Shown: positions 1 to 64,000 of the stretch, one piece after another
Position numbering within the stretch: position 1 is the first letter of the stretch
Layout of the letters: every line of letters begins with the position of its first letter
From: Pseudomonadota bacterium
Lineage (GTDB): Bacteria > Pseudomonadota > Gammaproteobacteria > Burkholderiales > Burkholderiaceae_C
NCBI GenBank assembly: GCA_021845505.1
Contig: JAJZVU010000003.1
Coordinates: forward strand, 1 to 64,000
Direction of reading: 5' to 3'
Length of the DNA: 64,000 nt
Notes under the pieces: generated by a model
Seen by the model: the letters and a program-made list of their open reading frames with translations, nothing else
Databases searched by the model: none
What the model was told of the DNA's origin: nothing
Position numbers and translations under genes: made by a program

Positions 1-240
1 GCTGCGGCCTGCGGCGCAGCGGGCGCGGGCGTCGGGGAACGGGTCTGCATGCCTGGGGCGGGCGCTGGCGGGCGCCGGGTTGGGGACGACTTCATCGTCT
101 GCCTCCGCGTGGGTGACGGTCAAGAAAGCCCGCCTATTGTTTCGCTGTGCGGTATGCCCCTTGAACAGGCGCCCCCTCGCGCCCTACTTTTGCCCCATGG
201 CCCCCTGGCTTCCCCCCGACCGCACGCCCGCCGATCCCCG

Positions 241-1455
241 ATGAACTCCCCGTCGAACCCTTCCCGCGGCCCGCTTGCCGGCGTGCGCATCCTCGACCTG
301 GCCACGGTGCTCGCCGGCCCCTTCGGTGCCGCGCTGTGCGCCGACCTGGGGGCACGGGTGACCAAGATCGAGCTGCCCGACGGCAGCGATGCGCTGCGCC
401 AGTTGCAGCCGGTCAAAGGGGAGCTTCCGCTGTACTGGAAGGTGACCAACCGCGGCAAGCGCGGCATCACGCTGGACGTGCGCAAGCCGCGAGGACGCGA
501 GTTGCTGCTCAGGCTGGTCGCCGACGCCGACGTGCTGGTGGAGAACTTCCGCGCCGGAACGCTCGAGGGCTGGGGGCTGGATGTCCCGACCCTGCTCGCC
601 GCCAATCCGCGGCTGGTGGTGCTGCGCCTGACCGGCTTCGGGCAGACCGGGCCCTACCGGCGCAACGGCGGCTTCGCCCGGGTGTTCGAGGCCATGAGCG
701 GGCTGACCAACCTGTGCGGCGAAGCCGGCGGGCTGCCGTTGCACATGAACTTCCCGCTGGGGGACACGGTGGCCGGATTGTTCGCCGCCTTCGCGATCAC
801 CTCCGAGATGGTGCGCATGCGCTCCGACCCGCATGCGGCGGGGGTCGAGATCGACCTGTCGGCCACCGAGGCGCTGATGCGCATGCTCGAGCCGCTGGCG
901 GTCGAGCACGAGCAGCTCGGGCTGGTGCGCGGCCGCCAGGGCAGCCGAGCCGGCTACACCGCGCCGTCCAACATGTACCGCAGCGGCGACGGCGTGGCGT
1001 TCACCCTCGTCGCCTCGTCGCAGGCCACCTTCAGCCGGCTGTGCGCTGCCCTCGACCTGCCGCATCTGGTCGACGATCCGCGCTTCGCCGACAACGTGCG
1101 ACGGGTGCGCAACACCGATGCGCTGGACGCGCTGCTCGGCGCAGCCTTCGCCGCGCTGGATTTCGAGCAGATCCATTCCAGGCTCAGCCGGTCCGCGTTG
1201 CCCCATTCCCGCGTCTACACCATCGAGGACGTGGTCGCCGACCCGCACTTCATCGCCCGCCAGGCGATCATCCGCCTGCCCGACGCCGACCTGGGCACGA
1301 TTCCGGCGCCGTGCATCGTGCCCCGCGTCAACGGCCGCGAGCTGCCGGTGCCGCGCAGCGGTCCCGCGGTGGGCGAGCACAACGCCGAGGTCTACGGCGA
1401 GCTCGGGCTGGACGAACGCGAGCTCGCCCGGTTGCGCGGCGAGGGGGTGATCTAG
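241..1455 (+). CDS. Class III (CaiB/BaiF) CoA-transferase
   Basis: Protein of 404 aa, the usual length for family III acyl-CoA transferases, which move CoA between carboxylic acids through an aspartyl-CoA thioester. The N-terminus PLAGVRILDLATVLAGPFG is the typical family opening, and LGDTVAG near residue 180 carries the expected catalytic Asp. I chose the ATG at 241 because the family motif begins about 12 residues later. An in-frame upstream extension to position 49 is proline- and arginine-rich and looks non-coding. The stop lies 2 bp from the stop of the convergent acyl-CoA dehydrogenase, which suggests a shared acyl-CoA pathway. The substrate cannot be read from the sequence. Confidence 0.9.
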   Translation: MNSPSNPSRGPLAGVRILDLATVLAGPFGAALCADLGARVTKIELPDGSDALRQLQPVKGELPLYWKVTNRGKRGITLDVRKPRGRELLLRLVADADVLVENFRAGTLEGWGLDVPTLLAANPRLVVLRLTGFGQTGPYRRNGGFARVFEAMSGLTNLCGEAGGLPLHMNFPLGDTVAGLFAAFAITSEMVRMRSDPHAAGVEIDLSATEALMRMLEPLAVEHEQLGLVRGRQGSRAGYTAPSNMYRSGDGVAFTLVASSQATFSRLCAALDLPHLVDDPRFADNVRRVRNTDALDALLGAAFAALDFEQIHSRLSRSALPHSRVYTIEDVVADPHFIARQAIIRLPDADLGTIPAPCIVPRVNGRELPVPRSGPAVGEHNAEVYGELGLDERELARLRGEGVI

Positions 1456-1457
1456 CC

Positions 1458-2702
1458 TCAGTAATCGGTGGTCAGCTTGCCCTCGGGCAGGCAGGGGTTG
1501 CGCTCGGCGTCGCCGGCGCGCCGCAGCAGGTCGCGACCGATCACCGTGCGGTGTACCTCGCTGGAGCCTTCGCCGATCTGGTTGAGCTTGGCGTCGCGGA
1601 AGAACCGCTCCAGCGGGAAGGACTGCAGGTAGCCGCGCCCTCCGGTGAGTTGCAGCGCGTCGGTGCAGACCTGCATCCCCAGGTCGGTGGCGTACATCTT
1701 GGCCATCGAGGCCTGCACCGGCGCGTCGGCATCGCCGCGGTCGTAGCTCTGCGCCGCGGCGTCCACCAGCGCGCGAGCGGCCTCGATGCGGGTCATCGCG
1801 TCGGCGAGCATCCATTGCGCGCCCTGGTGCGCGCCCAGTGTCTTGCCGAACAGGCTGCGTTCGCCGCAGTAGGCGGCGGCGATTTCCACGGCCCCCATCG
1901 CGCGGCCCAGCGCCATCGAGGCATGTCCCAGGCGAGCGCGCACCAGCGCGTCCTGCGCCAGCGCGAAGCCCTCGCCCTCGCGGCCGAGCCGGCGGCCGGG
2001 CTCGACCGCCACGTCCTGCAGTCGCACGTCGGCGATGGGCACGCCGTACCAGCCCAGCTTGGGCACCGCCTCGCCGACCCACAGTCCGGGCGAAGGGCGA
2101 TCGACCAGCAGCGCGACCAGCGGCTCATCGGCGCGCGCCGGCCCGCCCGGCTGGCCGGCGTCGCGGCAGCGCGCGAACACCACGTACCAGTCGGCCACGT
2201 TGGCGCGGGTGATGAACTTCTTGCTGCCGCTGACCCGGTAGCCCGCGCCGTCGCGCAGCGCCACCGTCGCCAGGTTGCGCACGTCGGAACCCGCGCCCGG
2301 CTCGGTCAGCGCGAAGGCGGCCTGGATCTCCCCCTTGCACAGCGCCGGCAGCAGCGCGTCGGCCATCGCGGGTGTGGCGCCGGCGACGATGGCGCGGCAC
2401 GACAGGTCGGCGCCGGTGACCAGCGACGCCGCCGCGCTGCACGCCCGGGCGAACTCCTCGGTCAGGCGCACGCGCAGTCGCTGGCGGGCGTCGCTGCCGC
2501 CATGGCGACGCGGGAACGCGGTGGCGATGATGCCGTGGTCGACCAGCAGGCGGAAGGTTTCGGCGGCGAACACGTCCTGCCGGCCGACGGCCTCGGCCAT
2601 CGGCCCGATGTGCTCGCGCACCAGCCGGCGCGCGGTCTCGAGCAGATCGCGTTCGTCGGGCTCCAGCGCATGCAGGAAGCGCTCACTGAAAAGGCGGGCC
2701 AT
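1458..2702 (-). CDS. Acyl-CoA dehydrogenase
   Basis: FAD-dependent acyl-CoA dehydrogenase of 414 aa that introduces an alpha-beta double bond into an acyl-CoA and passes electrons to ETF. The FAD/substrate motif ALTEPGAGSD is near residue 133. The C-terminal LTGGRGYLQSFPLERFFRD block is followed by GEGSSEVHR, whose Glu matches the usual catalytic base. An AGGAGA ribosome site lies 8 nt before the ATG. It is probably co-transcribed with the AcuI-like reductase upstream on the same strand, 51 bp away. Together they could reduce and oxidise a short or branched acyl-CoA, but the substrate is unknown. Confidence 0.92.
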   Translation of the reverse strand: MARLFSERFLHALEPDERDLLETARRLVREHIGPMAEAVGRQDVFAAETFRLLVDHGIIATAFPRRHGGSDARQRLRVRLTEEFARACSAAASLVTGADLSCRAIVAGATPAMADALLPALCKGEIQAAFALTEPGAGSDVRNLATVALRDGAGYRVSGSKKFITRANVADWYVVFARCRDAGQPGGPARADEPLVALLVDRPSPGLWVGEAVPKLGWYGVPIADVRLQDVAVEPGRRLGREGEGFALAQDALVRARLGHASMALGRAMGAVEIAAAYCGERSLFGKTLGAHQGAQWMLADAMTRIEAARALVDAAAQSYDRGDADAPVQASMAKMYATDLGMQVCTDALQLTGGRGYLQSFPLERFFRDAKLNQIGEGSSEVHRTVIGRDLLRRAGDAERNPCLPEGKLTTDY

Positions 2703-2753
2703 GGTCTGTCTCTCCTCGTGGAATGGTTCGGCACCGCGCGGGCCGCGGCGGGG

Positions 2754-3746
2754 TCAGGCGAAGCCGAGCACCGAGCGTCCGCGGATCTGTCCGCGCATCT
2801 GGCGCTCGCAGGTGCGCACCACGTCCTCGATGTGCACGCGCTGGCCGATGGCCTGCAGGCCCTGCGGGCGCAGGTCGCCGGCGATGCGCGACCACACCAG
2901 GCGGCGCAGCGGCATCGGGCTGTTGGCGTTGATTCCCAGCAATTGCACGCCGCGCAGCAGCAGCGGCAGCACGTTGCCGGAGTAGGCGGATCCGGCGGCG
3001 TTGCCGAACACGGCGATCGCGGCGCCCTCGCGCATGGTCGACATCAGCCAGGGCAGGGTCTCGCCGCCGACCGAGTCGAGCGCGCCGGCCCACTGGGCGC
3101 GCCGCAGCGGCTTGCCGGGTGGCTCGACCGCGCTGCGCGGCAACACCTGGGCTGCGCCGAGGCCTCGCAGATAGTCGTGGGCGTCGTCCTTGCCGGTGAT
3201 CGCGGCGACCTCGTAGCCCGCCGCAGCCAGCATCGCGATGCCCAGGCTGGCCACGCCGCCGGTGGCCCCGGTGACCACCACCGGGCCCTGGCCCGGCGCC
3301 AGGCCGTTGTGCTCCATGCGATGGATCGCCAGCGCAGCGGTGTAGCCGGCCACGCCGATGGTGGCGGCCTCGAAGGCGCTCAGGCCCTCGGGCCGGGGCA
3401 TCACCCAGTCGCCCGGAACCCGCAGGTAGGCGGACCAGCCGCCGTCGCGATCGACGCCCAGTCCCAGGCCGTGCACCAGCACCTCGTCGCCGGCGGCGAA
3501 ACGCGGGTCGGCCGACTCGACGACGCTGCCGACCGCCTCGATCCCGGCGATGCAGGGCAGGCGCCGCATCACCGGCGCGCTGCCGGTCACGGCCAGCGCG
3601 TCCTTGTAGTTGATCCCGCTGCAGGCGACCCGGATCAGCACCTCGCCGCCGTCGATGTCGTCGAGGGCCGCGGTCTCCAGCCGGCCGACGCAGCGGCCGT
3701 CGACCTGGCGCGCGCGAATCACCGGAAATGCGGACAGGCCATCCAA
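2754..3746 (-). CDS. AcuI/YhdH-type zinc-independent quinone/acryloyl-CoA reductase
   Basis: MDR-superfamily NADPH oxidoreductase of about 330 aa, related to acryloyl-CoA reductase AcuI and YhdH. GINYKDALAVTG near residue 45 and the Rossmann motif VVVTGATGGVASLG near 160 are characteristic, and no structural zinc cysteines are seen. I chose the TTG at 3746: GGAGG sits 6 nt upstream and the protein then begins DGLSAFPVIRA, as AcuI homologues do. An ATG 33 nt further upstream has no comparable site. It lies between the TetR gene and the acyl-CoA dehydrogenase, all on the minus strand. Known members reduce acryloyl-CoA to propionyl-CoA; this substrate is inferred. Confidence 0.85.
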   Translation of the reverse strand: MDGLSAFPVIRARQVDGRCVGRLETAALDDIDGGEVLIRVACSGINYKDALAVTGSAPVMRRLPCIAGIEAVGSVVESADPRFAAGDEVLVHGLGLGVDRDGGWSAYLRVPGDWVMPRPEGLSAFEAATIGVAGYTAALAIHRMEHNGLAPGQGPVVVTGATGGVASLGIAMLAAAGYEVAAITGKDDAHDYLRGLGAAQVLPRSAVEPPGKPLRRAQWAGALDSVGGETLPWLMSTMREGAAIAVFGNAAGSAYSGNVLPLLLRGVQLLGINANSPMPLRRLVWSRIAGDLRPQGLQAIGQRVHIEDVVRTCERQMRGQIRGRSVLGFA

Positions 3747-3907
3747 GCGGCACCTCCATCGAACGCGAATGCCGGCCATGTTCGCACAGGCACCGCTCGA
3801 CTTGAAGGATTCACTCCGGCTGTTTCACACAACGGAACAACGGCTGCGCCGCGGCCGCTGCGCGCGAGCCGGCCTGCGGGGCAAGCCGGGCGCGCGCTCG
3901 CCGGGAC

Positions 3908-4468
3908 TCAGTCGGCGGCCAGCGCGGCAGCCAGCCGCTGCGCCACCGCGCGCAGCCAGGGGCCCTGCGTCCCCGCGCGCTGCATGGTGCGCAAGCCGGC
4001 GATCGCCGTCATCACGGCGGCGCTGCGCTCGGCGCTGTCCTGCTCGGAGCGACCGTGGCGAAGGAACACCGCGCGAAACTCCGCGGCCATCCGGGCCAGC
4101 CCGTCGCGCACGGCCACCGCGACCGCGTCGTCGGCGTCGTGCAGTTCATTGGCGCCGTTGAACAGCAGGCAGCCGCGCCCGCCGTGGTTGTCCACCGCAG
4201 AGTCGAGCAGCAGCTTGCGCAGCGCCGACTCCAGCGGCTGGCTGGCGAACAGGCGTTGCAGTGCCGCGGCCTGCTGGTCGACATAGCACTGCACCGCCAG
4301 CTTGAGCACTTCCTCGCGGTTGCCCAGGCACTGGTACATCGACGAGCGCGAAAGCCCGGTGGCCTGCAGCAGCGCCTCGACGCTGGTGGCCACCAGGCCG
4401 CCCTCCCACACCGCGCGCATCGCGGCGTCGGCCACTGCCTGCTGGTCGAAGGTGCGCGGTCTGGACAT
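3908..4468 (-). CDS. TetR/AcrR family transcriptional regulator
   Basis: Repressor-type protein of 186 aa. The N-terminal helix-turn-helix spans roughly residues 10-55, with VEALLQATGLSRSSMYQCLGNREEVL as the recognition region. The rest is a variable ligand-binding domain containing GGRGCLLFNGANEL, a pattern seen in the YxaF/LmrA-like TetR branch. The ATG at 4468 (MSRPRTF) is the family-like start. It lies 81 bp downstream of the MFS exporter on the same strand, so it most likely controls that exporter, possibly also the genes after it. The AT-rich segment at about 4485-4510 is the natural place for a promoter or operator. Confidence 0.88.
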   Translation of the reverse strand: MSRPRTFDQQAVADAAMRAVWEGGLVATSVEALLQATGLSRSSMYQCLGNREEVLKLAVQCYVDQQAAALQRLFASQPLESALRKLLLDSAVDNHGGRGCLLFNGANELHDADDAVAVAVRDGLARMAAEFRAVFLRHGRSEQDSAERSAAVMTAIAGLRTMQRAGTQGPWLRAVAQRLAAALAAD

Positions 4469-4549
4469 CGAGGCCCCCGGCGGGAAATATTGGAATGGAT
4501 AGTACATAAACCCGCGCAAGGCCGCAACGGCCGGCGCGCGGGGACGGTG

Positions 4550-6061
4550 TCAGGGGCAGCCGCTCGGCGGCGGCGCGGCCTGGCCGCAGGCCGGCGCCGC
4601 GGCGGCACGCCGCTGCTTGAGCCGGCGCAGCGGAAGCAGCAGCCGCGACAAGCCCAGGCAGGCCAGCAGCAGCAGCACCAGCAGGTGCAGCGCCAGGCGG
4701 AACGCGTGGGCATAGTCGTCGGCGCCGGGCGCGGGGCCCAGCGTCGCGAAGAACACCCCGCCGAGCACCGCGATGCCGACCGCCGAGCCGATCTGCAGCG
4801 TCGCGGTGATCATCCCCGAGGCCACCCCGGCGCGCTCGGGCGCGACCTCGGCCAGCACGATGCGCAGCACCGAAGGCAGGGTCAGGCCCTGGCCGGCGCC
4901 GGCCGCGCCCAGTCCGAGGTAGAACAGCCAGCCCGGGGCCGCGCCGCCGGCCGCCTGGGCGACCAGCGCCAGCCCGCCCGCCAGCAGCGCGAAACTGCTG
5001 CCCAGGGTGCCGGACTCGCCCAGTCGCGACAACAGGCGGGGCAGCAGCAGCGGCGCGCTGAGGAAACCCAGCCCGAACGGCAGGATCGCGAGGCCGGCGA
5101 GCAACGGGCTCCAGCGCAGCCCGCTTTGCAGGTAGATGCCGAACGCGAGGAAGAACACCCCCATCCAGTAGAACAGGAAGGCCAGCGCCATGCCCAGCGC
5201 GACCACCGGGTTGCCGAACAGCCGCAGGTCGAGCAGCGGGTCGAGGCCGCGCCGCTGGCGCCGATGCTCGACTGCGACGAACACCGGCGCCAGCAGCGCG
5301 GAGGCGGCCAGGCTGGCCCAGGTCCAGGCCGGCCAGCCCTCCTCGCGGCCGCGCGTCAGCGGATAGATCAGCAGCAACAGCAGCAGCGACAGCAGCGCGG
5401 TCCCCGGCAGGTCGATGCGCGCGCCGCGCGGCGCGCGGCTTTCCGGCAGGTGGCGCGCGCTGCCGGCGAGCGCGACCAGCCCGATCGGCAGGTTGACCAG
5501 GAAGATCGCCCGCCACCCCAGTCCGAAGGGGTGCAGGCTGATCAGCGCGCCGCCGCCGAGCTGGCCGATGACCGCGGCCAGCCCGTAGACGAAACCGAAC
5601 AGTCCCATGACGCGGGCCTGCTCGCGCGGCGCGAACACGCTGCGGATGGTCGCCAGCACCTGCGGCGTGAGCACCGCGGCGCACACGCCCTGCAGCGCGC
5701 GCCCGCCGACCAGGATGGTCGCATCCGGCGCCAGTCCGCACAGAGCCGACGCGGCGACGAAGCCCGCCATCGCGAGCATGAACATGCGCTTGCGCCCGTA
5801 CAGGTCGCCCAGCCGGCCGCCGGTGATCAGCACCACGGCGTTGCCGCAGGCGTAGGCCGAGATGACGAACTGCAGTTGCGCGTCGCTCGCCCCCAGCCCG
5901 CCGCGGATCGCCGGCAGCGCCAGGTTGACGATGAAGTAGTCCAGCGGCGGCAGGATCGCCCCGATCAGCAGCATCGCCAGCGCCCAGCCGTGGTGGGACG
6001 ACGGCTCCGGGGACCGGGGTCGCGGGCCGGATGCGGCGGGTGCCGCGGTCGCGGGGGTCAT
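4550..6061 (-). CDS. MFS multidrug-type exporter, DHA2 (14-TM) family
   Basis: Inner-membrane drug:proton antiporter of 503 aa. After a short proline-rich cytoplasmic N-terminus, the first helix contains LPPLDYFIVNLALP, a version of the DHA2 LDxTIVNVALP motif. Motif A is GGRLGDLYGRKRMF near residue 80, and ALQGVCAAVLTPQVLATI matches the R-x-x-Q-G-x-G/A region of helix 4. Length and repeated hydrophobic segments fit 14 helices. The TetR gene directly downstream is its likely regulator. The exported compound is unknown. Upstream, 162 bp separate it from the histidine kinase gene on the same strand. Confidence 0.9.
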   Translation of the reverse strand: MTPATAAPAASGPRPRSPEPSSHHGWALAMLLIGAILPPLDYFIVNLALPAIRGGLGASDAQLQFVISAYACGNAVVLITGGRLGDLYGRKRMFMLAMAGFVAASALCGLAPDATILVGGRALQGVCAAVLTPQVLATIRSVFAPREQARVMGLFGFVYGLAAVIGQLGGGALISLHPFGLGWRAIFLVNLPIGLVALAGSARHLPESRAPRGARIDLPGTALLSLLLLLLIYPLTRGREEGWPAWTWASLAASALLAPVFVAVEHRRQRRGLDPLLDLRLFGNPVVALGMALAFLFYWMGVFFLAFGIYLQSGLRWSPLLAGLAILPFGLGFLSAPLLLPRLLSRLGESGTLGSSFALLAGGLALVAQAAGGAAPGWLFYLGLGAAGAGQGLTLPSVLRIVLAEVAPERAGVASGMITATLQIGSAVGIAVLGGVFFATLGPAPGADDYAHAFRLALHLLVLLLLACLGLSRLLLPLRRLKQRRAAAAPACGQAAPPPSGCP

Positions 6062-6223
6062 GCCGGGTCCGCGCGGCCGGCGGTCGGCGAAGCGTGCTGC
6101 GAAGGCGCCATCGGGAAGCGCCGCGGCAAGGCGGCTGCGGTGCGAAGGCTGGCGCCGGGCGCGGGCCTTCAGGGTCCAGCACTCGATTCTAGGGCGAACC
6201 CTGACACGCTGCCCGGCCTCGAC

Positions 6224-7618
6224 TCATGCCGGGCGAGCCGTCGGCAGCTCGATCGCGAAACAGGTGCTGCCGCCGGCCGAGCGCACGTCCACGCTGCCCT
6301 TGTGCATCTCGACGATCGACTGCACGATGGCCAGCCCGAGGCCGGCTCCCTCGCCGCTGCGCCGCCGCGACGCATCGGCGCGGTAGAAGCGCTCGAACAG
6401 GTGCGGCAGGTGCTCGGGCGCGATGTCGGGGCCGAGGTTGCACACCTCGACGCGAAGCCTCTGCGGCCGCTGCACCAGGCGCAGCTCGACGGCACTGCCG
6501 CGCGCGGCATGGCGCACCGCGTTGCCCAGCAGGTTGCTCAGCGCCCGTCGCAGCATCGCGCGGTCGCCGCGCACCGGCGCGGCCGCGCCGGACAACGTCA
6601 GCGCGACACCCTGCTCCTCGGCCCACGCCTCGAAGTACTCGAACAGCGCCCGCGCCTCGGCCGCCAGGTCGACGTCCTCGCGCGCCGGTTGCGCCTGCTC
6701 GGCCTGCGCCAGGAACAGCATGTCGGAGATCATCGCGCTCATGCGCTCGAACTCCTCGAGGTTGGAATACAGCACCTCGCGGTAGGCCTCGGCGTCGCGC
6801 GTGCGCGCCAGCGCCACCTGGGTCTGGGTGCGCAGGTTGGTCACCGGGGTGCGCAGCTCGTGGGCGATGTCGGCCGACACCCCGCGCAGCCGCTCGAAGC
6901 CGCGCTCGATTCGCACCAGCATGGCGTTGAAGGCTGCGACCAGGTCGGCCAGCTCCAGCGGTACCCGGTCCGGGTCCAGGCGCATGTCCAGGTGTTCGCT
7001 GCCGATTTCGCGCATGCGCGCGCTGATGCGGCGCAGCGGAGCGTTGCCCTGCTCGACCGCCAGGCGCGCCAGCAGCACGCTGAGCAGGCTGGCCGCCAGG
7101 GTGCCCGCCCACAGTGCGCCGCGCAGCCCCCGCAGGTACTCCAGGTGGAAGTCGATGTTGCGCGCCAGCACCACGCGCCCGCCACCCGGCGCACGCAGCA
7201 CCAGGCCGCGCCAGGTGCTGCCGCCGGCACGCCACTCGTGCAGTCCGTCTAGGCTCGGCGCCGCCAGCGCGGGCACCCCGGCGCCGGCCAGCGGCGGGCC
7301 GGGCGACGCGTAGACCAGCCTGCCTGCCGCGTCGCGCACCCGCAGCACCACGCCGCGGTCGGCACCGAAGGCGTCGCGCAGCCGCCGGGCGCGCTGCGCG
7401 GCGTCGCCCGCGCGCAGCGCGCCGTCGACCGCCCGCCAGCCCAGGCTGAGCTCGGCCAGGTCCATGCGCGCGAAATGCACCTCGATCGATCGCTCCACCC
7501 CCCAGGCGAACACCAGCAGCAGCAGCGTGGTCGACAGCGCGGCCAGCACCGTCACCCGCAGCGCGAGGGAGATCGGACGGCGCCGCGCCTCAGGATGGGT
7601 CGGGGGTGTCGGGGACAT
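6224..7618 (-). CDS. Sensor histidine kinase, CusS/heavy-metal type
   Basis: Membrane histidine kinase of 464 aa. An N-terminal helix (about residues 18-38) is followed by a periplasmic domain, a second helix near 175-195, a HAMP linker, and the H-box [16 protein letters not shown] near 255 with the phosphorylatable His. N-box [10 protein letters not shown] and G-box [12 protein letters not shown] are intact. The layout matches CusS/CopS-type metal sensors, but no clear metal ligand cluster is visible, so the signal is uncertain. The start codon overlaps the 3' end of the response regulator gene by 29 nt, so the pair is translationally coupled. The neighbouring MFS exporter and Bat operon are possible targets. 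Confidence 0.9.
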
Positions 7619-8282
7619 CGAGCAGGTAGCCCATGCCGCGCACGGTCTGGATCAGCTTCGGGCTGTAGCCGTCGTCGACCTTGGCGCGCAGGCGCCGGAT
7701 CGCCACGTCGATGACATTGGTGTCGCTGTCGAAGTTCATGTCCCACACCTGGGACGCGATCAACGATCGCGGAAGCACCTCGCCGCGCCTGCGCATCAGC
7801 AACTCCAGCAGCGCGAACTCCTTGCCGGTCAGCGCGATGCGCGCTCCCCCGCGACTCGCCCGCCTGCGCTGCAGGTCGAGCACCAGGTCGGCCACCTGCA
7901 ACTGCTCGGGTGCCGCCGCGACGCGGCCGCGCCGCAGCAGCGTGTGGATGCGCGCCAGCAGTTCGGTGAAGGCAAAGGGCTTGACCAGATAGTCGTCGGC
8001 GCCGAGCTCCAGACCCCGCACCCGGTCCTCCACCGTGTCGCGCGCGCTGAGGAACAGCACCGGGGTGGATCGGCCGGCTTCGCGCAACGAGCGCACGATG
8101 CGCCAGCCGTCGATATCGGGCAGCATCACGTCGAGCACGACGAGGTCGTAGTCGCCGCTCATCGCCAGGTGGTGGCCGTCGAGGCCGTTGCGCGCCCAGT
8201 CGACGACAAAACCCGCCTCGCCCAGGCCCTGGCGCAGGTACTCGCCGGTCTTCGGCTCGTCTTCGACGATCAGCAGTTTCAT
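7590..8282 (-). CDS. OmpR-family response regulator, CusR/CopR-like
   Basis: Response regulator of 230 aa. The receiver domain (1-115) has the acidic pair in [12 protein letters not shown], the phosphoacceptor Asp in [13 protein letters not shown] and the conserved Lys in YLVKPFAF. The C-terminal winged helix (about 130-225) contains [15 protein letters not shown] and [15 protein letters not shown], as in OmpR/PhoB proteins. It is the cognate partner of the overlapping kinase. It follows batD by 75 bp on the same strand, so read-through from the Bat operon is possible, though a separate promoter in that gap cannot be excluded. Confidence 0.92.
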
Positions 8283-8357
8283 GGCCTCGGCGTGGATACC
8301 CCGCCAGCGTACCCGAGGCGCGCCGCCGATCCAAGCCGCGCGCGCTGACGCAGTGGA

Positions 8358-9779
8358 CTAGTCGATGGGGTCGCCGCGCGCTGCGCGGGCGTAGCGCTGC
8401 CTCTCGCAGGCGGCGACCAGCGCCTGGAGTTCCGGGGTGGCCGCGACGCGACCGCCGCAGCGCTGCGACGCGACCCAGGCGCGCAGGGTGCGTGCCCGGG
8501 GATCGCCGCGCGCCGCCGCATCGCGCCACAGACGCAGCAGCATGCCGGCGTCGCCGCGCTCGCCGATGCGCCGCCAGCGCGCGCGGCAGCGCCGGTCGCG
8601 CAGCTCCAGCACCAGCCGGCGCGATCCGGCCAGCGCCAGCAGCAGCGCCGCCACCAGGCCGCAGGCCTCGAGCAGGTGCCGCGCGCGCGGATCGCCGGCC
8701 CGCGCGACCCCCCAGGCCGCCACCGCCAGTGCCGGCGCGCCGCGCAGCGGGTCGTAGTAGGGCACGCGCAGTGTCGGGTAGACGATGCGCCCGGCCTCGC
8801 GCACCCGGAACGGCCACTCGATGTTCCAGATCGGGTCCAGTCGGTGCACGCTCGCGCCGTCCAGGCTCAGGCGAGGCGGGTACAGCCGCAACGCGCCGCC
8901 GGCGGGGCGCGAGCGCGCCAGCGTCCTCAGCAGCGCGCCGCGCCCCTGCTGCACCCCGGCGAGGCGCGCCCGCAGCACCCCGGTCTGCCCGACTTCCAGC
9001 CGCCTGGGCGGCGGCAGCGCGCGCAGCCTGGCGCGCCCCACCGCGGCGTCGGCAGGCCAATACGCCGGCAGCGCCCCCACCCGCAGTCGCAGCGGGGCCA
9101 CCGCGTAGACCCGCAAGCGGCCGAAAGGCGTCGCGCGCAACAGGCCGAAGCGAATGGTCGCGACTCCCGCGCGCAGCGGGGTGAAGCGCCAGCTCTGGCG
9201 CTGCACCGCGATGCGCATGCCCTGCGCCTCGACCCGGGTCGACACGCTGCGCATGGGCTGCAGCAGGCCCTGGTCGCTGCTGGCGCGCACCGGCTGCCAG
9301 GCCAGCGCGCCCCCGGAGCCCACGTCCAGGTCGACCCGCACGGCCTGCCCGACGACCGCGCGCCGGCCGTCGACGCGGGCTTCGATGAACTGCTCCGGCT
9401 GCCCCGGCGCGGCGTCGGCCACGCGCAGCCTGCGCGCGGCGCACAGGCGGCCGCCGGCGCGCCATGCCGGCAGCCGCAGCTCGCCGGCGCGCAGCGGATA
9501 CAGCGTCAGGTCCAGGCTTTGCGCGGAACCCCCGCGGGCGTCTGTGGAGCGTTCCCCCGACTGCCGCTGCAGCAGCCAGTCGGGGCCGAGTCGCGCCGGC
9601 TGCAGCATCGGGATGTCGGGCAGGTCGCGCGCGCGGATGCGCCAGCGCAGCGGATGGCCGAGCAGCGGCTTCGCCGGCAGCACGCTGCAGCGCAGCGACG
9701 GCGTCGCGGCCTGCGCGGCCGGGCAGGCCGCCGCCAGCAGCAGCGCCGCGCCGCGCAGGCCGGCCAGCAGACGACGCAT
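8358..9779 (-). CDS. batD: BatD-like membrane protein
   Basis: Protein of 473 aa with a signal peptide (RRLLAGLRGAALLLAAACPAAQA, about residues 2-24), a long beta-rich periplasmic region and one C-terminal membrane helix near 355-375 followed by a basic cytoplasmic tail. This arrangement and its position after the VWA genes identify it as BatD, a partner of the Bat complex linked to aerotolerance and stress in Bacteroides and other bacteria; the molecular role is unknown. Its ATG overlaps the stop of the preceding gene in TGATG. It is last in the moxR operon. BatD proteins are poorly conserved, so the name rests partly on context. Confidence 0.75.
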   Translation of the reverse strand: MRRLLAGLRGAALLLAAACPAAQAATPSLRCSVLPAKPLLGHPLRWRIRARDLPDIPMLQPARLGPDWLLQRQSGERSTDARGGSAQSLDLTLYPLRAGELRLPAWRAGGRLCAARRLRVADAAPGQPEQFIEARVDGRRAVVGQAVRVDLDVGSGGALAWQPVRASSDQGLLQPMRSVSTRVEAQGMRIAVQRQSWRFTPLRAGVATIRFGLLRATPFGRLRVYAVAPLRLRVGALPAYWPADAAVGRARLRALPPPRRLEVGQTGVLRARLAGVQQGRGALLRTLARSRPAGGALRLYPPRLSLDGASVHRLDPIWNIEWPFRVREAGRIVYPTLRVPYYDPLRGAPALAVAAWGVARAGDPRARHLLEACGLVAALLLALAGSRRLVLELRDRRCRARWRRIGERGDAGMLLRLWRDAAARGDPRARTLRAWVASQRCGGRVAATPELQALVAACERQRYARAARGDPID

Positions 9780-11497
9780 CACGGCGACCCCGCGAGCCGG
9801 GCAGCCTCGCGGCTGTCGCGCTCGATCAACCCGCCGAGCAGGCCGGCGCGGTGGTCGCGCAGCAGTTGCACGCCGCGTCGGGCGGCGGCGATTTCGGCGA
9901 CCGACAGGCTCGCGCCGGCCGCGCGGTCCGCGCTGCCCCGGTGCGCCGCCTGCAAGCGCCCCGCAGCCTGCAGCCGCTCGTTGCGGTAGCGCAACGGACG
10001 TTGCCGTCGCTTGCGGCGCAGCTGGCTCGGCGTCGCATCCGAGGTGTCGCCGAAGCGCCCGCCCGCCGCCGGCGCGCCGCGCTTGCCCATGCCCACGATG
10101 GCCCGCTCGGGATGCTCCTGCGCCCACTGCGCCTGCGCCAGCCGCAGATTGCGCAGCGCGGCGGGATCGGCCGGCCACAGCACCAGGCTGGCGCGATAGG
10201 CGTCCAGAGCCTCGCGCAGCCCGCCCTCGACGTGAAACGCCGCATTGCCCAGGTTGTACAGCGCCAGCGCGCGGTCGCGGTCGCTGCCGGCCCGCAGCAT
10301 CGCGCCGCGGTACGCGCGCAGGGCCTGCTGGTAGCGGGCGCGGCGATAGTCGCAATCGCCCTCGCCCAGGCGAGCGTCGAAGCCGTGCAGCCGCGCATAC
10401 AGGCCGGCGCAGCGCGCGTAGTCGCGATGCCGCCACGCCTGCCACGCCTGCCAGCCCGGGTCGGTCCCGGCGGCGCGGGCCGGCGACGGGTGCAGCGCGC
10501 CACAGGCCAGCGCAGCGCCCAGCAACAGCGGCAGCGCGGCGCGACCCCGCGGCAGGCGAGGGCCGGCCTCGAGCAGCAGCAGCGCGAGCAGCGCGCCGAA
10601 CAGCGGCCAGGCATACAGCTCCTGCCAGACGCGCAGGCTCGACCGCGTCGGCGGATCCGAAGGCAGGCCTGCGATGCCACGGTCGTACAGCGTCGCCCAC
10701 AGTCCGGGGCGGTCCAGCCGGGCGCGGGCGCCGGCGCTGCCGCGGACCAGCCGGCGCAGCAGCGGCCCGGGCCGCCCGGGGCCGCTCCAGGCCAGGTAGA
10801 CGGGGATGCGCGCGGCCCGCAGCGCCAGCGCCTGCTCGCGCAGCGCGGCGCGCCCGCGCGGGTCGAGGGATCGGGTCGCCGACGCCCCGGCGAGCAGCAG
10901 CAACGCACGCGAGCGCCCGCCCTCGCGCAGCAGTTCCCGACGCGCCAGCGCCAGCGCCCCCGGCAGGCCCGGCCCGCGGGTGCCGGCGAGCAAGCCGGCG
11001 CGCGCATGGTCCAGGTAGGCATCGAACAGCGAGGGGTCGCTGGTGCACGGCAGCAGCAACCCGGAGCCGGCGGCGAACACCATCAGCCCGAGACGCTCGC
11101 CATGCAGCCTGGATTGCAGGTCCTGCAGCGCGATGCGCTGGCGCTCCAGCGCGACGGCGGAGCCGCCGCGCTGCCGCGGCAACTCGAGCAGCACCAGCAC
11201 ATCGACGCGGTGGCGCAGGCGGGCGACCCCCGCATGGTCGAGCGTGAGCATGCGCCGCGGCCCCGCCAGCGCCGCGGCGAGCAGCAGCCACGTCAAGGCT
11301 TCGAGCCAGCGTCGGGCGGCGCCGCCGCGCCCGCCGCCCTCGCGCACCGCCCAGTCGCGCAGCGCCGGGTCGGCGTAGGCCGCGGTTTCGCGGAGCCGGC
11401 GCGCGCGCCGGCTCCGCCAGCCCAGCGCCAGCGGAGCAAGGCCGAGCAGCCAGGCCCAGGGATGCGCCCACTGCACGGCCGCCAGCATCTGCATCAT
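9779..11497 (-). CDS. BatB-like VWA protein fused to TPR domain, MIDAS lost
   Basis: Protein of 572 aa. Two N-terminal membrane helices precede a von Willebrand A-like domain (about 95-300), then a helix pair (320-350) and tetratricopeptide-type repeats (about 375-460), ending in a charged tail. This equals BatB joined to BatC. The position where Bat VWA domains carry the metal-binding DxSxS reads LVLLELPRQRGG, and the later DGE-type loop reads LLLAGASATRS, so the metal site appears lost. Its ATGA start overlaps batA by 4 nt. It probably serves as a structural partner of BatA rather than a metal-dependent ligand binder. Confidence 0.8.
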   Translation of the reverse strand: MMQMLAAVQWAHPWAWLLGLAPLALGWRSRRARRLRETAAYADPALRDWAVREGGGRGGAARRWLEALTWLLLAAALAGPRRMLTLDHAGVARLRHRVDVLVLLELPRQRGGSAVALERQRIALQDLQSRLHGERLGLMVFAAGSGLLLPCTSDPSLFDAYLDHARAGLLAGTRGPGLPGALALARRELLREGGRSRALLLLAGASATRSLDPRGRAALREQALALRAARIPVYLAWSGPGRPGPLLRRLVRGSAGARARLDRPGLWATLYDRGIAGLPSDPPTRSSLRVWQELYAWPLFGALLALLLLEAGPRLPRGRAALPLLLGAALACGALHPSPARAAGTDPGWQAWQAWRHRDYARCAGLYARLHGFDARLGEGDCDYRRARYQQALRAYRGAMLRAGSDRDRALALYNLGNAAFHVEGGLREALDAYRASLVLWPADPAALRNLRLAQAQWAQEHPERAIVGMGKRGAPAAGGRFGDTSDATPSQLRRKRRQRPLRYRNERLQAAGRLQAAHRGSADRAAGASLSVAEIAAARRGVQLLRDHRAGLLGGLIERDSREAARLAGSP

Positions 11498-12516
11498 CGG
11501 CCGTCCCCGGGCCGCCCGCGGCGCGCGGGCCAGGCACGCGCCAGCGCGAGCAGCAGCACCCCGGCCGCCAGCGGCCAGGCGTACAGCGGGGTGGCCGAGC
11601 GCCGCCGCGGCGGCGGTTGCAGGGTCGGCGCCAGGCGCGCGATCGCGGCGACGGCGCGCTGCTGGGCGCCGGCATCGGCGGCGTAGAAATACGCCCCCCC
11701 GGTCAGCCTGGCGATGCTGCGCAGGTCGGGCTGCGGCGCGTCGAAGGCAGGCACCCGGTAGCTGCCGCCGTCGGCAGGCCTGCCCCCCACCTGCACCGTG
11801 AACACCCGCACCCCCAGCGCGCGCGCCAAGGCCACCGCCTGCGCCGGGCTGACATGTCCGCCCTGGCTCCAGCCGTTGTCCGAATAGACGACCAGCGCCG
11901 GCTTCAGCCCGGCCCCGGTGTCGACCTGGCGCAGCGCCAGGCCGATGGCATCGCCCAGGCAGCCGCCGTCGCCCAGCAGGTCGGGACGGGCGCGCATGAG
12001 CATCTGCACCGCCAGCCTGCGATCGAAGGTCGGCGGCAGCAGCGTGGCTGCGCGCGCTCCGTAGGCGATGACACCGAAGCGGTCACCCGGGCTGTGGCGC
12101 ACGAAGCCGGCGAACACCTGCTTGACCACCGCCAGGCGCTGCGCGGGCCTGCCGTTCCATCGCAGGTCGCGCAGGGTCATCGACAAGGTGGTGTCGAGCA
12201 GCACGACCACGTCGCGTCCCTGCGGCGGCGGCAGCACCCAGGAACCCGACCACTGCGGCTGCGCCAGCGCCACGCTGCAGCACGCGAACGCTGCCGCGAC
12301 CAGCAGGACCCGCGACGGCGGCCTGCGGCTGCGCGCGCGGGCCTGCAGCAGCCCGTGCAGGTCCGGGTGCACCAGGCTGGCGGGCGCCGCAGGCCACGCG
12401 GCATCGCGCCGCAGCCCCCGCCAGACCAGCCACGGCACCCCGAGCAGCAGCGCGAAGGCCCACGGCCGCCCCCAGGCCAGGCTGCCCAGCAGCTGCTGCA
12501 GCGGCGCGCCGCTCAC
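11494..12516 (-). CDS. batA: BatA-like VWA membrane protein
   Basis: Protein of 340 aa. Two N-terminal hydrophobic segments flank a short cytoplasmic loop; the VWA domain (about 85-285) has an acceptable MIDAS start in VVLLDTTLSMTLRD and the downstream acidic loop ALVVYSDNGWSQGG; a final helix lies near 310. I chose the GTG at 12516 because it forms a GTGA overlap with the DUF4381 gene, and because the 5' extension upstream is arginine/alanine noise in another gene's frame. It is the metal-competent VWA partner of the following MIDAS-less protein. Bat proteins work with MoxR ATPases in envelope stress tolerance; the target is unknown. Confidence 0.82.
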   Translation of the reverse strand: MSGAPLQQLLGSLAWGRPWAFALLLGVPWLVWRGLRRDAAWPAAPASLVHPDLHGLLQARARSRRPPSRVLLVAAAFACCSVALAQPQWSGSWVLPPPQGRDVVVLLDTTLSMTLRDLRWNGRPAQRLAVVKQVFAGFVRHSPGDRFGVIAYGARAATLLPPTFDRRLAVQMLMRARPDLLGDGGCLGDAIGLALRQVDTGAGLKPALVVYSDNGWSQGGHVSPAQAVALARALGVRVFTVQVGGRPADGGSYRVPAFDAPQPDLRSIARLTGGAYFYAADAGAQQRAVAAIARLAPTLQPPPRRRSATPLYAWPLAAGVLLLALARAWPARRGRPGDGR

Positions 12517-12905
12517 GCCTGCACATCCTCGAGCAAGGCCAGCAGGGCGTCGCACCCGGCGTGCCGCGCATACAGCAGGCGCTGGCGCTGCAGCCGCGCG
12601 GACCCGGTCAGCGACTCCGGCGCCATGCCGGCGCGCCGCATGTCGCCCCACACCTGCGGCAGCAGCGCGCCGACGTCGTCGCTGCACGCGCCGCCGCGCA
12701 GCCGCTGCGCCAGGCGCTGCAGGCGCCTGCGCGCGCGCAGGCGGCGCAGCCGCCGCGCCCCCGCCAGCGCCGCCGCGAGCGCCAGTGCGAGCAGCGCGAC
12801 GCCCAGCAGCCAGCCCGCGGCGCCCGTCCACCAGCCTGGCGCCGGCGCATGCGCCACGGCCCGCGGGGCGACGATGTCGGCCAGCTCGGCCAGGCGGTCG
12901 ATCAT
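12513..12905 (-). CDS. DUF4381 family membrane protein
   Basis: Small protein of 130 aa with one transmembrane helix (about residues 28-48), followed by an arginine-rich segment and a helical cytoplasmic domain. Genes of this kind (DUF4381) sit between the DUF58 and BatA-type genes in many proteobacterial MoxR operons, which is exactly its place here. Both ends overlap neighbours by 4 nt (ATGA with DUF58, GTGA with BatA). Its biochemical function is unknown; co-translation suggests it is a stoichiometric part of the Bat complex. Confidence 0.78.
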   Translation of the reverse strand: MIDRLAELADIVAPRAVAHAPAPGWWTGAAGWLLGVALLALALAAALAGARRLRRLRARRRLQRLAQRLRGGACSDDVGALLPQVWGDMRRAGMAPESLTGSARLQRQRLLYARHAGCDALLALLEDVQA

Positions 12906-13897
12906 CGCGGCAACCCGGCGAGCGCGGCGCGCAGGTCGCTCGCGGCATCGGCCGCGCGCGCCTGCGCCAGCGCTGCGCGCAGCGCCCGCAGCTGCACGGC
13001 CTGCTGCTGGCGGCGCAGCTCGGCGGCGCGCACGAACTGCTGGCGCGGGCCGGGCCCGCCTTCCAGCCAGCCCGCGCGGCCGCTCGCGCCATCGAGGAAA
13101 TGCGCGGCCGGCAACTCGGGCAACGCCAGCTCCACCGCATCGACGATGCGCAGCGCGTGCAGCTGGGCCCTGGCGGCCAGCGGCCACAGCGCCGAGCGAG
13201 CCGCCGCGTCCAGCCACGCCAGATCGCTGCACACCAGCAGTCGGGTGGGAGCCGGACGGTGCAGCGCCAGGCGCCGCGACCAGGCGCGCAGGTCGCGCAG
13301 CGACTCGTCGGCCGGCGCGGCGGGTGCCGGCGGCGGCTCGATGCGCTGCTGCATCAGCCACTGGGCGATGCGGCGAACCGCGGCGAAACCGCTGCCGAAG
13401 TCCCGCGCGCGCAGTCCCTGCGGCGACCACAGCGAGCAGCCCAGCCGCGACTGCGGGGACCGCGCCGCCTGCAGCCCGGCCGCCAGCACCGCGGCACGCG
13501 CCGCCTGCGTCGCCTTGGTGCGCACACGCGTGCCGAACAGCATGCCGCCGTGGGCGTCGACCAGCACGTGCCAGGGCGCCGCATGCTCCTCTTCGTAGAC
13601 CCGCACATAGGGGCGACCGGTGCGTGCCAGCAGCGACCAGTGCATCGCGCGCAGGTCGTCTCCGCTCTGGTAGGCACGGCTTTGCGCGTAGTCCAGGCCG
13701 CGCCCGCGCAGCGGCGAGGGCCCTTCGCCGGGGTTGCGCTGGCGCGCCGGCGCGGCGGGCGCCGGCCCGACCTGCCGGCTCGCCAGCGCCTGGCCGAGTT
13801 CCTCCCAGTCCGCGGCGGCGAGCAGGCTGTCGTGGCGCTGGCGCCGCCAGGGCCGCGCCAGCGCGCGCAGGCCGGCAGCCAGTGTCGCCCCGGACAT
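12902..13897 (-). CDS. DUF58 domain-containing protein
   Basis: Protein of 331 aa of the DUF58 family, which nearly always follows a MoxR AAA+ ATPase. The family core RGRGLDYAQSRAYQSGDDLR then AMHWSLLARTGRPYVRVYEEE (about residues 64-105) is well preserved. The remainder resembles a degenerate VWA fold. Unlike many DUF58 proteins it has no obvious N-terminal membrane helices. It begins 4 nt after the moxR stop and ends in an ATGA overlap with the next gene. Its role is presumed to be as a MoxR substrate or adaptor. Confidence 0.85.
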   Translation of the reverse strand: MSGATLAAGLRALARPWRRQRHDSLLAAADWEELGQALASRQVGPAPAAPARQRNPGEGPSPLRGRGLDYAQSRAYQSGDDLRAMHWSLLARTGRPYVRVYEEEHAAPWHVLVDAHGGMLFGTRVRTKATQAARAAVLAAGLQAARSPQSRLGCSLWSPQGLRARDFGSGFAAVRRIAQWLMQQRIEPPPAPAAPADESLRDLRAWSRRLALHRPAPTRLLVCSDLAWLDAAARSALWPLAARAQLHALRIVDAVELALPELPAAHFLDGASGRAGWLEGGPGPRQQFVRAAELRRQQQAVQLRALRAALAQARAADAASDLRAALAGLPR

Positions 13898-13901
13898 CGC
13901 T

Positions 13902-14912
<1,011 letters not shown>

Positions 14913-15140
14913 CGGCGAGGCCGCGCGCCAGCGCAGCCCTGGCAGGAAACTGGAGGGCTTCGGGCAGGGCTTTGGTTATCCAATTCATGCAATATTCGCA
15001 TGGTCTGATTTGTGGAGTCAACCGGGAATGCCTCAGGGGCGCCACGGCCCCGCGCGGCGGCCCATCGACGGGCGCGGGCCGGCTATGCTGAAGCCCTGCC
15101 CGACCGCGCGGTCCCACCCTGCACGCTGTGCTGACTCCGC

Positions 15141-16094
15141 ATGAGCCTTCCCGATCTGGTCCTCGTCGCCCTCGCGCTGGCCTTCGCCTGGAGCATGGGC
15201 GCGCATTACACCGGCGCCTGCATGGGCATGGCCTACGCCAGCGGCAGCATCGGCGCGCGCGCCGCGCTGGGCACGATGGCCCCGCTGACCCTGCTGGGCG
15301 CCGCCTTGCTGAGCCACTCGGTGCTGCATCGGGTCGGACACGACATCGTCGCCGGCGGCAGCCTGGGCACCGAGCCGGCGATCGCGGTGATCGGCGCGGC
15401 GTTCGTGCTGACCACGCTTTTCACCCGGCTGCGCATCCCCACGTCGACCATCCAGATCCTGGTGTTCTGCCTGGTCGGCGCCGGTTTCGCGCTGCACCTG
15501 CGCATCCGCTGGGACACCATCGCCCACCTGGCCGTGCTGTGGGTGCTGGCGCCCTGCCTGGCCTGCGGGCTGGGCTGGCTGTTCACCAGGCTGTCGGACG
15601 CTCTGCCGCAGTGGGCATCGGCGCGGCGCGCCGCCGCGAACGTGGGGCGCGCGCTGGTCGTCATGGGGGCCTTGGCGTCGCTTGCGATGGGCGCCAACGA
15701 CGTGTCCAACGCCACCGCGGTGTTCCTGTCCACCGGCCTGTGCGGCCCGCTGCCGGCGGGCCTGCTGGGCGGCATCGGGCTGGCGCTGGGGGTGCTGACC
15801 TGGGGCCGCCCGCTGCTCGAGCGCGTGGCCTTCGACATGGTCAAGCTGGACCTGCCGATGGCCACCGCGGCGCAGCTGGTGCAGGCCCTGGTCGTGCTGG
15901 CGGCGGTGGCATTCGGCTATTTCACCTCGATGAACCAGGCGCTGATCGGCGCCATGGCCGGCGCCGGGCTGGCGCGCGGACGGCAGACCATCGACACCCG
16001 GGTGATCCTCGGGGTGGTGCGCGGCTGGCTCATCGGCCCGGCCGCCGGCGCGCTGCTGGGCTGGGCCTTCGCGCTGGCGCTGCGGCGCTGGTGA
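15141..16094 (+). CDS. PiT-family inorganic phosphate transporter
   Basis: Membrane protein of 317 aa with about ten hydrophobic helices. The signature GANDVSNATAVFLSTG lies in the second repeat (near 188), and PTSTIQILVFCLVGAG near 110 matches the PiT motif PTSTTH..VG. In the first repeat the usual GANDVANSFG is altered to GAHYTGACMG, a divergent form found in short PiT proteins. It probably moves phosphate, possibly as a metal-phosphate complex, with H+ or Na+. It is divergent from moxR and its stop is 19 bp from the convergent thioredoxin-like gene. Confidence 0.85.
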   Translation: MSLPDLVLVALALAFAWSMGAHYTGACMGMAYASGSIGARAALGTMAPLTLLGAALLSHSVLHRVGHDIVAGGSLGTEPAIAVIGAAFVLTTLFTRLRIPTSTIQILVFCLVGAGFALHLRIRWDTIAHLAVLWVLAPCLACGLGWLFTRLSDALPQWASARRAAANVGRALVVMGALASLAMGANDVSNATAVFLSTGLCGPLPAGLLGGIGLALGVLTWGRPLLERVAFDMVKLDLPMATAAQLVQALVVLAAVAFGYFTSMNQALIGAMAGAGLARGRQTIDTRVILGVVRGWLIGPAAGALLGWAFALALRRW

Positions 16095-16113
16095 GGCGGC
16101 GACGCGGACCTTG

Positions 16114-16353
16114 TCAGCGCGCAAGCCACTGCTCGACCTGCGCCCGGCCCGGCACGCCGCCGGCGTGCACCACCCTGCCGTCGATCACCACGCCCGGAGT
16201 GCTCATCACGCCGTAGCGCAGGATCGACGCGATGTCCTCGACCTTCTCGATGCGCGCGGCCACGCCGCGGGCGGCCAGCACCTGCTCGACCAGCTTCTGC
16301 GTGGCCTTGCAGCTGGCGCAACCTGTACCCAGGATCTTGACTTCGATCATCAT
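16114..16353 (-). CDS. Thioredoxin-like redox-active disulfide protein
   Basis: Protein of about 79 aa with the redox motif TGCASCKATQ near residue 11 and the cis-proline loop MSTPGVVIDG near 55. This matches the short glutaredoxin/thioredoxin family often called redox-active disulfide protein 2. ATGs at 16353 and 16350 are both possible; the AGGAG centred near 16360 is 4 nt and 7 nt away respectively, so the second may be used. It follows the UPF0718 permease by about 40 bp, a common pairing. It may deliver a soft metal or thiol-bound substrate to the permease, which is inference. Confidence 0.85.
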   Translation of the reverse strand: MMIEVKILGTGCASCKATQKLVEQVLAARGVAARIEKVEDIASILRYGVMSTPGVVIDGRVVHAGGVPGRAQVEQWLAR

Positions 16354-16392
16354 GCGACTCCTCGCGGACCCAACCATGGAAGGAATGCGGCG

Positions 16393-17481
16393 TCACATCA
16401 CCGCGTTGAACACGTAGCCGACCACGACGATGCCGGCGGCCACCACCGCCGCGAACAGCGCGATCAGCCTGGGCTTCATGACCCTCTTCAGGATCAGGAA
16501 CTCGGGCGCCGACAACGCGGTCACCGACATCATGAAGGCCAGCGTCGTGCCCAGCGCAGCGCCCTTGCCCAGCAGCGCCTGCACCACCGGGATGATCCCC
16601 GCGGCGTTGGAATACATCGGCACCCCGATCAGCACCGCCAGCGGCACCGACCACCAGGCCCCCTTGCCCATCAGGTGGGCCATGAAGTCCTGCGGCACGT
16701 AGCCGTGGATCCACGCGCCGACTCCGACCCCGGCGACGATGTACGGTGCGACCTTCAGCACGATGTCGCGCACATGGCGCCAGCCCTGCGCGAAGCGCGC
16801 CTGCCAGTCCATGCGGCGCTCGACGCCTTCGCTGGCCGGGATGTCGAACACCCAGGGCTCGACCAGGTGCAGCGGGTTCATGCGCCCGATCACCAGCCCC
16901 GCGGCGATGGCCACCAGCAGGCCCAGCCCCAGGTACAGCAGCGCGATGCGCCAGCCGAACATGCCGTACAGCAACGCCAGCGCGACTTCATTGACCATCG
17001 GCGCCGACACCAGGAAGGAGAAGGTCACCCCCAGCGGAACGCCCGCGGTGAGAAAGCCGATGAACAGCGGCACCGCCGAGCACGAGCAGAACGGCGTGAC
17101 GATTCCCAGCGCCGCGGCCAGCACGTTGCCCGCCCCCTGGCGCCTGCCCGCCAGCAGCGCGCGGGTCTTCTCCGGGGTGAAGAAAGTCTGCAGCACGCCG
17201 ACCGCGAACACGATCAGCGCCAGCAGCATCAGCACCTTCGGCACCTCGAACACCAGGAAGGCCAGCGCGGAGTACAGGTGGCTGGCCGGCGCGATGTGGG
17301 CCGCCCCGGCGACCCAGCGCGTGAAGGCGGCGGTGCCAGGCTCCAGCGCCCAGTACAGGGGGAACCAGGCGCCGACGTACAGCAGCGCGGGCAGCCAGGC
17401 ACGCCAGGCCGGCGCCGAAGCGCCGGCGGCGCCCGATGCGGGCGGGGAAGCGAGGGATGTGGTGGATGCGGGGTGGTTCAT
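16393..17481 (-). CDS. UPF0718 (DUF318) permease
   Basis: Membrane protein of 362 aa with eight or more helices. Conserved family blocks are VTPFCSCSAVPLFIGFLTAG near 125 and GVPMYSNAAGIIPVVQALL near 285, the first with two cysteines. The family includes ArsP, an organoarsenical exporter, and YraQ. I chose the ATG at 17481 over a longer frame to 17601: the extension is an arginine/cysteine-rich translation of a tandem repeat, and a GAGG site precedes this ATG. It is paired with the downstream CxxC protein. The substrate is unknown; a metalloid or thiol species is plausible. Confidence 0.88.
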   Translation of the reverse strand: MNHPASTTSLASPPASGAAGASAPAWRAWLPALLYVGAWFPLYWALEPGTAAFTRWVAGAAHIAPASHLYSALAFLVFEVPKVLMLLALIVFAVGVLQTFFTPEKTRALLAGRRQGAGNVLAAALGIVTPFCSCSAVPLFIGFLTAGVPLGVTFSFLVSAPMVNEVALALLYGMFGWRIALLYLGLGLLVAIAAGLVIGRMNPLHLVEPWVFDIPASEGVERRMDWQARFAQGWRHVRDIVLKVAPYIVAGVGVGAWIHGYVPQDFMAHLMGKGAWWSVPLAVLIGVPMYSNAAGIIPVVQALLGKGAALGTTLAFMMSVTALSAPEFLILKRVMKPRLIALFAAVVAAGIVVVGYVFNAVM

Positions 17482-17491
17482 CGTGGCCTCG

Positions 17492-17510
17492 GGACAGGAA
17501 CTCTCTGTCC
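17492..17510 (-). promoter_or_regulatory. Inverted repeat in the permease leader
   Basis: GGACAG and CTGTCC form perfect 6-bp arms around a 7-nt loop, 11 bp before the permease start. It could be an operator or an mRNA hairpin near the ribosome site. An alternative pairing CAGGA/TCCTG exists in the same stretch. The function is not known. Confidence 0.4.
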
Positions 17511-17534
17511 TGGGGGACGAACGAACCCGGAAAA

Positions 17535-17570
17535 GGATGCACCCCGGGATGCACCCCGGGATGCACCCCG
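17535..17570. repeat. Three tandem copies of a 12-bp unit
   Basis: Three perfect, adjacent copies of GGATGCACCCCG occupy 36 bp between the IclR-type gene and the permease. The unit length is a multiple of three, so copy change would not shift a reading frame. A GC-rich palindromic tract with GGCCCGCGGGCC follows to about 17635 and could form a strong hairpin, though no T-run is present. Confidence 0.85.
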
Positions 17571-17648
17571 GCCCGCGCCAGCCGGGTCGAGGCGCCGGCA
17601 CGGGCGGCCCGCGGGCCCGCAGGGCCGGGGGGCTTCCCGCAGGACTGC

Positions 17649-18446
17649 TCAGGAATCGAGCCCGGGGTCGGCGCCCATGCGGATCGACAGCTTGCGGGCG
17701 ATCTTCTGGATCGAGTCGGCAGCCAGTTGCCTGTTCTGCGCATCCACTTCCTCGGCCAGCAGGCTGACCGCGACGCCGGCCACCGGTTGCCCCGAGGAGT
17801 CCCGCACCACGGTACCGAAGCAGTACATGCCTTCGCGGGTCTGGCCGTCGTCAATGGAATAGCCGCGCTCGCGACACGCCTTGAGTTCGCGCAGCAGCGC
17901 GGTCACGTTGCGCACGCTGCGGGGAGTCAGGGCCTCGGGCCAGGCGCGGTTGGTGATTTCACGCACCCGCGCTTCGCTCATGGTGCTGAGAAAGGCCTTG
18001 CCGGTGGCGGTGTAGATCGCCGGCAGGCGCATGCCGATGCGGAAAGTGATCCCCAGCGGCTGCCCACTGTTGCGACAGCCGATGTAGACCACGTCGGCGC
18101 CATCGAGCACGGACAGGGTGATCGTGCCGTGCGGCAGCACCTTCAGGTCATCCCAGAGCGCGGCGAACTCCGCGGTGAGATCGGTTCCGGCGAGGAAGGC
18201 ATTGGCCCAGCGCATCACGTGCGGGCCCACGCGGAACGACCCGTCACTGCGACGCACCAGCAAGCCCATGTCGACCAGGGTCACGCACAGGCCATGCACC
18301 GTGCTCTTGGGCAGTTCGAGACCGCGCGCCAGTGTGGACACGGTCTGCGGCTCCTCGGCCAGGGCCACGGCGTCGAGCAAGGCGCCGGCACGCGCCAGTG
18401 CGGGCACCTTGTGCTGCGCACCGGCGCCGTTGTCGTCAGCTTGCAA
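17649..18446 (-). CDS. IclR-family transcriptional regulator (BlcR-like context)
   Basis: Regulator of about 265 aa. The N-terminal winged helix contains TVSTLARGLELPKSTVHGLC (about residues 34-53); the IclR effector domain includes TATGKAFLSTMSE and GYSIDDGQTREGMYCFGTVV. No ATG is available upstream. I use the TTG at 18446, which gives the normal family length, but TTG at 18551 is also open and would overlap the end of the dehydrogenase gene. In Agrobacterium the IclR protein BlcR (AttJ) represses the gamma-butyrolactone genes. Being last in a cluster with the same enzyme types, it is the probable regulator here. The effector is inferred to be a hydroxy acid or semialdehyde. Confidence 0.82.
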   Translation of the reverse strand: MQADDNGAGAQHKVPALARAGALLDAVALAEEPQTVSTLARGLELPKSTVHGLCVTLVDMGLLVRRSDGSFRVGPHVMRWANAFLAGTDLTAEFAALWDDLKVLPHGTITLSVLDGADVVYIGCRNSGQPLGITFRIGMRLPAIYTATGKAFLSTMSEARVREITNRAWPEALTPRSVRNVTALLRELKACRERGYSIDDGQTREGMYCFGTVVRDSSGQPVAGVAVSLLAEEVDAQNRQLAADSIQKIARKLSIRMGADPGLDS

Positions 18447-18526
18447 GCCGCCGCGGCTGCGCGAGCCTTGCAGCCCCCGGCCCGATCTGCGCGCGGGAAC
18501 GTGGCGCTGGCTGGGATGAGTCCCGC

Positions 18527-19984
18527 TTATGGCGTCACCCCGCCAAAGCAAAGGTACTTGATCTCGACGTACTCGTCGATACCGTACTTGGATCCCTCAC
18601 GCCCGATGCCCGATTCCTTCACCCCGCCGAATGGGGCGACCTCGCTGGAGATCAGCCCCGTGTTGATCCCGACCATACCACACTCCATGGCCTCGGCCAC
18701 GCGCCAGATCCGGTTGACATCACGCGAATAGAAGTACCCGGCCAGGCCGAATTCGGTGGCGTTGGCCAGCGCGATCGCCTCGGCGTCGGTATGGAAGCGG
18801 AACAATGGCGCGACGGGCCCGAAGGTCTCCTCGCGCGCCACCAGCATGTCGGGGCTCACGTCGGCCAGGATGGTCGGCTCGTAGTAGGACCCTCCCAGCG
18901 CGTGTCGCCGGCCCCCGCTGACCACGCGGGCTCCCTTGGCCAGCGCATCGCGGATATGCTCCTCGACCTTGTCGAGAGCGCTGGAGTCGATCAGCGGACC
19001 CTGGGTGACCTGCGCGTCCAGGCCGTTGCCGACCTTGAGCTTGCGCACGGCATCGGCGAGCTTCCGGGCAAAGGCCTCGTACACCCCGTCCTGCACCAGG
19101 ATGCGGTTCGCGCAGACGCAGGTCTGCCCGGTATTGCGATACTTCGAGGCCATCGCCCCTTCCACGGCCGCGTCGAGGTCGGCATCGTCGAACACCAGGA
19201 AGGGCGCATTGCCGCCAAGCTCCATGGACACCTTCTTCACCGTGCCCGCGCACTGCGCGATGAGCTTGCGCCCGACCGCGGTCGACCCCGTGAACGACAG
19301 CTTGCGCACCAGCGGGTTCGAGGTGATCTCGCCCCCGATCTCCACCTCGTCGCCGGTGAGCACGCTGAAGACCCCGCGCGGCACCCCCGCGCGCTCGGCG
19401 AGTTCCGCCAGCGCGAAGGCCGACAGAGGCGTCTGCAGCGCCGGCTTGACGACCATGGTGCAGCCGACCGCCAGCGCAGGCCCGGCCTTGCGGGTGATCA
19501 TCGCCGACGGGAAATTCCACGGCGTGATCGCCGCGGTGACGCCCACCGGCTGCTTGATCACCACGATCCTGCGGTCGGCGGCGAAACCGGGGATGGTGTC
19601 GCCATACACCCGCTTGGCCTCCTCGCCGAACCATTCGAGGAAGGACGCCGCATAGACGATCTCGCCCTTCGACTCGGCCAGGGGCTTTCCCTGCTCGCTG
19701 GTCATGATCCAGGCGAGGTCGTCGGCGTTGGCGAGCATCAGATCCGCCCAGTTGCGCAAGATGGCCGCGCGCTGCTTGCCGGTACGCTCGCGCCAGGACA
19801 CCTGGGCCGCATGCGCGGCGGCGATGGCCCGGCGTGTCTCGGCCGTGCCCATCACGGGGACGTGCGCGACGTCGACTCCGGTGGCGGGATTGCGCACCGC
19901 GATGGTCCTTCCGCTGTCGGCAGCGACCCAGGCGCCATCGAGATAGCACAACTGGCGCAGCAAGGTGGGATCTTTCAGACTCAT
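18527..19984 (-). CDS. NAD(P)-dependent aldehyde dehydrogenase, succinate-semialdehyde type
   Basis: Enzyme of 485 aa, GabD/BlcA-like, which would oxidise succinate semialdehyde to succinate. Visible motifs are TPWNFPSAMITRK near 150 (cofactor site), FTGSTAVGRKL near 225, VSMELGGNAPFLVF with catalytic Glu, and NTGQTCVCANRILVQ with catalytic Cys near 285; SEVAPFGGVKESGIGREGSKYGI ends the protein as in SSADHs. I chose the ATG at 19984, which has GGAGG 5 nt upstream; a 40-residue extension lacks support. It lies 43 bp after the lactonase. Substrate assignment relies on family resemblance and context. Confidence 0.93.
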   Translation of the reverse strand: MSLKDPTLLRQLCYLDGAWVAADSGRTIAVRNPATGVDVAHVPVMGTAETRRAIAAAHAAQVSWRERTGKQRAAILRNWADLMLANADDLAWIMTSEQGKPLAESKGEIVYAASFLEWFGEEAKRVYGDTIPGFAADRRIVVIKQPVGVTAAITPWNFPSAMITRKAGPALAVGCTMVVKPALQTPLSAFALAELAERAGVPRGVFSVLTGDEVEIGGEITSNPLVRKLSFTGSTAVGRKLIAQCAGTVKKVSMELGGNAPFLVFDDADLDAAVEGAMASKYRNTGQTCVCANRILVQDGVYEAFARKLADAVRKLKVGNGLDAQVTQGPLIDSSALDKVEEHIRDALAKGARVVSGGRRHALGGSYYEPTILADVSPDMLVAREETFGPVAPLFRFHTDAEAIALANATEFGLAGYFYSRDVNRIWRVAEAMECGMVGINTGLISSEVAPFGGVKESGIGREGSKYGIDEYVEIKYLCFGGVTP

Positions 19985-20027
19985 GCGTTCCTCCGAGGAT
20001 TCGATCGGCCCGTGCGACGGCTCCAAG

Positions 20028-21050
20028 CTATTCGTAGTAGCCGTCGGTGGATTTGCGGATGGATGCGAATTGCTCGACGTCGTGCCCGAACCAGACGTCG
20101 GCACCCTTGTTGGCGGCGATGCCCCGGATCCGCTCGATGGTGCGGGCGAAGCCGACGGAATCGAAGCTGATGCCGGGCGGCTTCATCGGCGGACCGTAGT
20201 TCTCCGCCGTGTAGCAGGCATCGGCCACCAGCAGGACCCCATTGCGGCTGCGCAGATCGACATCGAGTCCGAGCATGCCGTAGGCATGGCCGCTGCCGAA
20301 ATTGAGCAGGCGCACTCCGGGCACCAGATTCTGGTCCGGCGCGTCGCGCGAGACCAGCCGCCAGTTCAGGTTGAGTCGCGACCAACGCTCGAGATCGCCG
20401 ACGACGTAGGGTGTGTTGTGGTCGCGCAGCGCGAAGTGCCGGTACGCACCGAGGAACTCGTCCTCGTGGACGATCAACTGCGACTTGCGGAAGTACTCGA
20501 CGCAACCCGCATGATCGCAATGCAGGTGCGACAGCACGACATGGCGGATCTGGTCCGGCCCCACCCCCAGGGCTTCCAGGCGCGCCGGAAGCATGCATTC
20601 GTCGCCGCCGATCACCGGAAAGATTTCCTGTGTCTGCTGGGGCCAGCGGCCATTCGGGCCGCCCCAGTCGGGGTGGCAGCCGGTGTCGTACAGCACGTTG
20701 CCGTCGGGATGCTCGATGAAATAGGCCGAGACCGGGATGTCGATGACCTGCCCCGGGGGGTTGGGGTTTCGCGCCGTGGCCACCGTCGAATTGGCCACCA
20801 TGAAGTTCTTGTCCAGGCGCAACTTGCCCAGATCGAGCACGTGCATGCGCAGCGAGTCGCTCGCCCGCGCGACGCGCCCGGCGCGCCAGTTCGGGGTCGA
20901 CGCCCGCCGTTCGGCCGGCGTCGCCGGGGCCGCCGGCGCAGCCCACTGCGAGGACTCGCGCCAACCGACCGCGGGCACCACGCTCTCCCGGATCTTGATT
21001 CCGTCGGATCGACCGGTTACCTCTTCCTTGTCAAATTCGATGATCTTCAT
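20028..21050 (-). CDS. Metallo-beta-lactamase-fold lactonase, AttM/BlcC-like
   Basis: Hydrolase of 340 aa. The dinuclear metal motif is VLSHLHCDHAG; further ligands are the His in NFGSGHAYGM, the Asp in LLVADACYT and the His in VWFGHDVEQF. NVLYDTGCHPDWGGPNGRWP and the C-terminal GHD...FASIRKS pattern resemble AttM/AiiB, which open gamma-butyrolactone and acyl-homoserine lactones. About 75 extra N-terminal residues, rich in Ala and Pro, precede the core. The ATG at 21050 has AGGA 6 nt upstream. Beside an SSADH, an Fe-ADH and an IclR gene, a gamma-butyrolactone-like substrate is more likely than a quorum signal, but both are possible. Confidence 0.9.
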   Translation of the reverse strand: MKIIEFDKEEVTGRSDGIKIRESVVPAVGWRESSQWAAPAAPATPAERRASTPNWRAGRVARASDSLRMHVLDLGKLRLDKNFMVANSTVATARNPNPPGQVIDIPVSAYFIEHPDGNVLYDTGCHPDWGGPNGRWPQQTQEIFPVIGGDECMLPARLEALGVGPDQIRHVVLSHLHCDHAGCVEYFRKSQLIVHEDEFLGAYRHFALRDHNTPYVVGDLERWSRLNLNWRLVSRDAPDQNLVPGVRLLNFGSGHAYGMLGLDVDLRSRNGVLLVADACYTAENYGPPMKPPGISFDSVGFARTIERIRGIAANKGADVWFGHDVEQFASIRKSTDGYYE

Positions 21051-21112
21051 CGTCGTTCCTGTGCCTGCCTCGGATGTGCGCGATCGCTGCGACGAAACGC
21101 CACTGCGCGCCT

Positions 21113-21967
21113 TCAACCGCCGGTGCGCTCACGGATGATGCGCAGCGCTTCCTTCAGGTACATCCTGAACCGCGGATAGTTCTCGCTCATCGGAAAGTGG
21201 CCGATATCGGTCATTTCGATGTACACCCCGCCACGGATGCGGCGGGCCGTGTTCTCGGTCGCTTCCGGCGGTGTCAGGTAGTCGTAGGTGCCGGTCATCA
21301 TGACCACGGGGCAACGCCGACCGTCGATGTCCTCCAGTTCCTTGCGCAGGTCGTGGTCCACCGAATAGAAGTACAGATCGCCCTTGAAGGCCTCCGAACC
21401 CTGGGTGTAGTAGTGCCAGGTCAGCCAGCGATCCATGTCGGGCGAGTGCGGGGACATCAGGTCCCAGACGCCGCTGGCGCATACCTGCGCCGCGTTGGCG
21501 TGCGGGTGGCGCCACCAGTCGAGGAAGAAGCCCGGCGCATAGTCCGCGGCCTCCACCGGGATCACCGCCTTGAAGCGATCGGGCCGGCGCAACGCCAGTT
21601 GCAGCGCGACATTGCCGCCGAAGGACGAACCCATGAAGATCGGGTTCTTCAGTTCGAGGGCATCGCAGAACTTGACGATGAAGTTGACGTAGTGTTCGGC
21701 CGTCAGCTTGTACTCCGACTTCCACCATTCGGAGTTCAGCGGCGGGTCGGTCTTGCCGTGTCGCGCCAGGTCATAGGCGATCACGTTGTAGTCCTTGGTG
21801 ATCTCCTCGTCCTCCAGCAGGCCGCGCCATTGGTGATTGTGGCAACCCGCGGTGTGCTGGCAGACCAGCGGCTGGCCCTGCCCGTTGTGAAGATAGAAGA
21901 CCTTGTATTCGAAGCCGTCGACGTCGATCGTGACGTAGCGGCCTGTGACCGGTGAATGACGGACCAT
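21113..21967 (-). CDS. Alpha/beta-hydrolase fold protein
   Basis: Hydrolase of 284 aa. The nucleophile elbow is FMGSSFGGNVALQLAL near residue 112; the acid is probably in MTGTYDYLTPPEAT near 225 and the base His in DIGHFPMSENYP near 260. The oxyanion region is CQHTAGCHNHQWRGLL. AGGAGG lies 7 nt before the ATG. It is absent from the classical blcABC operon, so it may act on an ester or second lactone that feeds the pathway. The substrate is unknown. It is spaced 62 bp from the lactonase and 43 bp from the SCP2-like gene. Confidence 0.9.
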   Translation of the reverse strand: MVRHSPVTGRYVTIDVDGFEYKVFYLHNGQGQPLVCQHTAGCHNHQWRGLLEDEEITKDYNVIAYDLARHGKTDPPLNSEWWKSEYKLTAEHYVNFIVKFCDALELKNPIFMGSSFGGNVALQLALRRPDRFKAVIPVEAADYAPGFFLDWWRHPHANAAQVCASGVWDLMSPHSPDMDRWLTWHYYTQGSEAFKGDLYFYSVDHDLRKELEDIDGRRCPVVMMTGTYDYLTPPEATENTARRIRGGVYIEMTDIGHFPMSENYPRFRMYLKEALRIIRERTGG

Positions 21968-22010
21968 GCTTGCGCCTCCTGGTTTGGTGTGGGGTACTGG
22001 TGCGGTGCGC

Positions 22011-22400
22011 TCAGACCGGGACGCCGCTCTTGCGCAGCACCTCGAACTGCGCAGTGAAGTTGCGCAGGTTCTGCATCAGTACGAGCAGGTTGCCCTCGAG
22101 CTTGAGGTCCTCGCGGAAGCTGGCCGCCCAGATGCCATGGAACATCGGTCGCGGCAGCGGCTGCCCGAATTCGCGCCAGGTCTGGGCGCTGGCGCGCAAC
22201 GCAAAGTCGTAGGCGTCGAGTGGCTGCGGGTCGGTGTTGATGCGCTTGACCTTGCCGTCGTGCATCTCGATGATCACCTTGCATTCGGTCATGTCGAACA
22301 TGAAGGTGCAGGTGTAGTACCTCGCCATCGCGGCGATCGTCGGATCGCTGTCGCTCAGGCTCTTGAACCGGCTGGCCCAACTCTTGATGTCGATTGCCAT
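22011..22400 (-). CDS. SCP2-like sterol/lipid-binding domain protein
   Basis: Soluble protein of 129 aa. The alternating pattern CTFMFDMTECKVIIEMHDGK followed by DAYDFALRASAQTWREF and LPRPMFHGIWAASFREDLKLEGN resembles SCP2-type proteins, in which a beta-sheet caps a hydrophobic tunnel. The assignment is from pattern memory and is tentative. The ATG at 22400 has GAGG 7 nt upstream. Located between the hydrolase and the alcohol dehydrogenase, it might bind a hydrophobic substrate or CoA ester. No enzymatic residues are recognised. Confidence 0.65.
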   Translation of the reverse strand: MAIDIKSWASRFKSLSDSDPTIAAMARYYTCTFMFDMTECKVIIEMHDGKVKRINTDPQPLDAYDFALRASAQTWREFGQPLPRPMFHGIWAASFREDLKLEGNLLVLMQNLRNFTAQFEVLRKSGVPV

Positions 22401-22453
22401 ATTCAACCTCGTCGGTTTCGGGTCGGTGGTGCGCGCGGCTTGCTCAGCGCCCG

Positions 22454-23611
22454 TCACCAGGCTGCTGCATAGATGTCCCGCGCATCGGCCTGGCTGAGTG
22501 CTCGGGGGTTGTTGACCAGCAGGCGCGTCTGCAGCATCGCATCCGCAGCCAGTGAGTCGATCGCTTCGCGTGGGATGCCGACGTCGCGCAGGCGGGTAGG
22601 CAGGCCGCAACGCCGCGCAAGCTCATCGAGCTCGTCGGCAAACGCGGCCGCGCGTTCGGCCGCCGGCAGGGCGGCCAGCCGCGGGAACGCGCATACCGAG
22701 GTTTCGGCATAGGCCTCGGCCGCGGTCACCGCGTTGAATCGCAGCACATGCGGCAGCACCAGCGAGTTGGACAGTCCATGCGGCACGTGGTAGTGGCCCC
22801 CGATCGGGTAGGCCAAGGCATGCACCGCGGCGACCGGGGAGTTGGCGAAGGCCTGCCCGGCGAGCATCGCGCCCAGCAGGTTGTCGGCTCGCGCCGCGCG
22901 GTCCCGGCCATCGCGCACCGCCCGCTCCAGCGAGGCCCCCAGCAAGCGCAGCGCCTCGCGCGCGATGGAGCGCGAAAGCGGGTTGTTGTTGGCACTTGCC
23001 GACGCGTGGGCTTCGATCGCATGCACCATGGCGTCGATGCCGGTCATCGCCGTCGTGGCCGGCGGCAGGCCATAGGTCAGCTCCGGATCGAGCAGCGCGA
23101 TGTCGGGCAGGATCACCGGCGTGACCACCCCCTTCTTTTCACTCGCTCCCGTGGTCACGATGGAAATCGGCGTGACCTCCGATCCGGTTCCCGCGGTCGT
23201 CGGCACGAGCATCAGCGGAAGGCGCGGGCCCTTGGCGTTGCCTACCCCATAGACGTCGGCCAGGCGCTCCTTGCCGAGCGCCAGCAGCGCGACCAGCTTG
23301 GCCACGTCCATCGACGAGCCGCCACCAAAGCCGATGACCGAGTCACCTCCGAATTCGACGGCCAGCGCGACCGCGGCCTCGATCACCGCCTCCGGCGGAT
23401 CGGCGACCACCTCCGAGTACACCCGGACCTCGGCTCCCGCGCCGCGCAGCGACTGCAGCGCCGGCTCCAGGATCCCCGATCGCAGCAGCCCCGGGTCGGT
23501 CACCAGGAAGATCCGGCGCCCAAGTCGCGCCTTCGCGATCTCGCCGATGCGCGATGACGCTCCCTCGCCGAAGGTCACCTGCCCGACGGTGTTGAATGCA
23601 AAACTCGCCAT
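22454..23611 (-). CDS. Iron-containing (type III) alcohol dehydrogenase, BlcB-like
   Basis: Enzyme of 385 aa. The NAD-binding GFGGGSSMDVAKLVALLA is near 90, the family block LMLVPTTAGTGSEVTPISIV near 130, and metal ligands lie in TGIDAMVHAIEAHAS (Asp, His), and in AVHALAYPIGGHYHVPHGLSN (His residues). The ATG at 23611 has GGGAG 7 nt upstream; sequence further 5' belongs to the symporter gene region. In the blc system the equivalent enzyme oxidises gamma-hydroxybutyrate to succinate semialdehyde, which would link the lactonase and the aldehyde dehydrogenase here. Confidence 0.93.
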   Translation of the reverse strand: MASFAFNTVGQVTFGEGASSRIGEIAKARLGRRIFLVTDPGLLRSGILEPALQSLRGAGAEVRVYSEVVADPPEAVIEAAVALAVEFGGDSVIGFGGGSSMDVAKLVALLALGKERLADVYGVGNAKGPRLPLMLVPTTAGTGSEVTPISIVTTGASEKKGVVTPVILPDIALLDPELTYGLPPATTAMTGIDAMVHAIEAHASASANNNPLSRSIAREALRLLGASLERAVRDGRDRAARADNLLGAMLAGQAFANSPVAAVHALAYPIGGHYHVPHGLSNSLVLPHVLRFNAVTAAEAYAETSVCAFPRLAALPAAERAAAFADELDELARRCGLPTRLRDVGIPREAIDSLAADAMLQTRLLVNNPRALSQADARDIYAAAW

Positions 23612-23663
23612 TTCCGAACTCCCTTGACCAGGCCGCCGCCGGCGCGCATGCGCCGCCGACGCG

Positions 23664-25697
23664 TCATCCAAAGACCCAGTGGGCGCCGACGACCACGGCG
23701 ACCGCGATCGCCACGCCCCAGAACCATCGCTTCCATTCGCCCGCGGCCGGGGCCGCGGCTCGCCGCGCGTCGGAGTCGCCCAGCGGGGCGAATTCGACGC
23801 TCCTGCCGCTGATGGTGGAGAGCTCCATCTTGTAGGCGAGGAACCAGACCACCACCACGCCGAGCGCCCACCACAGCAACTGCCACATCCACAGCGAGGG
23901 CAGGCCCAGGCTCCAGCCACGGGCCCCGGCGTCGGGAGCGCCGAAGGCACTGTTTCCGATCAAGGCGCCGGGCCCCACCGCGAAGAACAGCCAGGCCAGC
24001 GTCATGGACCAGGCGAGCGCGCGCAAGCGGCGCTTGCCCGGAGCGGCGAATTCGCGCAGGAAATCGTGGAACTGCTGGCGATGGGCTCGCTCGCCCTCGC
24101 GGTGGCTGATCCAGGACACCACCAGGCAGACCAGCACGTTGACAAAGATGCCCCAGCCCGCCGAGTGGATGGTCCAGGGCCAGCGCCCCCACGGCAGCGC
24201 AAAGCCGACGAAGCGGGTCAGCGCGGTTCCGATCGGCTCGGTCAGGATGACCGCCGCCATGCCGAAGAACAGTCCCAGCAGCACCCCGGGGCGGGTGATC
24301 CAGGGCAGCCAGCACACCGCCGCCAGCGCCGGCACGAGCTGCAGTCCGAAGGACAGCGCGAGCACGCCCATCGCGCTTTGCGCGCCGGGAGCGTAGGTCG
24401 CCAGCAGCAGCGCGCCGAGGATCGACAGCCCGATGCCGACCCTCCCGTACAAGGTGACGCGACGATCTTCGGCATGCGGATCGAAATAGCGCTGACAGAT
24501 GTCGCGGGCGAACAGCGTGCCGGTGGCGCTGGCGAAACCGGCGGTCACGACCTGGATGGCAGCCAGCGCGCACACCGCCAGCAGCGCGGCGAACCAGGGC
24601 TCCTCGCGGGCCACCGCGGCCATGTACAAGAGCGCCACATGCATGGCGTCGCCCGAACGCAGCGCGGGCAGGAAATGCGGCAAGCCGGCGCCGGGGGTCG
24701 GCCCGGACGGCGACGCCCCGAGAAAGTGCGCGCCCAGCCCGGCCACTGCCGGGAAGAACACCAGGACCAGGCCCATCACCGCGGCCGACGCCCACACCTG
24801 CTGCGCCGCGAAACCCTTCACGCTGCTGCAGCCCATGCCCCAGATGGTGTAGGCCGGCGAGGCCTGCAGGCCCATCAGCGCGAGCACGTAGCTGAGGATC
24901 ATCGAGGTCGTCCACACGCCGCCGACGGCCTGCCCGTGGCCCAGGCCATCGGTGAACTGGATGACCCCGGGGATCGACAGATAGGCGCTGTACCCCTTGG
25001 CCGACACGCCCCAGGGGCCGGCATGCCCGGCGCCCAGGCGGCCCAGCGCGTCCATCAGCGGCTGCAGGCCGCCGAGCTGCTCGAGCGCCACGACGCCGAT
25101 GGCCACCAGCCCCACGAGCAGCAGCAGGCCCTGGTAGGTGCCGGCGTACGCGGCCCCCCGCATGCCGCCTATGCACACGTAGAGGAACAGCACGAAGCTC
25201 AGCACCCACATCGCCAGCGTGCCGTCGATCGCGCCGTTCGACAGGAAGGCGATCAGGTACCCCGTCGCGCGCAGTTGCATGCCGACGAAGGGGATGGCGA
25301 AGCACAGGCCGACCAGCACCACCAGCAGGCGGATCGTCTCGCCGCCGAAATAATGGCCGAGCAGGTCCGCGGCGGAGTTGTGGCCGAAGCGCCTGGCGAG
25401 CAGCCATTGGCGCTTGAGGAAGAGCACGCCGACCAGCGGCATGGCCACCGCGGCCAGCGCCGTCTCGTTGAACGGCAGGCCATCGCGAAACACCAGTGCC
25501 GGCTGGCCGAGGAAGAACCAGCCGGAGAACGACATGGCGGTGGCCATCACGACGAATACCCAGGGCGGCAGCCTGCGGTCGGCAAGCAGGAAGTCGCTGG
25601 CGCTCCCGCCCATGCGCGCCGCCGTCACGCCCCAGTACAGGCAGTACACGGCGTAGGCTGCAACCAAGGCACACAGCCAGACGAGCTTAGCTTGCAA
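23664..25697 (-). CDS. Sodium:solute symporter family (SSF) transporter
   Basis: Membrane protein of 677 aa with about 13-14 helices. N-terminal ASDFLLADRRLPPWVFVVMATAMSFSGWF is the SSF core entry, and later YTIWGMGCSSVKGFAAQQVWASA and GFASATGTLFARDICQRYF match the family. A long C-terminal part with two further helices and a short tail makes it larger than usual. The TTG at 25697 overlaps the upstream small membrane gene by 11 nt, implying coupling. It may import the carboxylate or hydroxy acid used by the pathway; a sensory role is also known for long SSF proteins but no kinase domain is present. Confidence 0.9.
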   Translation of the reverse strand: MQAKLVWLCALVAAYAVYCLYWGVTAARMGGSASDFLLADRRLPPWVFVVMATAMSFSGWFFLGQPALVFRDGLPFNETALAAVAMPLVGVLFLKRQWLLARRFGHNSAADLLGHYFGGETIRLLVVLVGLCFAIPFVGMQLRATGYLIAFLSNGAIDGTLAMWVLSFVLFLYVCIGGMRGAAYAGTYQGLLLLVGLVAIGVVALEQLGGLQPLMDALGRLGAGHAGPWGVSAKGYSAYLSIPGVIQFTDGLGHGQAVGGVWTTSMILSYVLALMGLQASPAYTIWGMGCSSVKGFAAQQVWASAAVMGLVLVFFPAVAGLGAHFLGASPSGPTPGAGLPHFLPALRSGDAMHVALLYMAAVAREEPWFAALLAVCALAAIQVVTAGFASATGTLFARDICQRYFDPHAEDRRVTLYGRVGIGLSILGALLLATYAPGAQSAMGVLALSFGLQLVPALAAVCWLPWITRPGVLLGLFFGMAAVILTEPIGTALTRFVGFALPWGRWPWTIHSAGWGIFVNVLVCLVVSWISHREGERAHRQQFHDFLREFAAPGKRRLRALAWSMTLAWLFFAVGPGALIGNSAFGAPDAGARGWSLGLPSLWMWQLLWWALGVVVVWFLAYKMELSTISGRSVEFAPLGDSDARRAAAPAAGEWKRWFWGVAIAVAVVVGAHWVFG

Positions 25698-26118
25698 GGG
25701 AGTCCCCCCCGGAGCGCGATCTCATGTGGAAGCGCGAGAACGCCCCCTTGAGCCCGAACTTGGTGATCAGGTAGGCCAGGAAACACAGGACCAGCGCGGC
25801 GAATCCGGCGATCGCCGCGGCGAATTGCGCTGCAGCCATCGGCGGACCCGCAAGCACCGATGCGATGAAGGCGATGAGCCCGATGCCGAAGGCCACGAAG
25901 CCCGCGACGATCTCGCCGGTGGTGAAGCCGCTGTGGAAGACCGCGTTGATGATCAGGTGGGAGATGAAGGCCGCCACGAGCAGCGCGAACCCGCCGAGGA
26001 TCGCCCAGGGCAGCGGCAGCGTGAAGCCCGACAGCACCAGACACAAGGCGAACGGCCCGAGCAGCGCCCAGCTGCTCGCCACGGCGAGCCGCCTGTGCGT
26101 GGCGTGAAGCGTGCTCAC
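25687..26118 (-). CDS. Small four-helix membrane protein, SSF companion
   Basis: Protein of 143 aa with four predicted helices (WALLGPFALCLVLSGF, WAILGGFALLVAAFISHLII, EIVAGFVAFGIGLIAFIASV, FAALVLCFLAYLITKFG) and a short basic C-terminus. I chose the GTG at 26118 because GGAG lies 7 nt upstream; a TTG at 26154 is also open. I recognise no named family. Its overlap with the symporter start suggests it is an accessory subunit. It lies 32 bp after the flotillin gene. Confidence 0.78.
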   Translation of the reverse strand: MSTLHATHRRLAVASSWALLGPFALCLVLSGFTLPLPWAILGGFALLVAAFISHLIINAVFHSGFTTGEIVAGFVAFGIGLIAFIASVLAGPPMAAAQFAAAIAGFAALVLCFLAYLITKFGLKGAFSRFHMRSRSGGDSLAS

Positions 26119-26150
26119 GAGATGTCTCCGACGTGCGTCGCCGCCACGGC

Positions 26151-27878
26151 TCAACGGCGAGGTTCGGCGTCGCCGTCAGCGACCGGTCCGGAGGACAGAT
26201 CCCCCAGCTGCTTGGCGGCCACGATGTCCGCCAGCCCCTTGCCTTCGCCATGCATCAGGTTGCCCAGGGTCGACATCGATCCCGGCGCGATGCCGATCTG
26301 GCCCAGCATCTCCTCGACGAACGGCGCCTGCACGCGGTAGCGCAAGGCCGCGTTCACCGCGTGGTCGGCCAGGCTGCCGCTGCCGCCCGTCTCGGCCGCT
26401 CCGTCGATGCCCCCGGCACCGCCCCCGCCATTGAGCCCCGGCATGCCCTGCACCTGCAGGATCTTGATGGAATCGATGCGCTCGATGGGCTTGACGCTCT
26501 CGCGAATGATCTCCGGCAGCCGCTCCAGCAGCTTGCGGTACAGGCCGCTGCGCCGGCTGGCATCCGAACGCAGGTTCTCGGCTTCATTGAGCGCGCGCTG
26601 CCCCTCGGCATCGACCGCATAGCGCAGCTGCGCGGCCTCGGCCAGCACGCGATCGGCCGCGGCGCGTTCGACGGCCGCCTGCTTCTCGGCCGCGGCCAGC
26701 GTGCGCAGCTTGATGGCCTCGCGCTCGGCCTCCTGCTCGGCAAGCAGCAGCTCGACCAGCTTGCGCCGCTCGGCGATCTCGCGCTCGCGCGCCGACACCA
26801 CGCGCTCGCGCGCGGCCACCGCTGCCGCGTTGGCCTCCTCGGCGATGGCCTGGGTCTCCGATTGCGCCTTGCTCTTCTGCGCCACCGCGATGAGCCGCTC
26901 CTGGTCCTCGATCTCCACGTCGCGCCTGCGCTTGAGCTCCAGGCGCTCGATCTCGAGCTGACGCTCGATGCGCGCTGCCTCGACTGCGCGCTCCTGGCGG
27001 ATGCGGGCCTTTTCCACCTCCTCGACGGCGCGGATCTGCGCCTCCTCGGTCTCGCGCTCGCGCTCGGCCTTCTCCAGCGCGATCTCGGCGCGCTGCTTGG
27101 CGCGGCGAACCGAGACCTCGCGCTCCTGCTCGAGGCGCGAGAACTCGCTTTCGCGCGCGATGCTCAGCGTCAGCTGCTCGGACTCCAGGTTCTTGCGCCG
27201 CATCGCCACCGCGGTGTCCTGCTCGATGTCGTTGCGCTTCTTCTTGCGCGACTCGATCTCCTCGGTCAGGCGCGTCAGGCCTTCCGCGTCGAAGGCGTTC
27301 GACGGGTTGAACAGCTTCATGTCCGTCTGGTCGAGGCCCGTCAGCGAGGCCGCCTCCAGCTCGAGCCCGTTGTGGGTCATCGCATCGGCGACCTGCTCGC
27401 GCACCTCGCTGATGTAGCGGCCGCGATGCTCGTGGATCTCCTCCATGCTCATCTTGGCAGCCACCAGGCCCATGGCGTCCACGAAGCGGCCTTGCACGAG
27501 GTCCTTCAGGCTCTCCGGGTTCATCGTGCGCCGGCCGAGGGTGCGCGCAGCCGCGGCGACGGACTCCTCCTTGGGCATCACCCGCACGAAGAACTCGACC
27601 GTGACGTCGATGCGCATGCGATCGCGCGTGATCAGGGCCTGCTCGCGGCCACGGCGCACCTCCAGCCGCAAGGTGTTCATGCTGACTTCGGTGACGTCGT
27701 GGACGATCGGCAGCACCAGCGCGCCACCGCCCATCACGACCTTCTCGCCCCCCAGACCGGTACGCACGAAGGACACGTCCTTCGACGACCTGCGGTACAG
27801 CCAGTGCAGCAGATAGACAGCGACCGCGATGACGATCGCGACCAGGATGACGATCGCTATGATGTCCGAGCCGTTCAT
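26151..27878 (-). CDS. Flotillin / SPFH-domain protein (YqiK/YuaG type)
   Basis: Protein of 575 aa. One N-terminal membrane helix (about 5-24) is followed by an SPFH domain (about 35-200), a long Glu/Lys/Arg-rich coiled coil with EA-type repeats (about 210-450), and a Gly-rich linker GLNGGGGAGGIDG ahead of a helical C-terminus. Bacterial flotillins scaffold membrane microdomains and protein complexes. The usual NfeD-type partner is not next to it; instead it lies between an opsin-like gene and a symporter subunit. A role organising these membrane proteins is plausible inference. Confidence 0.93.
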   Translation of the reverse strand: MNGSDIIAIVILVAIVIAVAVYLLHWLYRRSSKDVSFVRTGLGGEKVVMGGGALVLPIVHDVTEVSMNTLRLEVRRGREQALITRDRMRIDVTVEFFVRVMPKEESVAAAARTLGRRTMNPESLKDLVQGRFVDAMGLVAAKMSMEEIHEHRGRYISEVREQVADAMTHNGLELEAASLTGLDQTDMKLFNPSNAFDAEGLTRLTEEIESRKKKRNDIEQDTAVAMRRKNLESEQLTLSIARESEFSRLEQEREVSVRRAKQRAEIALEKAERERETEEAQIRAVEEVEKARIRQERAVEAARIERQLEIERLELKRRRDVEIEDQERLIAVAQKSKAQSETQAIAEEANAAAVAARERVVSAREREIAERRKLVELLLAEQEAEREAIKLRTLAAAEKQAAVERAAADRVLAEAAQLRYAVDAEGQRALNEAENLRSDASRRSGLYRKLLERLPEIIRESVKPIERIDSIKILQVQGMPGLNGGGGAGGIDGAAETGGSGSLADHAVNAALRYRVQAPFVEEMLGQIGIAPGSMSTLGNLMHGEGKGLADIVAAKQLGDLSSGPVADGDAEPRR

Positions 27879-27952
27879 ACTTCCATCCCTTTCCGTTCAA
27901 TCGAAAGTCGGGCGCGCGGCGCCTTGCTCGTGCACGGCCGCCGCTCCGCCGA

Positions 27953-28657
27953 TCAGCGCGCCGAGGTCGAATCCCGCATCGCGGCGGTCAGCACGATCAG
28001 CCCGAACGTGACCTGATTGACCAGGTCGGCCAGGTTGTAGATGATGGTCAGCCTGCCTTCGTCGATGCCGCCGGCGAAGCTGCCGATGAAGTTGCACAGC
28101 GGGTACACCGCCCAGCCGACACTGACGATGAGGCGCAGCCAGAAGAAGCCCGTCTGGCTCGAGCGCGAGCCGTTGCGCGAGTTGACCTCGCTCATGCGGC
28201 CGAAGAACACCTCGCCGAGGATGTACAGCCAGCCGGCCAGGCCGATCAGGAAGCCCAGCGTCGGGTAGAAGAACCCGACTTCGCCCATGTAGCGCGAGAG
28301 TTCGGTCAGCACCGCGACGACCAGCAGCCGCCAGAACAGCCCGTAGGGCAGCGTCGCCTGCGCGGCTATGTAGAAGTACAGGGTCACCACCTGCAGCGGC
28401 ACCGCGATCAGCCAGCCGATGTAGCGATAGATCACCGGCATGTCGTGCGTGCCGAGCCAGATGGCGTCCATCTGCACGTACTGCAACGCCGCCACCAGCA
28501 GCGCGACCGCAGACAGGGCTACCGGAACCTTCCATTTGCGTTGCGCCCAGGCCGTGCCGAGCAGCAGCAGCACGGACGCCGCGGCCGTGGATGCGGCCAG
28601 CAGGGCGAACGATCCGCCGACGACGTCGGTCGCCTGCAACACCCCGGCTGCGCTCAT
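27953..28657 (-). CDS. Type-1 opsin-like protein lacking the retinal-binding lysine
   Basis: Seven-helix protein of 234 aa that aligns without gaps in the key helices to proteorhodopsin. Helix C reads YRYIGWLIAVPLQVV: Arg78 is kept, but the primary proton acceptor position is Gly81 and the donor position is Thr92. Helix F keeps GWAVYP. Helix G reads YNLADLVNQVTFGLI: Asp211 is kept, but the Schiff-base lysine position is Gln215. The helix B His position is Gln59. It therefore cannot bind retinal covalently in the standard way. The ATG at 28657 has GGGGAG 7 nt upstream. Lysine-less type-1 opsins are a known class of unclear function; a sensory or transport-accessory role here is speculation. 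Confidence 0.9.
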   Translation of the reverse strand: MSAAGVLQATDVVGGSFALLAASTAAASVLLLLGTAWAQRKWKVPVALSAVALLVAALQYVQMDAIWLGTHDMPVIYRYIGWLIAVPLQVVTLYFYIAAQATLPYGLFWRLLVVAVLTELSRYMGEVGFFYPTLGFLIGLAGWLYILGEVFFGRMSEVNSRNGSRSSQTGFFWLRLIVSVGWAVYPLCNFIGSFAGGIDEGRLTIIYNLADLVNQVTFGLIVLTAAMRDSTSAR

Positions 28658-28766
28658 CGCACGGCTCCCCGCTGCGTCTGGTCGCCGCGCTTCGCGTCGC
28701 GGCTGCCGCTGGATTCGTCTTGCATTTGGCTCCCCAAGGTGATGCGATGCCACCGGCCCTCGCCGG

Positions 28767-30191
28767 TCACACCTGCGTGCGGATATGCGGCGAGCGCGCG
28801 TACAGCGCGACCATCGGCAGGATCAGCAGCCCGAAGATGAATTGCTGCCATTGGAATGTCAGCCCGATACCCACCAGAAAGGATGTCAGCACCTGCAGCA
28901 CGAGCACGCCGATGACCGTGAAGCCATAGCCTCCGGCGCCGCCCAGCAGCGATGTCCCGCCGATGACCACGGCTGCCAGCGTGGTGAACAGATAGGGCTG
29001 CCCGACGCCGATGAAGCCGCCGCCGCTCCACCCCAGCAGCAGCGCACCGGTCAGCGCCGAGGCCGCGCCGCTGATCGCGTACGCGGCCACCCAGTAGCGG
29101 CGCTCGGAGATCATGAGGCGGCTGGCCGAGGTCCGGTTGCCGCCGAGCGCATAGATGTAGCGTCCATACACCGTGTGGCGCATTCCCAGGATCAGCCCGA
29201 TGGCGACGGCGATCCAGATCAGGATGACAGGGGGAATGGCCAGCCCGAAGGTCCGTCCGTTCATCGCGGCCAGGTTGCTCAGCCAGTGCGGGACGGTGCC
29301 GAACACGTTGCCGGCGAAGCTCGAGCCCAGGCTGGTGACGATCTGCGTACTGCCGGACACGGCAAAGCCCACCCCGAGCGTGAGGATCAGCGCCTGGCCC
29401 TGCAGGCGGAAACTGAGGAAGCCGTTGAGCAGGCCGATGAGGGCTCCGATCACGAGCACGAGAATCACCGCCAGCCAGGACGGCACCCCCAGGCCCATCA
29501 GGTAGAGCAAGCCGACGTTCGCGGCGCCGATGACAAAGGGAATCGACAGATCGAGGCCGCCGAGCAACGCCACCAGCGTCTGTCCCACCGATGCCATGCC
29601 CAGGAAGGAGGCGAAGAGCAGCATGGAGCGCAGGTTGGCCGGCGAGATGAAGCCATCGATCTCGAGCGAACCGATGACGAACAGGCCGACCAGCACCATC
29701 AGGCCGATGAACGCGCTCTTGTTGGCGGCGACGAAGCGGTTCATCACCGCCGAGAAGACGAGCAGCGCGATGAGGACGACTGCGGAGATGATGTTCAGCG
29801 CGTCGAAGAACCCTTTGACGGTCACCGACGCGATGCCGAACACGATCAGCACCAGGCCGATGCCGATCAGCACCGCGCGATGGCGGGCGATCCACACCCG
29901 CCACCCCTTGCTGCCGGCACGGCCGCCGGCGGCCTGCGAGGCCGCGTCCGCCGCGCCCTCGGCGGCCTGCGCACCCCCCGCCTGCTGGGCGTAGTAGCGC
30001 CACGCCCAGGTCACCAGCGCGAAGGTCGCCACGGTGTAGAAGATCACCTCCTGCACGGGCAGGTGCTGTCCGAGGCCGAGGCCGAAGCCGACCGCGGAGA
30101 TGGCCAGCGCCACCGGCAGCCCGAGCCACCTGCGCAGCGCGCCCGACGCGCGGCGACGCGGCGCCGCGTGCTGCTCGGCCGGGGTGTTCAC
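28767..30191 (-). CDS. Ribose-type ABC transporter permease (second subunit)
   Basis: Inner-membrane permease of 474 aa in the RbsC/BPD_transp_2 family. After two N-terminal helices and a Gly/Ala linker come the usual helices, with SVGQTLVALLGGLDLSIP near 215 and the cytoplasmic EAA-like region YGRYIYALGGNRTSASRLM near 350; AAVVIGGTSLLGGAGG is also typical. The N-terminal 110 residues extend beyond RbsC length. The GTG start at 30191 overlaps the preceding permease gene as GTGA and has GGAGG 7 nt upstream. It is followed after 109 bp by the opsin-like gene. Confidence 0.92.
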   Translation of the reverse strand: MNTPAEQHAAPRRRASGALRRWLGLPVALAISAVGFGLGLGQHLPVQEVIFYTVATFALVTWAWRYYAQQAGGAQAAEGAADAASQAAGGRAGSKGWRVWIARHRAVLIGIGLVLIVFGIASVTVKGFFDALNIISAVVLIALLVFSAVMNRFVAANKSAFIGLMVLVGLFVIGSLEIDGFISPANLRSMLLFASFLGMASVGQTLVALLGGLDLSIPFVIGAANVGLLYLMGLGVPSWLAVILVLVIGALIGLLNGFLSFRLQGQALILTLGVGFAVSGSTQIVTSLGSSFAGNVFGTVPHWLSNLAAMNGRTFGLAIPPVILIWIAVAIGLILGMRHTVYGRYIYALGGNRTSASRLMISERRYWVAAYAISGAASALTGALLLGWSGGGFIGVGQPYLFTTLAAVVIGGTSLLGGAGGYGFTVIGVLVLQVLTSFLVGIGLTFQWQQFIFGLLILPMVALYARSPHIRTQV

Positions 30192-31627
30192 TTGCGCGCC
30201 TCCAGGTGATGCAGGCTGCGCCCGGCGGCCCACGGTGCATGCCCGGAAATGGTGAAGATCCCCAGCAGGATCACGCCGGCGATCACCAGGTGGATCAGCG
30301 GCGCAAGGCCCTGCCTGCGGCTGGCCTGCGCGGGCGCGACGCGCAGCGCCAGCGTGGCGGCCAGCAGCAGCAGCACGATCGAGAGCACCGGCCAGGCGAG
30401 CGTCGATGGCGCTCCGGCTGTGGCGCCCGCTGCGGTTGCGGTCGACTCGAAGGGCATGGTCTCGTCACGCGCCGGCAGCGCGTCGCCGGCGCGTCGGGAG
30501 CGCGGCGGCGCGACGGCCCGGTGGCCGGTCGATGCCACCGCCGCGGCCCGCGGCTTGGGCGCCGCGTAGTCGTAGCCCGCATGCAGGATCACCCCCAGCG
30601 CGACCAGCGAGCAGATGACGAAGAACAGCAGCGGCGAGAGATCGCCCACCAGCCGACGGACGTAGGGCAGCGCCAGGGTCAGCAGCAGCGAGGCCACGAG
30701 CACCGTGCCGTAGGACAGGTCGGTCACGAAGCTCTGCACCGCGCCGAAATTGAAGGTGGCCAGCACCGCCGTGATCAGGTACAGGTTCAGCGCTCCCAGC
30801 AGGGAGCCGATCGCCCCGCCACGCCCTCCGGCCAGGCTCGTTCCACCCAGCACCAGGGCCGTGATGGCGATCAAGGTGTAGGTGGTGCCCTGGGTCGGGT
30901 CGCCGGAGCCGATCAGCGAGGTGTAGGTGATCGAGGCGAGCGCCGCGTACAGCCCGGCGATGACGTGCGCGCCAAGGCGCACGAGGTTGATGCGCACGCC
31001 GCTGGTGTAGGCGGCGCGCTCGTCGGATCCCATCAGTCGCAGGTGCCCGTAGAAGGGAGTCAGGGTGAACAGCAGCCAGGCCACGGTGGCCAGCACCAGG
31101 ATCGCCGTCACGGGCGACCAGATCGAGGTGCCCTGTCCCCAGTTGGACATCCAGTCGGGCGTCGTCCCGCCGGGACGCGCCATGATCACGAGGTTGATCC
31201 CGGACAGCGCCAGGTAGCCGCTCAGCGACACGATGATCGGCTGCACCCTGACGAAAATGATGACCAGGGCCATGACGACCTGGTAGCTCACGCCCACCAG
31301 GGCGGCCCACAGGAAGAAGGTCAGCGGCGAGCCGATGACGTGGGCGCCGAAGAGCTGTACCAGCGTGACGTTGATGAACCCGATCAACGGGCCGATCGAC
31401 AGGTCCACGGTGCCGCGCCCGGCTATGGCCAGCGCCATCACCGCGTAGGTCGCCAGGACCAGTGGGGTGGCCACGATGATCGCGCCGCCGACTCCCGAGT
31501 TCGTCACCAGGTTCGGCGTTCGCAGCACGGCCACGATCAGCAGCACGAACAGCAGGACGATGGGCACGAACAGGTACGTGCTCGATGCCGTCGACTGCCG
31601 GGACGGGTTCAGGTCGCCCGCGCTCAC
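30188..31627 (-). CDS. Ribose-type ABC transporter permease (first subunit)
   Basis: Permease of 479 aa in the same family. GRGTVDLSIGPLIGFINV near 70, GSDERAAYTSGVRINLVRLG near 205 and ITALVLGGTSLAGGRGGAIGS near 260 are family blocks. The C-terminus carries an unusual extension of about 130 residues with a proline/alanine-rich linker (about 365-420) and two further hydrophobic segments. The GTG start at 31627 overlaps the stop of the ATPase gene by 4 nt. The two permeases would form a heterodimeric channel, and both being enlarged is a feature of this system. Confidence 0.92.
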   Translation of the reverse strand: MSAGDLNPSRQSTASSTYLFVPIVLLFVLLIVAVLRTPNLVTNSGVGGAIIVATPLVLATYAVMALAIAGRGTVDLSIGPLIGFINVTLVQLFGAHVIGSPLTFFLWAALVGVSYQVVMALVIIFVRVQPIIVSLSGYLALSGINLVIMARPGGTTPDWMSNWGQGTSIWSPVTAILVLATVAWLLFTLTPFYGHLRLMGSDERAAYTSGVRINLVRLGAHVIAGLYAALASITYTSLIGSGDPTQGTTYTLIAITALVLGGTSLAGGRGGAIGSLLGALNLYLITAVLATFNFGAVQSFVTDLSYGTVLVASLLLTLALPYVRRLVGDLSPLLFFVICSLVALGVILHAGYDYAAPKPRAAAVASTGHRAVAPPRSRRAGDALPARDETMPFESTATAAGATAGAPSTLAWPVLSIVLLLLAATLALRVAPAQASRRQGLAPLIHLVIAGVILLGIFTISGHAPWAAGRSLHHLEARK

Positions 31628-33384
31628 CGCGTGCCCCCCATGCCGCCGAGGCGCGCCGCGCGCATCCACGGAGGCAGCAGGCGCAGCTCGCGCAGGGCCG
31701 CATCCTCCTCCGCGGCGGCGTCGCCGGCGCCCGCCTGCGCCCCGGCGCTTGCGCCGCCCTGACCGAACATCGACTCCAGGATGCGCGCGGGCTCGATCTG
31801 CGAGCCGGTGAACTCGCCGAAGATGGTGCCGTGGCGAAACACCAGCACCCGCGTGCAGAAGCCGACGAACTCCTCGATCTCGCTGGACAGGTAGACGACC
31901 GACTTGCCACGCTGCGCAAAGGCGCCCAGGTGCTTGTAGAGCTCGGCCTTGGCGCCGATGTCGATGCCCCGGGCGGGATCATTGAGCAGCAGGATCTCGG
32001 GGCTGAGGGCGAAGGCCCTGCCGATGAGCACCTTCTGCTGGTTGCCGCCCGAAAGCGAAGTGATGCGATTGCTGCGCGCGCCCATGCGCACGGCCAGCCG
32101 CTCGATCTCCCAGTCGAACACCCCCTGCAGGGCGCGCCGGTTGATCACCGACAGCCAGCCCGCGCGGGCCGTGCGGCGGTACAACGGCATCAGGAGATTC
32201 TCGTAGATGCTCAGGTTGGCGAAGATGCCTTCCTTCTTCCGGTCCCCTGACACATAGACCACGCCATGGCGTGCCGCGTCGGCCAGTCCATGGATGTCGG
32301 CGAACCCGGTGCCGTCGCGCTCGCGCACCGCGGGCGTCTCCCGCTCGGCGCGCTGGATTCCGGCCAGCGCGCGGATGAACTCGTTCTGGCCCTGGCCGTC
32401 CAGCCCGGTCAGACCCACCACTTCACCCTTGTGCAGCGCGAAGTCGATGCCGGGGCCTCGCCGGCTCAGCGCCAGGCCGCTCGTCTTCATGACGAGTTCG
32501 TGCCCCAGCACTTCCCGCGCCCTCAGCTGGGAGATCGGCGCCGGCGCCTCCTTGCCGGTCATCAGGTCGAGCAGGTTGCGCTCGGTGATGTCCTGGCGCT
32601 CCAGCACGCCGACGTCGCGTCCGTCGCGCAGCACGGTGGCGCGGTCGCTGATCTGGATCAGCTCGGCGATGCGATGGGTGACGATGAGGATCGCCGAGCC
32701 CTGATCGCGCAACTGACGCATCTTGGTGAACAGGCGCTGCGTCGAATCCAGATCGAGCGCGGCGGAGGATTCATCGAGGATCAGCACCTTGGGTTCGGTC
32801 AGCAGCGCGCGACCGATGGTGATCCACTGCTTGACGCTCAGCGGAAGCGTTCCCACCAGGGTCTGCACGTCGATCTCGAAACCCAGCAGGTCGGCCATCA
32901 GGGCATGCGCGGCGGCGACCTTCTCGCGCTCCGACTTGGACCGCGTCCACAGGCGATCGGCGCCCAGGAACAGGTTGTCGACCAGCGTGCACTCGTCGGC
33001 GACCAGGACCTCCTGGAACACCGTCGCGATGCCCTGCGCGCGTGCATCGTGCGGGTTGCTCGGCATGTGCCCGAGCACGGAGACCTGCCCGCCGTCGATC
33101 GGCAGCACGCCGGAGAGGACCTTGGCCAGCGTGCTCTTGCCGCAGCCGTTTCCCCCGACGATGGCGTGGATCTCGCCCATGTGGGCGCTGAAGGTGCAGC
33201 CGTCGAGGGCGCGCGTCACGCCGAACGACTTGCGCACGTTCACCGCGGAGATCTCGCCGGTGACGATCGCCGGCGGCGCGGCCTCTCGACCTGCCTCGAC
33301 GGGTCGAGGCAGTTCGTAGTGGTGCCCGGCCGGTGGGATCCCACCGGCCGCGCCGGCTGATTGCGGCATCGACTGCGAAGTCAT
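31624..33384 (-). CDS. Ribose-type ABC transporter ATP-binding protein (tandem NBD)
   Basis: Protein of 586 aa with two nucleotide-binding domains, as RbsA. The first has Walker A VGGNGCGKSTLAKVL near 78, Walker B VLILDESSAALD and a weak signature LPLSVKQWITIGRA. The second has a degenerate Walker A GLDGQGQNEF, as is normal in this family, a full signature SLSGGNQQKVLIGRA and ILLLNDPARGID. An N-terminal extension of about 45 residues and a C-terminal Ala-rich tail flank them. It powers import by the two following permeases. Its gene begins 40 bp after the binding-protein gene. Confidence 0.94.
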   Translation of the reverse strand: MTSQSMPQSAGAAGGIPPAGHHYELPRPVEAGREAAPPAIVTGEISAVNVRKSFGVTRALDGCTFSAHMGEIHAIVGGNGCGKSTLAKVLSGVLPIDGGQVSVLGHMPSNPHDARAQGIATVFQEVLVADECTLVDNLFLGADRLWTRSKSEREKVAAAHALMADLLGFEIDVQTLVGTLPLSVKQWITIGRALLTEPKVLILDESSAALDLDSTQRLFTKMRQLRDQGSAILIVTHRIAELIQISDRATVLRDGRDVGVLERQDITERNLLDLMTGKEAPAPISQLRAREVLGHELVMKTSGLALSRRGPGIDFALHKGEVVGLTGLDGQGQNEFIRALAGIQRAERETPAVRERDGTGFADIHGLADAARHGVVYVSGDRKKEGIFANLSIYENLLMPLYRRTARAGWLSVINRRALQGVFDWEIERLAVRMGARSNRITSLSGGNQQKVLIGRAFALSPEILLLNDPARGIDIGAKAELYKHLGAFAQRGKSVVYLSSEIEEFVGFCTRVLVFRHGTIFGEFTGSQIEPARILESMFGQGGASAGAQAGAGDAAAEEDAALRELRLLPPWMRAARLGGMGGTR

Positions 33385-33424
33385 GACGTCGTGCAGCGCT
33401 CGGGCCGGGCGTCTTGCGAACGCA

Positions 33425-34594
33425 TCAGGGCTTGTACTTCGTCGGGTCCGCCGGGTGGACGAAGAACTTGTCCAGGTAGGCGTTGCTGCCCCAGCGATCG
33501 GTGCCCACGTTCAGCCAGCCGTCCGAATTGACGTCGCAGTTGGCCGGCAGTTTGGCCTCGACGTCCTTGTAGGTGAGCTTGACCGGCGGCACCAGGATCG
33601 ATTCGATCTTCGGGCCCTGGCCCTCGAGGGTGCGCATCATGATGTTCCAGGCCAGTTCGATCTCGTCCCCCGGAGGCCACAGCTGGTAGGCGGCGCTGAT
33701 GAAGCCGGGATGCTTGCGCCAGTAGCACAGCGCGCCGAGTTCCCCGCCGATGCTCACCGGGACCATCTTGCGTCCCGACTGTTGCATCGCGCGCAGCACG
33801 CCGAGCTCGGCTGCCGACTGCACGACGATGCCGTCGAGCTTGCCGGGGTGCGTCGCCAGCCACTGCTGCACGGCCGATTGCGCGATCTGGTCGGTCCACA
33901 TTCCGGCCACGTCGCCGACGATCTTCACCCCGGGAGCGGAGGCCAGGCCGGCCTTGATGCCGCGATCCTGCGAGTCCGATCCGGAGGTACCCGGAATGCC
34001 CTCGACGACCAGCACGTTGCCCTTGCCGCCGATCTGCTGGGTCATCCAGTGGCCGAGTTCGTAGCCACCCAGCTGGTAGTTCGTGGAGGCGTTCACCGAG
34101 TAGGGCGACGTCAGGTATCCCGTGAACGAGAACACCGGCACCCCGTGGGCGTAGGCGTACTTGACGGTCGCGTTCAGCGCGGTCGGGTTCGAGCAGCAGA
34201 CGATGATGGCATTGACGCCTTCATCCACCAGTTGCCGCATCTGCTGGATCTGCACCGAGTCCTTGAGGTTGGACTGGGTGATGATCACCTTCTTCACCAG
34301 GCCGAGCTTCTGCCACTTGGGAATGATCTCCTTTTGCAGGCGCTCCATCGCCGCGGCGCGCCAGGTGTTGCCGGCGTACGAACTGGCGTAGCCGATGGTC
34401 CACGGCGGCCCCTTCTTGGCCTTCCAGTTGCGATAGGGACTCGGCCCGATCGGCTGCTGGGGGTCCAGCATCTGCTTGGAATACAGCGACTTCTGGATGT
34501 TGGCCGGCAACTCATCGACGCCGGCAGCCAACGCATAGCCCGTTACCGAGCACAGAAGTGCCAGCGAGAGGCACCATCTCATGAATACCCTCAT
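33425..34594 (-). CDS. Periplasmic substrate-binding protein of the ABC importer
   Basis: Protein of 389 aa with a signal peptide (cleavage probably after SVTGYALA, about residue 19) and a periplasmic-binding-protein fold like ribose/sugar binders: VDEGVNAIIVCCSNPTALN, VPVFSFTGYL and GNVLVVEGIPGTSGSDSQDRG are typical. I chose the ATG at 34594: AGGAGG lies 5 nt upstream, whereas the ATG at 34597 would be too close. It is the first gene of the long minus-strand operon. Ligand identity is not readable; the downstream enzymes suggest a lactone, hydroxy acid or related compound rather than ribose. Confidence 0.92.
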   Translation of the reverse strand: MRVFMRWCLSLALLCSVTGYALAAGVDELPANIQKSLYSKQMLDPQQPIGPSPYRNWKAKKGPPWTIGYASSYAGNTWRAAAMERLQKEIIPKWQKLGLVKKVIITQSNLKDSVQIQQMRQLVDEGVNAIIVCCSNPTALNATVKYAYAHGVPVFSFTGYLTSPYSVNASTNYQLGGYELGHWMTQQIGGKGNVLVVEGIPGTSGSDSQDRGIKAGLASAPGVKIVGDVAGMWTDQIAQSAVQQWLATHPGKLDGIVVQSAAELGVLRAMQQSGRKMVPVSIGGELGALCYWRKHPGFISAAYQLWPPGDEIELAWNIMMRTLEGQGPKIESILVPPVKLTYKDVEAKLPANCDVNSDGWLNVGTDRWGSNAYLDKFFVHPADPTKYKP

Positions 34595-34635
34595 CATCTC
34601 CTCCTTGACCATCCTTGCTGAATCCACTGTCGTCG

Positions 34636-34666
34636 AAAACCCCGCAGCGCCACGAGGGCCGCGGGG
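34636..34666 (-). terminator. Terminator-like hairpin in the operon leader (possible attenuator)
   Basis: Reading the minus strand, CCCCGC pairs with GCGGGG across a 15-nt loop that can itself pair GCC with GGC, and TTTT follows. It lies between the proposed promoter and the first gene, 42 bp before its ATG. It could stop upstream transcription or attenuate the operon. The short T-run makes it a weak candidate. Confidence 0.45.
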
Positions 34667-34691
34667 CGGGAAAGCCCTGCGCAGAAGGCCG

Positions 34692-34727
34692 TGTTCAGCG
34701 CGGGAACATCTGTTCAGCCTGCTGAAC
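34692..34727. promoter_or_regulatory. GTTC/GAAC inverted-repeat operator cluster
   Basis: Two inverted repeats are adjacent: TGTTC-N7-GAACA (34692-34708) and the perfect 16-bp palindrome GTTCAGC-CT-GCTGAAC (34712-34727). Another TTCGAA and a GTGTTCAC half-site follow to 34754. The cluster lies just downstream of the proposed -10 element for the transporter/lactone operon, so a bound protein would block transcription. The IclR-type protein encoded at the end of the operon is the best candidate. Confidence 0.6.
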
Positions 34728-34746
34728 CTTGTTCGAATTGCCGACG

Positions 34747-34775
34747 AGTGTTCACGAAAGGAAATTTGCTGTCAA
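34747..34775 (-). promoter_or_regulatory. Candidate sigma-70 promoter of the 34.6-17.6 kb operon
   Basis: On the minus strand a perfect -35 box TTGACA (34770-34775) is followed after 17 nt by AACACT (34747-34752), a weak -10 with three of six matches. Transcription would start near 34740 and give a leader of about 145 nt. A weak -10 next to a strong -35 and operator repeats is consistent with a regulated promoter. Confidence 0.5.
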
Positions 34776-35080
34776 CGGGGATTCGCCCGCATTCCTTCCG
34801 GGGGGAAAAAGGCATCGCCCGAAGTCATCGATTTCTTGCGTTGCAACATCTCGATGCAGATCGAGGCAGTTTGCTGCACGTCCCTGCATGCGCCGCGCGC
34901 CCTCATGCAGCGCAGCATCGCCTGCCGCAACCGGGCATGGCGCGCGCGGTCCACGCTACGCATCCACGCATTTCGTTACAAACGTTTACCTTGCGCCGAG
35001 CATGGAGCCCTGCTGCCTTGCGGCGGTCGGCGCGTGGCGAGCCGCACCGGGGCGGACGCAGCCCGGCGGCGAGGGTTTGC
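34776..35080. other. Intergenic stretch without a recognised gene
   Basis: About 305 bp between the operon promoter and the EAL gene stop. It is noticeably more AT-rich than the surroundings around 34740-34860. I see no convincing coding frame, RNA gene or repeat; short frames on the plus strand have no family features or clear ribosome site. Confidence 0.5.
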
Positions 35081-35890
35081 TCAGGCGCCCAGACAGCGCG
35101 CCGTGTCGGCCAGGCCGCGAAACTGCGGCTCGCAGAACAGGTAGCCCTGGAACAGCCGCACGCCCTCGTGGACGAAGAAGTCCCGTTCGCCTGCGCTTTC
35201 CACGCCCTCGACGACCAGGTCGATGCGCAGTTCCTCGGCGAGCCGGATCGCGGCCCGCGCGATGGCCTGGCGCGCGGCGAGCCGGTCGACGTTGCGCACC
35301 AGGTCCATGTCGAGCTTGATCAGGTCGGGCTGGAAGTCGGCCAGCAGCCGCAGTCCGGCGTAGCCGGCGCCGAAGTCGTCGATCGCGGTCAGGAAGCCCT
35401 GGCGCCTGTATTCCTGCAGGATGCTGGCGAACCAGGGGCCGTCCTCGATCCGTTCGCCTTCGGTCACCTCGAAGATCACGTTGCCGATGGCCAGGTCGCG
35501 CTGGCGCGCGATCTGCAGCGTGGTCTGTATGCACAGCTCCGGGCGATACACCGCGTGCGGCAGGAAGTTGATCGACAGCTTCTCCTGGCGCTCGACCAGC
35601 CCGAGGTCGCAGGCCAGGTCGATCGCGTGCACGCGGCAGGCCTGGTCGAAGGCGTAGCGGTTGCCGTCGTCGACCCGCTCGAGCACGCTGGCGGCCGACT
35701 CGCCGCCGAGGCCGCGCACCAGCGCCTCGTGGGCGTACACCCGCCGCGACTGCAGGTCGACGATCGGCTGGTAGGCGAAGCTGAAGTCCAGCTCGCCGCC
35801 GCGACCGTTGCGACAGATGGAACACCCCGACTCGCCGTGGCCGCACTGCCTGCCGCCGCGCTCGCGCTGTTCGTCGTCCACCCCCGCCAT
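35081..35890 (-). CDS. EAL-domain protein, probable c-di-GMP phosphodiesterase
   Basis: Protein of 269 aa that is almost entirely an EAL domain. Signature residues are present: HEALVRG, the Asn in LSINFLPHAVY, Glu in IFEVTEGERI, the Asp pair in TAIDDFGAGYAGLRLL, Lys in DLIKLDMDLV, Glu in VVEGVES and the final FQGYLFCEP. Catalytic activity is therefore likely. The N-terminus has three cysteines in GGRQCGHGESGCSICRNG, which might bind a metal or sense redox state. I chose the second ATG (35890) because GGAGG abuts the first and is 6 nt from this one. No GGDEF domain is present. Confidence 0.9.
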   Translation of the reverse strand: MAGVDDEQRERGGRQCGHGESGCSICRNGRGGELDFSFAYQPIVDLQSRRVYAHEALVRGLGGESAASVLERVDDGNRYAFDQACRVHAIDLACDLGLVERQEKLSINFLPHAVYRPELCIQTTLQIARQRDLAIGNVIFEVTEGERIEDGPWFASILQEYRRQGFLTAIDDFGAGYAGLRLLADFQPDLIKLDMDLVRNVDRLAARQAIARAAIRLAEELRIDLVVEGVESAGERDFFVHEGVRLFQGYLFCEPQFRGLADTARCLGA

Positions 35891-36004
35891 CGCCATCCTC
35901 CGCGGCCCTTCCTCCGCATCACGCGGGCATTGTCGCGCATCGGTCCGCGCGAGGGCAAACCGCCGCCGGCGCGGCAGGCCGGCGCCGCGCCCGCGAGCCG
36001 CGGC

Positions 36005-37144
36005 TCAGCTGCCCAGCAGGTGGCCGTTGACCGTCACGTGGCCGCCACCGAGGACGATGTGGCTCACCGCGTCGGCGCCCTGGCGCACGATGTAGCCCTG
36101 TCGGGCCAGGTTGGCCAGCGCGGGCAGCGGGAAATGCTGCAGCAGGGACATCGATGCGCGCAGGTCCAGGGTACCGCTGATGCGACCCAGGTACGCCAGG
36201 TTGGCCTGCTCGATCTGCTCGGGGCTCATCCCGGGGAGGACCGTCGGCGCGGGCAGCGGCGCATCCAGGTTGGCGCGGGCCTCGATGCTGCCGGCAGCCG
36301 GCTGGCTGAGCACCACCTTCATGTCCAGGTCCTTCAGCGACGACTGCCCGGGGGGCAGACCGGAGGGGTTGTCGGAATACCCCGACTCCGGCCGGTGCAT
36401 CGCCAGGTCCGCGCTGGCGTCGACGCTGTCGATGCGCAGCGCCTGGCCCGCGGCGCTGGCCGTCGTCGGTCCCATGGTCAGGCGCATGGTGGACTGCGCG
36501 TTGGTGACTCGCCCCTTCTGCACGAAGGTCTCGTCGACCGCTCCGACATCCATGCGGGCGTTCGTCGGGGCGCCGGTGCTCAGGTGCATGCTCGCCCAGT
36601 GCAGCGTGCCATCGGCGCTTCCGCCGCTGCCGGTGTAGAAGCCGTGCACCCGCATGCGCAGTTGCATGCCCTTCCACGCCAGCTGCACACGGCCCTGCAC
36701 GATCCGGGCCTGCACCGGCGTCAGCTCGAACGCCACGTGCTCCAGGGCTCCTCCCACCCCGTAGCGCAAGCGCAGCACGAAGGGGTTGCCGGTATCGCCG
36801 ACCGCGGCGAGCAGCGAGCGCAACGGGGTGTCGGCCAGGTCGCCCATGCGCACCTTCACGCGCAGCGCCGAGCCGTCGAGCGCCAGGCCCTGCGAAGTCT
36901 GCAGGCGCAGCGGGATGCTCAGCGGGTACACCCCGGCGGGCACGTCGAGAATCGCCTTGGCGGTCGACGACAGCAGCCCGCGATGCACGACCACGTCGCG
37001 CAACCGCAGCCCGGGTTGGCCCAGGTCCTTGCCGTCGAGAGCCCGCAGCTGCTGCTCGAACTGGCCGCCGGCCCAGTACGCCACCCCGCCGGCGGCGCCG
37101 GCCACGACGACCAGCGCGGCGCCGGTGATTGCGAGGATCTTCAT
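36005..37144 (-). CDS. DUF945 (YdgA-like) protein
   Basis: Protein of 379 aa with an N-terminal membrane anchor or signal (KILAITGAALVVVAGAAGGVAYWAGGQ) and a long beta-rich periplasmic part. The opening YWAGGQFEQQLRAL and the conserved HRGLLSSTAKAILDV fit DUF945, whose E. coli member is YdgA; its function is poorly known. I chose the ATG at 37144 because AGGA is 7 nt upstream, while the one at 37150 is too close. It is monocistronic and divergent from the TPP enzyme. Confidence 0.8.
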   Translation of the reverse strand: MKILAITGAALVVVAGAAGGVAYWAGGQFEQQLRALDGKDLGQPGLRLRDVVVHRGLLSSTAKAILDVPAGVYPLSIPLRLQTSQGLALDGSALRVKVRMGDLADTPLRSLLAAVGDTGNPFVLRLRYGVGGALEHVAFELTPVQARIVQGRVQLAWKGMQLRMRVHGFYTGSGGSADGTLHWASMHLSTGAPTNARMDVGAVDETFVQKGRVTNAQSTMRLTMGPTTASAAGQALRIDSVDASADLAMHRPESGYSDNPSGLPPGQSSLKDLDMKVVLSQPAAGSIEARANLDAPLPAPTVLPGMSPEQIEQANLAYLGRISGTLDLRASMSLLQHFPLPALANLARQGYIVRQGADAVSHIVLGGGHVTVNGHLLGS

Positions 37145-37296
37145 TGCCATTCCTTGTCACCCATGGGTTGGATCGCGCCTTCGGGAAATTGTCGTGAAAC
37201 CCAGGCGGCGCGCGGCATTCCGCCGCGTCAGGCGCCCAACCGGACAGAATATCGCATGCATCGCCGCGATGCCCAGGCGCGCTGGTGCAATACCCT

Positions 37297-37309
37297 ATGC
37301 GATTCGCAT
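37297..37309. promoter_or_regulatory. Palindrome between DUF945 and TPP-enzyme genes
   Basis: ATGCGA-T-TCGCAT is a perfect 13-bp inverted repeat 27 bp before the TPP-enzyme start, within a 191-bp divergent intergenic region. It could be an operator. No strong -35/-10 pair is evident nearby. Confidence 0.35.
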
Positions 37310-37335
37310 GCCCGCCCACCCCCGGTTCCCTGCCC

Positions 37336-38943
37336 ATGCCCACCGTCGCCCAAGTCCTAGGCCAGCGTCTGTTCGACGCCGGTTGCCGCCACTCCTTCGG
37401 CATCCCCGGAGGTGAAGTCCTCGCCGTGCTGGAAGGTGTCGACGGCGCCGGAGTGAAGTTCACCCTGGTCAAGCACGAGAACGCCGGCGGCTTCATGGCC
37501 GAAGGCACCTTCCATCGCAGCGGCGCGCCGGCCGTGCTGATCGCCACCCTCGGGCCCGGGGTCGCGAATGCGGTCAACGTCGTCGCCAACGCGCTGCAGG
37601 ACCGGGTGCCCATGGTGTTCCTGACCGGCTGCGTCGACGATGCCGACGCCGCGACCTATACCCACCAGGTGTTCGACCATTCGGCCTTGCTGCGCCCGGT
37701 CACCAAGGCGACGTTCCGCGTGAGCGCCGCCAGCGCCGAGGCCCTGATCGACAAGGCGCTGGCGATCGCCCTCGACGACCCGCCGGGCCCGGTGCACATC
37801 GACGTGCCGATCTCGGTCGCCACCCAGCAGGTCGCTGCCGCGCCCGGCACCCGCCGCAAGCGCCCGGCGCCCAGCGCGCCGGCGGCCGGACGGGAGCTGG
37901 ACCAGGCACGCGAGTGGCTGGCCGCGGCCAGGCGGCCGATCCTGCTGGCCGGGCTGGAGGCCAACCACCATGCGGCGCAGCGCGAGATCGCGCGGCTGGT
38001 CGACGACTTCCGCATCCCGCTGATCACCACCTACAAGGCCAAGGGGATCGTCGACGAGCGCAACCCGCTGGTGCTGGGCGGCGCCGGGCTTTCTCCGCAG
38101 GCCGACAAGGTGCTGCTGCCGCTGCTCGAGTCGTCCGACCTGGTGCTGCTGGCAGGCTACGACCCCATCGAAATGCGTGTCGGCTGGCGCAACGTCTGGG
38201 GACCGCAGGCGCGGGTGGTCGAGTTCTGCGCGACGCGCAACACCCACTACATGCACCAGGCCGCGCTGTCCTTCGTCGGCGACCTGCGTTGCGGCCTGGA
38301 TGCGCTGGCCGACGGCGTGCACGGGGCCTCGACCTGGACCGCGCAGGAGACCCAGGCGCTGCGCGCCAGGCTGCGCGCGATCTACCGCATGGACGAGGAC
38401 TGGGGACCCGCGGCCGTCGTCGACGTGGCGCGCCGGACGCTGCCGTCGAACACCGTGGCCAGTGTCGACAGCGGAGCCCACCGCATCCTGTTCTCCCAGA
38501 CCTGGCAGAGCCACGAGCCGCGCACCCTGATGCAATCCAACGGGCTGTGCACCATGGGCTGCTCGCTGCCTCTGGGCATCGGCGCCAAGCTCGCCGATCC
38601 GGCGCGTCCGGTCGCGGTGTTCACCGGCGACGGCTGCCTGGACATGACCCTGGGCGAACTGATCACCGCGCGCGACTCCGGCGCCCCGGTGATGGTCCTG
38701 GTGTTCGCCGACGACGCCCTGTCGCTGATCGACCTCAAGCAGCGCGCCAACGGCCAGCGCGCGCTGGGCGTGGACTTCGGCGCGACCGACTACGCGGGCG
38801 TCGCGCGCGCGCTGGGCGGGCTGGGCTTCGAGGTGCGCAGCCGCGCCGAACTCGCAGCGGCGATCACCGAAGCGCTGGCCGCGCCGAAGTTCAGTGTCAT
38901 CGCCTGCCGGCTGCCGCGCCAGGCCTACGCCGGGCGCATCTGA
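37336..38943 (+). CDS. Thiamine-pyrophosphate-dependent enzyme, acetolactate-synthase-like
   Basis: Enzyme of 535 aa with the three-domain TPP fold. The N-terminal PYR domain has the activating Glu in TLVKHENAGGFMAEG near residue 50. The central domain follows, and the PP domain carries VAVFTGDGCLDMTLGELITA near 420. Where the TPP motif normally has Asn before Asp, this protein reads LVFADDALSLIDLKQ, so the usual metal-ligand Asn is Ala. That may alter cofactor binding or reflect a subfamily. Substrate unknown: decarboxylation or carboligation of a 2-oxo acid is the general chemistry. The ATG at 37336 fits family starts, but no ribosome site is clear. Confidence 0.85.
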   Translation: MPTVAQVLGQRLFDAGCRHSFGIPGGEVLAVLEGVDGAGVKFTLVKHENAGGFMAEGTFHRSGAPAVLIATLGPGVANAVNVVANALQDRVPMVFLTGCVDDADAATYTHQVFDHSALLRPVTKATFRVSAASAEALIDKALAIALDDPPGPVHIDVPISVATQQVAAAPGTRRKRPAPSAPAAGRELDQAREWLAAARRPILLAGLEANHHAAQREIARLVDDFRIPLITTYKAKGIVDERNPLVLGGAGLSPQADKVLLPLLESSDLVLLAGYDPIEMRVGWRNVWGPQARVVEFCATRNTHYMHQAALSFVGDLRCGLDALADGVHGASTWTAQETQALRARLRAIYRMDEDWGPAAVVDVARRTLPSNTVASVDSGAHRILFSQTWQSHEPRTLMQSNGLCTMGCSLPLGIGAKLADPARPVAVFTGDGCLDMTLGELITARDSGAPVMVLVFADDALSLIDLKQRANGQRALGVDFGATDYAGVARALGGLGFEVRSRAELAAAITEALAAPKFSVIACRLPRQAYAGRI

Positions 38944-38990
38944 AGGCGGCGCGCCGCCGCGCGGTCCCCTCGGGTGTTCCGGCAGCCTGA

Positions 38991-40226
38991 CTAAAACGCC
39001 CGGATCTGCCTGGGAATGCGGTGCTGGCCGAGCTCGGCGATGACCTGCTGCAGGCGCCGGCGCTCGCGGGCCTGGTTCACGGCGATCATCCCGCTGTCCG
39101 GAACCCGGGCCAGCAGGTCGCGCTCGGCGCCCGCGGCGGCGCCCCAGCGCCCCAGGTTCGCATCGGCGTGGGCGCGCAGGTTGGCGGCGACGCGAAGGTC
39201 CACGTAGGAGGTGGTAGCGGGAAGGCTGCGCCACCACGCGTCGGCGATGCGCGAGGCACTCGATGCGGCGCCGGCCTGCAGCAGGTCGTGGAGCATCCAG
39301 CGCAAGTCCAGGCCATCGGTCTCGGCCGCGGCGCGCAGCTCGAGATCGCGCAGCGCGGCCGCATCGGGCCCGTGCCGCAAGTGCCAACGATCGCGCAACA
39401 CCTGGTAGCGTTGCCGTGCCCGCGCCGGGATGCGGTCCACCAGGCCTGCGCACAGGCGCAGCGCACGCGCGGTCGGTGGGCCGGCCTGGCGCAGGAAAAA
39501 AGCCGTGTCCACGCCGTCCACGCAGGCTCCGACCGCAGACTGCCGCAGTTCGACCGGCAGGTCGGCGCCGACGACCAGCACGGCCAGGCCCAGCAGCGCC
39601 AGCATCAGCGCGGTCGGCCAGCTTCGGCGCAGCCCGTGGACGGCCGGCGCAGGCTGCGCCGCTTGCGCGGCGCCGGCCGCTGCACCGCGCACGGCCTGGC
39701 ACTGCACCTCGATGCGAGCGCCCCGGCCGGGCCAGCGCAACAGCCACCACGCGGCGACCAGGCCGCACAACTGGGCCAACGCCAGGTACTGCAGCAGCGC
39801 GCGATGGGGGACCGAGCCGCCGTACGGATCGAACAGCAGGTGGGCGAAGCCTGCGAACAAGGGCAGCGACAGGGCCAGCCAGCGCCACAGCCAGCCCCCG
39901 AGCAGCGCGAAGCATTCGCGCCAGGGCAGCACGGCGCCGGTGTGCACGGCCTTGCCGCGCGAGACCTGCATGCGCCAGATCGCGCCGTCGAAGGCGAAGG
40001 GCTTGGCGAACAGCACCCGCCGGAACATCCACGGCAGGCCGGCCAGTCCCAGCAGCAGCGACAGGACGCCGCATTCCAGCATCAGCTGTCCGGCCACCGC
40101 GTAGCCCGGGCGGAACTCCATGCCGATGCCAGCGATGGTCAGCGCGCCGCCCGCGGCCGCCCACAGTGCCATCCGCCAGCTCAGGCGCCACCACAAGTGC
40201 AGCGCGGCCAAGACGATCAGTTGCAT
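38991..40226 (-). CDS. Hypothetical multi-pass membrane protein
   Basis: Protein of 411 aa that I do not recognise. Residues 1-130 contain about four helices, a further helix lies near 140-165 and another near 205-225. The C-terminal 170 residues are soluble, Arg/Ala-rich and helical, possibly with TPR-like character (ALRDLELRAAAETDGLDLRWMLHDLL). I chose the ATG at 40226, which has GGAG 8 nt upstream; a longer frame reaches into noncoding sequence. The neighbouring convergent gene is the TPP enzyme; the YbjQ-like gene is divergent. Confidence 0.7.
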   Translation of the reverse strand: MQLIVLAALHLWWRLSWRMALWAAAGGALTIAGIGMEFRPGYAVAGQLMLECGVLSLLLGLAGLPWMFRRVLFAKPFAFDGAIWRMQVSRGKAVHTGAVLPWRECFALLGGWLWRWLALSLPLFAGFAHLLFDPYGGSVPHRALLQYLALAQLCGLVAAWWLLRWPGRGARIEVQCQAVRGAAAGAAQAAQPAPAVHGLRRSWPTALMLALLGLAVLVVGADLPVELRQSAVGACVDGVDTAFFLRQAGPPTARALRLCAGLVDRIPARARQRYQVLRDRWHLRHGPDAAALRDLELRAAAETDGLDLRWMLHDLLQAGAASSASRIADAWWRSLPATTSYVDLRVAANLRAHADANLGRWGAAAGAERDLLARVPDSGMIAVNQARERRRLQQVIAELGQHRIPRQIRAF

Positions 40227-40370
40227 GCCCCGGACTCCGATTGCAGGCGGTTGCCACCTCCATCGCGGGTCGAGCGTAGCAGCCCGGCGCGCGGCAGCGC
40301 CGCGACCTTGAAGCCGCGCGCGCAGTACCGTAAGCTGCGTGGCATTGTCCGACCCCGCGAGGAGCCCGCG

Positions 40371-40703
40371 ATGCTGATCGTCACCACCGAGAACATCCCC
40401 GGCTACCGCATCCGCGAGGTCAAGGGCCAGGTGTTCGGCCTCACGGTACGCAGCCGCGGGCTCGGCGGCAATGTGGTCGCGGGGCTGCGCACCATCGTCG
40501 GCGGCGAGATCCCCGAGTACACCCAGATGCTCGAGGAGGCGCGCCGACATGCGATCGACCGCATGGTCGAGAACGCGCTTCTGCGCCACGCCAATGCCAT
40601 CGTGATGATGCGATTCGATTCGTCGGAGCTCGGCCAGTCGATGAGCGAAATCGTGGCCTACGGCACCGCGGTGATCGCCGATCCGGAGGGAGGCGCCGCC
40701 TGA
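40371..40703 (+). CDS. YbjQ/UPF0145 family protein
   Basis: Small cytosolic protein of 110 aa. The motifs GYRIREVKGQVFGLTVRSRG, GGEIPEYTQMLEEARRHAIDRM and HANAIVMMRFDSSELG..MSEIVAYGTAV are standard for UPF0145, a family that forms pentameric rings in solved structures and whose function is unknown. GAGGAG lies 6 nt before the ATG. It overlaps the next gene by one base (TGATG), so the two are co-translated. Confidence 0.92.
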   Translation: MLIVTTENIPGYRIREVKGQVFGLTVRSRGLGGNVVAGLRTIVGGEIPEYTQMLEEARRHAIDRMVENALLRHANAIVMMRFDSSELGQSMSEIVAYGTAVIADPEGGAA

Positions 40704-40999
40704 TGCTGCGCGCCATCGTGCTGCTGCTGGGCGCGGCGCTGGCGCTGGGAGGCCTGTTCACCGCGCTGGTGGGCCAGGCCACGGGCGCCGGAATCGAGGC
40801 GATGGTGCTGGGCGGGCTGCTGGTCGTCGGCACGCTGCTCGAGAAGCTGCGCTATGGCGAATCGAGCGAAATCCCGCGCGGCCCCGACTGGTCGCGCAGC
40901 GACGAGACCTTCGTCGATCCGGCCAGCGGCAGGCGCATGACCGTCTACGAGAACGGCCGCACCGGGCAGCGCCGCTACGTTCCTCAGGAGCGCGAGTAG
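40703..40999 (+). CDS. Small membrane protein coupled to YbjQ-like protein
   Basis: Protein of 98 aa with two hydrophobic segments (AIVLLLGAALALGGLFTALVG and IEAMVLGGLLVVGTLLEKL) and a charged C-terminal half ending in GRTGQRRYVPQERE. No family is recognised. Its start overlaps the stop of the YbjQ-like gene, which suggests the pair works together. The stop is 24 bp from the convergent nsrR-like gene. Confidence 0.75.
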   Translation: MLRAIVLLLGAALALGGLFTALVGQATGAGIEAMVLGGLLVVGTLLEKLRYGESSEIPRGPDWSRSDETFVDPASGRRMTVYENGRTGQRRYVPQERE

Positions 41000-41023
41000 C
41001 CTGCCCGCTTCCCGCCGCTTCGG

Positions 41024-41557
41024 TCAGGCCCGGCGGGAGCGCGGCGGATCGACGGTCACCGCGGCGCCGGGCTTGCGCACCCGCGGCCTGGCCTGGCCGG
41101 CAGCGCCGGCCGGCGGGCCGATGCCGAGGATGCTCGCCACCACCGAAGGCGCGGCGGCCGCATCGGCCAGCGTCGCCTTGTCGAGTTCGTACATGAAGGC
41201 GTCGACCGCGCGCCGCAGCACCCGCCTGAGGTTGCACACCTGGGCGATCGCGCAATCGGACTCGACCGCGGCGTCGTGGCATTCGACCACCGCGAAGTCC
41301 TTTTCGACCAGGCGGACGATCTCGCCGATGGAAATGCGGCTGGGGTCCCTGGCCAGCCGCACGCCGCCCGCGCGTCCGCGCGCCGTCTCCAGCACGCCGT
41401 GTTGCGCCAGCTCGTTGACCACCTTCTTCAGGTGGCTGCGGGAAATGCGATAGGCGTCGGCGATGTCGTCGATGGTGCCGATGCCTTCGCCTCCCCGCTG
41501 CAGGCTCAGGTAGATCAGCACCCTCAGCGCATAGTCGGTGCGGACGGTCAGCCGCAT
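41024..41557 (-). CDS. Rrf2-family regulator, NsrR-like (copy 1)
   Basis: Protein of 177 aa. The N-terminal winged helix (MRLTVRTDYALRVLIYL, then SRSHLKKVVNELAQHG) is typical of Rrf2 proteins. Three cysteines in VECHDAAVESDCAIAQVC (spacing 8 and 5) match the cluster-binding loop of NsrR, an NO sensor with an Fe-S cluster, although the first gap is longer than in E. coli NsrR. GGGAG lies 7 nt before the ATG. It is divergent from nnrS, whose promoter carries a perfect palindrome, so it probably represses nnrS in the absence of NO. Confidence 0.85.
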   Translation of the reverse strand: MRLTVRTDYALRVLIYLSLQRGGEGIGTIDDIADAYRISRSHLKKVVNELAQHGVLETARGRAGGVRLARDPSRISIGEIVRLVEKDFAVVECHDAAVESDCAIAQVCNLRRVLRRAVDAFMYELDKATLADAAAAPSVVASILGIGPPAGAAGQARPRVRKPGAAVTVDPPRSRRA

Positions 41558-41658
41558 CGGATGGCTCCCTGGACGTTGCTCATCGAAGGATCGTATACGC
41601 GAACCGGCCCGCAGCGCCTGCGGCGGGCTGCTGCCTTGGCAAGGAGGCCTGCCGATGC

Positions 41659-41687
41659 TTGGCCAGACGCCCCCGGGTTTCTATAAT
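41659..41687 (+). promoter_or_regulatory. Sigma-70 promoter of nnrS
   Basis: TTGGCC (41659-41664, four of six matches) and a perfect TATAAT (41682-41687) are separated by 17 nt. Transcription would start near 41694, inside the palindrome described next. Confidence 0.72.
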
Positions 41688-41689
41688 AG

Positions 41690-41706
41690 ACATTCTACAT
41701 GAATGT
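41690..41706. promoter_or_regulatory. Candidate NsrR operator at nnrS
   Basis: ACATTC-TACAT-GAATGT is a perfect 17-bp inverted repeat immediately after the TATAAT box and covering the expected start of transcription. Position and symmetry suit a repressor. The divergent Rrf2 gene is the obvious candidate. Confidence 0.65.
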
Positions 41707-41720
41707 TTTGGAGAGCAGCC

Positions 41721-42917
41721 GTGCCCCAGCCGACTCCCCCGGTCCCTTGCGCGGCCAGTCCTGCAGTGCCCGGATGGCCGCTGCTGCGGCTGGGCTTCAG
41801 GCCCTTCTACCTGGGTGCCGCGGCGTTTGCCGTCGTCGCGATGGGACTGTGGTTCCCGGTGTTCACCGGCCGCATCGCCGTCGCGCCCGGACTCGGGCCG
41901 GTCCTGTGGCATGCCCACGAAATGCTCTACGGCTTTGTCGTCGCCGTGGTCGTGGGCTTCCTGTTCACCGCGGGCCGTGTGTGGACCGGGCTGGCGACTC
42001 CCCGCGGGCCCGCGCTGGGCGCGCTGTTCGCCTGGTGGACGGCCGCCCGCGTGGCCGCGGTGTGCGGCCCGTACGCGCTGTTTTCGCTGCTCGACGGCTC
42101 GTTCCTGGTGGTGGTCGCGGGGGTGTTCATCGGGCTGCTGGTGCGCTCGGGCAACCGGCGCAACGCCGCGGTCGGCGGGGTGCTGGCCGCGCTCGCGCTG
42201 GCCAACCTGCTGTTCCATCTGGCCGTGCTCGGAGTCGTTCCCATCGACCCGATGCGCGCCGTCCGTGCGGGAATCGCCCTCGTCGTGCTGCTCGAGTGCA
42301 TCATCGGCGGGCGGGTGATCCCGCTGTTCACCCGCAATGCCGTGCCCGGGCTGGATCTGGTGGCGTCGCCGCGGCGTGACGGCCTGGCGGCCATCGTCAC
42401 CGGCGCGGGGCTGGCGGGATGGGCCTGCGGCGTGTCGGCGACGGCCGACGCGTGGCTGCTGGCGGCGGCCGCGGTGCTGCAGGCGTGGCGCCTGCTGTCG
42501 TGGAAGCCGTGGCGCAGCCTCGGCCGCCCGATCCTGTGGGTGCTGCACCTGGGCTATGGCTGGATCCCGGTCGGGCTGGCGCTGCTCGCCGCCGCCCGGG
42601 CCGGGTGGATCGCCCCCTCGCCCGCGCTGCACGCCCTGACCGTGGGCTCGATGGGTGGCCTGATCCTCGCGATGCTCACCCGCACCGCGCGCGCCCACAC
42701 CGGTCGGGCCCTGCAGGCCGGCAGCGTCGAGGTGGCCGCCTATGCGGCGCTGTTCCTGGCCGCGCTGGCGCGCGTGGCCGGGCCGCTGCTGCTGCCCGCG
42801 CTGACCCTGCAGGCGCTGCTGGCATCGGGGCTGCTGTGGATGCTCGGCTTCGCGTTGTACTTCGCGCGCTACGCGCGCTGGCTGCTGGCCGCGCGGGTCG
42901 ACGGCCGCGACGGCTGA
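41721..42917 (+). CDS. nnrS: NnrS family membrane protein
   Basis: Protein of 398 aa with about 12 helices. LLRLGFRPFYLGAAAFAVVAM near the start, WHAHEMLYGFVVAVVVGFLFTAG, and GRVIPLFTRNAVPG are NnrS hallmarks; the conserved His residues fit its reported haem/copper content. NnrS relieves nitrosative stress, by protecting against NO-iron complexes in Vibrio. I chose the GTG at 41721 because GGAG is 7 nt upstream; an ATG at 41703 lies within the palindromic operator. The stop is 21 bp from the convergent ferredoxin gene. Confidence 0.92.
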   Translation: MPQPTPPVPCAASPAVPGWPLLRLGFRPFYLGAAAFAVVAMGLWFPVFTGRIAVAPGLGPVLWHAHEMLYGFVVAVVVGFLFTAGRVWTGLATPRGPALGALFAWWTAARVAAVCGPYALFSLLDGSFLVVVAGVFIGLLVRSGNRRNAAVGGVLAALALANLLFHLAVLGVVPIDPMRAVRAGIALVVLLECIIGGRVIPLFTRNAVPGLDLVASPRRDGLAAIVTGAGLAGWACGVSATADAWLLAAAAVLQAWRLLSWKPWRSLGRPILWVLHLGYGWIPVGLALLAAARAGWIAPSPALHALTVGSMGGLILAMLTRTARAHTGRALQAGSVEVAAYAALFLAALARVAGPLLLPALTLQALLASGLLWMLGFALYFARYARWLLAARVDGRDG

Positions 42918-42938
42918 GCGGCGACGCGGCACGCGATC

Positions 42939-43262
42939 TCAGCGCAGCAGCCGGTCGCGCTTGCGCTGCACCGCGGCCCATTCGTCGGCGTCGGGCAGCG
43001 CGGCCTTGGTCTTCACGATGGGTTTCCATGCGCGGGCCAGCTCGGCGTTCAGGCCGATGTATTCCTGCTGGTCGCCGGGCACGTCGTCGTCGGCGAAAAT
43101 GGCCCCGACCGGGCACTCCGGCACGCACACCGCGCAGTCGATGCATTCGTCCGGGTCGATGGCCAGGAAGTTCGGACCCTCGCGAAACGCGTCGACCGGG
43201 CACACGTCGACGCAGTCGGTGTACTTGCAGGCGATGCAGGCCTCGGTGACGACGTAGGTCAT
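42939..43262 (-). CDS. fdxA: 7Fe (3Fe-4S/4Fe-4S) ferredoxin, FdxA type
   Basis: Protein of 107 aa. [21 protein letters not shown] and [19 protein letters not shown] supply the cysteines for one [3Fe-4S] and one [4Fe-4S] cluster, with the usual C-terminal extension of Azotobacter-type FdI. It is last in the suf cluster, 46 bp after sufT, so it may provide electrons for cluster assembly or be a client of it. The convergent neighbour is nnrS. Confidence 0.93.
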
Positions 43263-43308
43263 GATGCGGGGTTCCTCGCAGCTGCCCGCGCCGGCGCGGG
43301 CCGTTCCT

Positions 43309-43860
43309 TCACAGCAGTCCCAGCGAGAGCCGGGCCGCCTCGCTCATCATCGAGCGATCCCACGGCGGGTCGAACACCACGTCGACCTCGGCGCGCGCCA
43401 CGCGCGGCAGCGCCAGCAGCCGCTCGGCCACTTCGTCGGCCAGCTGCCGGCCCATGCCGCAGCCCGCAGCGGTCAGGGTCATCTCGATGCGCAGCTCGAA
43501 GCGGCCGTCGTCCTGCCTGCGCAGATCGCAGCGATACACCAGCCCGAGTTCGACGATGCTGCACGGGATCTCGGGGTCGTAGATCTCCCCCAGTTCCTCC
43601 CAGACCCAGCGCTGCAACTCCTCGTCGCTCGGCTCGGCCTGCCGCGGCGCCGCGCTGCGGATGGGCATGCCGATGGCGTCGCCGTCGCTGCCGTCGATGC
43701 GCCACAGCAGGCCGTCGGCCAGCACGGTGTAGCTCGACCCCAGCGCCTGGGTCAGCCAACCCTCGAGCCCGGGTTCGAGGCGGTACCACTCGCCCGACGG
43801 CACCTGCTGCGCCTTCACCAGGCGCCGCACCACCACGGCCTCACGCGCGCCCGGACGCAT
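43309..43860 (-). CDS. sufT: SufT-like Fe-S assembly protein
   Basis: Protein of 183 aa. The C-terminal MIP18/DUF59 domain is marked by [22 protein letters not shown] and [18 protein letters not shown] and ends [24 protein letters not shown]. The preceding 80 residues match the SufT N-terminal region. SufT helps deliver clusters to apo-proteins. It starts within the last 20 nt of sufU. Confidence 0.9.
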
Positions 43861-44311
43861 CGCTCCGCTCCTGCGCTGCTGCCGCCGGCTCGTCCAGGCA
43901 GTCGCCCAACGCGTGCCAGGCCAGCGCCGCGCACTGGATGCGCGACGGGAAGCGCCGCACCCCCCGCAGCAACGACAACTTGCCGAGGATCTGCTCGTCG
44001 ACCTCGCCGTCGCCCGACAGCATGCGGCGCATCGCCCGCAGCGCCAGCCGGGCGTCGACCAGCCGGGCGCCGTGCACGGCCTCGGTCAGCAGCGATGCCG
44101 ATGCGATGCAGATCGCGCAGCCCTGGCCCTCGAAGGCGATGTCCTCGATGCGTCCGTCGCCGGTGCGCAGGCGCAGCGTGATGCTGTCGCCGCACAGCGG
44201 GTTGCAGCCGCGGGACTCGCAGCCGGCATCCGGCAGCGGGCCATGGTGGCGGGGATGGCGCTTGTGGTCGAGCACCACGTCCTGGTAGAGCAGCCCGAGT
44301 TCGTCGTTCAT
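43841..44311 (-). CDS. sufU: SufU sulfur-acceptor protein
   Basis: Protein of 156 aa in the IscU-fold SufU group. Zinc/sulfur ligands are visible in CNPLCGDSITL (Cys, Asp), GQGCAICIASASLL and RIQCAALAWHAL. The stretch between the second and third ligands is longer than in IscU, as expected for SufU, which accepts sulfur from SufS. SufU replaces SufE here; it is most familiar from Gram-positive bacteria. It overlaps sufS by an ATGA and sufT by 20 nt. Confidence 0.92.
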   Translation of the reverse strand: MNDELGLLYQDVVLDHKRHPRHHGPLPDAGCESRGCNPLCGDSITLRLRTGDGRIEDIAFEGQGCAICIASASLLTEAVHGARLVDARLALRAMRRMLSGDGEVDEQILGKLSLLRGVRRFPSRIQCAALAWHALGDCLDEPAAAAQERSDASGRA

Positions 44312-45561
44312 CGCAGCCTCTCGCAGGCCTCGCGCACGCCGTCGAGCAGCGCCTGCACGTCGCCCTGGGTGTTGTGCACGCTGAGCGAGGCGCGCACCGT
44401 CGCGGGCACGCCGAAGCGCTGCATCACCGGCATCGCGCAGTGATGGCCGGCGCGCACCGCGATGCCCCGTCGGTCGAGCACCGTGCCGACATCATGCGCA
44501 TGCACGCCGTCGACGACAAAGGACAACGCCCCTTGCTTGGGCGTGCCGGCAGCCAGCACCCGCACTCCGGCGACCCCACTCAGTCCCGCTTCCATCGCCG
44601 CCAGCAGCCGGTGCTCGGCATCGAGCAGGCGCGGCCGGTCGAAGCTGCCGAGGAAGCGGATGGCCGCGTGCAGGCCGACCGCCCCCGAGATGTTCGGCGT
44701 GCCGGCCTCCAGCCGCGCCGGCAGGCCGGCGTAGCTCGCCGACTCCAGCGTGACGGCCTCGATCATGTCGCCTCCGCCGAACAGCGCAGGGATGCGCTCG
44801 AGCGCGGATTCGCGTCCGTACAGCACTCCGATCCCGGTCGGCCCATACATCTTGTGGCCGGAGAAGGCGTAGAAATCGCAGCCCAGCGCCTGCACGTCGA
44901 CCCGCGCATGCGCGACCGCCTGCGCCCCGTCGACCACCGTCACCATCCCGGCGGCGCGCGCGCGGGCGACCAGCGCGGCCACGTCGGGCAGCGTGCCCAG
45001 CACGTTGGATGCCTGGGTGACTGCGAGCACACGCGAGCGCGGCCCGAGCAGGCGCTCGAAGCCGTCGATGTCGAGAGTGCCGTCGTCGCGCACCGCGATG
45101 AAGCGCAGCCGCGCGCCGCTGCGGGCGCAGGCCATCTGCCACGGCACCAGGTTGGCATGGTGCTCGATGGCCGAGACGATCACCTCGTCGCCCGGCCTCA
45201 GGCCGGCGCCCAGCCCGATGGCCACGAGGTTGAGCGCCTCGGTGGCGCCGCGGGTGAACACGACTTCGCGGGCGCTCGACGCATGGATGAAGTCGCGCAC
45301 GGCCTCGCGTGCGTCCTCGAAGCGGGCGGTCGCGCGCTCGGCCAGCGCATGCACCCCGCGGTGCACGTTGGCATGGTCGAAGGACTGGTAGTCGGCGATC
45401 GCGTCGATCACGCACTGCGGCGTCAGCGTGGACGCGGCGCCATCGAGATACACCAGCCGCCGCCCGTGGACGGATTGCGCCAGCGCCGGGAAGGTCGCGG
45501 CGGACTGCGCGCCGGCGGGCGACGCGATCGGCGGGCTTGCGGGAAGATCGCGGGGGTTCAT
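44308..45561 (-). CDS. sufS: SufS cysteine desulfurase
   Basis: PLP enzyme of 417 aa that mobilises sulfur from cysteine. The PLP lysine is in FYAFSGHKMYGPTGIGVLYG near 230 and the catalytic Cys in IAVRAGHHCAMPVMQRFG near 370. LVYLDGAASTLTPQCVIDAI is the group II N-terminal motif. The ATG at 45561 overlaps the sufD stop (ATGA); the open frame continues upstream but is antisense-type noise over sufD. It works with SufU. Confidence 0.95.
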   Translation of the reverse strand: MNPRDLPASPPIASPAGAQSAATFPALAQSVHGRRLVYLDGAASTLTPQCVIDAIADYQSFDHANVHRGVHALAERATARFEDAREAVRDFIHASSAREVVFTRGATEALNLVAIGLGAGLRPGDEVIVSAIEHHANLVPWQMACARSGARLRFIAVRDDGTLDIDGFERLLGPRSRVLAVTQASNVLGTLPDVAALVARARAAGMVTVVDGAQAVAHARVDVQALGCDFYAFSGHKMYGPTGIGVLYGRESALERIPALFGGGDMIEAVTLESASYAGLPARLEAGTPNISGAVGLHAAIRFLGSFDRPRLLDAEHRLLAAMEAGLSGVAGVRVLAAGTPKQGALSFVVDGVHAHDVGTVLDRRGIAVRAGHHCAMPVMQRFGVPATVRASLSVHNTQGDVQALLDGVREACERLR

Positions 45562-46856
45562 CGCGTGGCGCCTCCGGGCTCGGCGAGCACGCGGTCGAGC
45601 GCGGCCCGCAGCAGGCTCTGCACCACCGAGTCCAGTGCCTGGTCGCCGCTCGCCGGGAAGACCTGCCGCAGGTGCGCCCAGGCCAGCAGGCGCCGCGCCT
45701 GCGCGCAGTCCAGGCCGCGGCTGCGCAGGTAGAACAGCTGATCCTGGGGCAACGCCGAGGTGGTCGCGCCGTGCCTGCTGTCGACGTCGTCGGAGCGGAT
45801 CGCCAGCCGCGGCCGCAGCGCGACGTCGCAGCCCGGCTCCAGCAACACCGCGCGCAGCGACTGCCGCGAGCGCACGCGGCGCCGCCCGGGCGGCACCGCG
45901 GCCTCGGAGTCCACGGTCGCGCGGCCGCGGGCCGCCAGCAGGTGCACGGTCTGTGCGCTGCGGGTCGCGTCGGCGCCGTGTTCGGCGAGCAGGCGCAGGT
46001 CGACGTCGGAGCCGCCGCGGGCGAAGGCGCCGGCGTGCAGCTCGGCGCTTGCACCGTCGCCCCGCAGCACGAGCGCCTGCGTGCTGCGCAACGCGCCCGC
46101 CGGCGCGGCCAGCGTGCGCTGGACATACTCGGCGTCGCGTCCGACCTCCACCCGCAGGGTGTCGGCCAGCTGCGCGGCGTGGCTCGGCGCGACCAGCCGC
46201 AGGTGCAGCAGGCGGCTGCCAGCGCCCAGCTCGACGGTCACGTCGCCGAGCAGCGCGGACTCGGCGCTCGAGCGGTCGTCGTAGACCTCGACCAGGGTCG
46301 CCGACGCGCCCGGCTCGACGCACACGCGGTGCGACACCCAGGCCGTCCCGCGCGCGCCGCGCCCACCGACGTGCTCCAGAACCAGCGGGCGGCTCGGCGC
46401 GCAGCCGCGCCGCACGACCAGCTGCGCGCCGTCGGCTCCGGCCGCGCGGCTCAGCAGCGCCAGCCGCAGGTCGCCGACCAGCGCGCGGTGGGACGCCAGT
46501 GCGGCCGACGGAAGGTCGTCTGCGGGACGCGCAGCGCCCAGCCGGCCGACGCGCAACGCATCGTCGTGCCGGATCCGGCTGAGTTCCGGCGCGAATCGGC
46601 CCCGGTCGAAGCACAGGTGGGTGCCGGCGCGCAGCTGCCCGACCTCGGCCAGGCGCTCGACCGGCCGCGCCTGCGCGGCGACGTCGCCGCTCGCCGCGGT
46701 GACCAGGAAACGCAGGTCGGCGCGCCTCCAGTGTTCGTCGTGACGGCCGGGAAGGCCCAGCTCGGCCAGCAGGTCGCGTGCCTGGGCGCGCCAGTGCGCC
46801 ACCGCGTCGGGCTCGTCGGCCGGCGCGAGCGGCGCGGAACCATCGAATGCGTCCAT
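45558..46856 (-). CDS. sufD: SufD Fe-S cluster assembly protein
   Basis: Protein of 432 aa. The beta-helix core and its C-terminus are clear: SRHGATTSALPQDQLFYLRSRGLDCAQARRLLAWAHLRQVF resembles the SufB/SufD signature with the conserved His. The N-terminal 60 residues (WRAQARDLLAELGLPGRHDEHWRRADLR) also match. SufD pairs with SufB and SufC as the scaffold complex, aiding iron entry. It begins 7 bp after sufC. Confidence 0.92.
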   Translation of the reverse strand: MDAFDGSAPLAPADEPDAVAHWRAQARDLLAELGLPGRHDEHWRRADLRFLVTAASGDVAAQARPVERLAEVGQLRAGTHLCFDRGRFAPELSRIRHDDALRVGRLGAARPADDLPSAALASHRALVGDLRLALLSRAAGADGAQLVVRRGCAPSRPLVLEHVGGRGARGTAWVSHRVCVEPGASATLVEVYDDRSSAESALLGDVTVELGAGSRLLHLRLVAPSHAAQLADTLRVEVGRDAEYVQRTLAAPAGALRSTQALVLRGDGASAELHAGAFARGGSDVDLRLLAEHGADATRSAQTVHLLAARGRATVDSEAAVPPGRRRVRSRQSLRAVLLEPGCDVALRPRLAIRSDDVDSRHGATTSALPQDQLFYLRSRGLDCAQARRLLAWAHLRQVFPASGDQALDSVVQSLLRAALDRVLAEPGGATR

Positions 46857-46863
46857 GACGGCT

Positions 46864-47634
46864 CTACTCCCCGACCGCCTCGGGCTGCAGGGCCCACTCG
46901 TAGCCCTGCCGCTCCAGGCGCTCGGCCAGTTCGATTCCGCCCGACGCGACGATGCGCCCGTCGACCATCACATGCACCCGGTCCGCCGGAACCAGGTCGA
47001 GCAGCCGCCGGTAGTGGGTGACGAGGACGAAGCTGCGTCGGCCGTCGCGCAAGGCCTGCAGCGCGGCGCCGACCTGCCTGAGGGCGTCGATGTCGAGCCC
47101 GGAGTCGATTTCATCGAGGATCGCCAGCCGCGGCTGCAGCAGCGCGAGCTGCAGCACCTCGTTGCGCTTTTTCTCCCCGCCCGAGAAGCCGTCGTTGACA
47201 TCGCGCTGCAGCAGGTCCTCGCCCAGGCCGAGGGTCTTGGCGACCTGCCGTGCCGAGCGCAGGAAGTCGTAGGCGTCGACCTCGGGCAGATGCTGGCTGC
47301 GGCGCAGCGAGTTCAACGCGCTGCGCAGCAGCAGCAGGTTGTGCACCCCCGGCAGTTCCACCGGGTACTGGAAACCCAGGAACAGCCCGCCGCAGGCACG
47401 CTGCTCGGGACTGCGCTCGAGCAGAGGCTGGCCGTCCAGCCACGCGGCGTCCGCGGTGGCGACGACATCCGGGCGGCCCGCGAGGGCCGCTGCCAGCGTG
47501 CTCTTGCCCGCGCCGTTGGGTCCCATGATGGCGTGCACCTGGCCGGGCGCGACGTCGAGGTCGACGCCGCGCAGCACCTGCCGGCCGGCGATGCTGGCGC
47601 GCAGATTGCGCAGTCGCAACACAGGGGGGTTCAT
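46864..47634 (-). CDS. sufC: SufC ATPase
   Basis: ABC-type ATPase of 256 aa. Walker [20 protein letters not shown]-loop [15 protein letters not shown], signature [19 protein letters not shown] and Walker [17 protein letters not shown] are intact, and the SufC-specific [30 protein letters not shown] follows. The ATG at 47634 overlaps sufB by an ATGA. It drives conformational change in SufBCD. Confidence 0.96.
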
Positions 47635-49076
47635 GCGGTGGCTCCTTCCAGGCTGAGGTTCAGCAGGTTCTGCGCCTCGACTGCGAACTCCATCGGCAAC
47701 TGCTGGAAGACCGACTTGCAGAAGCCGTTGACCACCAGCGCCAGCGCGTCCTCGGCGCTCAGCCCACGCTGCCTGCAGTAGAAGAGCTGCTCGTCGCTGA
47801 CCCGCGAGGTCGTCGCCTCGTGCTCGAAGCGGGCTTCGGGATGGCGACTGTCGATGTACGGATGGGTGTGCGCCTCGCACTGGCTGCCGAGCAGCAGCGA
47901 GTCGCACTGGGTGAAATTGCGCGCGCCCGACGCCGTCTGCGCGGCCTTGACCTGGCCGCGGTAGGTGCTGCGGCCGTGCCCGGCCGAAATCCCCTTGGAG
48001 ATCACGGTGCTGCGGGTGTCGCGACCGATGTGCACCATCTTGGTACCGGTGTCGGCCTGCTGGTGGTGGTTGGACAGCGCCACCGAATAGAACTCGCCCG
48101 CCGAGCCCTCGCCGATCAGCCAGCAGCTGGGGTACTTCCAGGTGATGGCCGCTCCGGTCTCGACCTGGGTCCAGGTGATGCGCGAACGCCGGCCTCGCGC
48201 GTGCGCCCGCTTGGTCACGAAGTTGTAGATGCCGCCGACGCCGTGTTCGTCGCCGGGGTACCAGTTCTGCACCGTCGAATACCGGATCTGCGCATCGTCC
48301 AGCGCGACGAGTTCGACCACCGCCGCGTGCAGCTGGTTCTCGTCGCGCTTGGGCGCGGTGCAGCCCTCCAGGTAGCTGACCGACGCGCCCTCCTCGGCGA
48401 TGATCAGCGTGCGCTCGAACTGACCGGTCTTCGCGGCGTTGATGCGGAAGTACGACGACAGCTCCATCGGGCAGCGCACGCCCCGGGGAACGTAGACGAA
48501 GGAGCCGTCGGAGAACACCGCCGAGTTCAGCGCGGCGTAGAAGTTGTCGTCGGGCGGCACCACCGAGCCCAGGTACTTCCTGACCAGCTCGGGGTGGCTC
48601 TGCAGGGCCTCCGACAGGCTGCAGAACAGCACTCCGGCGTCGGCGAGCTGCCTGCGAAAGGTGGTGACCACCGAGACCGAGTCGAACACCGCGTCCACCG
48701 CGACGCCGGCCAGCGCGGCCCGCTCGTGCAGCGGGATGCCGAGCTTGTCGTAGGTCTCGAGCAGCTTCGGGTCGACCTCGTCGAGGCTCTTCGGCGAGTC
48801 GCCGGCCGAGCGCGGGCGGGAGAAGTACGAAATCGCCTGGTAGTCGATGGGCGCCTGCTCGAGGTTGGCCCAGCGTGGCGGCTGCATGCGCAACCAGGCG
48901 TCGTAGGCCTGGAGCCGCCACTCCAGCATGAAGGCGGGCTCGTTCCTGCGCTGCGAGATCAGGCGGACGACTTCGCTCGACAAGCCGGGAGGAAGGGTCT
49001 CCGCGGCGATGTCGGTGACAAAGCCCGCCGTGTAGGGGGCCGACAGCGATCGTTCGAGGGAAGCATCGAGGTTCAT
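47631..49076 (-). CDS. sufB: SufB Fe-S cluster scaffold
   Basis: Protein of 481 aa. The N-terminus [28 protein letters not shown] is standard, and [25 protein letters not shown] contains the conserved Cys; [22 protein letters not shown] ends the core. It is first in sufBCDSUT-fdxA. No ribosome site precedes the ATG, and a candidate promoter places the transcription start at or next to it, so a leaderless message is possible. Confidence 0.96.
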
Positions 49077-49082
49077 GGCTTA

Positions 49083-49110
49083 ATGGTACATGTTTGATGC
49101 CTGTTTGCAA
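49083..49110 (-). promoter_or_regulatory. Candidate suf operon promoter
   Basis: On the minus strand TTGCAA (49105-49110) and TACCAT (49083-49088) are spaced 16 nt. The -10 lies only 6 nt before the sufB ATG, which would make the message leaderless. No clear IscR- or Fur-type palindrome is seen. Confidence 0.42.
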
Positions 49111-49283
49111 CCATGAACCTGCCGGCAGCATGGGCATGCCGCGCTCCAGCATGCGAACGGGTCGACGCTGCTTCAATGTGGCAGAAGACGTGGCAAAACG
49201 GAGCGCGGACGGCCCGCGCGGAACGCGGGGAGCATCCACGCCCACGCGATCGCCCCATGCACCGTCGATCGATCGAGGGAACA

Positions 49284-50615
<1,332 letters not shown>

Positions 50616-50653
50616 GTTCGTGTCGCGCCCGCCACGGCGCTCTCGCCGCGCCA

Positions 50654-50676
50654 GCGCGGGCCGGCGCGCCTTTTTT
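50654..50676 (+). terminator. Rho-independent terminator after serA
   Basis: GCGCG pairs with CGCGC around GGCCGG and is followed by one C and six T residues. It sits 39 bp after the serA stop, and its T-run touches the palindrome before the AhpD-like gene. Confidence 0.65.
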
Positions 50677-50692
50677 GGTATGGTGCATACCA
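50676..50692. promoter_or_regulatory. Palindromic operator before the AhpD-like gene
   Basis: TGGTATG-GTG-CATACCA is a perfect 17-bp inverted repeat 22 bp upstream of the start codon. The same core GGTATNGTGNATACC recurs in the norC promoter, pointing to a shared regulator, probably the NsrR-like protein at 52 kb. Confidence 0.65.
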
Positions 50693-50714
50693 CTTACAAC
50701 ACCGAGGTCGAATC

Positions 50715-51062
50715 ATGCACGACTGCCTCTACCCCGAAGCCGACGACCAGCTGGCACGCATGCGCCGCGAGCTGGCGCCGCAGCAACTCGAAGCCTTCCG
50801 GGCCTTCAGCAAGCAGGCCTTCGCCGACGGCGCGCTGGGCCGGCGCACCAAGCAGCTGATCGCCGTCGCCGTCGCCCATGTCACCCAGTGCCCGTACTGC
50901 ATCCGCAACCACACCGAAGCCGCGCTGCAGGCGGGCGCCAGCGGACAGCAGATCATGGAAGCCGTGTGGGTCGCCTCGGAAATGCGCGCCGGGGCCGCCT
51001 ACGCCCACTCGCTGCTCGCGCTGGACACCCTGCGCAAGTCCGGCGTCGGCGACGCGCGCTGA
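50715..51062 (+). CDS. AhpD/carboxymuconolactone-decarboxylase family protein
   Basis: Protein of 115 aa with the redox motif AHVTQCPYCIRNHTEAALQAG near residue 60, identical in layout to AhpD-like peroxidase partners. It is likely a thiol-dependent reductase for peroxide or reactive nitrogen species, not a decarboxylase. The shared palindrome with norC suggests induction by NO. Its gene is 11 bp upstream of the DNA glycosylase gene, so they are probably co-transcribed. Confidence 0.9.
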   Translation: MHDCLYPEADDQLARMRRELAPQQLEAFRAFSKQAFADGALGRRTKQLIAVAVAHVTQCPYCIRNHTEAALQAGASGQQIMEAVWVASEMRAGAAYAHSLLALDTLRKSGVGDAR

Positions 51063-51073
51063 GGACGGCGCAC

Positions 51074-52003
51074 ATGCTGCTGCGGCCGCGGCCGCCGTTC
51101 AGGCTGGACCTCACGGTCTGGGCGCTGCGGCGGCAGCCCCACAACGCGGTCGACCGCTGGGACGGCCGGAGCTGGCGGCGCGTGCTGGCGGTGGGCGAGG
51201 CCGGCGTGGAGCTTCAGGTGCGTCAGCACGGATGCGCCGAGTCCCCGCTGCTCGAGCTGCGGCTGCGCGGGCCCGCGGCGCGGCTGCCCGCAGCGCGCGA
51301 GGCGGCGCGGACGGCGGCCGAACGACTGCTCGGACTGGACTGCGACATGACGGCCTTCGAGCGCATCGCGTCGGCCGACCCGCGGCTCGCGCCGCTGGCG
51401 GCGCGCTACCGCGGCGTGCATCCGCAGCGCTTCCTCGATCTGTTCGAGACCCTGGCCAACGCGGTGGCCTGCCAGCAGGTCAGCCTGAACGTGGGCATCG
51501 CGCTGCTCGGCCGACTGTGCCGCCGCTACGGCCGCCGACTCGAAGCCGGGTCCGGCTGCCACGCTTTTCCGCGCGCGCAGGACCTGCTGGCTGCCGACCC
51601 GCAGGACCTGCGGCGCGACGGCTGGAGCCTGCGCAAGGCACGCTACCTGCTGGACATCGCCGCCGCGCTGGCCGACGGCTCGTGGGAGCGTCGGCTGCGG
51701 CAAGCCGACGATGCGCAGGCGCTACAGGCGCTGCTGAGCCTGCGCGGGATCGGGCGCTGGAGTGCCCAGTACGCGCTGCTGCGCGGTCTCGGCCGCCACC
51801 GTTCCTTCCCGGTCGACGACGCGGGCGCGCGCAAGTACCTGACGCTGTGGCTCGGGCTGCCCGCCGCGCTCGACCCGCCGGCGACCGAGGCGCTGATCGA
51901 GCCCTGGCAGCCCTGCGCGGGGCTGGTGTACTTCCACCTGCTGCTGTGGCGCCTGGAGCGCAGCGCGGCGATCGACGCCGGGCCGACCGCGCCGGCAGCC
52001 TGA
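51074..52003 (+). CDS. AlkA-like DNA-3-methyladenine glycosylase
   Basis: Protein of 309 aa in the HhH-GPD superfamily. The N-terminal 100 residues match the AlkA beta domain (LRPRPPFRLDLTVWALRRQP). The helix-hairpin-helix is LLSLRGIGRWSAQYALLRGLG and the catalytic Asp is in HRSFPVDDAGARKY near 250. It removes alkylated or deaminated bases. Placed in an apparent NO-responsive operon with the AhpD-like gene, it could repair nitrosative or alkylation damage. It converges on the second nsrR-like gene. Confidence 0.9.
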   Translation: MLLRPRPPFRLDLTVWALRRQPHNAVDRWDGRSWRRVLAVGEAGVELQVRQHGCAESPLLELRLRGPAARLPAAREAARTAAERLLGLDCDMTAFERIASADPRLAPLAARYRGVHPQRFLDLFETLANAVACQQVSLNVGIALLGRLCRRYGRRLEAGSGCHAFPRAQDLLAADPQDLRRDGWSLRKARYLLDIAAALADGSWERRLRQADDAQALQALLSLRGIGRWSAQYALLRGLGRHRSFPVDDAGARKYLTLWLGLPAALDPPATEALIEPWQPCAGLVYFHLLLWRLERSAAIDAGPTAPAA

Positions 52004-52018
52004 GCCGGCCGCGCGGCC

Positions 52019-52495
52019 TCAGGGGCGCCGCGTCGACGGCGCTGGCCGCCTGCGCGCGGGCGCCTGGATCGCCACGCTCAGGCCGACCTGCGAGGGTGGG
52101 CCCTGCAGCAGGTCGGCCAGCGTGTAGCGGTCGAGGTGTTCCAGGAAGCTGTGCAGTGCGCCGTTGACCACTCCGGTCAGCCGGCAGTTCCCGGTCAGTT
52201 TGCAGCGCTCGCCGCCACCCAGGCACTCGACCAGGAAGAAGTCGGGCTCGACGCTGCGCACCACCGCGCCGACATTGACGGCCTCGGGCGCCAGCGCCAG
52301 CCGCACGCCGCCGCCCTTGCCGCGCACCGTCTCCAGCCACCCGCCCAGGCCGAGCTTGTGGGTGACTTTCATCAAGTGGGCCTCCGAGACGGCGTGCGCC
52401 GCTGCGACCTCGCCGATGGTGCACAGCCGGTCGGGATTGCGCGCCACGTACATCAGCAGCCGCAGCGCGTAGTCGGTCATCAGGGTCAGGCGCAT
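52019..52495 (-). CDS. nsrR: Rrf2-family regulator, NsrR (copy 2)
   Basis: Protein of 158 aa. MRLTLMTDYALRLLMYVAR and SEAHLMKVTHKLGLGGWLETVRGKGGGVRLA form the winged helix. LVECLGGGERCKLTGNCRLTGV holds three cysteines (spacing 6 and 5) and FLEHLDRYTLADLL is the typical NsrR end. It is closer to E. coli NsrR than copy 1. The ATG at 52495 has GGAG 5 nt upstream. Divergent from norC with a palindrome over the norC -35 box, it is the likely NO-responsive repressor of norCB. Confidence 0.9.
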   Translation of the reverse strand: MRLTLMTDYALRLLMYVARNPDRLCTIGEVAAAHAVSEAHLMKVTHKLGLGGWLETVRGKGGGVRLALAPEAVNVGAVVRSVEPDFFLVECLGGGERCKLTGNCRLTGVVNGALHSFLEHLDRYTLADLLQGPPSQVGLSVAIQAPARRRPAPSTRRP

Positions 52496-52532
52496 CGCAT
52501 CTCCGTCGCAGCCGCTTCGGCCGCCCAAAAGA

Positions 52533-52547
52533 GGTATTGTGAATACC
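52533..52547. promoter_or_regulatory. Candidate NsrR operator at norC
   Basis: GGTATT-GTG-AATACC is a perfect inverted repeat with the same GTG centre as the site before the AhpD-like gene. It overlaps the norC -35 box. A second palindrome, CCGCAATTGCGG (52546-52557), abuts it within the promoter spacer. Confidence 0.68.
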
Positions 52548-52565
52548 GCAATTGCGGTTTATAGT
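52537..52565 (+). promoter_or_regulatory. Sigma-70 promoter of norCB
   Basis: TTGTGA (52537-52542) and TATAGT (52560-52565) are spaced 17 nt. Transcription would start near 52572, leaving a leader of about 78 nt that contains near-repeats of TTTACATC. No FNR/DNR-type TTGAT-N4-ATCAA box was seen. Confidence 0.65.
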
Positions 52566-52649
52566 GGAATCCAGTTTACATCTTTTACATCACACCCCTG
52601 GAACCCGCATGAACTCGCCAGCCCGCCCCGACTTGTCGAAGGCCAGACC

Positions 52650-53252
52650 ATGAACCATTCCCACACTGCCGACCCGGCCTTCTGGCGCGCGGGTGCGATC
52701 AGCGCCACCGCGGTGATGCTGGTGATCCTCGGCTTCCTGACGGTGAACAGCCTGTCGGACATCACCGCCGGCGGATCGCACGTGCCTGCGTACACGGTGA
52801 TCAACCACCGCATCTCCTACCAGTACGACCCGGCCAGGGATCACGACATGCCGGTGATCGGAGGTCAGCAACTGTTGTTCGGAAAGCACTACGACGCCGA
52901 GCAGGCGCGCGCGCTGATCGCCCGCGGCAAGCTGGTGATCCAGACCCGCGCCTGCATCGACTGCCACACCTTCCTCGGCAACGGAGCGTACTTCGCGCCC
53001 GACCTGACCAAGTCGTGGCTGGATCCCGCGTGGCGCCTGCAGTGGATGCCGATGACCGGAGCCAAGACCCGCGAGGACGCGATGGTCGAGTTCCTGATGC
53101 ATCCGGACCGCTACCCGACATGGAGCCGCGAAATGCCCGACCTGCACATCAGCCGCGACAGCGCCGAGGCGGTGGTCGCCTACCTGAAGTGGATGTCGGC
53201 CATCAACACGAATGGCTTCCCGGCGAACTTCGGCCACGCGAGCCAACCCTGA
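52650..53252 (+). CDS. norC: Nitric oxide reductase subunit C (cytochrome c)
   Basis: Membrane-anchored cytochrome c of 200 aa. One N-terminal helix (ISATAVMLVILGFLTVNSL) precedes the periplasmic domain with the haem motif TRACIDCHTFLGNGAYFAPDL near 105 and a Met-rich C-terminal part for the axial ligand. It is longer than the usual 150-aa NorC because of an insert between the helix and the haem domain. GAAGG lies 7 nt before the ATG at 52650. It feeds electrons to NorB. Confidence 0.93.
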   Translation: MNHSHTADPAFWRAGAISATAVMLVILGFLTVNSLSDITAGGSHVPAYTVINHRISYQYDPARDHDMPVIGGQQLLFGKHYDAEQARALIARGKLVIQTRACIDCHTFLGNGAYFAPDLTKSWLDPAWRLQWMPMTGAKTREDAMVEFLMHPDRYPTWSREMPDLHISRDSAEAVVAYLKWMSAINTNGFPANFGHASQP

Positions 53253-53262
53253 AGAGGACCTC

Positions 53263-54663
53263 ATGTACCAATCTCAGAAACTGGCGATCCGGTACCTGGT
53301 CGCCGCGTTCGCGCTGTTCGGCGTGATGATCGCAGCCGGCCTGCTGGCGGCCGCCTTCTACCTCGAGCCCGGCCTGCTGTTCGACAAGCTGAACTTCAGC
53401 ACGGTGAAGATCCTGCACATCGACACCCTGGTGGTGTGGAACCTGATGGGATTCTTCGGCGCGGTCTACTGGTTCCTGCCGCAGGAGGTCGAGCGCGAGG
53501 TCGTCGGCATCCGGCTGGCCAACGTGATGTTCTGGGTACTGTGCGCCGCCTTCCTCGTCGTCGCCGCGGTGTTCGCGCTGGTGCAGACCGGGCCGACCCG
53601 CGACTCCACGCTGTGGCTGATCAACCAGGGGCGCAAGTACGTCGAGGCTCCGCGCTGGGCCGCCATCGGCATCCTGTGCGTGGTCGCGGTGTTCATGTTC
53701 AACATCGTCGCCACCGCGGTGAAGGCGCGCAGGATGTCGGGAGTGCTGGGCGTGCTCATCGTCGACCTGGTCCCGCTGTTCGTGCTCTACCTCGATGCCT
53801 TCCCCAGCGAGACCAACATGGCCAAGGACATGTACTGGTGGTGGTGGCTGGTCCACCTGTGGGTCGAGGCGACCTGGGAGGTGCTGATCGCCTGCATCAT
53901 GGCCTGGACGCTGATGCGCCTGCTCGACACCCCGCGCCGCATCGTCGAGACCTGGCTGTACATCACCATCGGACTGGTGATGGGCTCGGGCATCCTCGGC
54001 CTCGGACACCACTACTACTGGATCGGCACGCCCAAGTACTGGTTCGACCTCGGCGGCTTCTTCTCCGCCCTCGAGCCGCTGCCGCTGATCGGCATGGTGG
54101 TGCACGCCGTCTACGACGCCGGAGTCCACCGCATGCGCTGCAGCAACCGTCCGGCGCTGTACTGGATGTTCGCCGAAGCCTTCGGCAACTTCTTCGGCGC
54201 CGGGGTGTTCGGCTTCATGATGACCCTGCCGCAGATCAACCTGTTCACCCACGGCACCCAATGGACGGTCTCGCACGGCCATTTCGCCTGGTGGGGCGCC
54301 TATGTCTGCGGGCTGATCTCCATCGTCTACGTGGTGCTGGCCCAGGCGCGCGACGCCAGGCAGGTCGACGGTCCGCTGTGGAAATGGGCCTTCGCTCTGC
54401 TCAACCTGGGAATCGTCGGCATGGTCGGCGGGCTGCTGATCGCCGGCATGGCACAGGCCTTCTACGAACGCGCGCTCGGCGGCTCGACGCTGCAGTCCTT
54501 CATCACCGCCCAGGGCAGCTCGTGGTTCGTCGAGGGCATGTGGGTGCGCGCCGCGTTCGGCGTCATGTTCGCGCTGGGCTACGTGCTGCTGGTGGTCGAC
54601 CTGGCGCGCGTCGGCCGCAGAGCGGCCGCGCCCGAACTGCGCGCTGCCGGGGTGGGCGCGTGA
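53263..54663 (+). CDS. norB: Nitric oxide reductase subunit B (cNOR catalytic subunit)
   Basis: Haem-copper superfamily protein of 466 aa with 12 helices; it reduces 2 NO to N2O. Ligand histidines are seen in VKILHIDTLVVWNLMG (low-spin haem), LVHLWVEATWEVL (FeB site with the typical Glu), ILGLGHHYYWIG (FeB) and WTVSHGHFAWWGAYV (haems). It lacks the N-terminal extension of quinol NORs, as expected beside norC. The ATG at 53263 is 10 bp after norC. No norD/norQ genes follow. Confidence 0.95.
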   Translation: MYQSQKLAIRYLVAAFALFGVMIAAGLLAAAFYLEPGLLFDKLNFSTVKILHIDTLVVWNLMGFFGAVYWFLPQEVEREVVGIRLANVMFWVLCAAFLVVAAVFALVQTGPTRDSTLWLINQGRKYVEAPRWAAIGILCVVAVFMFNIVATAVKARRMSGVLGVLIVDLVPLFVLYLDAFPSETNMAKDMYWWWWLVHLWVEATWEVLIACIMAWTLMRLLDTPRRIVETWLYITIGLVMGSGILGLGHHYYWIGTPKYWFDLGGFFSALEPLPLIGMVVHAVYDAGVHRMRCSNRPALYWMFAEAFGNFFGAGVFGFMMTLPQINLFTHGTQWTVSHGHFAWWGAYVCGLISIVYVVLAQARDARQVDGPLWKWAFALLNLGIVGMVGGLLIAGMAQAFYERALGGSTLQSFITAQGSSWFVEGMWVRAAFGVMFALGYVLLVVDLARVGRRAAAPELRAAGVGA

Positions 54664-54953
54664 ACCCCCACCAGCTGCTGCGCACCGCGATGCTGCTGGG
54701 CCTGTTCGTCACGCTGGCCGGCGGCTACGCGCTGCTCTGGGGAGCCGGGCGGCTGCACGCCAGCCGCCTGCTGGCGGGCGCCGGCTACCTGTGCTACGCG
54801 GCGCAATGGACGATCGCGGCGATGCTGTGGATCGGCAGCGATCTGGGCCTGCCGTGGAAGCTGCTGCTCGCGGCCTCGGCCGCCGCGTGCAGCCTGATCC
54901 CCAGGGTATCGCTGCATTACGTACGACAACTGGAAGAACCGACCGAAGGGTGA
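54660..54953 (+). CDS. Small membrane protein in nor operon (1)
   Basis: Protein of 97 aa starting at the GTG of a GTGA overlap with norB. Three hydrophobic segments (AMLLGLFVTLAGGYALLWGAG, LLAGAGYLCYAAQWTIAAMLWIG, WKLLLAASAAACSLIP) and a short cytosolic end. No family is recognised. Coupling to norB suggests a role in NOR assembly or stability. Confidence 0.78.
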   Translation: MNPHQLLRTAMLLGLFVTLAGGYALLWGAGRLHASRLLAGAGYLCYAAQWTIAAMLWIGSDLGLPWKLLLAASAAACSLIPRVSLHYVRQLEEPTEG

Positions 54954-54955
54954 CC

Positions 54956-55294
54956 ATGATGGGTGCGATTTCGAATGGCCTTGCCACGCTGATCGGGCTG
55001 TGGCTTTCCTATGCTGCGGTGCTCGACCTCGGGCGACTGCGCGGCCAGGCCTGGACCGTGTACGCCGCGGCGGCCGCGGCCGCCGCACTGGCGCTGCTGT
55101 CGCGGCGCGGCGACTTCGCCCGCTGGCCGGGCACGACGGAGATCGCCGCTGCGGCGGTCGCCGCCGGCACGCTGGCGCTGTTCCAGGCCGGGGTGCTGAA
55201 TCACCTGGTCGCCTTCTGGCTGGTGTTCTTCGCCGGCAACGTGATCTCGGTGCTGGCGCTGTGGGCCGCGCTGTATCGCCCCCGCGCCGCCTGA
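54956..55294 (+). CDS. Small membrane protein in nor operon (2)
   Basis: Protein of 112 aa, or 111 aa if the second of two adjacent ATGs is used; GAAGGG lies 5 nt before the first. It has about four hydrophobic segments, including LATLIGLWLSYAAVLDLG and LVAFWLVFFAGNVISVLALW. No family is recognised. It begins 2 bp after the previous stop and ends the nor operon, convergent with an L,D-transpeptidase gene. Confidence 0.75.
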   Translation: MMGAISNGLATLIGLWLSYAAVLDLGRLRGQAWTVYAAAAAAAALALLSRRGDFARWPGTTEIAAAAVAAGTLALFQAGVLNHLVAFWLVFFAGNVISVLALWAALYRPRAA

Positions 55295-55319
55295 GCTCCC
55301 GCCGCGCCGCCGCGCGCGT

Positions 55320-56069
55320 TCAGCCGGCGGCGTTCAGGATGGTCGAATGCCGCAGCCAGTCCGCATCGGGGTAGTAGCCCACGAGGACGGTGTGGTCGCG
55401 GATCAGCCGCACCACCGCGTCCTCCACTTTCGGGCTCAACGCGAAGCAGCCCCAGCTGCGGCCGATGCGGCCGTGGGTCTGCGCGTAGGCCTTGCCCACG
55501 TACGCCGCGCCATGCACCACGATGTCGCGCAGGTAGGCCGCGCCGTTGAAGGCCGGGTCGAGTCCGTGCAGGCGCAGCGAATAGCCGTGCTTGCCGTAAT
55601 AGGTGCGGCCGGTCAGGTAGACCCCCAGGCTGCTCGCATCGGTGCCCGGCCGATTGGAAAAACGCGTCGCCTGCGCGAGACCGCTGCCCTTGCCGTGCGC
55701 GACGTAGGTGTAGTACAGCACCTTGCCGGTGAGCACGTCGGCCACCGCCAGCCGGGGCTGGCTGGACGGCACCGAGAAGTCCACGATGGTGACCAGGGGC
55801 TTGTCGGTGAGGTGCAACTGGCGCACCCGCGTGTAAGCCTTGAGGGTGGTCCGGATGGCCTGCGGGCTGATCGCCGGCGCCTGCGCGTGGATGGTCTCGA
55901 CCAGCCTGGGCAGCGGAGCCGGCGGCGCGGCGCCGGCATGCGCCCGCGGCGCTGCGAGAACCCCGATCAACGCCGACCCCAGCGCCGAGCGCCGGCTCGC
56001 TGCGCGCAGCGCCGCGGCCAGTCCCGCAGGGCTTCGCCGCTGCCGCTGGAATCGCTGGCCGGCCGACAT
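55320..56069 (-). CDS. Murein L,D-transpeptidase catalytic-domain protein (YkuD_2 type)
   Basis: Exported protein of 249 aa. An N-terminal signal region (SRRSALGSALIGVLAAPRAHA, possibly Tat-like from the SRR) precedes the catalytic domain: VTIVDFSVPSSQPRLAVADV, SSLGVYLTGRTYYGKHGYSLRLHGLD, DIVVHGAAYVG and the catalytic Cys in GRSWGCFALSP. Homologues are fused or allied with L,D-transpeptidases that crosslink peptidoglycan or lipoproteins. It lies 13 bp after the next L,D-transpeptidase gene on the same strand. Confidence 0.85.
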   Translation of the reverse strand: MSAGQRFQRQRRSPAGLAAALRAASRRSALGSALIGVLAAPRAHAGAAPPAPLPRLVETIHAQAPAISPQAIRTTLKAYTRVRQLHLTDKPLVTIVDFSVPSSQPRLAVADVLTGKVLYYTYVAHGKGSGLAQATRFSNRPGTDASSLGVYLTGRTYYGKHGYSLRLHGLDPAFNGAAYLRDIVVHGAAYVGKAYAQTHGRIGRSWGCFALSPKVEDAVVRLIRDHTVLVGYYPDADWLRHSTILNAAG

Positions 56070-56082
56070 GCTCCGGTCCTCG

Positions 56083-56952
56083 TCAGGGCGCGCGGCCGAC
56101 GATGAGCACGGTCGGCCCGTCGCCGATCGCATGCAGCCGGCCGTCGTCGGGATGCGCAGCGATCGCCCATTCGTAGAGCCTGCGCGCATCGTCGAGCACC
56201 GGCCGGCGCGGAACCCCGTAGTACTGTCTTTGCATCGCCTCATCGTACAGGCCGATGCAGCCATGCGAGGCGGCGCGGCCCGGCAGGTCGCGGCCGTGGA
56301 TCCACACCTCGACCCCCTGGGGCGTCGTGTAGAAGCGCAGCGCATAGTGCATCGGATAGGGCTTGTCGGTGTTCTCCATGTCATAGACCGAAGAACGGTG
56401 CAGCCGATCGTACGCCGTCACGCTGAACAGGCCGTCCGGGGTGCGCAGAGCCGGGTCGGAGTCGCTGCCCGAAGTGATGGGAAAGGACATGACCAGCTTG
56501 CCGTAGGCGTAGGCGCCCAGGAACTGCTCCGACAGGTCGACCAGCAGGAACCTGGGCTCGCCCGCGGCAGCCTGGTAACGGGCGGGCATCGGAGTGAAGC
56601 CTCGCAGCTGGCGGGGGTCCAGCGGCAGCTTGATGCGCACACCCGGGTAGAGATGCCGGCGGTCGATCCGGTTGAAGCGCAGGCCGTCCTGCCAGTGCGG
56701 ACCGAAAAGCCCGATCGGCGTGTCGCCGCGCACCACCCGGTGGCAGGTCCATGCGACCGCCGCATCGCTGGGATAGTGGACGGCGCAGGTGTCGGGGACC
56801 GGCTCGGCGAGGCTCGCGATCGCGCAGCAGCCCAAACCCAGCGCGCACAGGCCGCGGGCCAGGCTCCTGCTCCAGCCGCGCAGCGATTGCGCGCGCGCCC
56901 GCGGGGTCGCCGAAGGCGGGCGGTCGACACGAGCGCCGGGCAAGCGCGGCAT
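56083..56952 (-). CDS. L,D-transpeptidase (YkuD/ErfK type)
   Basis: Protein of about 289 aa. A signal helix (LARGLCALGLGCCAIASLAEP) is followed by a LysM-like segment (HRVVRGDTPIGLFGPHWQDGLRFNRIDRRHLYPGVRIKLP) and the YkuD domain with WIHGRDLPGRAASHGCIGLYDEAM, which carries the catalytic His and Cys. The start is uncertain: ATG at 56952 or 57033, neither with a good ribosome site. It probably forms 3-3 crosslinks or anchors a lipoprotein to peptidoglycan. Confidence 0.87.
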   Translation of the reverse strand: MPRLPGARVDRPPSATPRARAQSLRGWSRSLARGLCALGLGCCAIASLAEPVPDTCAVHYPSDAAVAWTCHRVVRGDTPIGLFGPHWQDGLRFNRIDRRHLYPGVRIKLPLDPRQLRGFTPMPARYQAAAGEPRFLLVDLSEQFLGAYAYGKLVMSFPITSGSDSDPALRTPDGLFSVTAYDRLHRSSVYDMENTDKPYPMHYALRFYTTPQGVEVWIHGRDLPGRAASHGCIGLYDEAMQRQYYGVPRRPVLDDARRLYEWAIAAHPDDGRLHAIGDGPTVLIVGRAP

Positions 56953-57117
56953 GGCGGAGGATCCGGGTGGCAGCGAATGCGATCCGACAAGCCGGAGTCG
57001 CGATCCGATCACGACCATAGCGCCGATCGCCATGCCGCCGCGCCCCGTCGGCGCCCGCGGCTTGCATCAGATCAACAAAGGGCCGACCGGATCCGCGGCC
57101 GCAAGCCCGCCCCGGGC

Positions 57118-58182
57118 CTAATCGGCCTGCTCGGAATAGATCGCATCGAACGCCTGCGCCGCGTTGCGGAAGGCATCGAGCACTTCCGGGTCGAAATGCC
57201 CGGGCAGGGTCCGGCCGTCGCCCCGGACGATCACACCCAGCGCCTGCTCGTGGCCCAGCGGGTCCTTGTAGGGACGGCGGCTGCGCAGCGCGTCGTAGAC
57301 GTCGCAGATCGCCATGATGCGCGCGCTCAGCGGAATGGCATCGCCCGCGACGCCGTGGGGATAACCGCTGCCATCCCACCGTTCGTGGTGACCCAGCGCG
57401 ATCTCCTCGCCCATGCGCAGGTAGGCGCATTCGCCCTCGCCCTGCGCCAGGATGCGCGCGCCGAGACTGGTATGGGTCTGCATCACCGTCCTCTCCTCGG
57501 CATCCAGCGGACCCGGCTTGAGCAGGATATGGTCCGGAATCGCGATCTTGCCCACGTCGTGCAGCGGACTGGCATGAAAGATCGAGTCGACGAACTCATC
57601 GCCCATGCCCAGTCGCTGCGCCAGCTCGCTGCTGTAGAAACTGATGCGCTTGATGTGGGCGCCGGTCTCCTGGTCGCGGAATTCGGCTGCACGCATGATC
57701 GTGCAGATGGTGTCTCGATGGCTCGCGGTGAGCTGCGCACTGCGCTCGCGCACCTGCTGCTCCAGCGTACGGTTGTGCAGTGCCAGCAGATCGCCGTATT
57801 CCTTCAGGCGCAGCAGGTTGCGCACGCGAACCCACAGCTCGGCACGATCGACCGGCTTGCCGAGGAACTCCTCGGCGCCGCAGTCCAGCGCCCGCAGGCG
57901 GGCCGCGCGATCGTCGAGCGCGGTGACCATGATGACCGGGATCGACCGCGTGTCGTCGTCGGACTTGAGTTCATGCACGACGCGGAAGCCGTCCTTGCCG
58001 GGCATCATCGCATCGAGCAGGATCAGGTCGGGTCGATCCTGCCTGGCACGTTCGAGTCCCGCGTCGCCGTCCGCCGCCTCCAGCGTCGCGTGCCCTTCCC
58101 GCTCGAGCAGCAGGCGCAGGAATTCGCGATTGCGGGGGTCGTCGTCGACGATCAGAACCACCTTGGACGCTTGGGCGGACAT
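57118..58182 (-). CDS. Response regulator with HD-GYP phosphodiesterase domain
   Basis: RpfG-like protein of 354 aa. The receiver (1-120) has LIVDDDPRNREF, the phospho-Asp in LILLDAMMPGKDGF and Lys in FLGKPVD. A coiled linker precedes the HD-GYP domain with GAHIKRISFYSSELA, SPLHDVGKIAIPDHILLKPG and GHHERWDGSGYPHGV, all intact, so it should hydrolyse c-di-GMP. The ATG at 58182 has AGGAG 5 nt upstream. It lies 11 bp after the hybrid kinase, its likely phosphodonor. Confidence 0.94.
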   Translation of the reverse strand: MSAQASKVVLIVDDDPRNREFLRLLLEREGHATLEAADGDAGLERARQDRPDLILLDAMMPGKDGFRVVHELKSDDDTRSIPVIMVTALDDRAARLRALDCGAEEFLGKPVDRAELWVRVRNLLRLKEYGDLLALHNRTLEQQVRERSAQLTASHRDTICTIMRAAEFRDQETGAHIKRISFYSSELAQRLGMGDEFVDSIFHASPLHDVGKIAIPDHILLKPGPLDAEERTVMQTHTSLGARILAQGEGECAYLRMGEEIALGHHERWDGSGYPHGVAGDAIPLSARIMAICDVYDALRSRRPYKDPLGHEQALGVIVRGDGRTLPGHFDPEVLDAFRNAAQAFDAIYSEQAD

Positions 58183-58193
58183 GCGATCTCCTG

Positions 58194-60707
58194 CTAACGC
58201 TGCGATACGGCCTGGCGCAGTGCGGCCAGCAGCCGCTGCTCGTTGAATCTCGACTTGCGCACCACGCTGCAGGTCTGGTCCTGCAGCGCACTGCGCTGCG
58301 CCGCGTCGAGCTCCATCGCGGTCAGCACCACGACAGGGATCCCGGCGGTGGCGTCGTCCGCGCGCAGCGCGGCCAGGACCTCGAATCCGCTCATCCCCGG
58401 CATCAGCAGATCGAGGATGATCAGCCTGGGCTTGTGCGCGCGCGCCATCGACAAGGCCTCGCGTCCGTCCCGGGCGCACAGGCTGGTGCATCCGTTCGCG
58501 GCGAGCAGCGAGCCGACGACCTCCAGCGCCTGCGGCTCGTCGTCGACCACCAGGACGGGGGAAGCGCAGCCATCGCCGGAGGCATCCAGCAGGTGCAGTC
58601 GCTGCAGCACGCTGCGCAGCATCCTGGCCGGAACCGGCTTTTGCAGCGCGTCGACCGCGCCCAGAGCAAGGCCCTTGCCGGTGTCGGCGACGATCGACGC
58701 GACGACCACCGGGATCGCCTGCAGCTCCGGGGTGCTCTTGATCCGCGCGAGGAATTCCCAGCCGTCGATTCCCGGAAGCAGCACGTCGAGCACGATCAGG
58801 CACGGCTTGGTCTCGCGCAGCAGGTCCCACGCCTGCTCGGCGCTCGACGCGACCAGGACGTCGCAGCCCGCGCTTTCCAGTTGCACGCGGATCAACCCGG
58901 CCGCGCTGGCGTCGTCGTCCACCACCAGCGCCAATGGCGGCGTGGTGGCGTCGCGCCGCACAGGCTGCACCTGCGCTTCGGTGCGCCGCGCGTCGACCCC
59001 GCGCAACGGCAGCCAGACGCAGAAGGTGGTTCCGACACCCTCGCTGCTGCGCAGTCCGACGCAGCCGCGCTGCAGCGCGCACAGCCTGCGCACCAGCGTC
59101 AATCCCAGTCCGCTTCCCTGGTACTGGCGAGCCAGCGAACTGTCGATCTGCACGAAGGGCTCGAACAGGCGCTGCATGTCGGCCTGCCCGATCCCGATCC
59201 CGCTGTCGCAGACCTCGATCTGCAGCAACCGATCCTCGTCGCCTTCGGCCAGCGGCTGCGCCACGCGGTCGCATGCGGCCAGCGCGGCCAGCGCCTGCGC
59301 GCGGCTCACGGCGGCAGCGCGCAGTTCCACCCGCCCTCCGTCGGGGGTGAACTTCACCGCGTTCGACAACAGGTTGTAGACGATCTGCTTGCACTTGCGC
59401 GGGTCGAGCAGCGCGGTGCCGAGGGTGTCGGGAACCCAGGCCGTCAGGGCGATGCGCTGCGCCATCGCCTTTTCCTTGACCACCGACAGGCAGCCGCGCA
59501 GCAGCTGCGCCGGGTCCACGACCTCGGCGTCGAGCGACATCTTGCCGGCCTCGATCTTCGACAGATCCAGCACATCGTTGATCAATTCGAGCAGGTGCTC
59601 GCCGCTGTCGTAGATATCGCTGACGTACTCGATCTGGCGCGCGTCCAGCGCACCGGCCAGGCCATCGCGCAGCACCTCGGAAAAACCCATGATCGCGTTC
59701 AGGGGCGTGCGCAGCTCATGGCTCATGCTGGCGAGGAATTCGCTCTTGAAGCGCGTCGCGGTCTCGGCCGCCCGCCGCATGTCCTCGAGCGCGCGTTCGC
59801 GCGCCTTGGCTTCGCCGATGTCCTCGACGACCCAGATGGTGGATCGCGCGGTCCCGTCGCCTGCGAGGGTGCGCGCCGCCACGCGCGCCCAGAACGGGCT
59901 TGCGTCGAGCCGCAGCAGCTGCAGTTCGGCGGCAAAGGTCGGCGCACCCGCCACCCCGGTCTCCAGCGTCGCGTCGAGGGCCGCCGACTGGCTCGAATCG
60001 GCCGCGCGCAGCAGCTCGCGCAGCGCCCGCCCGGCCAGGTCCGTCGTCGGCGCAACGCCCAGGATGCTCGCCAGCTTGGGGTTGCCGCGCTCGACCGTCG
60101 GGCCGACCGAGAACATGACGCCGACCTCGACGTTGTCCAGGATGGCCTGCAGTGCCGCGGTGCGCTGCGCGACGCGCGCCTCCAGTTCCTCGTACACCCG
60201 CAGGTTCTCCATGGCCACCGCGGTGGTGTCGGCCAGCGCCTGCAGGACCCGCAACTCGTCGGGTGACGGAACGTGGTGGGACGCCCAGTAATTGCCGATG
60301 GCTCCGACCGGTTCCAGCGTGCGAATGGGCACCATCGCCAGGCTCTTCACGAAGGTCGGCCGGTAGGCTTCGGCGGGAATGCGCGGGTCGGCGTAGATGT
60401 CGGCGATGGCTGCCGGCTCGCGGTGGTGCATCACCCATCCGCTGATGCACGCGCTCATCGGGAAGCGCTGGCCTTTCCACAGCGGCTCGATCGCATCCTC
60501 GTCGGCATAGAAGCAGCGGTCGCCGTCGCGCAGCACGAAGGTCGCGCCGTCGGCTCCGGTCAGTTCGCGCGCGGCGCGGCGCACGATGTCCATCACGCCG
60601 GGCAGGTCGCGCGCCATCGAAAGGCGCTGCACGACCTCGACCAGGCGCTCCATCGCGTGGCCATACCAGGCCGAACGCAGCGCCGAGGCTTCGGCGGGCC
60701 GGCTCAT
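58194..60707 (-). CDS. Hybrid histidine kinase: GAF-PAS-HK-REC-REC
   Basis: Soluble protein of 837 aa. A GAF domain (about 20-175), a PAS-like domain (about 185-310), the H-box FLASMSHELRTPLNAIMGFSEVL near 330, N-box IVYNLLSNAVKFTPDGG, G-boxes VCDSGIGIG and GSGLGLTLV, then two receivers: LALVVDDDASAAGLI with Asp in CLIVLDVLLPGIDGW, and VLVVDDEPQALEVV with Asp in LIILDLLMPGMSGF. No membrane helix, so it senses a cytosolic cue. Its start overlaps the EAL gene by ATGA. Confidence 0.94.
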   Translation of the reverse strand: MSRPAEASALRSAWYGHAMERLVEVVQRLSMARDLPGVMDIVRRAARELTGADGATFVLRDGDRCFYADEDAIEPLWKGQRFPMSACISGWVMHHREPAAIADIYADPRIPAEAYRPTFVKSLAMVPIRTLEPVGAIGNYWASHHVPSPDELRVLQALADTTAVAMENLRVYEELEARVAQRTAALQAILDNVEVGVMFSVGPTVERGNPKLASILGVAPTTDLAGRALRELLRAADSSQSAALDATLETGVAGAPTFAAELQLLRLDASPFWARVAARTLAGDGTARSTIWVVEDIGEAKARERALEDMRRAAETATRFKSEFLASMSHELRTPLNAIMGFSEVLRDGLAGALDARQIEYVSDIYDSGEHLLELINDVLDLSKIEAGKMSLDAEVVDPAQLLRGCLSVVKEKAMAQRIALTAWVPDTLGTALLDPRKCKQIVYNLLSNAVKFTPDGGRVELRAAAVSRAQALAALAACDRVAQPLAEGDEDRLLQIEVCDSGIGIGQADMQRLFEPFVQIDSSLARQYQGSGLGLTLVRRLCALQRGCVGLRSSEGVGTTFCVWLPLRGVDARRTEAQVQPVRRDATTPPLALVVDDDASAAGLIRVQLESAGCDVLVASSAEQAWDLLRETKPCLIVLDVLLPGIDGWEFLARIKSTPELQAIPVVVASIVADTGKGLALGAVDALQKPVPARMLRSVLQRLHLLDASGDGCASPVLVVDDEPQALEVVGSLLAANGCTSLCARDGREALSMARAHKPRLIILDLLMPGMSGFEVLAALRADDATAGIPVVVLTAMELDAAQRSALQDQTCSVVRKSRFNEQRLLAALRQAVSQR

Positions 60708-61891
60708 CCGCGCGGCTCCGGCGGATCGTCGAGCGGCCGTGGGCGCCCCAGCAGGTAGCCCTGCGCGTGGCCGACCCCGAGGTCGAGCAACACCCGCAAC
60801 ACCGCCTCGGTCTCGACTCCCTCGGCCACCACGGTGCTGCCGGTCTGCTCGGCGAAGCGTTGCACCGCGGCGGCCAGCGCGCGGTACTGTCGCGTGGAGT
60901 CGATCTGCCGGATGAGGCTGTTGTCCAGCTTGATGACATCGGGCTGCAGCCTCAGGATGTGGCGAAAGCTCGCGAAGCCGGCGCCGGCATCGTCCACCGC
61001 GATGCGCAGGCCGCGCTTCCTGAGCGGTTCGATGGCGCGCGCGATGATCGAGTAGTCGTCCACCGAAGCATGCTCGGTCACCTCGAGGATCAGTCGCTCG
61101 AAGGGATGCGTGCCCAGCACAGGCTCCAGGACTCCCGACAGCAGGGTCTGCGGCGAGGCATTGAGCGACAGGTAGGTCTGCTGCGGCAGGCGCGCCAGCC
61201 CGCGCAGTGCCTTTTCGATGGCCGCCGCTTCGAGCCGGGCCTGCAGCCCGATCTCGGCGGCTTCGTTGAACCAGATGTCGGGCGCGCGCACGGGCTCGTC
61301 GACGAAGCGCGTCAGCGCCTCATGGCCGACGACCGTCCTGTCCGGCAGTCGCACGATCGGCTGGTAGACGGTCGCGAAACGCTCGCCATCGAGCACCCCC
61401 GCGTAGCGCACGAGCAGGTCGCGCCGGCGCCCTTCCTCGATGACCTGCTCCTCGATGAAGCGTGCGGTCATGTCGGCGAAGCACCGCAGGGTCTTCACTT
61501 CGCGCTCGCCCAGCGAGTCGTCCGGGCGTCTGCTGAAACAGCAGAAGGTGCCATAGATGCGACCGTCGCTCAACCGGATCGGCACGCTCAGATGCGCGCC
61601 GACCGGCAGCGCGGCCGTCACCGGCAGCGTGCGTGCCTCGGCCACGCGCGCGGCATCCTGCATCAACTCGGGCAGGCGGCCGTCGACGACACGCTGGCAG
61701 AAGCTGTCCTCCAGCGGGTCGGACGCCCCGACGCGGATCGGCGGATCCTCCAGCAGCGAATCGACGTAGCGGAACACCCGACGCCCCTCCCTGAACTCGG
61801 AGATGAACGCCACTTCCAGTCCGATCAGCCGGCGCACGGATTGCAGCGCCTCGAGGACCAGTTCCTCCGCGTTGCGCCTGGGCAAGTACAC
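60704..61891 (-). CDS. GAF-EAL protein, probable c-di-GMP phosphodiesterase
   Basis: Protein of 395 aa. The N-terminal GAF domain (about 5-160) contains FCQRVVDGRLPELMQDAARV and SVPIRLSDGRIYGTFCCFSRR, a pattern of light/redox-type GAFs. The EAL domain has VGHEALTRF (EAL-T variant), SLNASPQTLLSG, LILEVTEHASV, IAVDDAGAGFASFRHIL, VIKLDNSLIR and VVAEGVETEAV, so catalysis is likely. I use the GTG at 61891, with GAGGAG 7 nt upstream. It heads the kinase/HD-GYP operon after a possible 41-aa peptide. Confidence 0.92.
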   Translation of the reverse strand: MYLPRRNAEELVLEALQSVRRLIGLEVAFISEFREGRRVFRYVDSLLEDPPIRVGASDPLEDSFCQRVVDGRLPELMQDAARVAEARTLPVTAALPVGAHLSVPIRLSDGRIYGTFCCFSRRPDDSLGEREVKTLRCFADMTARFIEEQVIEEGRRRDLLVRYAGVLDGERFATVYQPIVRLPDRTVVGHEALTRFVDEPVRAPDIWFNEAAEIGLQARLEAAAIEKALRGLARLPQQTYLSLNASPQTLLSGVLEPVLGTHPFERLILEVTEHASVDDYSIIARAIEPLRKRGLRIAVDDAGAGFASFRHILRLQPDVIKLDNSLIRQIDSTRQYRALAAAVQRFAEQTGSTVVAEGVETEAVLRVLLDLGVGHAQGYLLGRPRPLDDPPEPRG

Positions 61892-61912
61892 CTTGTGGCT
61901 CCTCGTCGGGAC

Positions 61913-62038
61913 TCACCCTCGCGTTGCGGCGAGGTACGGGCGGCGCGATGCGTCGACTCGATCCGGCCCAGCGACGCGTTCAGCGGCGTTGCCGGACGAT
62001 CGAGCCGAAGCGTCGACGATGGTGCGATCGAGGTTCAT
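61913..62038 (-). CDS. Possible 41-aa leader peptide gene
   Basis: A short frame starting MNLDRTIVDASARSSG, with a purine-rich GGTGGGGG site 6 nt before its ATG, ends 21 bp upstream of the EAL gene on the same strand. It is Arg/Ala/Asp-rich with no recognisable motif. It might be translated and coupled to the operon, but chance cannot be excluded in GC-rich DNA. Confidence 0.35.
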   Translation of the reverse strand: MNLDRTIVDASARSSGNAAERVAGPDRVDASRRPYLAATRG

Positions 62039-62246
62039 GCGTTTCCCCCACCTCGGGATCTGCGGGCACGGTTGCACGCGCGAAGCGACAAGGCACGGAC
62101 GGGGGCGTGGTCTGTGCCGGGCAAGGCCGGAGCGTCCGGCGACTCGTGGGTGACGGCCAGGGGCTGGGGCGCGTCGCAAGCCGCGGCGATCCGACACGCC
62201 AAGCCATCTCGCGTGTCCTTCGCGCAAAACGCGGTTGCACGGTCCC

Positions 62247-62275
62247 ATCGTATAAAGTGTCCCCCAACCGGTCAA
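62247..62275 (-). promoter_or_regulatory. Candidate promoter of the EAL-HK-HD-GYP operon
   Basis: On the minus strand TTGACC (62270-62275) and TACGAT (62247-62252) are spaced exactly 17 nt, with five and four matches to consensus. It lies about 200 bp before the 41-aa frame. Confidence 0.5.
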
Positions 62276-62290
62276 CAAGAGGTCGGTTGG
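62264..62290. promoter_or_regulatory. Inverted repeat over the divergent promoter
   Basis: CCAACCG-N13-CGGTTGG forms perfect 7-bp arms overlapping the -35 box of the minus-strand promoter. It is a candidate binding site for a dimeric regulator of one or both divergent operons. Confidence 0.45.
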
Positions 62291-62347
62291 AATCCATTGC
62301 TTACATCTGGACATTCTTTCGAACCATTCGCCCGTTGCGGTGCCTCG

Positions 62348-62932
62348 ATGCCCCACCCCGCGCTGCTGCTTGTCGATGACGACCGCCTGGCCCTGGCGAC
62401 GCTGACCGAGGGCCTGCGCGCGATGGGCTACGGGGTGGCAGCCGCCGACTCCGCTGCGGGAGCCTTGCAGCGGGCCGCCGCCGAAGCCTTCGATCTGGCC
62501 CTGCTCGACATCCGCATGCCGGGTCTTTCGGGGATGGAGCTCGCCCATCTGCTCGAGCGCCGCCACGGGCTGCACAGCCTGTTCCTGAGCGCCTACGGCG
62601 AGCGTGACGAAGTGGCCGAGGCGGTGCGCCAGGGCGGACTCGGCTACCTGGTCAAGCCGATCGACCCGGCACGCCTGATGCCGGCGATCGAGACGGCGCT
62701 GGCTCGCGCGCGCGACCTCGACGGGCTGCTGGCTGCCAAGGGGCAACTCGAGCACGCGCTCGCCGATGGCCGCCATACCAGCGTCGCCATCGGCATCGTG
62801 ATGGCCCAGCGCGGGCTGTCGGAGAGTGCCGCCTTCGCGAGCCTGCGCGACGAGGCGCGCCGCCAGCGACGCAAGCTCAGCGACCACTGCAACGACGTCG
62901 TGGCGGCGCTGCAACGCAATCGTCATGGATAG
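62348..62932 (+). CDS. ANTAR-domain response regulator (NasT/AmiR type)
   Basis: Protein of 194 aa. The receiver has LLLVDDDRLALATL, phospho-Asp in LALLDIRMPGLSGM and Lys in YLVKPIDPARL. The C-terminal ANTAR domain (about 135-190) shows VAIGIVMAQRGLSESAAFASLRDEA followed by LSDHCNDVV. ANTAR proteins bind paired RNA hexaloops and prevent transcription termination. Its 3' end overlaps the PAS sensor gene by 8 nt. The target transcript is not identified in this window. Confidence 0.92.
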   Translation: MPHPALLLVDDDRLALATLTEGLRAMGYGVAAADSAAGALQRAAAEAFDLALLDIRMPGLSGMELAHLLERRHGLHSLFLSAYGERDEVAEAVRQGGLGYLVKPIDPARLMPAIETALARARDLDGLLAAKGQLEHALADGRHTSVAIGIVMAQRGLSESAAFASLRDEARRQRRKLSDHCNDVVAALQRNRHG

Positions 62933-64000
62933 CGGGCCGCCGCGAACCGGGGACGTGGACCCTGCGGCGGTCGGCGCGGCCCAGGACCAGGTGCGTCGCC
63001 AGTCGGAGATCCTCGCCAAGGTCACCGACGGCGTGGTGGTCGTGGCCGCGCAGGACGGGAGCATCGTCTACTGCAACGCGGCTCTCGAGTCGATGTTCGG
63101 CTACGACCGCGGTGAACTGCTCGGCCAGCCCGTGGCCAGGCTCAACGCCCCGACGATGGAGGCCCCCGCAGCGACCGCGAGGGCCATCATGGACGCCCTC
63201 GGCTGCACCGGGCGCTGGGACGGCGAGATCCTGAACCAGCGCAAGGACGGCAGCACCTTCTGGACCTTCACCACGATCAGCTGCCACGAACTGCCCGGCT
63301 GGGGAGCCGTCTGGCTGGGCATCCAGCGCGACGTCAGCGCGCAACGCCGGGCAGAAGGGGAGTTGCGCCTGCGGGAGGGCTACATCCGCGCGATCTTCGA
63401 CAACTTCCCGTTCCTGGCCTGGATCAAGGACCGGAACGGCCGCTACCTGATGGCCAACCAGGCGCTGGCCGACGCGGCCCGGGTTGCCGACGCGAGCCTG
63501 CTCGTCGGCATGCCCGAGCCCGCCATCTGGCCCCTGGGTGTCGCCGAACGACTTCAAGCCGATGAGCGCCAGGTGCTGGACAGTGGACAGCCCCTGACGA
63601 CCGTCTACCGGAGCCCGGAGCCCGGACGCCGCATCTGGTGGGAAGTCGTGCGCTCGCCCATCGAGTTCGACGGCGAGAGCATCGGCACGGCTGGCTTTGC
63701 CAGGGACGTCAGCGATCGTCACCTGGCCGACGATGCGCTTCGCGAACGCCAGGGCTGGTTGCATGCGATCGTCGAGCAGCTCCCGGTGGGCGTGGCGGTG
63801 CTGGACCAGGCGGGACAGTTCCTGCTGAGCAACGCCCTCATGCGCTCGCTGGCGATGGGCGCGCAGATGCCGTCGTTCTCCGAGGAACAGGTTGCGCGCT
63901 GGGAGGCTTGCGATGCCGAAGGCGGGCGCCTGCCGCCCGACGAATGGCCGGGAGCCCGTGCCCTGCGCGGCGAGTCGGTACGCAGCGGCATCGAATTCAC
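62925..64000 (+). CDS. Multi-PAS sensor protein (partial, runs off window)
   Basis: At least 358 aa, open to the window end. The first PAS domain (about 27-140) has ILAKVTDGVVVVAAQDGSIVYCNAALESMFGY and a PAC-type end LPGWGAVWLGIQRDVSAQRRAE. A second (about 148-270) begins YIRAIFDNFPFLAWIKDRNGRYLMANQAL and ends AGFARDVSDRHLADDALRERQ; a third begins WLHAIVEQLPVGVAVLDQAGQFLLSNALM. A histidine kinase domain is expected beyond the edge. The ATG lies within the end of the ANTAR gene, so the sensor is probably its cognate kinase. Confidence 0.85.
   Translation, partial: MDSGPPRTGDVDPAAVGAAQDQVRRQSEILAKVTDGVVVVAAQDGSIVYCNAALESMFGYDRGELLGQPVARLNAPTMEAPAATARAIMDALGCTGRWDGEILNQRKDGSTFWTFTTISCHELPGWGAVWLGIQRDVSAQRRAEGELRLREGYIRAIFDNFPFLAWIKDRNGRYLMANQALADAARVADASLLVGMPEPAIWPLGVAERLQADERQVLDSGQPLTTVYRSPEPGRRIWWEVVRSPIEFDGESIGTAGFARDVSDRHLADDALRERQGWLHAIVEQLPVGVAVLDQAGQFLLSNALMRSLAMGAQMPSFSEEQVARWEACDAEGGRLPPDEWPGARALRGESVRSGIEF

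Follow-up and report, generated by a model that had tools for sequence, protein, structure and literature searches.

The window analysed here, the whole 64,000-nt stretch of DNA, carries on its minus strand a cassette in which an opsin gene lies between an ABC importer and a set of catabolic genes, all read in one direction. The cassette starts with a periplasmic substrate-binding protein of the Peripla_BP_4 type (33425–34627; PF13407, E = 9.4e-39), followed by an RbsA/YtfR-type double ABC ATPase (31624–33384; PF00005, with YtfR the closest NCBIfam match, far under its cut-off) and two CUT2-type ABC permeases—permease 1, with 493 aa (30188–31669; PF02653, E = 2e-12, residues 78–308 only), and permease 2, with 488 aa (28767–30233; PF02653, E = 6.9e-22, residues 203–472 only), the latter ending 109 nt before the opsin gene (27953–28657). 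At about 490 aa each, both permeases exceed the transporter profile, which spans only some 230–270 aa of either; the extra parts, hydrophobic by eye, could be docking regions. A flotillin with SPFH/Band 7 and Flot domains begins 74 nt downstream of the opsin on the same strand (27878–26151; PF15975, E = 4.6e-35; PF01145, E = 1.7e-12). Between this gene and a sodium:solute symporter (23664–25697; PF00474, E = 1.4e-16) lies orf155 (25687–26154), encoding a small hydrophobic protein that is present in the lysine-less cassettes and has zero Pfam or NCBIfam matches; it is the least conserved cassette protein in the comparison with locus L014 (68% identity, omega 0.40). The order continues with an iron-containing alcohol dehydrogenase (22454–23611; PF00465, E = 2e-46), an SCP2-fold protein (22011–22400), an alpha/beta hydrolase (21113–21967; PF00561, E = 7.7e-19), a lactonase-like hydrolase of the metallo-beta-lactamase fold (20028–21116; PF00753, E = 9.1e-15; NCBIfam AhlS, E = 3e-107, under the cut-off) and an aldehyde dehydrogenase (18527–20104; PF00171, E = 6.6e-171), and an IclR-family regulator (17649–18551; PF01614, E = 3.9e-29) closes the cassette. 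These gene assignments bear out the original prediction that the opsin is embedded in a catabolic/transport operon. In the profile search of the cassette, no transducer, kinase, chemotaxis or HAMP/MCP gene was found, the sole regulator being IclR.

The product of 22011–22400, which a Pfam sequence search left without a match, is predicted purely from its AlphaFold2 model (pLDDT 91.5; Z = 13.1 to the sterol carrier protein 2cx7) to adopt this lipid-carrier fold; a sterol-carrier domain is also listed among the FArhodopsin (flotillin-associated rhodopsin, FAR) gene clusters in the published account of that family (PMC10308929). In most homologous pairs its gene immediately precedes that of the alpha/beta hydrolase, including pairs away from FAR cassettes (L083–L088), and because the adjacency is kept there the two appear to be long-standing functional partners. 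The alpha/beta hydrolase is the best-conserved cassette protein, at 85–99% identity, but 43% in locus L054. We looked for a pathway among homologues of this hydrolase (41–49% identity), where the SCP2-like neighbour is mostly kept but the surroundings are unrelated, so that none emerged, and for a substrate among the NCBIfam matches of the binding protein and ATPase; these pointed to xylose, ribose, galactofuranose and AI-2, all far under the cut-offs, and we therefore name no substrate.

The opsin gene runs from an ATG at 28657 to a stop at 27953 and encodes 234 aa, with a Shine–Dalgarno-like GGGAGC 6 nt 5' of the start codon. Its product matches the Pfam family PF01036 (Bac_rhodopsin; E = 5.8e-21, with 75.4 bits where the cut-off is 24.6), and the closest solved structures are 9r21 and 9r23 of PsFAR, titled as a flotillin-associated rhodopsin; phmmer against 9r23 gives E = 2e-54. 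An AlphaFold2 model, one of the checks that had been proposed, reached a mean pLDDT of 93 and superimposed on 9r23 with Z = 32.9 and 1.4 Å over 227 residues (Z of about 33 for both PsFAR entries). Together, the phmmer match and the superposition exclude a chance resemblance of the ORF to an opsin; the best matches are opsins and not another seven-helix family, and the preserved fold that had been claimed from the letters alone is borne out. Selection on the gene is purifying, with omega at 0.24 against an 81%-identical relative and 0.03–0.12 among other lysine-less pairs. It is diverging faster than the flotillin and most of the cassette enzymes, with a frame that is intact in all relatives.

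Alignment with PsFAR and the Med12 proteorhodopsin proceeds without a single gap, and the numbering offset to green proteorhodopsin (GPR) is a constant 16, as predicted. On this alignment, all four substitutions originally read from the sequence recur—Lys231 to Gln215 (codon 28013–28015), Asp97 to Gly81, Glu108 to Thr92 and His75 to Gln59—as do the retained Arg78 (R94), Asp211 (D227) and GWAVYP motif at residues 181–186. Residue A85 corresponds to T101 of proteorhodopsin. Helix G, reading IYNLADLVNQVTFGLIVLTAAM, holds no lysine. The site of the retinal-binding lysine is occupied by Q, L, E or T across the lysine-less clade, that of the D97 carboxylate counterion by G, A or L, and that of E108 by T, V or A; R94, D227, Y200 and P201 are unchanged throughout the lysine-less branch, and the Gln105 equivalent is kept in the opsin, as are W182 and Y185. 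With lysine, counterion and donor all replaced, the earlier verdict that the photochemistry has been lost appears right.

A second change lies at residue 122 (codon 28292–28294), which by alignment matches Gly122 in the retinal pocket of bacteriorhodopsin. This position is Gly in 15 of 15 proteorhodopsin-type rows, Glu in lysine-bearing FARs and Arg in all lysine-less FARs, the divergent L031 included; Arg122 of the opsin aligns with Glu120 of PsFAR and V86 with PsFAR H84, and the PDB title of 9r23 gives H84V/E120G, i.e., PsFAR with both residues mutated. By this Gly/Glu/Arg pattern, the FARs compared here carry a charged side chain in place of the proteorhodopsin glycine, its sign flipped in the lysine-less branch. 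In proteorhodopsin oligomers, GPR W34 makes a cross-protomer contact with H75; the tryptophan at this position (residue 18) is kept in proteorhodopsins and lysine-bearing FARs but missing from every lysine-less member. Elsewhere, the pocket is not eroding. With pocket positions transferred from bacteriorhodopsin via the alignment, 12 of 19 are invariant in the lysine-less branch versus 57 of 157 other membrane-helix positions (p = 0.02; 15 of 19 in proteorhodopsins), and Y79, W82, F136, W143, W182, Y185 and P186 do not vary within the main lysine-less clade, where overall identity between subclades is 52–59%.

A maximum-likelihood tree, built without the haloarchaeal lysine-less opsins (ORPs), placed the protein inside the proteorhodopsin/FAR part, on a lysine-less FAR branch. 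All 12 lysine-less rows form this one branch (support 100/100), its sister group being the lysine-bearing FARs, PsFAR among them; the joint clade of 15 rows has support 99/95 and lies inside the proteorhodopsin part. Since the rows form one branch, a single loss of the lysine within this sample is the simplest reading. The rows were drawn from MAGs labelled betaproteobacteria, Comamonadaceae, Rhizobacter and Rhodospirillales and from one divergent genome of the window's class; L031, lysine-less and divergent, sits on a long branch and its exact placement is unsure. A very divergent lysine-less FAR was also seen in locus L054 (positions 5721–20000, genome G415), with a branch length of 2.1 and a stop-to-stop frame of 549 aa; its cassette is rearranged, and the genome also carries a xanthorhodopsin-like pump gene and a gene for the retinal-forming enzyme BCD (Blh/Brp). 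Three 1.3-Mb genomes of the same order (G706, G676 and G610; loci L044, L045 and L046) each carry a tandem pair of lysine-bearing rhodopsins, of which one resembles proteorhodopsin and the other xanthorhodopsin.

With a separate clade beside the proteorhodopsins that includes known FARs, and a flotillin adjacent on the same strand, the opsin is almost certainly a retinal-free, lysine-less FArhodopsin. The original prediction had placed it among lysine-less opsins in general, which was incomplete and missed both this family and the neighbouring flotillin. FArhodopsins were described by Haro-Moreno et al. (2023) in marine SAR11, HIMB59 and Pseudothioglobus (PMC10308929). The DTT/DTL/DNI motif reported there for marine members is absent from the opsin, which has G-A-T; for the freshwater lysine-less branch, the authors do not treat the motif as a criterion (PMC10308929). 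A proteorhodopsin paralogue, seen in marine hosts and likewise no criterion of the family, is also missing here, the host having a single PF01036 gene. According to the same account, freshwater FArhodopsins have Gln, Thr, Leu or Arg instead of the lysine, and an adjacent flotillin whenever contigs are long enough; its main text gives for these members only the lysine replacements, and the sequences came from short metagenome contigs, the presence of proteorhodopsin in their hosts being left undetermined in that description (PMC10308929).

The cassette is conserved around the opsin. In every FAR locus on a long enough contig—ten named loci, the lysine-bearing L052 and L053 and the divergent L054, with L017 excluded as its contig stops just past the opsin—the gene lies between ABC permease 2 and the flotillin, and the cassette is absent from 13 proteorhodopsin control loci (L055–L067). 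Permease-2 orthologues occur in 4 of 369 genomes of the class, exactly the four FAR genomes of that sample. A same-genus contig (C47 of G012) shares with the window only the stretch 17647–34648, i.e., the whole cassette (17.0 kb, 82.6% identity), with nothing alike on either flank; homologues of the window's flanks lie on other G012 contigs. Because the block is thus found at a different location in a genome of the same genus, the cassette moves horizontally as one unit, always retaining the opsin. In the close relative G024 the cassette occupies the same site as in the window, with an assembly break across the opsin; among the other genus members examined, the flanks lay on separate contigs and no clean empty site was found. 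Enzyme content varies between lysine-less and lysine-bearing cassettes: L052 (G363) carries hydantoinase A/B and an N,N-dimethylformamidase-like large subunit (1029–5768 and 16556–19304)—a possible substrate clue—and, in the stretch read, no homologue of the window's dehydrogenases. What looks like a common core of the cassettes comprises the importer, the opsin and the flotillin together with the SCP2-like protein, the hydrolases and the symporter, whereas the other enzymes vary.

The genomes of the hosts bear directly on any role in light. In the host (99.48% complete), the opsin is the sole PF01036 match and no second type-1 rhodopsin was found; 12 other FAR genomes also have one PF01036 gene each, and G415 has a second rhodopsin. 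A heliorhodopsin search for a hidden second rhodopsin, run without a positive control, gave zero matches. The BCD gene was found in neither the host nor these 12 genomes, both lysine-bearing FAR genomes included; it does occur in G415, whose genome combines both kinds of rhodopsin, and in each of the four proteorhodopsin hosts examined. The host lacks RPE65-family oxygenases, as do 12 of the 13 other FAR genomes, the one exception being G761, a lysine-less host. Gene absence is firm only for G000, G012, G088, G363 and G509 (92–100% complete), genomes G754–G761 having been reached through loci, with no completeness given. As the host shows no second rhodopsin and no retinal-making genes, the opsin most likely works without light. 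Marine FAR genomes always contain a proteorhodopsin as well, and FARs were hypothesised to improve its performance (PMC10308929); the present hosts without proteorhodopsin argue against this idea, an argument that need not extend to marine hosts.

Co-inheritance with one importer and one flotillin makes a subunit or organiser of an uptake module the simplest role for the opsin. We propose that it has abandoned photochemistry and would serve, with no retinal bound, as a seven-helix membrane subunit within an uptake module scaffolded by flotillin, a mechanism whose chances we judge to be evenly balanced. Opsin and flotillin would assemble or stabilise a membrane patch holding the dedicated CUT2-type importer, possibly with the sodium:solute symporter as well. 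Through this importer a small organic compound would enter, and it may then be processed by the SCP2-fold protein, the alpha/beta hydrolase, the lactonase-like enzyme and the alcohol and aldehyde dehydrogenases. The contacts of the opsin with flotillin and the permeases, its support of transport and the order of the enzymes are what we infer. In SAR11, FAR and flotillin lie on one transcript and a microdomain role was proposed (PMC10308929).

The strongest rival to the scaffold role, and one that the co-occurrence and the place in the operon suit too, is a sensor or regulator of uptake. In that case, the vacated pocket with its invariant arginine would bind a metabolite of the cassette, possibly some hydrophobic carboxylate, and a conformational change would gate, or signal to, the importer or flotillin; we regard this as possible, though clearly short of probable. 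The pocket residues that stay invariant in the main lysine-less clade at 52–59% identity between subclades, with Arg122 reaching as far as L031, speak for it, and so do the lipid-carrier fold encoded in the cassette, the decanoate held in the same pocket of retinal-free proteorhodopsin (PMC11322631; PDB 8cnk) and the non-light sensing that Becker et al. proposed for haloarchaeal lysine-less opsins (PMC4915679). A pure scaffold does not need a pocket conserved beyond the other helices, although fold packing could explain it. Against a receptor stand the cassette's lack of any transducer, kinase or chemotaxis gene, with IclR as the only regulator, and Arg122 itself, which may plug the cavity instead of lining a pocket. 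The more general idea that lysine-less FARs form a bacterial seven-helix chemoreceptor or transport regulator, whose former retinal pocket, its cage of aromatic residues preserved and the invariant arginine gained, binds the imported and degraded, non-retinal compound and so controls the flotillin-organised ABC importer, we put forward as a conjecture that is rather unlikely in this full form.

A light sensor holding retinal or another carotenoid non-covalently is improbable. The kept R94, D227, W182, Y185 and Gln105 equivalent would suit such a protein, retinal could be scavenged, and G761 has its RPE65-family oxygenases; however, all lysine-less members lack both lysine and counterion and place a charged Arg at the pocket glycine site, the host has neither BCD nor RPE65 genes, and a lysine-bearing DTT rhodopsin expressed in E. 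coli bound no retinal either (PMC10308929). Still less credible is a partner of proteorhodopsin in a mixed complex, as suggested for marine FARs and Rh-noK: for all the constant company of proteorhodopsin in marine FAR genomes (PMC10308929) and the second rhodopsin of G415, the single PF01036 gene of the host contradicts it there, barring a proteorhodopsin in an assembly gap, the 12 other FAR genomes speak likewise, and the cross-protomer Trp34 is lost in all lysine-less members. That the gene is decaying and functionless, as its faster evolution relative to flotillin and most cassette enzymes might suggest, is contradicted by omega values of 0.03–0.24, the intact frames and its retention in a moving cassette, and we give this next to no weight.

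The FArhodopsin family and the freshwater loss of its lysine are already known from the published account (PMC10308929). New, as far as checked, are the host contexts in which proteorhodopsin and the tested retinal genes are missing, the common loss of the counterion, the Gly/Glu/Arg pocket pattern and the importer–opsin co-occurrence; some of the residue pattern may have been documented before. The near-complete genomes bear on a point left open for freshwater FARs—these hosts contain neither proteorhodopsin nor the tested retinal-forming enzymes—which argues against a light-related helper role in them. The tie of this opsin to a single importer makes the question of what lysine-less opsins do directly testable.

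Among known systems, the haloarchaeal ORPs share with the opsin a type-1 fold without the retinal lysine, and some of their hosts lack retinal synthesis (PMC4915679). ORPs, however, group with sensory opsins, many beside HAMP/MCP transducers (PMC4915679), whereas the opsin belongs to the proteorhodopsin/FAR lineage and lies beside a flotillin and an ABC importer, in a cassette lacking such a transducer. Rh-noK of marine betaproteobacteria is likewise a lysine-less bacterial rhodopsin of betaproteobacterial origin, but is xanthorhodopsin-related, occurs in tandem with a proteorhodopsin and pumps once its lysine is restored (PMC10308929); in the opsin, counterion and donor are also gone, and the tandem gene is absent. 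Proteorhodopsin (4jq6, 7b03, 9r22) has the same fold, Arg94, Asp227 and helix F Trp/Tyr/Pro residues, and differs by its lysine, counterion, donor and W34 and by a pocket Gly where the opsin has Arg. Marine FAR hosts possess proteorhodopsin, in contrast to the opsin's host with neither that gene nor the tested retinal-forming genes. PsFAR keeps K213 and D79, and its E120 and H84 stand against R122 and V86 of the opsin. The closest likeness is nonetheless to PsFAR and the freshwater FArhodopsins: they share its clade (99/95), the adjoining flotillin and a charged residue in the retinal pocket; some freshwater members have Gln at the lysine site (PMC10308929); and FArhodopsin cassettes, like the host's, combine an ABC permease, a sodium symporter, an SCP2-like protein, an alpha/beta hydrolase and an iron alcohol dehydrogenase.
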